Positions 1 through 64,000 of a DNA stretch of 64,000 nucleotides are shown piece by piece. The translations under genes and the position numbers were made by a program. The stretch is from the NCBI RefSeq assembly GCF_000723405.1, contig NZ_CCAE010000008.1, positions 62,001-126,000 on the forward strand. The letters are read 5' to 3'. Origin of the DNA: Hydrogenophaga intermedia (lineage in GTDB: Bacteria; Pseudomonadota; Gammaproteobacteria; Burkholderiales; Burkholderiaceae_C). Below the pieces are notes generated by a model that saw only the letters and a program-made list of their open reading frames with translations, had not been told where the DNA came from and made no database searches. Position 1 is the first letter of the stretch, and each line of letters begins with the position of its first letter.

Positions 1-3000
1 GACAACACGCGCAAGCTGGCGACGCTGCTCGACGCCGAGATGCCGCCCGAGCGCTTCGCGCCACCCGCGCCTGTCGCGGTGGCCGCCGCACCAGTCGCAG
101 CCGAGGCCACCGCCCAGCCGCTGACCATGGTCGCGCCGCAAGCCATGGCCCTGCCCGCCTTCAACGCCGCCCCGTTGGCCGCCGGCCAGGGCGGCGCGCT
201 GCACACACTCATCCAGCAACAGATGCAGCTCATGGCGCAGCAGCTCGCGCTGCTCGCGGGCACTCCGGTGGCCGCAGCGCCCGCCACCACCGCGCCGGTC
301 GTGGCCTCCGCCGCTGCGGCCAGCGTGGCCGCCCCCGTGGCCCGCGCCAACGCCCCTGCCCCGGCCCCCGCGCCCGCTGCCAGCGCCGACACCAGCGAAC
401 AGCCCTCCATCAAGTCCCTGGTCGAGAAGCCCTTCGGCGCCTCGCCCCGTCTCACGCTGCAAGCCGGCCAGGACTTCACGCCCGCGCAACACCGCTGGAT
501 CGACGACTTCATCGCGAAGTACAACGCGCGCACCGCGAAGTCCAAGTCCTTCAGCCAGGACAACCGCAAGGTCATGGCCGACCCGCGCGTGGTCACCGGC
601 TTCAACCCGATGTGGAAGGACCTGGTCTACCCCATCGTCGTGGACCGCTCCAAGGGCGCCAGCCTCTGGGACCTGGACGGCAACGAGTACATCGACCTGC
701 TCTCCTGCTTCGGCGCCAACATGCTCGGCTACCAGCCCGATTACCTGTTGCAGGCCATGCACGAGCAGCTCGACCGCGGCCTGGAGGTCGGCCCGCAGCA
801 CCCGCTGTCGGCCGACGTGGCGCACCTGATTTCCAAGTTCACCGGCATGGAACGCGTGGGCTTTTGCAACACCGGCTCCGAGGCCGTGATGGGTGCCATG
901 CGCATCGCGCGCACCGTCACCGGCCGAAAGAAGATCGCGATCTTCAGCAACTCGTACCACGGCATCTTCGACGAGGTCATCGTGCGCGGCACCAAGCAGC
1001 TGCGCTCGCTGTCAGCCGCGCCGGGCATCCTGGCCAACGCGGTCGAGAACATCCTGGTGCTGGACTGGAACAGCGAAGAATCGCTGAAGGTGCTGCGCGA
1101 GCAGGGGCCGCAGCTCGCGGCCATCATGACCGAGCCGATCCAGAACAAGTACCCCAACATCCGCCCGCGCGAGTTCGTGCGCTCGCTGCGCGAAATCGCC
1201 GACGCCAGCGGCTGCGCGCTGATCTTCGACGAGGTCGTCACCGGTTTTCGCGTGGCACGCGGCGGCGCGCAAGAGTTCTACGGCGTGCGCGCCGACATCT
1301 CCACCTTCGGCAAGGTCATCGGCGGTGGCCTGCCCTTCGCGGCCATCGCCGGCAACGCCAACTGGCTGGACGCGCTGGACGGCGGCCACTGGCAGTACGG
1401 CGACAACTCCTACCCCGAAGCCGGCGTCACCTACTTCGCCGGCACCTTCGTGCGCCACCCGCTGGCCCTGGCCGCGGCCAAGGCCTCGCTCGAGCACATC
1501 GACCGCGCGGGCCCGGCCTTCTACAGCGAGATCAACAGCCGCACCCAGCGCATGATCGACCGCCTCAATGCCGGCTTCGCCCAACGCGGCGCACCCTGCA
1601 ACGCGGTCAACTGCGCCTCCATCTGGCGCCTGCACTGGGACGACGGACAGAAGAACGTCAGCCTCTTCTACTACCTCATCCGCCACCTCGGCCTGCACGT
1701 CTACGAACAGTTCGGCCACTTCGTGACCGAGGCCATGACGGAGGAGATCACCACCCGCATCGCCGACACCATCCTCAAGGCGCTTGACGAGCTGATGGCC
1801 CTGGGCTTCATCACCCGCCGCGACGGCGGCTCGCCCGGCGGCGGCCTGCCCCTGGACGCCGCGTCGAACACCCCGGCCACGTCCGCCCCCACCGAGGCCG
1901 CTCTCGCCCCCGGCCAGACCGAGCGCTGGCTGGTCGGCGCCTTCGACGACAACGCGCGCCGCGCGCTCAACGAATCCTTCTGCGTGAGCCTGCAGGGCAC
2001 TGTGGACAAGGCCGCGCTGCGCCAGGCCCTGCAGGACGTGGCCACGCGCCACGCCGCCTTCCACCTGAGCTTCGACACCACCGAGCCGCGCCAGAGCCTG
2101 CGACCCGCGCAGCCCGTGGCCATCGCCGAGGTGGACCTGCGCGGTGAGGCCGATGCCGACGCCGCGCTCGACGCCTTCTGCACCCAGGCCAGCCAGCGCG
2201 ACTTCCCCTTCGACCAGGCCCCACTCGCCGCCTTCAGCCTGCTCGACCTGTCCGATGGCCGTGTCGTCGTGCACGTGGTCGCCAGCCATTTGATCTTCGA
2301 CGGCTGGGCCTCCAGCGTCTTCAACGCCGAACTCGCCGAGGCCTATCAGGCGCGCCGCCAGGGCACGGCACCCAGCTTCGCCAAGCCCGCCGAATCGCCG
2401 CTGGCCTTCGCCATCGCCGAGCAGGCGCGTCAGGACGGCCCGCAGGCGAAAGAAGCGCTGGCGTTCTGGACCGATGTGATGCGCCAGCCGCCGCCGCCCG
2501 TGAACCTGGGCGACCGAAGTCCGCCGGGCCCGCGCCAGTTCAGCGCCGACACCGTGCGCGTGCGCATCGACGGCGCGCGCCTGGAGCAACTGCGCGCCCG
2601 CGCCAAGGCGCGCGGCGCCACGCTGTTCCAGTGGCTGCTCGCCGCCGTCACGCGCCTCATCCACGAGCGCAGTGGCCAGGGCGAATTCGTCGTCAGCATT
2701 CCCTACGCCAGCCAGTCGCTGCAGCGCCACGGCCCGCTCATGGCCGACGGCGTGCTCGACCTGCCGCTGCGACTGTCGTGCTCACCGCAGGACACCGATG
2801 AGGCGCTGCTCACGCGCGTGCGCTCGCACCTCATGGATGCCTTGGAGTACCCGGTCATGACGCAGGGCACCCTGGCCCGCGCCCTGGGCCTGCCCAGCCG
2901 CGGCGACCGCCCGCCGCTCACCGGCATCTACTTCAACCTCAACCCCAAGGTCGATCTCTCGGGCTACCTGCCGCTGCGCGCCGCCATGCACGAAGGCCGC

Positions 3001-6000
3001 AAGCAAGGCCTGCTGGCCGAGCTGTTCTTCAACTTCTACGAGCAGGACGCGGCGCTGACGCTGGACCTGCACCACAGCGCCGAGTTCTTCAGCCTCGAAC
3101 GCGCGCAGGCGCTGGTGGACGGCCTGCTGGCGCAGATCGATCGGCTCAATGGCTCGCCTGTTGCAACGACGAAGGTCGCGAGCGCGCCAGCCAAGTCCGC
3201 AGCCCCCGCCATCGACCCGCGCATCGCCGCCTGGAACCGCGCCACCGACGTGCCCTTCGACGTCACCACACGCGTCGAAGCCTCCATCACGCGCCAGGCC
3301 CAGGCCACGCCCGACGCCGTCGCCGTCATCGCGCGCGGCGAGTCGCTCACCTACGCACAACTCGACCAACGCGCCAACCGCTTCGGCCAACTGCTGGCCC
3401 AGCGCGGCATCGGCCCCGGCTCGCTGGTCGGCGTGTGCCTCTCGCGCGGCCCCGAGCTCGTGCCCGCGCTGCTGGGCATCCTGAAAACCGGCGCCGCCTA
3501 CGTGCCGCTGGACCCGAACTTCCCCAAGGACCGCCTGAGCTACATGGCCGAGGACGCCGAGCTGCGCCTGGTCATCACCGAATCCGCGCACGCCGCGCTG
3601 GCCGGCCTGCCGCGCGAACGGCAACTGCGCGTCGACGACGACCGCGCCCTCATCGACGCCGCGCCCGCCACCGCCCTGCCCGCGCCGCACAACCCCAGCG
3701 GCGACGCGCCGGTGTACGTGATCTACACCTCCGGCTCCACCGGCAAGCCCAAGGGCGTGGCCGTGCCGCAGCGCGCCGTCAGCAACTTCCTGATGACCAT
3801 GCAGCGCGAGCCGGGCCTCACCGCCAGCGACCGCCTGCTCGCGGTCACCACGCTGTCGTTCGACATCGCGGTGCTGGAGCTCTACCTGCCCCTGGTCACC
3901 GGTGCCTGCACCGTGCTGGCCCAGCGCGAGGAGATCATGGACGGCGAGGTGCTGGGCCGCCTCATCGCCGATCAGCGCATCAACGTGATGCAGGCCACCC
4001 CCACCACCTGGCACATGCTGCTGGACGCCGACTGGCGCGCGCCCGCGAACTTCCGCGCCCTGTGCGGTGGCGAGCCGCTGCCGCCCTCGCTGGCCGCGAA
4101 GCTGCTGGACCAGGACATCGAGCTGTGGAACATGTACGGCCCGACCGAGACCACCGTGTGGTCCACGCTCAGCCGCATCACCGACGCCACACAGAAGATC
4201 AGCATCGGCCACCCCATCGCCAACACCCAGGTCTGGGTGCTCGACGAGCAGGGCAAGCCCTGCGGCATCGGCCAGGAAGGTGAGCTCTGCATCGGCGGCA
4301 CCGGCGTGGCCAATGGCTACTTCAAGCGCCCCGAACTCACGGCCGATCGTTTCGTGCCCGACCCGTTCAGCACCGTGCCCGGCGCCCGCCTCTACCGCAC
4401 CGGCGACCTCGCCCGCTGGCTCGACAACGGTGGCCTCGAACACCTGGGCCGGCTGGACTTCCAGGTCAAGATCCGCGGCTACCGCATCGAACTCGGCGAG
4501 ATCGAGGCCCGCCTGGCCGCGCTGCCCGGCATTGCGCGCACCGTGGTGATGGCGCGCGAGGACACGCCCGGCGACGTGCGCCTGATCGCCTATGCCGTGC
4601 CTGCGGCTGGCGCCACGCCCGAGCCCGCCGCCCTGCGCGACGCCCTGCGCGGCGGCCTGCCCGACTACATGCTGCCCCAGCAGGTGGTGCTGCTCGATGC
4701 CATGCCGCTGCTGCCCAACGGCAAGATCGACCGCAAGGCCCTGCCCGCGCCCGTCGCCACCGCGCCGGTGTCCAGCGGCCCGCTCACCGCCGCCGCCACC
4801 GACACCGAGCGCGCTGTGCTGGAGGCCATGCAGGCCGTGCTCAAGCTGCCCGCCATCGGCGCCGACGAGGACTTCTTCGCCCTCGGTGGCCACTCGCTGC
4901 TCGCGGCCAAGCTCATGGGCCAGCTCAACAAGGGCCTCGGTCTGCAGTTGAACCTGCGCGTGCTGTTCGAATCGCCCACGGTGCAGAAACTCGCGCGCGC
5001 CATCGACGAGCAACGCGGCGGCAAGGCCCCGCAACGCCCGCCGCTGGTGCACCAGCCCGAGCGCCGCCAGGCCCCGCTCACGCTCATGCAGGAGCGCATC
5101 CGCTTCATCGAGGAGATGCACCCGGGCCGCGTGGTCTACAACGTGCCCTCGGCCCACCGCCTGCGCGGGCCCATGGACGAGGTCCTGTTTGACCAGGCCT
5201 TCCAGGCCATGGTGCGACGCCAGGCCTCGCTGCGGACCATCGTCGTGCGCGACGGCGACACCTGGGTGCAGCGCACGCTGGACCACGTGCCCTGCTCGCT
5301 CCTGCCGGTGGAAGACCTGAGCCACGTGCCCGAGGCCCGGCGCGAGGAGGCCATGACCGAGCTCGTGACCACCTGGGTGGCCCAGCCCTTCACGCTGGAC
5401 CAGGCCCCGCTGTTTCGCGCGCGCCTCATCCGCCTGGACGAGCAGCACCACATCTTCTTCTTCATGACCCACCACGTGGTGTGGGACGGTTGGTCCTTCG
5501 ACCTGCTGTACGAGAACATGAGCGCGTTCTACACGGCCCTGCTGGAACAGCGCGAGCCCGTGCTGCCCGCCATGCCGCTGCAGTACCTGGACTTCGCCGC
5601 CTGGCACAACGAGTGGATGGAAAGCGAGGAGATCGCAGGCCAGCTCGACCACTGGCAACGCCCCTTCCTCAAGCGCCCCGTGCCGGCCGCGCTGACCGAC
5701 CTGCCGCGCCTGCCCGGCGCGCAGCGCGTGGGCGCCACCGAGTACATGCACTTCGAGCCCGCGGACGCCGAGCGCGTGCGCGAAGTGGCCAAGCAGACCG
5801 GCTCCACGCTGAGCATCGTCGCGCTGTCGGTGTACGCCGTGCTGGCCTCGCAGTTGTTGCACGACCCGGAACCCACCATCGGCGTGCCCGTGCGCGGTCG
5901 TCCGCACCCGGACCTGGAGCCCATCATGGGCTTCTTCAACAACATGCTGCCGGTGCGCCTGGCCGTGCGGCCCGAGATGAGCTGGCTGGAGTGGATCAAG

Positions 6001-7938
6001 CACGTGCGCGCCACCATGGTGGACGCCTTCGCCAACCAGGACGTGCCCTTCGAACGCCTTTCCGCCGCGCTGGAGACCGCGCAGCCCGGCCTGCATGGCC
6101 GCCTCTACCAGGCGCTCTTCACCTTCCAGGACGCCCGCGCACGCCCCGCCAACTGGGGCCCGCTCACGCACCAGCGCACGCGCTTCAAACACCGCGGCGC
6201 CACCGAAGACCTGAACTTCTGGCTGGTGGAAATTCCCAGCGGCATCGAAGGCGGCATCCAGTACGACACCCAGCTCTTCCTGCCCAGCACCGCACAGTTG
6301 CTGCACAAGCGCTTCGTCGCCGCACTGATGGGCCTGGCCGCCGACCCGACCCGGCGCGTTGCCGAGACGCTCACGCCCAGTGCCGCCGAACTCGAGCAAC
6401 TGCGTGCCCTCGATGCCGCGCCCATCAGCGGCCACGACCTGCTCAAGGCCCTGGCCCGCGCCGATGGTGCCGTGCTGAACCATGCCGGCACGACCCTGGA
6501 CGGTGCCGCGCTGCAAGCCCGCGTGGCCGCCGCACGCGAGAAGCTGGGCGCGGGCAGCGGTGCCGTGGAGATCACGGCCGACGACCCGATCGACGCATTG
6601 GCCGGCGCCCTCGCCGCCTTCGGCGCGAACCGCGCCGTGCGCTGGGCCGGCGGCGCCGACACCGACGCCCGCCGATGGAGCGACACCGCCGAAGCCCTGG
6701 CCGCGCAGGTGCAATTGCTGCCGGGTGATCGCCTCGTCGTCCACGGCGGCGCGCCCGGCCTGCGCCTGGCCCTGCTGGGCCTGGCGCTGCGCCACGGGGT
6801 GGAACTGGTGCTGGCCGACGACACGACCGCACCCCAGGCCCTGGAGGCCTTGCACGCCGACAACACCGCCCTCGTCTTCGCCGACGCCAACGGCTGGGCC
6901 ACCCTGCTGCGGGCCAACGCCGGCCGCGCGCTCTCGCTCATCGCCGCGCTGGACGTGCGCGAGGCCAGCCCCGAGCTGATGCAGGCCCTGGCCGACGCCC
7001 AGGCCAGCGCCCTCAACCTGGCCCTCGACCCCGCCACCGGCCAGCCCCTGGCCATGGGCTGGGCGCACGGCCCCGCCGACCACGACACCTTCGGCAAACC
7101 CCTGCTGCGCGACACCCTGCGCATCGGCGACTCGGCCGATCGCCCCGCCGCCATCGGCGTGGCCGCGCCGCTGTGGGCGCGTGGTGCCGACGGCACCTGG
7201 CGCGCCACCGGCACGCTCGCGCGCTGGCGCTCCGACGGCGTGCTGCAAGCCATCGGCGAAGACGGTGCGCACGCCGTGCTCGGTGGCCAGCGCCTCGCGC
7301 TCGACGCGCTGGAGCGCGACATCGGCCAACTGCCCCTGGTGGCGCGCGCCGCCGCCGCGCTGCGCGTGGGCCCTCAGGGCGAACGCCACCTCCTGCTCGG
7401 CCTGGAGCCCGATGCGAACCTGCAGGACAGCGGCCTGGACGCGCTGCTGCAGCGCGTGAACCAGCGCCTGGCCCAGCTCGTGCCTGCCGCCGCGCGCGCC
7501 CATGTGGAAGTGATCTGCTACGACCGCCTGGCCACCACCGCCGAAGGCCGCCTGGCGCCTGCCTTCTCACGCCTTCGCCGCCGCGACAACGCCGCCCCGG
7601 CAGCCGACCACTTCCAGGGCACCCCCACCGAGCGCGAGATCTTCCTCGTCTGGAGCGAACTGCTGGGCACCACGTCCATCCGCCGCAACGACAACTTCTT
7701 CGACCTCGGCGGCACCTCGCTGAGTGCCATGCAGGCCGTGCAGAAGCTGGAGAAGCGCATCGGCCAGCAAGTGAGTCCGCGCCGTCTGGTGTCTGAAACC
7801 CTGGCCCAACTGGCCGCTGCCTGCGACGGCCAGGCCGGTGCGCCCGCCAGCGACACCCGCACCGAGGCCGCCACCAGTGCCCCGAAGAACGGCGGCGGCC
7901 TGATGTCCCGGCTGCGCCGTCTGGTGCAGGGCGCGTGA
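1..7938 (+). CDS. Hybrid NRPS with beta-aminotransferase: (ACP end)-AMT-C-A(Gly)-T-C-A*-T, 5' partial
   Basis: The reading frame is open from base 1, so the true start lies outside the window; the first ATG (40) is internal. Residues are numbered from base 1. The first ~20 residues resemble the last helix of a carrier domain, followed by an Ala/Pro linker. A class III (GSA-type) aminotransferase spans ~155-610, with FDEVVTGFR and the PLP lysine K438 in FGKVIGG; in MycA-like enzymes this domain turns a carrier-bound beta-ketone into a beta-amine. C1 is ~635-1060 (HLIFDG, H763). A1 is ~1075-1580, with TSGSTGKPKG, YGPTE and NGKIDRK; its pocket residues read DILQLGMVW plus K, a glycine-type code. 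T1 is at S1632. C2 is ~1690-2120 (HHVVWDG, H1824-G1830). Residues ~2155-2530 are a degenerate A domain lacking TSGSTG, YGPTE and the terminal catalytic Lys. T2 is GGTSL, S2573. There is no thioesterase domain; two hydrolase genes follow. Confidence 0.93.
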   Translation, partial: DNTRKLATLLDAEMPPERFAPPAPVAVAAAPVAAEATAQPLTMVAPQAMALPAFNAAPLAAGQGGALHTLIQQQMQLMAQQLALLAGTPVAAAPATTAPVVASAAAASVAAPVARANAPAPAPAPAASADTSEQPSIKSLVEKPFGASPRLTLQAGQDFTPAQHRWIDDFIAKYNARTAKSKSFSQDNRKVMADPRVVTGFNPMWKDLVYPIVVDRSKGASLWDLDGNEYIDLLSCFGANMLGYQPDYLLQAMHEQLDRGLEVGPQHPLSADVAHLISKFTGMERVGFCNTGSEAVMGAMRIARTVTGRKKIAIFSNSYHGIFDEVIVRGTKQLRSLSAAPGILANAVENILVLDWNSEESLKVLREQGPQLAAIMTEPIQNKYPNIRPREFVRSLREIADASGCALIFDEVVTGFRVARGGAQEFYGVRADISTFGKVIGGGLPFAAIAGNANWLDALDGGHWQYGDNSYPEAGVTYFAGTFVRHPLALAAAKASLEHIDRAGPAFYSEINSRTQRMIDRLNAGFAQRGAPCNAVNCASIWRLHWDDGQKNVSLFYYLIRHLGLHVYEQFGHFVTEAMTEEITTRIADTILKALDELMALGFITRRDGGSPGGGLPLDAASNTPATSAPTEAALAPGQTERWLVGAFDDNARRALNESFCVSLQGTVDKAALRQALQDVATRHAAFHLSFDTTEPRQSLRPAQPVAIAEVDLRGEADADAALDAFCTQASQRDFPFDQAPLAAFSLLDLSDGRVVVHVVASHLIFDGWASSVFNAELAEAYQARRQGTAPSFAKPAESPLAFAIAEQARQDGPQAKEALAFWTDVMRQPPPPVNLGDRSPPGPRQFSADTVRVRIDGARLEQLRARAKARGATLFQWLLAAVTRLIHERSGQGEFVVSIPYASQSLQRHGPLMADGVLDLPLRLSCSPQDTDEALLTRVRSHLMDALEYPVMTQGTLARALGLPSRGDRPPLTGIYFNLNPKVDLSGYLPLRAAMHEGRKQGLLAELFFNFYEQDAALTLDLHHSAEFFSLERAQALVDGLLAQIDRLNGSPVATTKVASAPAKSAAPAIDPRIAAWNRATDVPFDVTTRVEASITRQAQATPDAVAVIARGESLTYAQLDQRANRFGQLLAQRGIGPGSLVGVCLSRGPELVPALLGILKTGAAYVPLDPNFPKDRLSYMAEDAELRLVITESAHAALAGLPRERQLRVDDDRALIDAAPATALPAPHNPSGDAPVYVIYTSGSTGKPKGVAVPQRAVSNFLMTMQREPGLTASDRLLAVTTLSFDIAVLELYLPLVTGACTVLAQREEIMDGEVLGRLIADQRINVMQATPTTWHMLLDADWRAPANFRALCGGEPLPPSLAAKLLDQDIELWNMYGPTETTVWSTLSRITDATQKISIGHPIANTQVWVLDEQGKPCGIGQEGELCIGGTGVANGYFKRPELTADRFVPDPFSTVPGARLYRTGDLARWLDNGGLEHLGRLDFQVKIRGYRIELGEIEARLAALPGIARTVVMAREDTPGDVRLIAYAVPAAGATPEPAALRDALRGGLPDYMLPQQVVLLDAMPLLPNGKIDRKALPAPVATAPVSSGPLTAAATDTERAVLEAMQAVLKLPAIGADEDFFALGGHSLLAAKLMGQLNKGLGLQLNLRVLFESPTVQKLARAIDEQRGGKAPQRPPLVHQPERRQAPLTLMQERIRFIEEMHPGRVVYNVPSAHRLRGPMDEVLFDQAFQAMVRRQASLRTIVVRDGDTWVQRTLDHVPCSLLPVEDLSHVPEARREEAMTELVTTWVAQPFTLDQAPLFRARLIRLDEQHHIFFFMTHHVVWDGWSFDLLYENMSAFYTALLEQREPVLPAMPLQYLDFAAWHNEWMESEEIAGQLDHWQRPFLKRPVPAALTDLPRLPGAQRVGATEYMHFEPADAERVREVAKQTGSTLSIVALSVYAVLASQLLHDPEPTIGVPVRGRPHPDLEPIMGFFNNMLPVRLAVRPEMSWLEWIKHVRATMVDAFANQDVPFERLSAALETAQPGLHGRLYQALFTFQDARARPANWGPLTHQRTRFKHRGATEDLNFWLVEIPSGIEGGIQYDTQLFLPSTAQLLHKRFVAALMGLAADPTRRVAETLTPSAAELEQLRALDAAPISGHDLLKALARADGAVLNHAGTTLDGAALQARVAAAREKLGAGSGAVEITADDPIDALAGALAAFGANRAVRWAGGADTDARRWSDTAEALAAQVQLLPGDRLVVHGGAPGLRLALLGLALRHGVELVLADDTTAPQALEALHADNTALVFADANGWATLLRANAGRALSLIAALDVREASPELMQALADAQASALNLALDPATGQPLAMGWAHGPADHDTFGKPLLRDTLRIGDSADRPAAIGVAAPLWARGADGTWRATGTLARWRSDGVLQAIGEDGAHAVLGGQRLALDALERDIGQLPLVARAAAALRVGPQGERHLLLGLEPDANLQDSGLDALLQRVNQRLAQLVPAAARAHVEVICYDRLATTAEGRLAPAFSRLRRRDNAAPAADHFQGTPTEREIFLVWSELLGTTSIRRNDNFFDLGGTSLSAMQAVQKLEKRIGQQVSPRRLVSETLAQLAAACDGQAGAPASDTRTEAATSAPKNGGGLMSRLRRLVQGA

Positions 7939-7975
7939 CAGCCATGCGCTTCAGAGCCTGTTACCGTCGGACCCC

Positions 7976-8782
7976 ATGACGATCTCGATCAGGCACTTCG
8001 GCCGCTGGGACCGGCCGATGGTGGGGGTTCATGTGGCGGCCGACGGCGGCGCGAGTCCGCGCGCCCGCTTCCTCCTCTGCCGCCCCCTCGGCCAGGAAGC
8101 CGTGCGCAGCGCGGCCGTCTTCCGCGTGGCCGGCGAGCGGCTCTCGCGCGAAGGCATCGAATCCCTGCGCTTCGACTACCACGGCACCGGCGACTCCCCC
8201 GGCGCCGAGTCCACCCAGTCGCTGGACGACTGGGTGCAGGACACCCTGGCCGCGCACGAACTGCTGGCGGCCGATGGTGAACTGCCCGTGCACTGGTTCG
8301 GCATGGGCCTGGGTGCGGTCGTCGCCCTGCGCGCCGCCCTGCTGGCCAAACACCCGCCGCGCCACCTCGTCCTGTGGGAGCCGGTGTTCAAGGGCAGCCA
8401 CTACCTCGACGCGCTCATTGCCGGCCACAAGGCCGAGCTGGCCATGATGTACGCCCAGCCCTGGGAACAGATCGCCAGCAGCGGCAAGGTGACCGAGCCC
8501 ACGCTGCCCGGCGACGTCCTGGGCTTCGAGCTCGGCGAGCGCCTGGTCGCCGACCTGCGCGCCCTGCCCGACTTCAACGTACTGCCCGCGCTGCGGCGCG
8601 GCCTGCGCATCACCTGCGCCGTGCGTGGCGACCAGCCCCACCCCTTCAACGGCCACGCGGGCCTGCCCACGCTCAAGCTGCACACCGTCGAACACCCCAC
8701 CGACTGGATGTCCAGTCAGGCCATGGGCACCGCCATCGCGCCGCCCGACATCCCGCGGGTGCTGCTCGCGTCCCTTGACTGA
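7976..8782 (+). CDS. Alpha/beta-hydrolase without nucleophile (Gly elbow)
   Basis: 268 aa, starting 37 nt after the NRPS stop. It shows an alpha/beta-hydrolase core: the RFDYHGTGDS segment, then a nucleophile elbow that reads FGMGLGA instead of GxSxG, so G111 sits where Ser or Cys should be. It resembles the partner-type hydrolases seen in exosortase-A/EPS loci (family recalled, not searched). With no elbow nucleophile it is unlikely to be a normal esterase; a structural partner or carrier-binding role is possible. Its neighbour 5 nt downstream has a Cys elbow. The same Cys/no-nucleophile pairing occurs again at 10273-11936. No signal peptide is evident, so it is probably cytosolic. Confidence 0.82.
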   Translation: MTISIRHFGRWDRPMVGVHVAADGGASPRARFLLCRPLGQEAVRSAAVFRVAGERLSREGIESLRFDYHGTGDSPGAESTQSLDDWVQDTLAAHELLAADGELPVHWFGMGLGAVVALRAALLAKHPPRHLVLWEPVFKGSHYLDALIAGHKAELAMMYAQPWEQIASSGKVTEPTLPGDVLGFELGERLVADLRALPDFNVLPALRRGLRITCAVRGDQPHPFNGHAGLPTLKLHTVEHPTDWMSSQAMGTAIAPPDIPRVLLASLD

Positions 8783-8787
8783 ACCGC

Positions 8788-9648
8788 ATGCAGGAGCAGA
8801 CCCGCATCGTCGGCGCCGAAGGCCACCTCGTCGCCACCTTCACCCCGGCCCAGGGCGCGCCCGGCGCAGAGGCGCCCGTCGTCGCCGTGCTCAGCAACTC
8901 CGGCGTCATCCCGCGCAGCGGGCCGCACCGCATCAACGTGCTGCTGGCGCGCGAGCTCGCGGCCATGGGCATCCCCTCGGTGCGTTTCGACATGAGCGGC
9001 CTGGGCGACAGCCAGCGCAGCAACAGCACCCGCTCCGTCACCGAACAATGGGTGGCCGACACGCGTGAGGTGATGGACGCGGCGCAGGCCCAGTTCGGCT
9101 GCGGGCGCTTCTTCATGGTGGGCCTGTGCTCCGGCGCCATCATCGGCCACCTCGTCGCACTGGAGGACCAGCGCATGCGCGGCGTGCTGCTGTGGGACAT
9201 GTACGCCTACCCCACGCTGCAATCGCGCCTGCGCAAGCTGGCCTTCAAGATCGGGCGCGCGGGGCTCCTCGGTTCGACGCAAAAGGCCGGCGTGATGCTG
9301 ATGCGCAAACTGCACCTCATGCCGCCCGACGACGCACCGGAAAAGCCCAAAGGGGAAATGTCGGTGTCACCGCCCAAAGCCGAGTTCATGGGCCGCGTGG
9401 ACCGGCTCACCAACCAGGGTGTGGAACTGCTGTTTGCCTACTGCGGCGGGCAACCCGAGTGGTTCAACCACCGCGGTCAGTTCGCGGCGATGTTCGCGGG
9501 GCAGCCGTGGCTGCCGAAGGTGGCGTTCGAACTGCTGGAGACCACCGACCACCTGATCACGAGCGGGCCGGCCAAGCGGGCCTTCATCGACATGACGACG
9601 GGGTGGGTGAGGGCACGCGTGTTACCGGGGGTGGGGCGTCACTCGTAG
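8788..9648 (+). CDS. Alpha/beta-hydrolase with cysteine elbow
   Basis: 286 aa, starting 5 nt after the preceding hydrolase, so probably co-translated. The elbow is GLCSGA with C114 as the candidate nucleophile, preceded by an RFDMSGLGDS segment typical of alpha/beta-hydrolases. A late TTDHLIT segment could supply the catalytic His. Because the upstream NRPS has no TE domain, a trans-acting release or editing role on T1/T2 is a reasonable inference. The gene ends the + strand operon; its stop overlaps the convergent yoeB stop by 10 nt, leaving no room for a conventional terminator. The paralogue at 10273-11172 has the same GLCSGA elbow. Confidence 0.85.
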   Translation: MQEQTRIVGAEGHLVATFTPAQGAPGAEAPVVAVLSNSGVIPRSGPHRINVLLARELAAMGIPSVRFDMSGLGDSQRSNSTRSVTEQWVADTREVMDAAQAQFGCGRFFMVGLCSGAIIGHLVALEDQRMRGVLLWDMYAYPTLQSRLRKLAFKIGRAGLLGSTQKAGVMLMRKLHLMPPDDAPEKPKGEMSVSPPKAEFMGRVDRLTNQGVELLFAYCGGQPEWFNHRGQFAAMFAGQPWLPKVAFELLETTDHLITSGPAKRAFIDMTTGWVRARVLPGVGRHS

Positions 9649-9905
9649 TGCGTCCACATGCGCAGGATGCGGACCACCCGCTCCTTCGCAAACACCTCGT
9701 AGACCAGACGGTTGTGGATGTTGATCCGCCGCGAGTAGGCGCCGGCGAGATCTCCCAGCAGCTTCTCGAAGGCTGGTGGATTCTGAAACGGGTCCCTTTC
9801 GAGGATCGCCAACAGCTCTTCGACTTTAGGCTTCAGTCCTGCCGCCTTGACCTTCTTCGCGTCCTTGAGCGCCTGCTTCGCGTAGGCCAGCTCCCACTTC
9901 ACCAT
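9639..9905 (-). CDS. yoeB: YoeB-family mRNA interferase toxin
   Basis: 88 aa, close to the usual ~84-90 for YoeB/Txe. The C-terminal block YSRRINIHNRLVYEV ... RMWTHYE is diagnostic: the conserved Arg of RLVY and the terminal His-Tyr (H86, Y87) correspond to the residues needed for ribosome-dependent mRNA cleavage in E. coli YoeB. The ATG overlaps the 3' end of yefM by 7 nt, the usual coupled antitoxin-then-toxin order. The stop overlaps the convergent hydrolase stop. It appears intact. It is unrelated to PKS/NRPS chemistry but sits exactly at the convergence of the two biosynthetic operons. Confidence 0.93.
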   Translation of the reverse strand: MVKWELAYAKQALKDAKKVKAAGLKPKVEELLAILERDPFQNPPAFEKLLGDLAGAYSRRINIHNRLVYEVFAKERVVRILRMWTHYE

Positions 9906-10141
9906 TTCAGTTCGCGGGCGCTCTTGGCCAAAGGCTCAGCCATACCTTTGCGAATGGACTCGCGCATGCCCGGCACGGACAGCAGGTGCATCGTCTCCTG
10001 CATGGCGGCCCAGTCCTCGGCCGACACCAACACGGCCGAAGCATTCTTGCCGGCAATGATGACGGGCTGATGCGACTCGGTCGCCTGATCGATCAGGCGA
10101 TAGAGATTGGCGCGCGCGGCGGATGCGGTCAACACGTTCAT
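9899..10141 (-). CDS. yefM: YefM-family antitoxin
   Basis: 80 aa. The N-terminus MNVLTASAARANLYRLIDQ followed by a VIIAGKNASAVLVSAEDW block is the Phd/YefM DNA-binding fold; the basic/acidic C-terminal part would wrap the YoeB toxin. It is first in the two-gene operon and overlaps yoeB by 7 nt. The ATG has a GGAG Shine-Dalgarno 6 nt upstream and a good promoter at 10164-10192. In this family the antitoxin represses its own promoter, with YoeB as co-repressor. Confidence 0.93.
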   Translation of the reverse strand: MNVLTASAARANLYRLIDQATESHQPVIIAGKNASAVLVSAEDWAAMQETMHLLSVPGMRESIRKGMAEPLAKSARELKW

Positions 10142-10163
10142 GGGGTACTCCGGAAGGAGCGAA

Positions 10164-10192
10164 AGCGTACGTTTTTACGCACGCCATGTCAA
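10164..10192 (-). promoter_or_regulatory. yefM-yoeB promoter
   Basis: On the - strand TTGACA (10192-10187) is followed after exactly 17 nt by TACGCT (10169-10164). The -35 is a perfect sigma-70 consensus; the -10 is weaker. The ATG is 22 nt beyond the -10. This is the clearest promoter in the window. Confidence 0.72.
10165..10180. promoter_or_regulatory. Candidate YefM operator overlapping the -10
   Basis: GCGTA (10165-10169) and TACGC (10176-10180) form an inverted repeat around a 6-nt spacer and overlap the -10 of the yefM promoter, where an autorepressor would act. YefM/YoeB complexes are known to bind short palindromes at their own promoter; the match to this site is inferred. Confidence 0.45.
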
Positions 10193-10230
10193 GACATGCA
10201 TTCACCGCTGCCGCCGCCGCTCCCACACAG

Positions 10231-10264
10231 CGCCAAGCGAGGAGCACTCTTGCTCCTTCTGGCG
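10231..10264 (-). terminator. Hairpin after the last gene of the - strand operon (candidate terminator)
   Basis: The arms AGGAGCA (10240-10246) and TGCTCCT (10251-10257) close a 4-nt loop, and an outer CGCCA/TGGCG pair (10231-10235, 10260-10264) lengthens the stem. It begins 9 nt past the stop of the last hydrolase. No T-run follows on the - strand, so intrinsic termination would be weak; it may instead stabilise the 3' end. Confidence 0.45.
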
Positions 10265-10272
10265 TTGCGGCA

Positions 10273-11172
10273 TCATCGAAACGCCGATTCCCCCATCCAC
10301 CGCCTCACCAACCCCACCAACCGCTGCTGACTCGCCAGCGTCGTGAACGTGTGGTCGCAGCGGTCGAAGTACTCGATCAGCAGTTTCCCCTTGAAGTCCA
10401 GCGAGGGAAACGCGTCCTGCAATTGCCGGCGGTAGTTGTGCTGGCGCTCGCGATCGGAGGTGAGCACGGCGAGGAACTGCGCGCCGTTGCCCAGCGCGCG
10501 GCCGTAGGCGTTTTCGAGGAAGGCGCGCACCTCGGGGTGTTCCAGCGTCACGGCGGGCCGCGCAGCGGCCATATCACTCGCCGCCCCGTCCTCCTCGGCA
10601 GGCACCTCGTGCGCGGGGCGCTTCTTCAGCAGCTTCCACAGCGGGTGCCGCCCCATGGCCACGTTCTTCCAGGTGCGCAGGCTCAGCAGGCGGCCGGAGT
10701 AGTGCTTGACGTAGTAGCCCGTGGTGCGCGGGATCGAAGGGTCGAGCAGGGCCACGCCAGCCACGCGCGGGTCGGTCGACGCATAGATCACCGAGTGATC
10801 GGCGCCCGAGCACAGGCCCATCAGCACCACGCGCTTCACCTGCCGCGTGGCCTGCAGGGTGTCGATGATCTCCCGTATGTCGGCCACGGTCGCGTCCAGC
10901 GGGGCCGAGCCGTCCTCGCGCGCGGCGCTGTCGCCCAGACCGGAGAGGTCCACGCGCAGCACGGGGAAACCATCGGCCGACAAGGCCCGCGCCAGCGACA
11001 CGTGCAGCCGGTTGGGACCGACGCGGTGGATGATGCCGGCGTTGAGAATGATGACGAAGGGCGGGTCCTCGCGCGGCACCTGTCCATCGGCCGGCGGCAG
11101 GGGCGGCGTGACGACGCCCACCAGGCCCTTGCCCTGACCCAGCAGCAATGTCTGTTCGGCGGCGTGGCTCAT
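10273..11172 (-). CDS. Alpha/beta-hydrolase with cysteine elbow (label K)
   Basis: 299 aa. The ATG (11172) overlaps the upstream hydrolase stop in an ATGA. It has the same architecture as the gene at 8788-9648: a RVDLSGLGDS segment, then GLCSGADH with C121 as candidate nucleophile, and a late FDRCDHTFTT segment for the catalytic His. It is the final gene of the ~52-kb - strand train. NrpsI, two genes upstream, ends in a bare T domain, so this enzyme and its partner are candidates for chain release or transfer. Family membership is clear; the role is inferred. Confidence 0.85.
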   Translation of the reverse strand: MSHAAEQTLLLGQGKGLVGVVTPPLPPADGQVPREDPPFVIILNAGIIHRVGPNRLHVSLARALSADGFPVLRVDLSGLGDSAAREDGSAPLDATVADIREIIDTLQATRQVKRVVLMGLCSGADHSVIYASTDPRVAGVALLDPSIPRTTGYYVKHYSGRLLSLRTWKNVAMGRHPLWKLLKKRPAHEVPAEEDGAASDMAAARPAVTLEHPEVRAFLENAYGRALGNGAQFLAVLTSDRERQHNYRRQLQDAFPSLDFKGKLLIEYFDRCDHTFTTLASQQRLVGLVRRWMGESAFR

Positions 11173-11936
11173 TGCACCGTCCAGTCCACGATGCGCCGAA
11201 GCAGCTTCACCGGCACGGCGCCCGCACCGGTGTGCCGGTCTTCCAGCCACGCGGGTTGTACCTCGATGGACTCGATGGCCGAGCCATCGCCCGGCGGCAG
11301 CGCGGCGCCCAGTGCGCGCCAGGCATCGCGCGCTTCGCTCACCACGGCCAGCGTGCGCGCGGGCCAGGTAGGCGCGGGGTTCACCAGGTCGATGCCTTCG
11401 ATGTCCTGCACCAGCGCCTCGTTCATGGGAAAACCGAGCAGCTCCGAAGCCCCATCGCTCAGGCCGCGCGTGCGCAGGGTCTGCGCGTGCAAATCGCGCA
11501 ACTCCGCCAGATGCTCACGCCCGCTGACCACCGGATCCCACAGCACCAGACCGTCCACGTCGCGCCGGCGCTTCGCGGCCGCGCGCGCGGCAAGCGTGGC
11601 GCCCAGGCGCAGGCCCACCAGCGTCACGCGCTGCAGGCCGGCGGTGTCCTTCAGTTCGTCGATGGCGGTCTGCACGTCCTCGATCCAGCCGTCGAGGCGC
11701 GCCTCGCCCATGTCGCCGGCCGAGTCGCCAGTGCCGTGGTAGTCGAAGCGCAGCACGTGCACGCCCGCTTCACCGAGCCACTTACCCAACTGGGCCATGC
11801 TGCGGTGGGCGCGCAGGTACTCCGCGCCCCAGGGCGCGCACAGCACCGCACCGCGCGCCCGGCCACCGGTGGCGTGCGCGGGCGTGTAGAGCCCGAACAG
11901 GCGGCGCGAGCGCTCGCCGAAGTAGAGGGGCGTCAT
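11169..11936 (-). CDS. Alpha/beta-hydrolase without nucleophile (Arg elbow, label J)
   Basis: 255 aa. I start it at the ATG at 11936 because this overlaps the NrpsI stop as ATGA; the frame runs open further upstream only as a shadow inside NrpsI. The LRFDYHGTGDS segment is intact, but the elbow reads VGLRLGATL, with R110 where Ser or Cys is expected. GLRLGA is, as I recall, seen in hydrolases of exosortase-A loci, so the substitution may be a family trait rather than recent decay. It is paired with the Cys-elbow enzyme downstream (ATGA overlap), mirroring the pair at 7976-9648. Confidence 0.82.
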   Translation of the reverse strand: MTPLYFGERSRRLFGLYTPAHATGGRARGAVLCAPWGAEYLRAHRSMAQLGKWLGEAGVHVLRFDYHGTGDSAGDMGEARLDGWIEDVQTAIDELKDTAGLQRVTLVGLRLGATLAARAAAKRRRDVDGLVLWDPVVSGREHLAELRDLHAQTLRTRGLSDGASELLGFPMNEALVQDIEGIDLVNPAPTWPARTLAVVSEARDAWRALGAALPPGDGSAIESIEVQPAWLEDRHTGAGAVPVKLLRRIVDWTVQ

Positions 11937-14900
11937 GCCTTGACCACCCCCTTGCCAGCCGCCGCCGAAGCGACCACCTGGCGCAGGTTCTGGAAGAACA
12001 GGGTGCGCGCGTCCATGCGCCAGCCCAGCTTCTGCTCCACCGCCAGCACCACGCGCAAGGAGAGCAGCGAGTGCCCGCCGAGTTCGAAGAAGTTGTCCTC
12101 CGCGCCCACGCGCTCCACCTTCAGGATGTCGCGCCAGATCTCGGCCATGGTCTGCTCGGCCCCGCCCTCGGGCGGCACGAAGTGGCGCGCGGCCTGCACC
12201 GCGTTCTTGAAGGGGTCGGGCAGCGCGGCGCGGTCGACCTTGCCGTTGGGCGTGAGCGGGATCGTGTCCACCGCCGCCACCACGGACGGGATCATGTAAT
12301 CGGGCAGGTCGCGGCGCAGGTGGCGGCGCACGTCGCTGGCGGTCAGGTCGGCGCCCGGCGCGAAGACGATGTAGGCCACCAGGCGCAGGTCGCCGGGCGC
12401 GGCCTCGCGGCCCATCACCACGGTTTGCTGCACGGCCTCGTGCGTGGCCAGGCGGGTTTCGATCTCGCCGAGCTCGATCCGGAAGCCGCGGATCTTGACC
12501 TGGTGGTCGAGCCGGCCCAGGTGGTGCAGGCGCCCGTCGGCGTCCCAGCGCGCGAGGTCGCCGGTGCGGTAGAGGCGAGCGCCCGATGACGACGCGAACG
12601 GATCGGCCACGAAGCGCTCGGCCGTGAGCTCGGGCCGCTGGTGGTACCCCAGGGCCACGCCCGCGCCGCCGATCCACAGCTCACCGGGCACGCCCACGGG
12701 CAGGGGCTGCTGCTGTGCGTCGAGCACGTAGACCTGGGTGTTGGCGATGGGCCGGCCGATGGTGACCGGCGCGGGCGATGGCGCCACGCGCTCGGCCGTC
12801 GACCAGATGGTCGTCTCGGTGGGGCCGTAGAGGTTCCAGAGCTGGCCCACGCGCGCGAGCAGCGCATCGGCCAGTTCGCGCGGCAGGCCTTCGCCGCCGC
12901 AGAAGGCGCGCAGGTTCGGCGAACCGGTCCAGCCCGATTCGATGAGCAGCCGCCAGGTGGCGGGCGTGGCCTGCAGCACCGTGGCGCCGCCGGCCTGCAA
13001 GGCCTTGGCGAGGTCCTGTCCGTCGCTCGCGGTGTCGCGCGAAATCAGTTCTACGCGCGCGCCCACCAGCAGCGGCAGGTACAACTCCAGGCCGGCGATG
13101 TCGAAAGAGATGGTGGTGACAGCGGCCAGCACGTCGTCCGCCGTCAGGCCCGGCGCCTCGCGCATGGTGCCGAGGAAGTTGCTCAGCCCACCGTGCGCCA
13201 CCACCACGCCCTTGGGGCGTCCGGTGGAGCCGGAGGTGTAGATCACGTAGACCGGGTCGCTCGGCGCGGTGTTGCCATCGAGGTCTGCGCTGTCCAGCGC
13301 TGCCAGCGCCGCGGCCTCGCGCGCCGGGTCGAACACGCGCCCACCGGCGGGCGCATCCACCGCGTCGGCCGCTTCACCGGTAGTGAGCAGCACCGTGGCG
13401 CCGCTGTCCTCCAGCATGTAGGCCAGGCGCTCGGCGGGGAAGCCCGGGTCCAGCGGCACGTAGGCGCCGCCGGCCTTCTGCACCGCGAGCAGCGCCACCA
13501 GCATGTCCAGCGAGCGTTCGATGCACACGCCCACGCGCACGCCCGGCGCCACGCCCAGCGCGCGCAGGTGGCGCGCCCACTGGTTGGCGCGGCGGTTGAG
13601 TTCGCCGTAGTTCAACGACGCGCCTTCGAAGCGCGCGGCCTCGCGGTCCGGCGCGCTCGCGGCCTGGCGCTCGAACTGGCGCACGAATGGGGCCGTGTCG
13701 AGCGACCGTGCGCTGGCATTGAAGTCCACCAGGATCTGGTGGCGCTCATCCGCGGTGAGCAGCGGCAGGCGGCTGATCGGCGCGTCGCCCTGCTCCACCA
13801 CGGCGCGCAGCAGCGTCTGCAGTTGCGAGCCCAGGCGTTGCATGTGCGCGGCGGAATACAGGTCGCTGCGGTACTCCAGGCTGCACAGGATGCGCCCCTC
13901 ATGCTCGCGCGCGAACCAGGTGATCTCGTTGAGCGCGCCGCCGCTGTGCACAGCCACGTCGCCTTGCCCACCTGCGGCACCGCCGGCCTGGTGGTAGACC
14001 ACCGCGAACTGGAACAGCGGCGAGTGCTGGAAGCTGCGCACCGGGCGCACGCGCTCCACCACGGCCTCGAAGGGCGTCTCGCGGTGCGCGTGCGCGTCCA
14101 GCAAGGCGCCGCGCGCGCGGGCCAGCAACTCGGAGAAGGCCGGGTCGTCGGCCGTGCGCACGCGCAGCACCAGCAGGTTGACGAAGGGGCCGATGAGGTC
14201 TTCGAACTCGGCCCTTTCGCGCACGCCCATGGGGCTGCCGAGCAGCACGTCGCCCTGCCCCGTGTGCGCGCGCAGCAGCGCGGCGGCGGCGGCCAGGAAG
14301 GCCATGTAGACGGTGGCGTGGCGCTCGTGCACCCAGCGCTTGAGCGCGGCGCTGAAGGCGGCGTCGAACTCGAAGTCCACCGTGGCGCCGCGCGCGGGCG
14401 CGTCGCTGGCCGGCAGGTCGGGCGGGAACATCGAGGTCTGCGGCGCGCCCTTGAGCGCGTCGTCCCACCAGTCGAGTTCGGCGCGGATGGCATCGGGGTG
14501 CTGGTGCTCGCGCTGCCAGGCGGCGTAGTCGGCGTACTGCAGGCGTGCGGAAGGTTCGGACGGTTCGGGTGATTCGGGCGCGGGCGCTTTCAGCTCCTGC
14601 GCCAGCTCGCGCAACAGGATCTGCAGCGACCACGCGTCCACCGCGATGTGGTGCGCCGCCACGATGAGCGCGTAGCCCTCGGGCGCGAAGTCCAGCAACT
14701 CGAAGCGCAGCGGCGTCTGGCGCGACAGGTCGATGGGCGTGTGCACCGCGCGCTCCCGCGCGGCCTGCACGGCGGCCAGGCGTTCGTTGGCGGGCAGGTG
14801 GCGCAGGTCGTGCACGGTCACGGGCGGCACGTCCACGCGGCGCGCGCCGGGCACCTCGCCCTCTTGCACGAAGTGCACGCGCAGGCCCAGGTGGCGCGCG

Positions 14901-15286
14901 TGCACGCGCTGCACGGCGGCCAGCAGTTGCTCGCGCGGCACCTCGCCATTCACCGGCCAGGCCAGGGCCAGCAGGTAGGTGGTGCTCTCCGGCTCCAGTT
15001 GCTGCAGGATCCACAGGCGTTCCTGGAACAGCGAGAGCGGCAACAGGCCGTCGTGCGCCACGGTGGGGCGCGGCGCGGCCTCGGCTTTCGGCGCTGGATG
15101 CGGCGCGTGCGCCACCGCGCCGCGCTCGGCCAGCAGCGCCATCAGTTCGGTCTTGTGCCCGGCGATGGCGGTTTTCAGCTCGTCGTCGAGCCGGCCGCGG
15201 CTGGCGCTCACGCGCAGCCGGCCTTCGGCCACCTCCAGGTCCACACCCAGCCCCTCCAGCCGGTGCAGCAGTTCACGCGCGTTCAA
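11933..15286 (-). CDS. NrpsI: TubC-type docking-C-A(Gly)-T
   Basis: 1117 aa. The start is TTG (15286) overlapping the PksH stop as TTGA, with GGGAGGAG 8 nt upstream; it yields a complete N-terminal docking domain (~1-60) of the TubC_N beta-hairpin type. C is ~75-500 with HHIAVDAW (H212-H213); the motif glycine is replaced by A218, a mild variant. A is ~520-1020 with TSGSTGRPKG and YGPTETT; its pocket residues read DILQFGLIW plus the K of NGKVDR, a glycine-type code. T is GGHSL, S1073. The protein stops soon after T with no TE, epimerase or reductase. It should add the second glycine after PksH and then hand over or release its chain; hydrolase genes J and K follow directly. Confidence 0.93.
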   Translation of the reverse strand: MNARELLHRLEGLGVDLEVAEGRLRVSASRGRLDDELKTAIAGHKTELMALLAERGAVAHAPHPAPKAEAAPRPTVAHDGLLPLSLFQERLWILQQLEPESTTYLLALAWPVNGEVPREQLLAAVQRVHARHLGLRVHFVQEGEVPGARRVDVPPVTVHDLRHLPANERLAAVQAARERAVHTPIDLSRQTPLRFELLDFAPEGYALIVAAHHIAVDAWSLQILLRELAQELKAPAPESPEPSEPSARLQYADYAAWQREHQHPDAIRAELDWWDDALKGAPQTSMFPPDLPASDAPARGATVDFEFDAAFSAALKRWVHERHATVYMAFLAAAAALLRAHTGQGDVLLGSPMGVRERAEFEDLIGPFVNLLVLRVRTADDPAFSELLARARGALLDAHAHRETPFEAVVERVRPVRSFQHSPLFQFAVVYHQAGGAAGGQGDVAVHSGGALNEITWFAREHEGRILCSLEYRSDLYSAAHMQRLGSQLQTLLRAVVEQGDAPISRLPLLTADERHQILVDFNASARSLDTAPFVRQFERQAASAPDREAARFEGASLNYGELNRRANQWARHLRALGVAPGVRVGVCIERSLDMLVALLAVQKAGGAYVPLDPGFPAERLAYMLEDSGATVLLTTGEAADAVDAPAGGRVFDPAREAAALAALDSADLDGNTAPSDPVYVIYTSGSTGRPKGVVVAHGGLSNFLGTMREAPGLTADDVLAAVTTISFDIAGLELYLPLLVGARVELISRDTASDGQDLAKALQAGGATVLQATPATWRLLIESGWTGSPNLRAFCGGEGLPRELADALLARVGQLWNLYGPTETTIWSTAERVAPSPAPVTIGRPIANTQVYVLDAQQQPLPVGVPGELWIGGAGVALGYHQRPELTAERFVADPFASSSGARLYRTGDLARWDADGRLHHLGRLDHQVKIRGFRIELGEIETRLATHEAVQQTVVMGREAAPGDLRLVAYIVFAPGADLTASDVRRHLRRDLPDYMIPSVVAAVDTIPLTPNGKVDRAALPDPFKNAVQAARHFVPPEGGAEQTMAEIWRDILKVERVGAEDNFFELGGHSLLSLRVVLAVEQKLGWRMDARTLFFQNLRQVVASAAAGKGVVKA

Positions 15287-18200
15287 AACTCGATCTCCTC
15301 CCGATCGTCGTCGTTGGATTCTGTGGTGGCCATGCCCTCTTGCACCCGTTGTGCCAGGGCTTGCAGCGTGGACGCGTCGAACATGTCGCGCAGCGCCAGT
15401 TGCACGCCCATGGATTCGCGGATGCGCGCGAGCACCCGCGTAGCCAGCAGCGAGTGTCCACCCAAATGGAAGAAGTCGTCGTGCGCGGCGACGCTGTCGA
15501 CGCCCAGCAACTCCACCCAGATGGCGGCCAGGCGGGTCTGCACCTCGCCCTGCGGCAGCTCGTCCGCGTTCAGGGCGCGCGCGCCGGCGGGCGCCGCGTC
15601 CTTCGCGGGCGTGGCCTCACGCGGCGCGGACTCGGTGCGCGGCGCCTCGGCCGGCGGCTTCAGCGCGGCCGCGCGCGTCAGCGACAAGGCCTTGGGCAGG
15701 TCGTAGGGCACCACCACCACGCGGCGCAGTTCGCTGGCGAGCACGCGCTCGAAGGCGTCCAGCCCGTCTTGCGTGCCGATCGCCTTGGCGAGGTAGGCGT
15801 CCCAGGCGGCGCGGCGCCAGGCGGGCACCTCCAGCTTGGCGGCCATGCCCACCTCGCGCCAGGCGCCCCAGTCGAAGGCCACCACGCGGCGCCAGGCCGG
15901 CGGCACCTCGGCCGATTCGGCAAAGGCGTCGAGCACGGCGTTGGCCGAGGCGTAGTCGGCCACGCCGGGCGCGCCCAGCACGGCGTTGATGGAGCTCATC
16001 AGTACCACCAGCTCCAGCGGCGTGTCGGCCAGCAGCTCGCGCAGCACGCGCAGGCCGTCGAGCTTGGGCGCGAGCACGGCCTCGATCGACTCGGGCGTCT
16101 TCAGTGCCGAGAGCGAGCCCTCGCCAGCCACGCCGGCGGCGTGGATCACCGCGTCGATGCGGCCCCAGCGCGCGCGCGCTGCCTGCACGGCAGCGGCCAT
16201 GGCGCTCGCATCGGCGGCGTCGGCCTGGGCCAGTTCCACCTCGCCGCCCGCCGCTTCGATGGCGCGCAACGCGGTGATGGTGAGCGAATGTCGGTCGTCG
16301 GCGCCTTTAGCCGCGAGCCAGGCGTCCCACTCGGCGCGCGGCGGCAGGGCCGTGCGCGCGGTGAGCAGCAAGCGCGCACGTCGGCGCTCGGCCAGGCGCT
16401 GCGCGATGGCCAGGCCCATGCCGCCCAGGCCACCCGTCATCAGCACCACGGCGCCTTCGCTCAGCGGCAGGGCATCGGCGTTCGCAGCGGGCAGCGCGGT
16501 GTGCTCGTGGCGGCGCAGCCAGCGCTGGCCCTGGCGGCGCGCCACCATGTCTTCCTCGTCGCGCGCCACGGCTTCGTCGCACAGGTGTTGCGCGGCCAGG
16601 TCGTCCGCCACGCCAGCCTCCAGGTCGATCTGGCGCCCGCGCAGGCCCGGCATCTCCAGCGGCAGGGCCAGCACAGGGCCGACGGCCAAGGCGGCGGCCG
16701 ATTGCGCCACGGGCTCGCCGAGCACGCTGTGCGCGCCGGCCGTGGCCACGATGACACGCACGGGCTCGCTGGCGGTGGGCGCCAGCGCGGCGGCCAGGGC
16801 CACGGGCGCGTGGTGCAGCCAGTCGCGCTGCTTGGCGGGCGTGGCCGCGCCGGCCCCGAGTCCCCACAGCGCGAAGGCGCCCACCACGGGCTGGCCGCCC
16901 GCGCGGGCCTGGGCCACGGCCGATTCGGCCTCACCCGCTTCCTTGATTCGAAGGGCCGAGGCACCGGCCTCGCGCACCCGGCGCGCAAGCGCCTCGGCCA
17001 ACGCGTCCGCGCCGCCTGCGATGAGCCAGGTGCCGGGCAACGTGGCCGCGCGGTTCAGCGGTGCGCGCGCCCAGGTGGGTGCGAACAGCCAGTCGGCCAC
17101 GTCGCGGCTGAAGGCCACGCTGTTGGCATCCCCCGCGTCGGCGGCCGGCGCCGCAGCGGTGGCGGTGGCCGACGGCGCGGACGCCTCGATCGTGTGGCGC
17201 TGCCGCTCGAACGGATACGTGGGCAGCGGCACGCGGCGCGCGGGCCGCCCACCGTGCAGACCGGCCCAGTTCAGCGACACACCCGCCAGCCACAGGCGGC
17301 CCGCTGCTTCCAGCGCGGCAGGCGCTTCCTGCTTCGCTTCGCGCGCACCACCCAACGACGCGGCCACACGGCGCGCGCCCTGCGGCCCCAGCGCCATGCC
17401 GGCCAGCGTGGCCAGCGCGCGACCCGGGCCCACCTCCAGCAGGTGCAGCGAGGCATCGGCCGCCAGCGTGCGCACGCCGGCCTCGAACAGCACCGCGCGG
17501 CGCAGGTGCTCGGCGTAGTACGCGGGCGAGGTCGCCTGCTCGGGCGTGATCCACAGGCCCGTGACGTTGGAGACGTAGGGCAGCGTGGGCGCGTTGAGCC
17601 TGAGCCCGCTCACCAGCGCGGTGAAGGGTTCCAGCACGCCGTCCATCATCGAGGAGTGGAAGGCGTGCGAGGTGTGCAGCGCCTGCGCCTCGGTGCCCTG
17701 CGCGGCCAGTGCGGCCAGGCCGGCGTCCAGGGCCTCGCGTGGGCCGGCGATGGCGCACAGCCCCGGCGCGTTCACCGCCGCGATCTCCAGCGTGGGCGCG
17801 TTCGCCGCCAGCCAGGCGCGCAGCGGGCCTTCGGCCATGTGCACCGCGGCCATGCCACCCGGCGCCATGCCCTGCATCAGCCGGCCGCGCGCGGCCACCA
17901 GCGTGAGCGCGTCGGCCAGCGACAGCACGCCCGCCAGGTGCGCGGCCACGTACTCGCCGATGCTGTGGCCCAGCATGGCGGCCGGGCGCACGCCCCAGCT
18001 TTGCCACAGCAGGGCCAGCGCGTATTCGCAGACGAACAGCGCGGGTTGCGCGTAGCGCGTTTGATTGATGGTCTTGTCGCCGGCCGGCGCGAACAGCAGC
18101 TCCCGCAGGTCGCGGCCCAGGGGCTCGCGCAGCAACTCGGCACAGCGGTCCACCGCGTCGCGGTAGACGTCGTACTGCGCGTAGAGGCCCGCGCCCATGC

Positions 18201-19848
18201 CGGCGAACTGGCTGCCCTGCCCGCTGAACAGGAAGGCCACGGGGCGATCACCGCCTTCGTGGCGCGCGCTGTGCAGCCGTTGCGGCGCGTCCAGCGCGGC
18301 GATGAGCTCGACCGCCGACGACGCGGCCACCACGCGACGCTGCGCGAAGGCGCGCCGGCCGGCCTGCAGGGTCCAGGCGACATCGCGCAGGCTGGCATCA
18401 GGGTGGTTCTGCAGATGTTGCTTCAGGCGCGCGGTGGCGGCGTCCAGCGCGGCCTCGGTGCGCGCGGACAGCACGATCAGTTGCGGGCCGGCTTCACCCG
18501 TGTCGCGCGCGGGCTCGGGCGCTTCTTCCAGCACCACGTGCGCGTTGGTGCCGCCGATGCCGAAGGAGCTGACGCCCGCGCGGCGCGGCGTGGCGCCGGC
18601 CGGCCAGGGCGCGGCTTGCGCGCTGGCGGTGAAGGGCGAGGTCTCCAGGTTCAGTTGCGGGTTGGGCCGCTGGAAATTCACCAGCGGCGGCAGCTCGCGG
18701 TTTTTCAACACCAGCACGGCCTTGATGAGCCCGGCCACGCCGGCCGCCGCATCCAGGTGGCCCAGGTTGGCTTTGAGCGAGCCGAGCCGGCAGAAGCCGC
18801 GCTCGTCGGTGCCGCCCTCGAACACCTGGCGCAGCGCCATGATCTCGATCGGGTCTCCCAGCGGCGTGGCCGTGCCGTGCGCTTCGATGTAGCCGATGCT
18901 GCGCGGCTCCACGCCGGCCAGGATCTGCGCGGTGGCGATGGCCTCGACCTGGCCGTCCACGCTGGGCGCGGTGTAGCCGGCCTTGCCCGCGCCGTCGTTG
19001 TTGATGGCCGCGCCGCGGATGACGGCGTGGATGGTGTCGCCATCGGCCAGCGCATCGCCCAAGCGCTTGAGCACCACGAGGCCCGCGCCCGCGCCGGGCC
19101 GCGTGCCCTTGGCGTCGGCGTCGAAGGGCCGGCAGTGGCCGTCGGGCGAGAGGATCATGCCCTCCTGATAGAGGTAGCCGCCGCGCTGCGGGAAGCTCAG
19201 CGACACACCGCCGGCCAGGGCCATGTCGCACTCGTGCCGTTCCAGCGCGCGACAGGCGGCCTGCACCGCCACCAGCGAGGTGGAGCAGGCGGTCTGCAGC
19301 GTCATGCTGGGGCCGCGCAGGTCCAGCTTGTAGGACACGCGCGTGCAGAGGAAGTCCTTGTCGTTGCCGAGCATGAGCTGATAGCCGCCCACCGCGGCCG
19401 CCAGCGCCGGGTTGCGCAGGATCTGCGAGAACAGGTAGCTGTTCATGCTCGCGCCCGCGTACACGCCCACGGGCGCCTCGATGGCGCCCGGCGCGTAACC
19501 GGCGTGCTCCAACGCCTCCCAGGCGCACTCCAGGAAGATGCGCTGCTGCGGGTCGATCACCTGCGCCTCGCGCGGCGACAGGCCGAAGAAGGCGGCGTCG
19601 AAGTGCTCCGATTCCTGCAGCACGGTGCCGCGCTTCACGTAGCCGGGCTGGGCGCTCAGCGCCGGGTCAACGCCGGCCTCGCGCAGGTCCTCGTCGCTGA
19701 AGTCCTCCAGCGACTCCACGCCCTCGCGGATGTTGCGCCAGAAGGCGTCGAGGTCGCTCGCGCCCGGGAAACGGCCCGCCAGGCCGACGATGGCGATGGC
19801 GTGCGCGGGGTACTTGTCCCTGAGGTCCTTGTTGTCCGTGTGGTCCAT
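15283..19848 (-). CDS. PksH: KS-AT-KR-T with NRPS-facing tail
   Basis: 1521 aa; ATG three nt after the NrpsG stop. KS ~15-440: Cys C188 in TACSTS, HGTAT and NLGH present; the TACSTS style is typical of KS domains that accept from NRPS carriers. AT ~540-830: GHSIGE (S629) and HAFH, so malonyl-CoA. KR ~1150-1330: GGLGGMG and Y1299 of DYASAN; no LDD motif, so probably A-type. The carrier is PCP-like (GGHSL, S1466). No DH or ER. It should extend the NrpsG glycine by two carbons and reduce it, giving a 4-amino-3-hydroxybutyryl unit. The C-terminus DDDREEIEF resembles the short acidic tails bound by TubC-type docking domains, and NrpsI begins with one. Confidence 0.93.
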   Translation of the reverse strand: MDHTDNKDLRDKYPAHAIAIVGLAGRFPGASDLDAFWRNIREGVESLEDFSDEDLREAGVDPALSAQPGYVKRGTVLQESEHFDAAFFGLSPREAQVIDPQQRIFLECAWEALEHAGYAPGAIEAPVGVYAGASMNSYLFSQILRNPALAAAVGGYQLMLGNDKDFLCTRVSYKLDLRGPSMTLQTACSTSLVAVQAACRALERHECDMALAGGVSLSFPQRGGYLYQEGMILSPDGHCRPFDADAKGTRPGAGAGLVVLKRLGDALADGDTIHAVIRGAAINNDGAGKAGYTAPSVDGQVEAIATAQILAGVEPRSIGYIEAHGTATPLGDPIEIMALRQVFEGGTDERGFCRLGSLKANLGHLDAAAGVAGLIKAVLVLKNRELPPLVNFQRPNPQLNLETSPFTASAQAAPWPAGATPRRAGVSSFGIGGTNAHVVLEEAPEPARDTGEAGPQLIVLSARTEAALDAATARLKQHLQNHPDASLRDVAWTLQAGRRAFAQRRVVAASSAVELIAALDAPQRLHSARHEGGDRPVAFLFSGQGSQFAGMGAGLYAQYDVYRDAVDRCAELLREPLGRDLRELLFAPAGDKTINQTRYAQPALFVCEYALALLWQSWGVRPAAMLGHSIGEYVAAHLAGVLSLADALTLVAARGRLMQGMAPGGMAAVHMAEGPLRAWLAANAPTLEIAAVNAPGLCAIAGPREALDAGLAALAAQGTEAQALHTSHAFHSSMMDGVLEPFTALVSGLRLNAPTLPYVSNVTGLWITPEQATSPAYYAEHLRRAVLFEAGVRTLAADASLHLLEVGPGRALATLAGMALGPQGARRVAASLGGAREAKQEAPAALEAAGRLWLAGVSLNWAGLHGGRPARRVPLPTYPFERQRHTIEASAPSATATAAAPAADAGDANSVAFSRDVADWLFAPTWARAPLNRAATLPGTWLIAGGADALAEALARRVREAGASALRIKEAGEAESAVAQARAGGQPVVGAFALWGLGAGAATPAKQRDWLHHAPVALAAALAPTASEPVRVIVATAGAHSVLGEPVAQSAAALAVGPVLALPLEMPGLRGRQIDLEAGVADDLAAQHLCDEAVARDEEDMVARRQGQRWLRRHEHTALPAANADALPLSEGAVVLMTGGLGGMGLAIAQRLAERRRARLLLTARTALPPRAEWDAWLAAKGADDRHSLTITALRAIEAAGGEVELAQADAADASAMAAAVQAARARWGRIDAVIHAAGVAGEGSLSALKTPESIEAVLAPKLDGLRVLRELLADTPLELVVLMSSINAVLGAPGVADYASANAVLDAFAESAEVPPAWRRVVAFDWGAWREVGMAAKLEVPAWRRAAWDAYLAKAIGTQDGLDAFERVLASELRRVVVVPYDLPKALSLTRAAALKPPAEAPRTESAPREATPAKDAAPAGARALNADELPQGEVQTRLAAIWVELLGVDSVAAHDDFFHLGGHSLLATRVLARIRESMGVQLALRDMFDASTLQALAQRVQEGMATTESNDDDREEIEF

Positions 19849-19851
19849 CCG

Positions 19852-22800
19852 TCAACCCTGAATCTGTTTCGCGGCGCGCGCCCGCGCGCGCTCCAGCGCC
19901 GTGTTCGCGCCCACCGGCGCGCCCAGGCGGTCGGCCTGCGCCGCCACCGTGGTGCGCTGGAACAGCTCGACCAGCGGAATCTCCTGGCCGAACTCGCGCT
20001 TGAGCGCGGCCTGCAGGCGCACCAGCAGCAGCGAGTGCCCGCCGATGTCGAAGAAGTTGGCGTGCAGGCCCACGCGGTCGAGCTTGAGGATGCCGCGCCA
20101 CAGCGCGGCCACCTGCCGCTGCACGGGGGACATCAGCGCCTCGGCCACCTCGTCGGCCTCGCTCGGTGCGCTCGCCTCCGGCACGGGCAGCGCCTTGCGG
20201 TCCACCTTGCCGTTGGGCGTGAGCGGGAAAGCGTCGAGCACCACGAACTGCCCGGGCACCATGTACTCGGGCAGTTGCGCGCGCAGCGTGGCGCGCATGG
20301 CCTCGGCCTCGGGCGTGGCGCCGGGGGTGGGCACCACATAGGCCACCAGGCGCTGGTCGCCGGGCGTGTCCTCGCGCACGTGCACCACGTTGCTCTTGAT
20401 GCCGGGGTGGCGCGAGAGCACGGTCTCGATCTCGCCGAGCTCGATGCGAAAACCGCGCACCTTCACCTGGTGGTCGCGCCGGCCCACGAACTCCAGGCGG
20501 CCGTCGGCCAGGTAGCGCACCACGTCGCCCGTGCGGTACACGCGCGTGGGGCCCACGCCGGGCAGGTCCAGCGTCACGAACTTCTCGGCGGTGAGCTCGT
20601 CGCGCTGGCGGTAACCACGCGCCAGGCCGTCGCCGCCGATGCACAGCTCACCGCCCACGCCGATGGGCGCCGGCAGGCCCGAGGGCTCCAGCACATACAC
20701 CTCCGTGTTGGCGATGGGCCGGCCGATGGAGATGCCGCGCGCCGTGTCGGTGATGCGCTGCACGGTGGACCAGATGGTCGTCTCGGTGGGGCCGTACATG
20801 TTCCACAGCTCGCCGCCGGTGGCGATGAGCTTGTCGGCCAGTTCGCGCGGCAGGCCCTCGCCGCCGCACAGCATCTTCATGCCGGGGCGCCCGCGCCAGC
20901 CGCTGTCCAGCAGCAGGCGCCAGGTGGCGGGCGTGGCCTGCAGCAGCGTGGCCTCGTGGCGCTCCAGCAGTTGCGCCAGGCGCAAACCATCCAGCGCGGT
21001 GGCGCGCGCGGCCAGCACCACGGTGCCGCCCACCGTCAACGGGCCATGGATCTCCAGGCCCGCGATGTCGAAGGACAGCGTGGTCACGGCCACGAAGCGG
21101 TCCTGCGCGGTGATGCCCGGCTCGCGCTGCATGGACAGCAGGAAGTTCACCACCGCGCGGTGCTCCAGCATCACGCCCTTGGGGCGGCCGGTGGAGCCGG
21201 AGGTGTAGATCACGTAGGCCAGGTCGGTGGGGCCCGCGCTGGCCGGCAGGTTCAGCGGCGACTGCGCCACCAGCTCGGCCTCACTGGCGTCCAGGCGCAC
21301 GCCGTGCACGCCATCGGGCAGGCCGTCGGCCAGCGCGGCCTGCGTGACCACGATGGCCAGCTCCGCGTCTTCCATCATGTAGTCGATGCGGTCCTTGGGG
21401 AAAGCCGGGTCCAGCGGCACGTAGGCCGCGCCGGCTTTCAGGATGCCCAGGATGGCGACCACCATGTCCAGGCCACGCTCCATCCACACGCCCACCAGCG
21501 AGCCCGCGCCCGCGCCGAGCGTGCGCAGGTGGTGGGCCAGGCGGTTGGCGCGCGCGTTCAGCTCGGCGTAGCTCAGCGACTGCTCTTCGAAACGCACGGC
21601 CACGGCCTGCGGCGTGCGCGCCACCTGCGCCTCGAACAGGCCATGCACGGTCTGCTCGCGCGGGTAGTCCACGGTGGTGGCGTTCCAGTCGATCAGCAAC
21701 TGGCGCTCTTCGGCGGGGGTGAGCAGGGGCAGATCGGCGATGCGCGTGTCGGGCCGCTCGATGAAGCCGCGCAGCAACTGCTCGAAGTGGCCCTGCAGGC
21801 GCACGATGGTGGCCTCGTCGAAGAGGTCGCTGTTGTATTCGAAGTAGACGCGCAGGCCAAGGTTCGGCACGTCGAACACGTCCACCGCGAGGTCGAAGCG
21901 CGCCGTGGTCAGCGGCATCTCCAGCACCTGGCACTGCAGCTTGTCCAGCGTGAGGCCGGTGAGGCTGAAGTGCTGCAGCACGAACAGCACCTGGAACAGC
22001 GGCGAGTGGTCCAGCTCGCGGCGCGCGCCGATCACGTCGACCAGCATGTCGAAGGGCATCTCCTGGTGCGCGTACGACTTGAGCGCGGTCTCGCGCACGC
22101 GCGCCATCAGCTCGCGCACGGTGGGGTTGCCCTCCAGATTGGCGCGCAGCACGATGTTGTTGGCGAAGAAGCCGATGACGGGTTCGATCTCGGAGCGGTT
22201 GCGGTTGGCGATGGCCGAGCCGACGGCGAAGTCCGACTCGCCGCTGTAGCGGTGCAGCAAAGCCTGGAAGGCCGACAGCAGCACCATGAACAGCGTGGTG
22301 CCCTCGCCCCGGCCGAAGGCCTTGATGCGATCGGACAGGTCCAGCGGCATCTGCAGCGCGCGGCGCGTACCGCGCGTGGTCTGCACCGGCGGGCGCGGCC
22401 GGTCGGTGGGCAACTGCAGCATGGACGGCAGGCCCGCGAGCTGGCGCTTCCAGAAGGCCACGTGCTCGTCCAGCGCACCCTGCTCGAAGCCGGCGCGCTC
22501 CCATTCCACGTAGTCGATGTACTGGATGGGCAAGTCGCCCAGGCCGTCGCTGCTGCCGGTGGCGTGGCGGTTGTAGAGCGACTGCAGCTCGTGCATGAAG
22601 ATGCCCACGGACAGGCCGTCCGAGACGATGTGGTCGAGCACGAAGACGAACAGGTGCACGTCGGGCGCGCTGCGGATGACCGCGGTGTGCAGCAGCGGCG
22701 CGCGCGACAGATCGAAGGGACGCATGCCCACGGCCTGCGCGGCCTCGATGGCGGCGGCTTCACGGTCGGCGTCTTGCAGGTGTGTGAGGTCGATGCGTTC

Positions 22801-23264
22801 CAGCTCGACCCGCGCGCGCGGCTCGACGACGCAGCGCGGCTCGCCATCCCGCTCGGTGAAGCGGGTGCGCAGGCTTTCGTGGCGCGCCACGATGTCGTTG
22901 AGCGAACGCTCCAGCACCGCCTCGTCCAGCGGGCCGGTCAGGCGCATCACGTTGGAGATGTTGTAGGCGTGGCTGTTCGGGTCCATGCGGCGCATGAACC
23001 ACAGCCGCTGCTGGGTGTGCGACACCGGCATGTCGGCACCGCGCGGCACCGGCCTCAAGGGCAGCGGCGCGCGCGTGGCGCGGCCCGCTTCGGCGGCGCC
23101 CTGCGCGCGCAGCCAGGCCAGCACCTCTTCCTTGCGACCCGCCAGTTCCTCGCGCAGCGCGGGCGTGATGGCGCCCTTGGGCGCGTTCACGCTCAGGCGC
23201 TCGCCATCCAGCTTCAACTGGATGTCCAGCGCGGCAAGCCGCTTCATCAACTCGGCCGTATCGC

Positions 23265-23268
<4 letters not shown>
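19852..23268 (-). CDS. NrpsG: TubC-type docking-C-A(Gly)-T
   Basis: 1138 aa. The start is GTG (23268) overlapping the PksF stop as GTGA; AGAGGAAA lies about 8 nt upstream. The first ~55 residues are a TubC_N-type docking domain. C ~65-490: LDHIVSDG with the catalytic H213, first His of the pair replaced by Asp. A ~510-1020: TSGSTGRPKG, YGPTETT; its pocket residues read DILQLGMIW plus the K of NGKVDRK, a glycine-type code. T: GGHSL, S1079. It should condense glycine with the PksF polyketide and pass it to PksH. Its short tail has neither LSDEE nor DREE motifs, so transfer to PksH uses another contact. Confidence 0.93.
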
Positions 23269-29759
<6,491 letters not shown>

Positions 29760-29779
29760 CTCGTACTCCTTGAAACTCT

Positions 29780-30676
29780 TCAATGCGGCGCCGGCGTGGC
29801 CAGCGCGTCGCGCAGGCGCAGGCGGGATTCGGAAATCCACACGTACAGCGCCGCGCCAACGATCAACAACAGGCCCAGCGCCAGGCGCCGGACGGACATT
29901 CCGTGGCCCATCATCCCCAGGCCGATGAACAGCGCGAAGGTGAAGGCGATCTGCATGTAGGCCACCGGTGCCGCCAGGCTCACGGGCGCGGCGGCGGTGG
30001 AACGGTCCAGCGCCCACAAGGCGAAGTAGCCCAGCACGCCCACGGCGACCATCACCACCAGGTCGTGCGCATTGGGCGTGACCCACAGCCCCGGCAGGGC
30101 CGGCGTGAGCGCCAGGAACACGCCCAGCGCCGTGTAGAACAGGTTGGCCCGCATGTCCTCGCCGCGCAGTGCGCGCGTCATGACCACGTAGGCGCTGAAG
30201 CACAGCGCCATGGCCAGCGGGTAGGCCAGCATCATGGGTGCGGGCAAGGGGCCCACCGTGTGCACCAGCAGCGAGCCCGCGAGCGCGACCAGGGTGGCCG
30301 CCCAGATCGACAGCGGTGCCTCGTCGCGCAGAAACAGACGGCCCAGCACCACGATGAGCAGCGGGCTGATCCAGAACACCGTCATCACCACCTCACCCGG
30401 CAGGCCGGCCTGCATGCCGATGACCCAGGAGGCCGGCATGCCCAGCATGAGCATCGAGCGTGCCAGGTGGAACACCGGTCGGCGGGTGCGCACCAGCGCC
30501 GCCGGCTCGCGCCAGCCGAACACCAGCAGCATCAGCAGCAGGTGCACGGCGTAGCGCGTCCACACCACCTGGTAGGGCGAGTAGCGCTGCAACACCTGCC
30601 AGGCAATGATCTCGATGGCCGCCCACAGGCCCACGAAGACCAGCATCAGCAGGATGGAGCGGCGGTTGGACGACAT
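29780..30676 (-). CDS. EamA/DMT-family permease, second of a tandem pair
   Basis: 298 aa. The start is the ATG at 30676, 10 nt after the first permease's stop; the longer open frame upstream has no hydrophobic content and overlaps that gene. About ten hydrophobic segments with an internal repeat give the EamA (drug/metabolite transporter) fold. It is clearly paralogous to its neighbour: both share GMPA-WV-G, FWxSPL, LAMALCFSAYVVMTR-like and GWVTP segments. Embedded between PksE and PksF, it may export the product or an intermediate, or import a precursor; the substrate cannot be read from sequence. Confidence 0.87.
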   Translation of the reverse strand: MSSNRRSILLMLVFVGLWAAIEIIAWQVLQRYSPYQVVWTRYAVHLLLMLLVFGWREPAALVRTRRPVFHLARSMLMLGMPASWVIGMQAGLPGEVVMTVFWISPLLIVVLGRLFLRDEAPLSIWAATLVALAGSLLVHTVGPLPAPMMLAYPLAMALCFSAYVVMTRALRGEDMRANLFYTALGVFLALTPALPGLWVTPNAHDLVVMVAVGVLGYFALWALDRSTAAAPVSLAAPVAYMQIAFTFALFIGLGMMGHGMSVRRLALGLLLIVGAALYVWISESRLRLRDALATPAPH

Positions 30677-30686
30677 GGTGTGCGCC

Positions 30687-31588
30687 TCAGAGGCCACCGA
30701 AACCGGTGTCGGTGGCCAGCGCCGACGGGTCGCGGCGGAACGGGCGCAAGCGCGTCCACACGTAGAGCACCACCGCCACCGTGACGAGCACGCCGGCCAG
30801 GGTGCGCAGGCTCGGGTCGTGCTGCTCCAGGCTCCAGGCGAAGCCCAGGGCGAAGGGAATCTGCAGGTACACCAGCGGCGCGGTGCGCGAGACCGGCGCG
30901 GCGGCCGTGAGGCGCTCCAGGGCGAACAGGCCACCCAGGCCCAGCAGCGCGACGGCGGCGAGGATGCCGAGGTCCAGCGGCGTGGGCGTGACCCAGCCCG
31001 AGGGCACCATGGGCGCCAGCAGCAGGCACACGCCCAGGCCGGTGTAGAACAGGTTGGTGCGCGTGCGCTCGCGGCGCAGCGAGCGCGTCATCACCACGTA
31101 GGCGCTGAAGCACAGCGCCATGCCCAGCGGAAACACCAGCAGCAGCGGGCGCGGCACGCTGTGCGGCCCGGTGAGCGCGAACACGCCGCCGCAGGCCACC
31201 AGCGCGGCCAGCCACACCTGCAGCGAGGCGCGTTCGCCGAGGAAGAGCCGCGCCAGCGCCAGGATCATCAGCGGCGAGAGCCAGAACACCGACATGAGCG
31301 TGGCCGGCGACAGGCCGCGGTGCACGCCCATGACCCAGCAGGCGGGCATGCCCACCATCATGGCGGCACGCGCCAGCTGGAACAGCGGGCGGCGCGTGCG
31401 CCACAGCAGCGAGGGCTCGCGCCGGCCGAACAGCACATAGAGCAGCACGATGTGCCACACGAAGCGCATCCACACGATCTGGTCGAGCCCGTAGCGGGCC
31501 ATGAGCAGACCGGTGAGCGCCTCCTCGGCGGCCCACAGGACCACGAAGGCGGTGGTCAGCATCAGGCCGTGGCGGTCCTGGTTCCAGG

Positions 31589-31592
<4 letters not shown>
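30687..31592 (-). CDS. EamA/DMT-family permease, first of a tandem pair
   Basis: 301 aa; the ATG (31592) overlaps the PksE stop as ATGA. About ten hydrophobic segments, including FPLGMALCFSAYVVMT and FALGFAWSL, give an inner-membrane EamA/DMT permease with two internally repeated halves. Its paralogue follows 10 nt downstream. Two adjacent DMT genes could act separately or as a heterodimer. Their position inside the coupled PKS train argues that they serve this pathway, probably transport or self-resistance; this is inferred from context only. Confidence 0.87.
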
Positions 31593-38254
<6,662 letters not shown>

Positions 38255-38394
38255 CTTGCTAGCTTGGTTTGGAGGGCTGGGTTGCGCTCCACCTTGGTTG
38301 GCGGTGTCAGGCCTGGGCCCCTGGCTGCTCCGGCTTCAAATGCGGCGCCCTTCGCTGCGCGAAGGGTCCCCTGCGATGCTCGGGCGGACGGCCG

Positions 38395-38476
38395 GCGGCA
38401 TAACTCGCTGCGCGCGCTTTGCGCGCTCCGCTCAAACAGATGCCGCCAATCAGATGACGAAGCGCGCTGCGCGCGC
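38395..38476 (+). repeat. Inverted repeat, left arm (82 nt)
   Basis: Begins GCGGCATAACTC and ends in alternating GC. It pairs with 38654-38735 read on the other strand; I count about 75 of 82 positions identical. Confidence 0.85.
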
Positions 38477-38653
38477 GGCCGCCCACCTTGCGCTTCTCGG
38501 CACCGCATAGGCGCCTGCGCAGCCAGAGGCCCAGGCCTGACAACACATACCTGTGCGTGCCAACGTTGGCATGCCCGCACCTCGGTGGCCAAGGGCTTGG
38601 GGCACGGCGTCGGGGCGCCTGTGCGCAGCCGAGGAGCGCAGGGCAGCCGGCCC

Positions 38654-38735
38654 GCGCGCGCAGCGCGCTTCGTGAACTGACTGGCGGCATCTGTCTGAAC
38701 GGAGCGCGCGAAGCGCGCGCAGTGAGTTATGCCGC
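38654..38735 (-). repeat. Inverted repeat, right arm (82 nt)
   Basis: The reverse complement begins GCGGCATAACTC and tracks the left arm (38395-38476) over its full length without gaps, with about seven substitutions. Confidence 0.85.
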
Positions 38736-38879
38736 CGGGCTGGCTGCCTGAGCACCGCAGGGAACCCCTCGCGAAGCGAGGGGCTGCGCAGTGAAGCTCC
38801 GACGCCGTGCCCCAAGCCCTTGGCCTGCCAACCAAGCAGCGAGTGAAGGGCAACGAAAGAAACAACGCCACAACGGTAG

Positions 38880-46604
<7,725 letters not shown>

Positions 46605-46607
46605 GGC

Positions 46608-51031
<4,424 letters not shown>

Positions 51032-51035
<4 letters not shown>

Positions 51036-54000
51036 GAAGTCTCCGGGGTGCCGCCGTCGAGCTCTCTCAACAGCAGGGCTTCGGCTTCCTCATCGCTGAG
51101 GTCGGCCATGTCGTCGATCGCGGGCGCCGGGGTGGCAGGGGCGGGCGCCGCCGCGCGCTCCTCCAGGCCCAGCACGCGCAGCAGGTGCGCGGCCAGCGCG
51201 TCCAGCGTGGGGTAGTCGAACAGCAGCGTGGCGGGCAGCGGCTGCGCGAAGGCCTTGGCCAGCGCGTTGCGCAGCTCCACGGCCATGAGGGAATCGAGCC
51301 CGGTGTCTTTCAGCGCGGCGCGCGGGTCGAGGGCCGTATCGGCGTCGAGGCCCAACACCTGAAGGGTTCGTTCGCCCAGGTAGGCCACCAGGGCCGCGCG
51401 GCGCTGGCCGGAGGGCAGGCCCTGCAGGCGCTGGCGCACACCGGGCGCGGCCGGCGTGGGCGCGCTCGCGGCGGTGGCCGTCGGCCCTGCGCCGCCAGCG
51501 ACGGCGCGGAACAGCTCGCTGTCGGCCGCGCCCGGGCGCTGCGCCAGGAAGCGCGGCCAGTCGATGGCCAGCACCAGCGCGTGCGCCGCGTCCTCGCGCA
51601 TGGCGCGCGCCAGCGCGGCGAAGCCGGTGGCCGGGGTGATCGGGCGCAGGCCGCGCGCGCCCCAGGCGTCGTGGCCTTGTTCGGCGCCGCGCGCGGCCAT
51701 GCCGACGCCGCCCCAGGCACCCCAGGCCACGCTGAGTGCGGGCAGGCCCGCGCGGCGGCGCGCCTGCGCCAGCGCGTCGAGCCGGGCGTTGGCGGCCGGG
51801 TACAGGCCCTGCCCCGCCGCGCCCAGCCACAGGCCGGCGGCCGAGTAGAGAACGAAGAAGTCCAGCGGCCGATCGCGCGTGATGTGGTGCAGCACCCAGG
51901 CACCCTGCGCCTTGCCACGCAGCACGGCCTGCGCGCGCGGCCAGGTCTGGCGTTGCAGCACGGCGTCGTCCAGCGCGCCGGCGGCGTGCACCACGCCGCG
52001 CAACGGTGGCATGTCACGCGTGATCTCCTCGAGCACGGCCTGCATGCGCGCGCCATCGGCGGCGTCGGCTTCCACGGCCCGCACCGTCGCACCTTGCGCG
52101 CGCAGTTCGGCGATGACCGATTGCGCGTGTTCGTCGGGCGCGCGGCGCCCGCTTAGCACCAGGTGGCGCGCGCCACCGGCCACCAGCCAGCGCGCGGTCT
52201 CCAGGCCCAGTCCGCCAAGGCCGCCGGTGATCCAGTAGCTCGCGTCGGCCCGCACCGTGGCCGCCGTGTCGGCGCGCAGCACGAGCTTGCCCACGTGCTT
52301 CGCTTGCGCCATGAAGCGCATGGCCTCGGGCGCGGCGCGCAGGGGGTACTCGCGCACGGGCAGGGGTTTGAGGCTGCCGTCGGCCAGGGCCGCGAGCAGT
52401 TCGTCGTAGAAGGGGCGCAGCAGGCCGTGGTCGGCCAGGGCCTCGGTGCCAAGGTCGTAGGCGTGGTACTTCACATCGGGGCGCGCGGCGGCGGCCGAGG
52501 CCGCGCTCATGATGTCGCGCTTGCCGAGTTCGAGGAACACGCCGCCCTGCCCCAGCACGCCCAGCGTGGCGGGGATGAAATCACCGGCCAGGGAGTTGAG
52601 CACCACGTGCACGCCCTCGCCGTTCGTGAGCGCGCGCACCTCGTCGGCGAAGGCCAGCGAGCGCGAGTCCATCACGTGCTGCACGCCCAGGCCGCGCAGC
52701 AAGGCGCGCTTGTCAGGCGAGCCGGCGGTGGCAAACACCTCGGCGCCCGCGCGCAGCGCCAGTTGCACCGCCGCCAGGCCCACGCCACCGGCCGCGGCAT
52801 GGATGAGCACGCGCTGGCCCGCGCGCAGGTTCGCCAGGCGGTGCAGGCCGTACATGGCGGTGAGGTAAGCCACGGGCAGGCCGGCGGCCGTGGCCGCGTC
52901 CATGCCGGCGGGCACACGCGCCAGAAAAGCGGCGGGCACCACCACCTCGTCGCCCAGGCTGCCGGGTGCGAAGCCGAAAACGGCGTCGCCCACGTTCAGG
53001 TCCGTCACGCCGTCGCCGCGCTCGATCACCACGCCTGCGCACTCGGCACCCAGCGGGACGCCCTCGGCCTGGTACATGCCCAGGCTCAGCAGCACGTCGC
53101 GGAAGTTGAGGCCGGCGGCGAGCACACGCAGGCGCACGCTGCCGGCGCCCAGGGGCGCGGCGGTCACGGGCTGCAGGCGAAGACCATCCAGCGTGCCGGC
53201 CTGGGCCACGGCCCAGCCTTGCGGGCCGCCGGGGCGTGCCGCGTCGGCGGTGGGGCGACGCAGTTGCGGAGCGAAGCGCCGCGCGCCACGCAGGGCCAGG
53301 CGCGAGGGCACGCCCTCGCCCGCGAGCAGTTCGGCGAGCAGGCGATCGGCCTGCTGCACCGCGCTGTCGGCGGGATCGAGGTCGATCGCGCGCGCCCGCA
53401 GCTCGGGGTGCTCCTGCTCGATGACGCTCACCAGGCCGTCCAGTCCGGCGGCGCGCGGTTGCAGGGCAGCGGGGTCTTCGTCGCCGACGACCACGCACGC
53501 GCCCCGGCTCACCAGGAACAGCGGCGCGGGCTGCTCGACGAGCGCCTGCGCGAGTGCGAGCGCGCTGCCCAGGGCCGGCCAGTCGTCGCTGGTGAGGTCC
53601 GGCGTGGCGGCATCGGCGAACGACGGCGTGTCCAGGCCCCAGAGGTGCACCACGCCGCGCCAAGGCCCCTGGGCCACCGCGTCGAGCGCATCGCCCGCGC
53701 GCAGCACGGTGCCGTGCGCGCCCTGCTGCTGGAGTTGCGCGGCCAGGGCGTCGCCCACGCCGCCCCGGTCGGCCAGCAGCAGCCAGCGGCCGGCAACGGG
53801 TTCGCGCGCCCCGGCGGCCGGCAAGGCCTGCCAGTGCACGTGGTACAGCAGTTCCTCGGTGGGGGCCGTGGTGCCGGCGTCGGCGGGCGCGAAGCGCATG
53901 CCCTCCAGGCGCAGCAGCTCGGTGCCGTCGGGCAGGGACAGCACCACCGTGGCCGAGAGCGAGGACGGCCCCTGCGCCACGCTGGCGCGCGCGTGCACGC

Positions 54001-57000
54001 GGCGGGCGAGCGACGGGGCCGCGACGATGCGGTCGGCGCCCAGCGGCAGGAACAGGCGGGGCGCCTGCTCGCCGCCGAGCCCGGCTGCCACGGAGCACAG
54101 TTGCAGGGCACCGTCGATGAGCAGCGGGTGCAGGCCATGGCCTTGCGGCGACTGAGCATCGGGCAGCTCGAGCCAGGCCTCGGCCACGGCCTGGCCCGCG
54201 CGCACCTCGCGCAGCACCTGGAAGCTGGGGCCGAAGGGCGCGCCGGCCTCGGCAAAGCGGCGGTAGATCGTGTCGGTGTCGATCGACGCGAGCGCGTCGG
54301 CGCGCGGCGCTGCGGCCGTTGCATTGAGGTCAGGCGTGCGCGCCAGCGCGCTGGCCACGGCGCGCCAGCCACCATCGGGCAAGGCCTCGTGCAGCGCCAG
54401 TTCGGCGTCACCCTCGTCGCCGCGCGTGGCCACCACCTGCCAGCGCGTAGCGGGTTCATCGCCTTCGGCGATCAAGAGGGGGCGCAGCACGGTGAAGGAT
54501 TCCAGCGCCACGCGCTCCACCCGGAACAGCGCGCGCGCCGCGGCGGCCAGCATGTCCATCTCGGCGGCGGCGGGCATCAGCAGGCGGCCCTGGATGCGGT
54601 GGTCGACGAGCCAGGCCTGGGCCTGCGCAGCATCGCCTTCGAAGACCAGCACGCGCTCGCCCGCGAGCGGCAGGCGCCGGCCCAGCAGCGCGTGGCCGCT
54701 GTCCATGCCCACCACCGCAGTCGCGGCAGGACGCGCGCGGATCCAGTGGCGCTTGCGCTGCCACGGGTAGGCGGGCAGCGACACCACCTGCCCCGCCTCG
54801 GGCTGCAGGCCGTCCCACGCGGGCGTGACACCGGCCGCGTACACACCCGCCACGGCCTGCAGCAGCGTCTCGCGCTCGGGCCGGCCACGCCGCAGCGAGG
54901 CGAGCACACGCGGTGCGGTGTCGCGACCCGTCAGGCATTCGGCGATGGACGCGGCCAGCACGGGGTGCGGGCCGATCTCGATGAAGGTGTCGACGCCCTC
55001 ATCGGCCATGGCCACGATGGCGGGGGCAAAGCGCACGCTCTGGCGCACGTTGCGGCCGAAGTACGCGGCATCGGGCGCGCCGTCGAGCACGCCACCCGTG
55101 ACGGTGGAGAACACCGGCACGGCGGGAGCGGCCAGGCGCAGGCCCGCGAGTTCGGCGTCCAGCCGCTGCTGGAACGGCGTCATCTGCGCGCTGTGGAAGG
55201 CGTATTGCACGGGCAGCAGGCGGTGGCTCACGCCGCGCGCGCTCAAGGCGTCGATCACCTGATTCAAGGCCGCCTCGTCGCCCGAGAGCACCACGCTGCG
55301 CGGGCCATTGAGCGCCGCGAGCGAGAGCCGATCGCCCAGCGGGCGCAGCAGCTCGATGGCCTCTTCCTCGCTCAGGCCCACGGCGGCCATGCGGCCCAGG
55401 CCGGTGGCCTGCTGCATCAGGCGGCCCCGGTGCCAGACCACGCGGACGGCGTCGGGCAGGTTCAGCGCGCCGGCCACGTGCAGCGCGGCGATCTCGCCCA
55501 CGCTGTGGCCGACCACGGCGTCGGGCACCACGCCCCAGGACTTCCAGAGCGCGGCCAGCGCCACCTGCAGCGCGAACAGCGCGGGCTGCGCGACCTCGGT
55601 GTCGTTCAGGCGCGAAGCCGCTTCGTCGGCGCCCAGTTGTTCCAGCAGCGACCAGCCCGAGAGCGGACGCAGCAGCGCGTCGCATTGCTCCACCACCTCA
55701 CGGAACACGGGTTCGTCGGCCAGCAGTTCGCGCCCCATGGCGAACCACTGGGGGCCTTGTCCACTGAACACGAAGCCCACGCGCGGCAGCGCGGTGGCCG
55801 AGCGCTGGCCCGTGGCCACGGCGGGCGAGTCCTGGCCCTGGAGGAAGTCGTTCAGGCGCGCGCGCAGTTCGTCGGTGTTGCGGCCCACCACGGCCAGGCG
55901 AACGTCGTGGTGCGTGCGGCGCTCGGCGGCGGTGAAGAGCACGTCGCCCAAGGGCTCGCGCGCCTCAGCCAGAAAGTCCACCCAGCGCGCGGCGAGCGCG
56001 CGCAGTGCCTCGGGCGAACGCGCGGACAGCGGCAGCAGTTGCGACGCGCCCTCGGCGGCGGCGGCCTCCTCGGCCGGCAGCGCGGGCGCTTCTTCCACGA
56101 TGACGTGCGCGTTGGTGCCGCCCACGCCGAAGGAGCTGATGGCCGCGCAGCGCGGCACGGCGCCGCGCGGCCAGGGCGTCAGCGCGGTGGGCACGGCCAG
56201 GCGCGTGCCCTCGAAGCGGATGTGCGGACTCAGGCGCGTGAAGTTAGGCTGTGGCGCGATGGCCTGATGCCGCAGGCTGAGCACGGCCTTGATGAGGCCG
56301 GCCGCGCCAGCACCCGCTTCGAGGTGGCCGATGTTGGCCTTGGCCGCGCCGAGGTAGCAGGGGCCGGCACCCGGGAACGCACGCCCCACGGTGGCGGCCA
56401 GCGCCTCCACTTCGATCGGATCGCCCAGTGCTGTACCGGTGCCGTGCGCTTCCACGTAGCCGATGCGCTGCGGCGCGAGCTGGGCATTGGCCAGGGCCTC
56501 GCGCACCATGGCCTGCTGGGCCAGACCGTTGGGCGCGGCCAGCAGCGTGGAGTGGCCGTCCTGGTTCACGGCCGATCCGCGCACCACGGCCAGCACGCGG
56601 TCGCCATCGGCCACGGCGTCGGACAGGCGCTTGAGCACCACCACGGCGCAGCCCTCGCCGCGGCCGAAGCCGTCGGCCAGTTCGTCGAAGGTCTTGCAGC
56701 GGCCGTCCGGCGCCATGAAGCCCACCTTGGACAGCGAGACCATGAGGTCGGGCGTGAGCATGAGCGAGACGCCGCCCGCGATGGCGACGTCGCTCTCGCC
56801 GTGGCGCAGGCTCTGGCAGGCCAGGTGCGTGGCCACCAGCGATGAGGAGCAGGCGGTGTCGATGGACAGGCTGGGGCCGCGCAGGTCCAGCACGTACGAG
56901 AGGCGGTTGGCCAGCACGCTGTGCAGCGTGCCGGTGAGCGTGCGCGCGTCGATGGCCTGCGGGTCGTTGTACTGGAGCTGGGCGTAGTCGTTGTGGTAGC

Positions 57001-57457
57001 TGGCGATGAACACGCCGGTGCGGCTGCCGCGCAGGCGCTCCTGCGGCAGGCCGGCGTCGTCGAAGGCCTCGATCGCCACTTCGAGCAGCAGGCGCTGCTG
57101 CGGGTCCATGCTGGCGGCTTCGCGCGGAAGGATGTGGAAGTAGGCGGCGTCGAACTGGTCGATGCGTTCCTTGAGAAATCCGCCCCGGCGTGTGGACGCC
57201 TTGCCGGGCAGCGAGGTGTCGGCGCTGTAGACCTCATCGGCGTTCCAGCGCTCGGCGGGCACCTCGGTGGTGGCGTCGCGGCCTTCGGCGAGCAGGGTCC
57301 AGAAGGCCTCGGGCGAATCGGCGCCGCCGGGCAGGCGGCAGGCCATGCCGACGATGGCGATGGGGTCGGCGCGCAGCAGGTGCGCGGACTGTTCGCGCAC
57401 CTGTTTGGCCAACAGGGCGAGCTTGAGCGCGGAGAGTTCCTGCGTGGGCTCGCTCAT
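51032..57457 (-). CDS. PksB: KS-AT-DH-ER-KR-ACP
   Basis: 2141 aa; the ATG (57457) overlaps the PksA stop as ATGA. N-terminal docking helix (LSALKLALLAKQVREQ). KS: C203, HGTGT, NIGH. AT: GHSVGE (S652), box YAFH, malonyl-like. DH: DHRIQGRLLMP (H953), LIDGALQ. ER ~1400-1710: AAAGGVGLAA near 1556. KR ~1740-1930: GGLGGLG, ALDDA (B-type), Y1886 in LYPAAN. ACP: GLDSL, S2056. C-terminal docking tail LSDEEAEALLLREL. A fully reducing module adding a saturated two-carbon unit. Confidence 0.94.
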
Positions 57458-60400
57458 CGCACACCTCGGCGGCGGTTGCCGCGCAGGGCCAGCGCGGCCT
57501 CGTCGTCGGACAGGCCCGCGACCTGCAGCACGGGGGCTTCCAGGGTGGCAACGCCCGGCTCGGCGGTGACCGCGTTCGGCGCGGCGGGCTCGTCGCCCGC
57601 CAGGTGCGCGGACAAGGCCTCCACCGTGGGGTAGTTCCAGGCCAGCGTGGCCGACAGCGAGCGGCCCAGCGCGGCCTCGAGCCGGTTGCGCAGTTCCATG
57701 GCCATCAGCGAATTGAGGCCCATGGCGCCCAGGGCCTTGCGCGGGTCCAGCCGCGCGGGCGCCACCTTGAGCACCTTGCCCACGGCCTCCTTCACCACGG
57801 CCTCCAGGGCCTGGCGGCGCTGGGCGGGGGTGGCCTCGGCGAACGACTCGCCGCTGGCGGGCTGCGGGGCGGCGCTGGGCAGCAGTTCACCGAACAGCGG
57901 CAGGCGGCGGCCCGCGCGGGCCTGGGCGAAGCGCGCCCAGTCGATCGGCAGCACGATGGGCGTGGCCTCGTCGCTGGCGATCAGCGAGTGGAACAGCGCC
58001 AGGCCCCGCGTGGGCACGAAGGCCGCGATGCCCTGACGGTTCATTTCGGCGACGTTGCGTTGGCCGGCCTCGTCGTGCACCAGGCCGGTGTCGGCCCACA
58101 CGCCCCAGGCGATGCTGATGGCCGGCAGGCCACGCGCGCGGCGGTCCAGGGCCAGGGCGTCGAGGCCGGCGTTGGCGGCGGCGTAGTTGGCCTGGCCCGC
58201 CTGCGCCAGGAAGGCGCCGGTGGACGAGAACAACACGAAGCAATCGAGTTCGGGCAGCAGACGGTCCAGCAGGCGCGCGCCGTGCAGCTTGGCTTGCAGC
58301 GCGGCGTCGAAAGCCGCGCGGTTCATGGCGCTGGCGAGGTGGTTGTCCAGCGCACCGGCCGCGTGCACCACGGCGCGGATCGGCGGCCAGCCTTCGGCGG
58401 TGTAGGCGTCGAGGAAAGCGCGCAGTTGGGCTTCGTCGCCCACGTCCACCGCCGCCAGGTGCACGCTCGCACCCATCGCTTCGAGGGCGCGCACGGCGGC
58501 CACGCGGCGCCCGGAAGGGCTGTCGGCGTCCAGCGCGGCCCAGGTGGCGCGCGGCGGCAGGGCCGTGCGGCCCATGAGGATGAGGCGGCGCGCGCCCTGG
58601 CGCACCAGGTCGGCAGCGAGTTGCAGGCCGATGCCGCCCAGGCCGCCGGTGATGAGCACGCTGGCGTCGGCGCGCCAAGGCGCGGAGGTCTGCGTGGGGG
58701 CCGGCTCGAGCGCGCGCAGACGCGCCACGAAGCGGTAGCCCCCGCGCAGCGCGGCCTGGTCTTCGCCGTCGGCGGCGAGCAGGTGGTGGGCCAGCGCGGC
58801 GGCATCGTCGCCGGCGGCGGGGTCGCGATCGACCAGCCCGCCCCAGCGCTCGGGGTGTTCCTCGGCCAGCACGCGCGCGCTGCCCCACAGCGCGGCCGGC
58901 ATCACGGCGACGCGTTCGCCGGCGTTCACCGCCTGCGCGCCGCGCGTGGCGAACCACAGGCGCGCGGGGCTGCCGGCCTTCAACAGGGCCTGCAGTGCTT
59001 GCACCGGCAACCAGGCGGCTTCTTCCGTGTCGGGCGCGAGCCAGAGCACTTGGCGGGCGTTGGCCAGGCCTGCGGTCCAATCGTCGCTACCAGCGGACGC
59101 GGCGGTGGCGCCCTGTGCCCGCAGCGCCTGCGCCACCGCGTTGGCGTCCGCGGGCTCATCACCCACCACCAGCCAGGGCCCGGCAGGCGACGCGGGCGGC
59201 GCGGGCGCGTCCAGCGCCTGCCAGCGCAGCGCGTGCAACCAGCCCAGCGATTCGTCGTCGGGGCGCTGGCGCTTCACGCGTTCGCGCCCCGGCGAGGCCG
59301 GGCGCAGGGCGGCGTCGATCCAGTGCCGTTCACGCTGCCAGGGGTAAGTCGGCAATGCGGTCGGCGGCGTGGCGGGCAGCAGCCGCGCCCAATCGATGGC
59401 GTGGCCAGCGGACCACAGCGCGCCCACGGCCGTCAGCAGGCCGGTGGCGCCCGCTTCATCCCGCTGGCCGCAGGCGATGGCCTGCAACTCTCGGCCAGCG
59501 GCCTGTGCGGTCTGCTGCATCGCGGGCAGCAACACGGGGTGCGGGCCGAGTTCGATCACGGCGCCGATGCCGTCTTCCAGTGCGCGCGTGAGCGTCTGCG
59601 CGAAGCGCACCGGCTGACGCAGGTTGGCGGCCCAGTAGGTGGCGCCGAGCTCGCCACCGTCGGCGCGGCGCGCGAGCACGGTGGAGTACAGGGGCACGAC
59701 GGCTTCGGCGGGCTGCAGGTCCGCCAGCTCGGCGCCGAGCGTGTCGGCCAGCGGCTGCATCTGCGGGCTGTGCGAGGCCACGTCCACCTTGACGAGGCGG
59801 CAGAACACGCCCTCGCCTTGCAATTCGTCCATCAGCGCCTGCACAGCGGCGGGCTCGCCCGAGACCACGCTGGAGCGCGGGCTGTTGCTCACGGCCACGG
59901 CCAGCCGGTCCTCGCGACCGGCGATGCGCGCCTGCGCCTCGTCCATCGACAGGTCCACCATCGCCATCGCGCCCTGGCCGCTGGTGGTTTTCATGAGCTG
60001 GCTGCGGCGGCAGATGACCCGCATGGCGTCGTCCAGCGAGAGAGCGCCGGCCACGCAGGCCGCAGCCACCTCGCCCATGCTGTGGCCCACCACCGCGTCG
60101 GGGCGCACGCCGATGGATTGCCACCAGGCCGCGTAGGCCAGGGCCAGCGCCACCAGCAGCGGTTGCACCACGTCGATGTGATCGAAGCGCTCGCCCGCAG
60201 CGCCGGGCTCGGCGTGCAGTTGCTCGATCAGCGATACGTCGAGCCCGCGACGCGCGGCGGCGTCGCAGCGTTCGAAGGTCTCGCGAAACACTGGCTCGTC
60301 GCGCAACAGGTCGCGCGCCATGCCGCGCCATTGCGCGCCCTGCCCCGGCATGACGAAGGCGGTGCGCGGCGGCCGGCCGGGCTCACGCACGCGGCCTTCG

Positions 60401-61977
60401 GCGGTGGGCGATTCGCCGGCGGCGTAACCGCGCAGGGCCTCGATGAGTTGCTTGCGGCCACCGGCCACGAAGGCCGCGCGGTATTCCAGCGCGGCGCGGC
60501 GCGTGGCGGCGTTCCAGCAGAGGGCCGCGACCTCATCGTCACGCGCGGATTCAAGGCGATCGGCGTAGCGCGCCGCCAGCGCGCGCAGCGCCGGCTCGGC
60601 ACGGGCCGAGAGCACCAGCAGCGCGGTCGATCGCACGGGCGCCGTCGCGGAGGCGGACGCACCCGGCCGGGCCTGCGGCGCTTCTTCCAGCACCGCGTGT
60701 GCGTTGGTGCCGCCGATGCCGAAGGAGTTGACGCCCGCAAAGCGCGGCGCGGTGCCGCGCGGCCAGGCCCGGGCCTCGCGCGCGATGGCCATGGGCATGG
60801 ACGACCAGGCCACCGCCGGGTTCAGCGTCTTGCAATGCAGGCTGGCCGGAATGCGCTGGTGGTGCAGCGCCAGGCAGGCCTTGATGAGCCCGGCCACGCC
60901 GGCCGCGCCTTCGGTGTGGCCGATGTTGGTCTTGACCGAGCCCATGAGGCACACCGAGCCCGCTTCGCGTCCCTCGCCCAGCACCTTGGCCAACGCATCG
61001 ATCTCGACCGGATCGCCCGCGCGCGTGCCGGTGCCGTGCGCTTCCACGTACGACACCTGCGACGGCGTCACGCCCGCGTCGCGGTAGGCCGTGCGCAGCA
61101 TCTCCTCGTGGCCGATGCGGCTGGGGCGGCCCATCACGCCGCTGCTGCGGCCGTCGTTGTTGACGGCGCTGCCGCGCAGCACCGCGTAGATGCGGTCGCC
61201 GTCGGCCTGGGCACGCGCCAGCGGCTTGAGCACCACCAGCCCCGCGCCTTCGCTGCGCACATAGCCGTCGCCGTCGGCGTCGCCGAACTTGCAGCGGCCG
61301 TCGGGCGCCATCATGCGGCTCTGCGAATACGCGATGCTGATGTGCGGCTGCAGGATCAGGTTCACCCCGCCGGCGATGGCGAGATCGCTCTCGCCGTTCT
61401 GGATGGCGCGCGCCGCCAGGTGCACCGCCGCCAGCGAGGACGAGCAGGCCGAGTCCAGCGACAGGCTGGGCCCGCGCAAACCCAGCAGGTAGGACAGCCG
61501 GCCCGCCAGCGCGTAGCGCCCGCTGCCGGTGGTCATCAGGAAATCGATGTTCTCCGGGTCGGCGAACAGGCGCGATTCGAAATCGCTCACCCACTGGCCC
61601 ACGAACACGGCGGTGTTGGAGCCATCGAGCCGCGTGGGGTCGATGCCGGCGTCCTCCAGGCCTTCCCAGGCGCATTCCAGCAGCAGGCGCTGCTGCGGGT
61701 CCATGCGCTCGGCCTCGCGCGGCGACACGCCGAAGAACTCGGCATCGAACCGGTCGAGGCCATCGACGAAGCCGCCCCAGCGCGTGGCCATGCGGCCCGG
61801 CGTGGCGGGGCGCGGGTCGTAGTAGTGACCCAGGTCGATGCGGTCGGCCGGGATTTCGGTGATGGCGTCGCCGCCTTCGGCCAGCAGCTTCCAGAAGCTG
61901 GCGGGCCCGGTCACGCCGCCGGGAAAGCGGCAGCCGATGCCGACGATGGCGACGGGCGTCGGCGGATTGGAGTTCAC
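57454..61977 (-). CDS. PksA: KS-AT-KR-ACP, no N-terminal docking helix
   Basis: 1507 aa. The start is GTG (61977), overlapping the thioesterase stop as GTGA; no ATG fits. Only ~8 residues precede the KS, so there is no docking helix and no loading domain. KS: C178 in DSACSSS, HGTGT and NIGH, so an extending KS rather than a KSQ. AT: GHSMGE (S633), specificity box VASH (H736), closer to the methylmalonyl YASH than to HAFH. KR ~1105-1290: GGLGGIG, ALDN, Y1265 of NYAAAN. ACP: GLNSL (S1423; Asn replaces the usual Asp). The tail LSDDEAALAL matches the helical docking tails of PksB-E. It is probably the first PKS module of this strand; how its KS is primed is not shown. Confidence 0.92.
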   Translation of the reverse strand: MNSNPPTPVAIVGIGCRFPGGVTGPASFWKLLAEGGDAITEIPADRIDLGHYYDPRPATPGRMATRWGGFVDGLDRFDAEFFGVSPREAERMDPQQRLLLECAWEGLEDAGIDPTRLDGSNTAVFVGQWVSDFESRLFADPENIDFLMTTGSGRYALAGRLSYLLGLRGPSLSLDSACSSSLAAVHLAARAIQNGESDLAIAGGVNLILQPHISIAYSQSRMMAPDGRCKFGDADGDGYVRSEGAGLVVLKPLARAQADGDRIYAVLRGSAVNNDGRSSGVMGRPSRIGHEEMLRTAYRDAGVTPSQVSYVEAHGTGTRAGDPVEIDALAKVLGEGREAGSVCLMGSVKTNIGHTEGAAGVAGLIKACLALHHQRIPASLHCKTLNPAVAWSSMPMAIAREARAWPRGTAPRFAGVNSFGIGGTNAHAVLEEAPQARPGASASATAPVRSTALLVLSARAEPALRALAARYADRLESARDDEVAALCWNAATRRAALEYRAAFVAGGRKQLIEALRGYAAGESPTAEGRVREPGRPPRTAFVMPGQGAQWRGMARDLLRDEPVFRETFERCDAAARRGLDVSLIEQLHAEPGAAGERFDHIDVVQPLLVALALAYAAWWQSIGVRPDAVVGHSMGEVAAACVAGALSLDDAMRVICRRSQLMKTTSGQGAMAMVDLSMDEAQARIAGREDRLAVAVSNSPRSSVVSGEPAAVQALMDELQGEGVFCRLVKVDVASHSPQMQPLADTLGAELADLQPAEAVVPLYSTVLARRADGGELGATYWAANLRQPVRFAQTLTRALEDGIGAVIELGPHPVLLPAMQQTAQAAGRELQAIACGQRDEAGATGLLTAVGALWSAGHAIDWARLLPATPPTALPTYPWQRERHWIDAALRPASPGRERVKRQRPDDESLGWLHALRWQALDAPAPPASPAGPWLVVGDEPADANAVAQALRAQGATAASAGSDDWTAGLANARQVLWLAPDTEEAAWLPVQALQALLKAGSPARLWFATRGAQAVNAGERVAVMPAALWGSARVLAEEHPERWGGLVDRDPAAGDDAAALAHHLLAADGEDQAALRGGYRFVARLRALEPAPTQTSAPWRADASVLITGGLGGIGLQLAADLVRQGARRLILMGRTALPPRATWAALDADSPSGRRVAAVRALEAMGASVHLAAVDVGDEAQLRAFLDAYTAEGWPPIRAVVHAAGALDNHLASAMNRAAFDAALQAKLHGARLLDRLLPELDCFVLFSSTGAFLAQAGQANYAAANAGLDALALDRRARGLPAISIAWGVWADTGLVHDEAGQRNVAEMNRQGIAAFVPTRGLALFHSLIASDEATPIVLPIDWARFAQARAGRRLPLFGELLPSAAPQPASGESFAEATPAQRRQALEAVVKEAVGKVLKVAPARLDPRKALGAMGLNSLMAMELRNRLEAALGRSLSATLAWNYPTVEALSAHLAGDEPAAPNAVTAEPGVATLEAPVLQVAGLSDDEAALALRGNRRRGVR

Positions 61978-62738
61978 GCCACCGCCTTCGCCAGCAGCGG
62001 CGCCAGGCTGGCCGACACCTCGGCCAGCAGCGCGTCGCGTTGGGCGTTCAGGTAAAAGTGGTCGCCCGGCAGCACGCGCAGGTGGAAGGGGCCGGTGGAC
62101 TCGCCGCGCCAGCCCTCCAGGTGTTCGCGCGGGGTGAGCGGGTCGTGCGAGCCGCCGAACACCGACAGCGGGCAGGCCAGCGGCGTGCGCCCGGCCGGCG
62201 GGGTGTGCGTTTCCAGTGCGTGGATGTCGCCGCGCAACGAGGGCAGCAGCATGGCCATCAGCTCCTCGTGCTCGGCCACCTCGGGCGGGATGCCGCCGTA
62301 GCGGCGCTGGATCTCGGCCACGAAGTCGGCGTCGGACAGCACGTGCAGCAGCGGATCGGGGTTGGGCCAGTGCGGCGGGCGCCGGCCCGAGACGAACAGG
62401 TGCCGGGGCATGGGCGCGCCTTCGTGGTTGAGGGCGCGCGCCACCTCATTGGCCAGCACGGCGCCCATGCTGTGGCCGAACAGGGCGTAGGGCAGGTCCA
62501 GGTGGGGCCGCAGGGCATCGACCACGCCGTCGACGATGTGGTCCATCCGGGTGATGACCGGGTCCTTCAGGCGGTTGGCCCGCGCGGGCAACTGGATGGC
62601 CACGAGTTCCACCGCGTCGGGCAGCGCGTTGCACCAGGGCCGGTACACGCCCGCGCTGCCGCCGGCGTGCGCGAAACAGAACAGGCGCAGCCGCGCGCCG
62701 GGACGGGGCACGAAACGTTGAAGCCACGGGCTGTTCAT
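61974..62738 (-). CDS. Type II (editing) thioesterase
   Basis: 254 aa from the ATG at 62738; an in-frame ATG 54 nt upstream (62792) gives an unconserved extension overlapping the leader ORF, so I prefer 62738. It is a GrsT-like stand-alone thioesterase: CFAHAGGSAG oxyanion region, GHSMGA with nucleophile S90, SHDPLTP for the acid and GDHFYL for the His. Such enzymes clear misacylated carrier arms in PKS/NRPS lines. The start overlaps the leader ORF stop (ATGA) and the stop overlaps PksA (GTGA). No TE domain is fused to any synthase here, so this enzyme and the four hydrolases are the only release candidates in view. Confidence 0.93.
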   Translation of the reverse strand: MNSPWLQRFVPRPGARLRLFCFAHAGGSAGVYRPWCNALPDAVELVAIQLPARANRLKDPVITRMDHIVDGVVDALRPHLDLPYALFGHSMGAVLANEVARALNHEGAPMPRHLFVSGRRPPHWPNPDPLLHVLSDADFVAEIQRRYGGIPPEVAEHEELMAMLLPSLRGDIHALETHTPPAGRTPLACPLSVFGGSHDPLTPREHLEGWRGESTGPFHLRVLPGDHFYLNAQRDALLAEVSASLAPLLAKAVA

Positions 62739-62797
62739 CGGGCACCCCGGCGGCTGGTTTCCTGACGTTCGATGGCCGGTGCGACCTTGCATTGCAT
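62735..62797 (-). CDS. 20-aa leader ORF coupled to the thioesterase
   Basis: An ATG at 62797 carries the best Shine-Dalgarno upstream of the - strand train (AGAGGA, 7 nt before it) and encodes MQCKVAPAIERQETSRRGAR. Its TGA overlaps the thioesterase ATG as ATGA, while that ATG itself has only a poor ribosome site. It is probably the true translation entry point of the operon. I recognise no family; it may be only a coupling leader. An in-frame extension to 62929 exists but has no good ribosome site. Confidence 0.5.
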   Translation of the reverse strand: MQCKVAPAIERQETSRRGAR

Positions 62798-63112
62798 GAT
62801 GGATTCCTCTGGCCCGCCCGCGTTGGCGCGCCTGCCCCCGAAGTAGCGTTTACGTATCGGTTTTTTCCGACCCCATGTTACCGAATGTTTCCCTCCAAAC
62901 CCCTCCGCCAGACCCGTTTCCAGTGCCATTCATCACATTCACTCCCATACGGGTAGGAGGCATTTGCCCAGAGGATGCTACGAAGGAAGAAATGGTCAAA
63001 TGACCTGGGTCACATATACCCCGTACTGGATGTGCGGAAGACCCGGCAGGCGATTAGACGGGCGCCCGGCCCGAATAGGTAGTAAATATTCACGCATCGG
63101 CGTGTAACGAAC
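62798..63112. promoter_or_regulatory. Divergent control region between thioesterase operon and PPTase
   Basis: 315 nt without a convincing gene, markedly more AT-rich than the coding DNA around it. It must carry the promoter(s) for the ~52-kb - strand train and probably one for the PPTase (AT-rich stretch 63074-63090). No sigma-70 pair with consensus spacing stands out on either strand. It includes the inverted-repeat cluster at 62994-63012 and a weaker CCC-ATAC-GGG dyad at 62944-62953. Confidence 0.6.
62994..63012. promoter_or_regulatory. Triple TGACC/GGTCA half-site cluster (candidate operator)
   Basis: GGTCA (62994-62998), TGACC (63001-63005) and GGTCA (63008-63012) alternate in orientation with 2-nt gaps, giving two overlapping inverted repeats (GGTCA-AA-TGACC and TGACC-TG-GGTCA). 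Equal spacing of three half-sites in the divergent region suggests a regulator site; no specific regulator family is assigned. Confidence 0.45.
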
Positions 63113-63814
63113 ATGCGGATTGATCAACTCGCGGCGATTCAGGCACCCGGCATCGAACTGTGGCGGGTGGACCTGCTGGCCGAGGCGCGCGAGCGCGAGG
63201 CCCCGGCGCCCGGCGACTGGCTGGACGCCGCCGAGCGCGAGCGCGCCGCACGTTTCCACTTCGAGCGCGACGCCCACCGCCACCGCGCCAGCCACACCGC
63301 CCTGCGCCATCTGTTGGCGGGGCGCACGGGCGTGCCGGCACCGGCCCTGCGTTTCAGCGCCGGCCCGTACGACAAGCCGCGCCTGGACCTGCCGCAAGCC
63401 CCGGCCTTCAACATGAGCCACAGCGGCCGCTGGGCGCTGATCGGCATTGGCGGGGCGGCGCCGATCGGCGTGGACATCGAGGTCCCGCGCGAGATGGACG
63501 ACCTGATGGCCCTGGCCGAGCGCAATTTCACCGCCACCGAGTGCCGCGAGCTGCTGGCCCTGCCCGAGGCCGGGCGGCTGCGCGCCTTTCTGCGCTGCTG
63601 GACGCGCAAGGAAGCCGTGCTGAAGGCGGTGGGCAGCGGGCTGTCGATCGAGCCCGGGCTGTTCGAGGCCGGCACCACGCCCGAGCGGCGCACCACCACC
63701 CTGCCCGTGTCGGGTCAGACCTGCGAGGTGACCGTGATCAGCCTGGACGTGGACAGCGAGGCGCTGGCGGCCGTGGCCTGGGTGGAGCCGGGCTCACGGC
63801 ATCTGGCGTTTTAG
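63113..63814 (+). CDS. Sfp-type 4'-phosphopantetheinyl transferase
   Basis: 233 aa. It transfers phosphopantetheine from CoA to the serine of carrier domains. The metal/CoA motifs are present: GVDIE (D121, E123) and WTRKEAVLKAVG (W163, K166, E167, K171), with the earlier FNMSHSG substrate block. Length fits the Sfp/EntD family. It is divergent from the thioesterase-PKS train, the only PPTase in the window, and presumably activates all the ACP/PCP domains listed here. Start: ATG at 63113; the upstream Shine-Dalgarno is weak. Confidence 0.95.
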   Translation: MRIDQLAAIQAPGIELWRVDLLAEAREREAPAPGDWLDAAERERAARFHFERDAHRHRASHTALRHLLAGRTGVPAPALRFSAGPYDKPRLDLPQAPAFNMSHSGRWALIGIGGAAPIGVDIEVPREMDDLMALAERNFTATECRELLALPEAGRLRAFLRCWTRKEAVLKAVGSGLSIEPGLFEAGTTPERRTTTLPVSGQTCEVTVISLDVDSEALAAVAWVEPGSRHLAF

Positions 63815-63826
63815 CGGACCTGGGGC

Positions 63827-64000
63827 TCAGGCCGCCGCAGCCGGCACGGGCGCGGGCGTGCGCGGCAACTGCGTCAGCACCAGCAAGGTCACCACCGACG
63901 TCACCGCCATCACGCCCAGCAGGGCCGTGAAGCCGGCCGCCTTGACCACCGGCCCGATCGCCCACACCGCCACCGAACTGGCGCCCAGCGACACCGCCAG
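63827..64000 (-). CDS. C-terminal end of a membrane transporter (probably MFS), 5' partial
   Basis: 57 codons open at the right edge, stopping at TGA (63829-63827), convergent with the PPTase and 12 nt from its stop. The translated end has two hydrophobic stretches, VAVWAIGPVVKAAGF and TALLGVMAVTSVVTLLVL, followed by a short Pro/Ala tail. This is typical of the last helices of a major facilitator permease. With a PPTase beside it, a product exporter is plausible but not shown. Confidence 0.6.
   Translation of the reverse strand: MAVSLGASSVAVWAIGPVVKAAGFTALLGVMAVTSVVTLLVLTQLPRTPAPVPAAAA

What the first reader, a model, noticed from the sequence alone, without database searches (positions are those of the whole stretch)
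7976..11936. Two mirrored pairs of alpha/beta-hydrolases, each pair joining a Cys-elbow enzyme with a nucleophile-less partner
After each TE-less NRPS terminus lies the same two-gene unit. One protein has GLCSGA (C114 or C121); the other has FGMGLGA (G111) or GLRLGA (R110). In both units the nucleophile-less gene is first and directly follows the NRPS. Hydrolases of similar type occur in exosortase-A/EPS loci (recalled). A dedicated two-subunit Cys hydrolase for releasing, transferring or editing PKS/NRPS chains would be unusual.
Basis: partly seen in the sequence, partly recalled or inferred. Interest (0 to 1): 0.72.

Follow-up and report, generated by a model that had tools for sequence, protein, structure and literature searches.

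The report
Two-part release enzyme beside peptide synthetases
Beside two peptide-building assembly lines lies a repeated pair of related proteins, one with a reactive cysteine and one that has lost its active site; relatives of the pair recur next to carrier proteins in other bacteria, and it probably takes the finished chain off its carrier.

Summary
Each of two convergent assembly lines ends in a carrier (T) domain with no thioesterase domain, followed by a nucleophile-less alpha/beta-hydrolase (hyd2) and a Cys alpha/beta-hydrolase (hyd1); a third pair lies elsewhere in the genome. Of 55 relatives found through hyd1, 51 have hyd2 just upstream and 37 have a carrier domain directly before hyd2. 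In 75 aligned pairs hyd1 always has Cys at the elbow; hyd2 has Arg (70) or Gly (5). Related pairs serve exosortase-A loci and a class with hyd2 and hyd1 fused; T-hyd2 fusions also occur. I read it as a two-subunit, Cys-dependent unit that takes chains off carrier proteins, hyd2 being the docking subunit (inferred; no biochemistry). The window proteins are homologues of TIGR03100/TIGR03101 but score far below their cut-offs. I found no print record of the NRPS branch, the class-specific move of the probable catalytic acid, or the nearby surface-polysaccharide genes (29 of 55 loci, 1 of 20 control stretches). Hydrolysis, cyclisation and transfer cannot be told apart. A type II thioesterase gene in the cluster and a degenerate A domain before pair 1 leave room for rivals.

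The parts
7976..8782 (+). pair 1, hyd2: nucleophile-less alpha/beta-hydrolase partner (GMGLGA, G111)
   Evidence: ORF; PF12146 44.9 bits; TIGR03101 75.4 bits against cut-off 202.75
8788..9648 (+). pair 1, hyd1: Cys alpha/beta-hydrolase (GLCSGA, C114; H255; probable acid D137)
   Evidence: PF12146 30.3 bits; TIGR03100 51.6 bits against cut-off 168.45; residue counts; AF2 model pLDDT 87.8
11169..11936 (-). pair 2, hyd2 (GLRLGA, R110); ATGA overlaps with the NRPS stop and the hyd1 start
   Evidence: PF12146 55.3 bits; TIGR03101 115.1 bits against 202.75; AF2 model pLDDT 90.3
10273..11172 (-). pair 2, hyd1: Cys alpha/beta-hydrolase (GLCSGA, C121)
   Evidence: PF12146 36.5 bits; TIGR03100 93.2 bits against 168.45
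1..7938 (+). 3' part of NRPS/PKS gene 1 (the ORF begins 4.7 kb before the window, C8:57285): A-T-KS-AT-T-aminotransferase-C-A-T-C-(degenerate A)-T
6403..7590 (+). degenerate A region of the last module: none of five A core motifs (A3, A5, A7, A8, A10) found
   Evidence: no second PF00501 match in the gene
7639..7818 (+). terminal T domain of gene 1 (GGTS)
11933..15286 (-). terminal NRPS gene of line 2: TubC_N docking-C-A-T (A core motifs present), no TE domain
11969..12148 (-). terminal T domain of line 2
   Evidence: PF00550 44.6 bits
15283..61977 (-). rest of line 2: seven PKS proteins, one further C-A-T NRPS, an EamA transporter and a 210-aa protein with no Pfam match
61974..62792 (-). stand-alone type II-like thioesterase (PF00975)
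   Evidence: 166 bits
63113..63814 (+). Sfp-type phosphopantetheinyl transferase
   Evidence: PF01648 60.2 bits

Best explanation
Hyd2-hyd1 is a two-subunit, Cys-dependent alpha/beta-hydrolase unit that takes an acyl, aminoacyl or peptidyl chain off a carrier-protein thioester. Hyd1 is the enzyme: the elbow Cys (C114/C121) takes the chain from the phosphopantetheine thiol and a His with an Asp (D137 in the NRPS class) activates it. Hyd2 keeps the fold but has no nucleophile and no conserved His; it most likely docks the T domain or ACP and holds hyd1 to it. In the window each pair most likely off-loads the line that it follows. Shown: gene order, coupling, Cys/His and Arg/Gly conservation, fusions, shared inheritance. 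Inferred: complex formation, docking role, off-loading. Not resolved: whether the acyl-enzyme goes to water, to an internal nucleophile or to an outside acceptor.
For: Order T, hyd2, hyd1: 37 of 55 relatives and 3 of 3 own pairs; 28 of these 40 have 30-208 nt between T and hyd2, too little for a TE domain. Fusions in that order only: T-hyd2 in one ORF in L114, L115, L149 and own pair 3; hyd2-hyd1 in one ORF in 15 of the 22 class-b and class-c loci fetched. Hyd1 Cys 75 of 75, His 72 of 72 rows that reach it; hyd2 Arg 70 and Gly 5 of 75. Exosortase-A locus of the same genus: ACP (PF00550 21.9 bits, cut-off 20.8) then TIGR03101 (274.3 bits) and TIGR03100 (277.5 bits) with TIGR03098 ligase (712.7 bits); AcpS and ACP near the fused gene in L092. 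Distances of hyd1 and hyd2 mirror each other: r 0.87 over 75 pairs, 0.84 within NRPS class plus own, 0 of 2000 permutations as high. Three own pairs sit in three clades, each with the same outside relatives in both trees, support 98-100. Probable acid after beta-6 (D137, 49 D and 1 E of 50 NRPS-class rows), the usual place in NRPS TE domains according to passages of PMC11298585.
Against: No biochemistry and no complex model: only single chains were folded. 16 of 55 relatives have hyd2 but no T domain within 1.2 kb before it, and 2 more show no hyd2 on hyd1's strand in the stretch held. A type II-like TE gene is in line 2. Before pair 1, and in 12 other of the 40 cases, the last module has no recognised A domain, so its T may not carry the finished chain. 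In the fused class the ACP lies about 2.5-2.9 kb before hyd2 with another gene between. The acid is read off an alignment and a predicted fold; 6 of 50 NRPS-class rows also have Asp at column 222. Fold search gives only general alpha/beta-hydrolases. Mirrored distances do not remove shared species history.
Confidence: 0.6

Rival explanations
1. Editing or repair pair: hyd2-hyd1 works like a type II thioesterase, clearing misprimed or stalled carriers, while the line is released otherwise (by the cluster's TE gene, by a C domain with a free amine, or by cyclisation).
For: The last module of gene 1 has an intact C domain motif (HHVVWDG), a degenerate A region and an intact T, like glidonin module 13, where the C domain adds free putrescine and the TE only affects yield (passages of PMC10587159). 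PPTase genes lie just before hyd2 in L116 and L087, as for carrier-upkeep genes.
Against: Line 2 already has a PF00975 type II-like gene. The pair sits at the 3' end of the last gene and is fused to the last T domain in four loci. 27 of 40 T-linked pairs follow a last module with an A domain.
Confidence: 0.2
2. Carrier-to-carrier shuttle of the CmaE/SyrC kind (recalled: Cys alpha/beta-hydrolase aminoacyltransferases that load a T domain lacking its own A domain): the pair loads the last T domain instead of emptying it.
For: 13 of 40 T-linked pairs, pair 1 among them, follow a last T domain without a recognised A domain. The recalled precedents use an elbow Cys.
Against: 27 of 40, pair 2 among them, follow a module with an A domain scoring over 100 bits, where no loading help is needed. 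Direct sequence comparison with CmaE or SyrC was not made.
Confidence: 0.1
3. Hyd2 is the chain-binding or acceptor-binding subunit rather than a T-domain dock; the elbow Arg binds a phosphate or carboxylate of the acceptor.
For: Arg in 70 of 75 at the former nucleophile place, across all three classes.
Against: Pair 1 and four relatives have Gly there. T-hyd2 fusions put hyd2 next to the carrier.
Confidence: 0.1

Closest known systems
Exosortase A-associated hydrolases 1 and 2 (TIGR03100 hydr1_PEP, TIGR03101 hydr2_PEP)
   Same: Best NCBIfam hits of all four proteins; same order hydr2-hydr1; hyd1 elbow Cys (7 of 7) and hyd2 elbow Arg (7 of 7); ACP just upstream in 3 of the 7 loci as called by a simple gene finder
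   Different: Window scores 51.6/93.2 against 168.45 and 75.4/115.1 against 202.75; probable acid after beta-6 instead of beta-7; large NRPS/PKS instead of a lone ligase and ACP
NRPS thioesterase domains with a Cys nucleophile (SulM, ObiF, AB3403)
   Same: Cys-Asp-His alpha/beta-hydrolase at the end of a line; acid after beta-6 as in AB3403 and most NRPS TEs (passages of PMC11298585)
   Different: Stand-alone, no PF00975 match for any of the four, obligate-looking nucleophile-less partner
Glidonin termination module C-A*-T with two TE domains (Schlegelella brevitalea)
   Same: Terminal C, truncated or degenerate A, T, then two alpha/beta-hydrolase-fold units (passages of PMC10587159)
   Different: Glidonin TEs are fused and both carry GXSXG; here they are separate, one with Cys and one without a nucleophile
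CmaE/SyrC aminoacyltransferases (recalled, not compared)
   Same: Cys alpha/beta-hydrolase fold enzymes acting on T domains
   Different: Single proteins in the recalled cases; no partner
BotH (bottromycin epimerase, PDB 6t6h)
   Same: Rank 43 of the hyd2 fold search; recalled as an alpha/beta-hydrolase without a working nucleophile
   Different: Acts alone on a ribosomal peptide (recalled)

Membership tests
TIGR03100 hydr1_PEP | score over the curated cut-off (168.45 bits) | tested here: not met
   51.6 and 93.2 bits. In 299 family genomes 73 pass; every match listed as failing scores 106.8 bits or less
TIGR03101 hydr2_PEP | score over the curated cut-off (202.75 bits) | tested here: not met
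   75.4 and 115.1 bits
exosortase-A hydrolase locus | TIGR03098 ligase and a free ACP beside the pair | tested here: not met
   NRPS loading A domain scores 217.3 bits against TIGR03098's 592.35 and passes TIGR01733 (334.9, cut-off 317.4); but an XrtA/PEP-CTERM glycosyltransferase (TIGR03013, 501.2 bits, cut-off 393.35) lies 6.7 kb before NRPS gene 1
PF00975 thioesterase | Pfam match | tested here: not met
   no match for any of the four proteins at E 0.001
PF12146 Hydrolase_4 | Pfam match over gathering score 27 | tested here: met
   44.9, 30.3, 36.5, 55.3 bits
Cys-His-Asp alpha/beta-hydrolase (hyd1) | conserved nucleophile and His | tested here: met
   Cys 75 of 75, His 72 of 72 rows that reach the column
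Cys-His-Asp alpha/beta-hydrolase (hyd1) | acid placed for a triad | tested here: inconclusive
   D137 in 52 and E in 1 of 53 own and NRPS-class rows; Asn there in 22 of 22 other rows, which mostly have D or E at 222 (20 of 22); no coordinates measured
CmaE/SyrC-type aminoacyltransferase | sequence kinship and carrier-to-carrier transfer | not tested
   recalled family; no sequence was fetched
carrier-protein off-loading enzyme | discharges an acyl-carrier thioester | not testable with these tools
   needs an assay

The most novel reading that the evidence does not exclude
A two-subunit transacylase couples NRPS/PKS lines to the cell surface: hyd2 docks the last carrier, hyd1 takes the chain on its Cys and passes it to a polysaccharide or its lipid-linked precursor, giving a peptidyl- or polyketidyl-decorated exopolysaccharide; the exosortase-A hydrolases 1 and 2 would be the small version of the same machine.
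Probability: 0.2. Interest if true: 0.87.

Novelty: new variant of a known kind. Interest (0 to 1): 0.6.

Why it matters
If the reading holds, it explains how a group of NRPS/PKS lines without a TE domain let go of their product, gives a testable biochemical role (carrier off-loading) to the exosortase-A hydrolases 1 and 2, whose NCBIfam names state no function, and adds an enzyme-plus-dead-partner design to chain release. The polysaccharide genes nearby raise the question of assembly-line products attached to surface glycans. It also gives a genome-mining marker: T domain, hyd2 (GxRLGA), hyd1 (GxCSGA).

Tried and rejected
Recent duplication of one pair inside this genome: rejected; each of the three own pairs groups with other genomes' pairs in both trees. 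Exosortase as the thread common to the NRPS class: not borne out; 13 of 19 genomes with an NRPS-class hyd1 have an exosortase match against 154 of 299 overall, and the own exosortase lies on another contig without a pair in the 20 kb read around it. Canonical TIGR03100/TIGR03101 membership: rejected by cut-offs. Plasmid spread: 7 of 72,556 plasmid records match hyd1, none over 60% identity. Genomes with a pair but without NRPS: 8 of 8 tested where the pair was not adjacent to NRPS still hold NRPS-like genes elsewhere; no background set was run, so this is weak. Clustering of flanking ORFs was swamped by shadow ORFs and not used. Control for polysaccharide genes: 20 arbitrary stretches from 10 of these genomes.

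Correction to my own notes: an earlier count said the NRPS class has no Asp at column 222; one search shows Asp there in 6 of 50.
Full report
Observation. Pair 1 follows the 3' end of an NRPS/PKS gene that starts 4.7 kb before the window (C8:57285-69938; domain order). Pair 2 follows the last NRPS of a minus-strand PKS/NRPS line running from 61977 down to 11933 and is tied to it by ATGA overlaps. Neither last NRPS has a PF00975 domain. A third pair lies on contig C18; there hyd2 shares an ORF with a T domain. Searches of the own genome with hyd1 of pair 1 and hyd2 of pair 2 found these three pairs plus cross-matches and one weak hit (C40, E 8.7e-4).

What the proteins are. All four are PF12146 alpha/beta-hydrolases. 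Their best NCBIfam hits are TIGR03101 for hyd2 and TIGR03100 for hyd1, far below the cut-offs. AF2 models have mean pLDDT 87.8 (hyd1, pair 1) and 90.3 (hyd2, pair 2). Fold searches return general alpha/beta-hydrolases: esterases and lipases, with the thioesterase DcsB and VinJ among the first 50 for hyd1, and DcsB and BotH among the first 50 for hyd2.

Survey. In 299 genomes of the same family, 106 have a hyd1 match and 76 a hyd2 match at E 1e-15 or better (these mix all three classes, and only the 8 best candidates per genome were scored). I fetched all 18 other genomes whose hyd1 scored 174 bits or more (L072-L089) and 22 lower-scoring loci (L090-L111). A scan of genome contigs by two hyd1 peptide patterns gave 38 loci, four of them the same places as loci already fetched. 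From a phylum-wide search (16 of 398 genomes at E 1e-30) I fetched the three best outside the family (L161-L163). This gives 55 NRPS-type relatives (18 + 34 + 3). In 51 of 55 hyd2 lies just upstream of hyd1 on the same strand; the others are L080 (11 kb apart), L147 (divergent), L123 and L139 (none on that strand in the stretch held; L139 is at a contig edge). In 37 of 55, and in all 3 own pairs, a T domain is the nearest assembly-line domain before hyd2, within 1.2 kb and on the same strand; 28 of these 40 gaps are 30-208 nt, 12 are 822-1131 nt. One long gap was annotated and holds a PPTase (L116); two more hold a TE-like gene on the other strand (L143, L146). Of the 40, 27 follow a module with an A domain over 100 bits and 13 do not. 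TE domains in relatives were sought only with a profile made from the window's one TE, a weak test; the short gaps are the better argument.

Three classes. (a) NRPS type, genes apart (50 of the 75 pairs aligned, plus 3 own). (b) Hyd2-hyd1 in one ORF (15 loci). L092 was annotated: AcpS, ACP, a GH2-like protein, the fused gene, an acyltransferase-3/SGNH protein; small ACP-like ORFs about 2.5-2.9 kb before hyd2 were seen in 7 of 15. (c) Exosortase-A type (7 loci); in L106, of the same genus, ACP, TIGR03101 and TIGR03100 lie in a row beside TIGR03098 and TIGR03013; ACP-like ORFs directly before hyd2 were called in 3 of 7. One fused locus (L105) groups with class c in both trees.

Residues. Across the 75 pairs hyd1 has Cys at the elbow in 75; His is present in 72 of 72 rows that reach that column. 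Hyd2 has Arg in 70 and Gly in 5, and never Ser, Cys or Asp. Column 137 of hyd1, just after beta-6, is Asp in 52 and Glu in 1 of 53 own and NRPS-class rows, and Asn in 22 of 22 rows of the other two classes; column 222, after beta-7, is Asp in 7 of 7 class-c rows and Asp or Glu in 13 of 15 class-b rows, but Asp also in 6 of 50 NRPS-class rows. I take this as a move of the catalytic acid; it is an alignment reading. Passages of PMC11298585 place the acid after beta-6 in most NRPS TE domains and after beta-7 in SulM and ObiF.

Inheritance. Hyd1 and hyd2 distance matrices correlate: r 0.87 over 75 pairs; 0.84 in the NRPS class plus own, 0.80 in the fused class, 0 of 2000 permutations as high each time. 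This does not remove shared species history. In both trees own pair 1 groups with L078, own pair 2 with L074 and L077, own pair 3 with L114 and L115, support 98-100 (quick method, SH-aLRT only). So the mirrored pairs are not a recent duplication but separately inherited units. The trees disagree on the deeper place of the pair-2 clade.

Surroundings. 29 of 55 NRPS-type loci carry at least one surface-polysaccharide marker (glycosyltransferases, flippase, O-antigen ligase, sugar dehydrogenase, deacetylase, EpsB-like transferase) in the stretch held, against 1 of 20 arbitrary 20-kb stretches from ten of the same genomes, and 4 of 14 fused loci (Fisher one-sided p 9.5e-5 for the first contrast). 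Markers came from some of these loci; self-hits were dropped, but relatives hit each other, so loci are not independent, and most Aquabacterium loci are negative. Near the window, TIGR03013 lies 6.7 kb before NRPS gene 1. In G507 the pair is not beside an NRPS, but one lies about 15 kb away on the same contig, with polysaccharide genes in the part of the gap that was read. Exosortase itself is not enriched: 13 of 19 NRPS-class genomes against 154 of 299.

Mechanism. The order T, hyd2, hyd1, with fusions T-hyd2 and hyd2-hyd1 but none seen between T and hyd1, suggests that hyd2 bridges carrier and enzyme. Cys attack on a thioester is plausible chemistry. What receives the chain is open. Pair 1 follows C-(degenerate A)-T, which recalls glidonin module 13 (passages of PMC10587159), where the C domain itself adds an amine; there the pair could be an editor.

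Literature. Ten full-text searches of an open-licence library found no description of these pairs with NRPS; most subscription journals are not held, so this is weak evidence of novelty. Passages of PMC7293339 cite a report that N-acyl amino acid synthase genes are often adjacent to PEP-CTERM/exosortase genes, another carrier-linked chemistry at such loci.

Verdict. A real, recurrent two-gene unit; probably a two-subunit carrier off-loading enzyme; a new variant of a known kind.

Noticed in passing
window 9639-10141 (-): A YoeB-like toxin and Phd/YefM antitoxin gene pair (PF06769 41.4 bits, PF02604 72.5 bits) sits between the two convergent hydrolase pairs; its last bases overlap the end of hyd1 of pair 1.
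   Followed up: partly
L010:1869-4392 (-), own contig C18: Third pair: an ORF with an N-terminal linker, one T domain and hyd2, then hyd1, with no C, A or KS domain in the 20 kb held; looks like a stand-alone unit or the remnant of a lost NRPS gene. Nearest relatives (Hydrogenophaga, L114, L115) have the T-hyd2 fusion; in L114 it ends a C-A-T module.
   Followed up: partly
hyd1 columns 137 and 222, loci L072-L149: The probable catalytic acid seems to move from after beta-7 (exosortase and fused classes) to after beta-6 (NRPS class).
   Followed up: partly
window 6403-7590: Last module of NRPS gene 1 has a 396-residue A region in which none of five core motifs was found, between an intact C motif and an intact T domain.
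   Followed up: partly
L006:7221-8612 (own contig C8, before the window): XrtA/PEP-CTERM glycosyltransferase (TIGR03013) 6.7 kb before the NRPS gene, while the only exosortase match of the genome is on another contig.
   Followed up: partly
L092, L095, L096, L098-L101: A polysaccharide-type cluster in which an ACP-like ORF and a roughly 850-aa gene (GH2-like in L092) precede a fused hyd2-hyd1 gene; function unknown.
   Followed up: no
window 15283-62792 (-): Large PKS/NRPS line (seven PKS modules, two NRPS modules, three methyltransferase domains); product not predicted.
   Followed up: no
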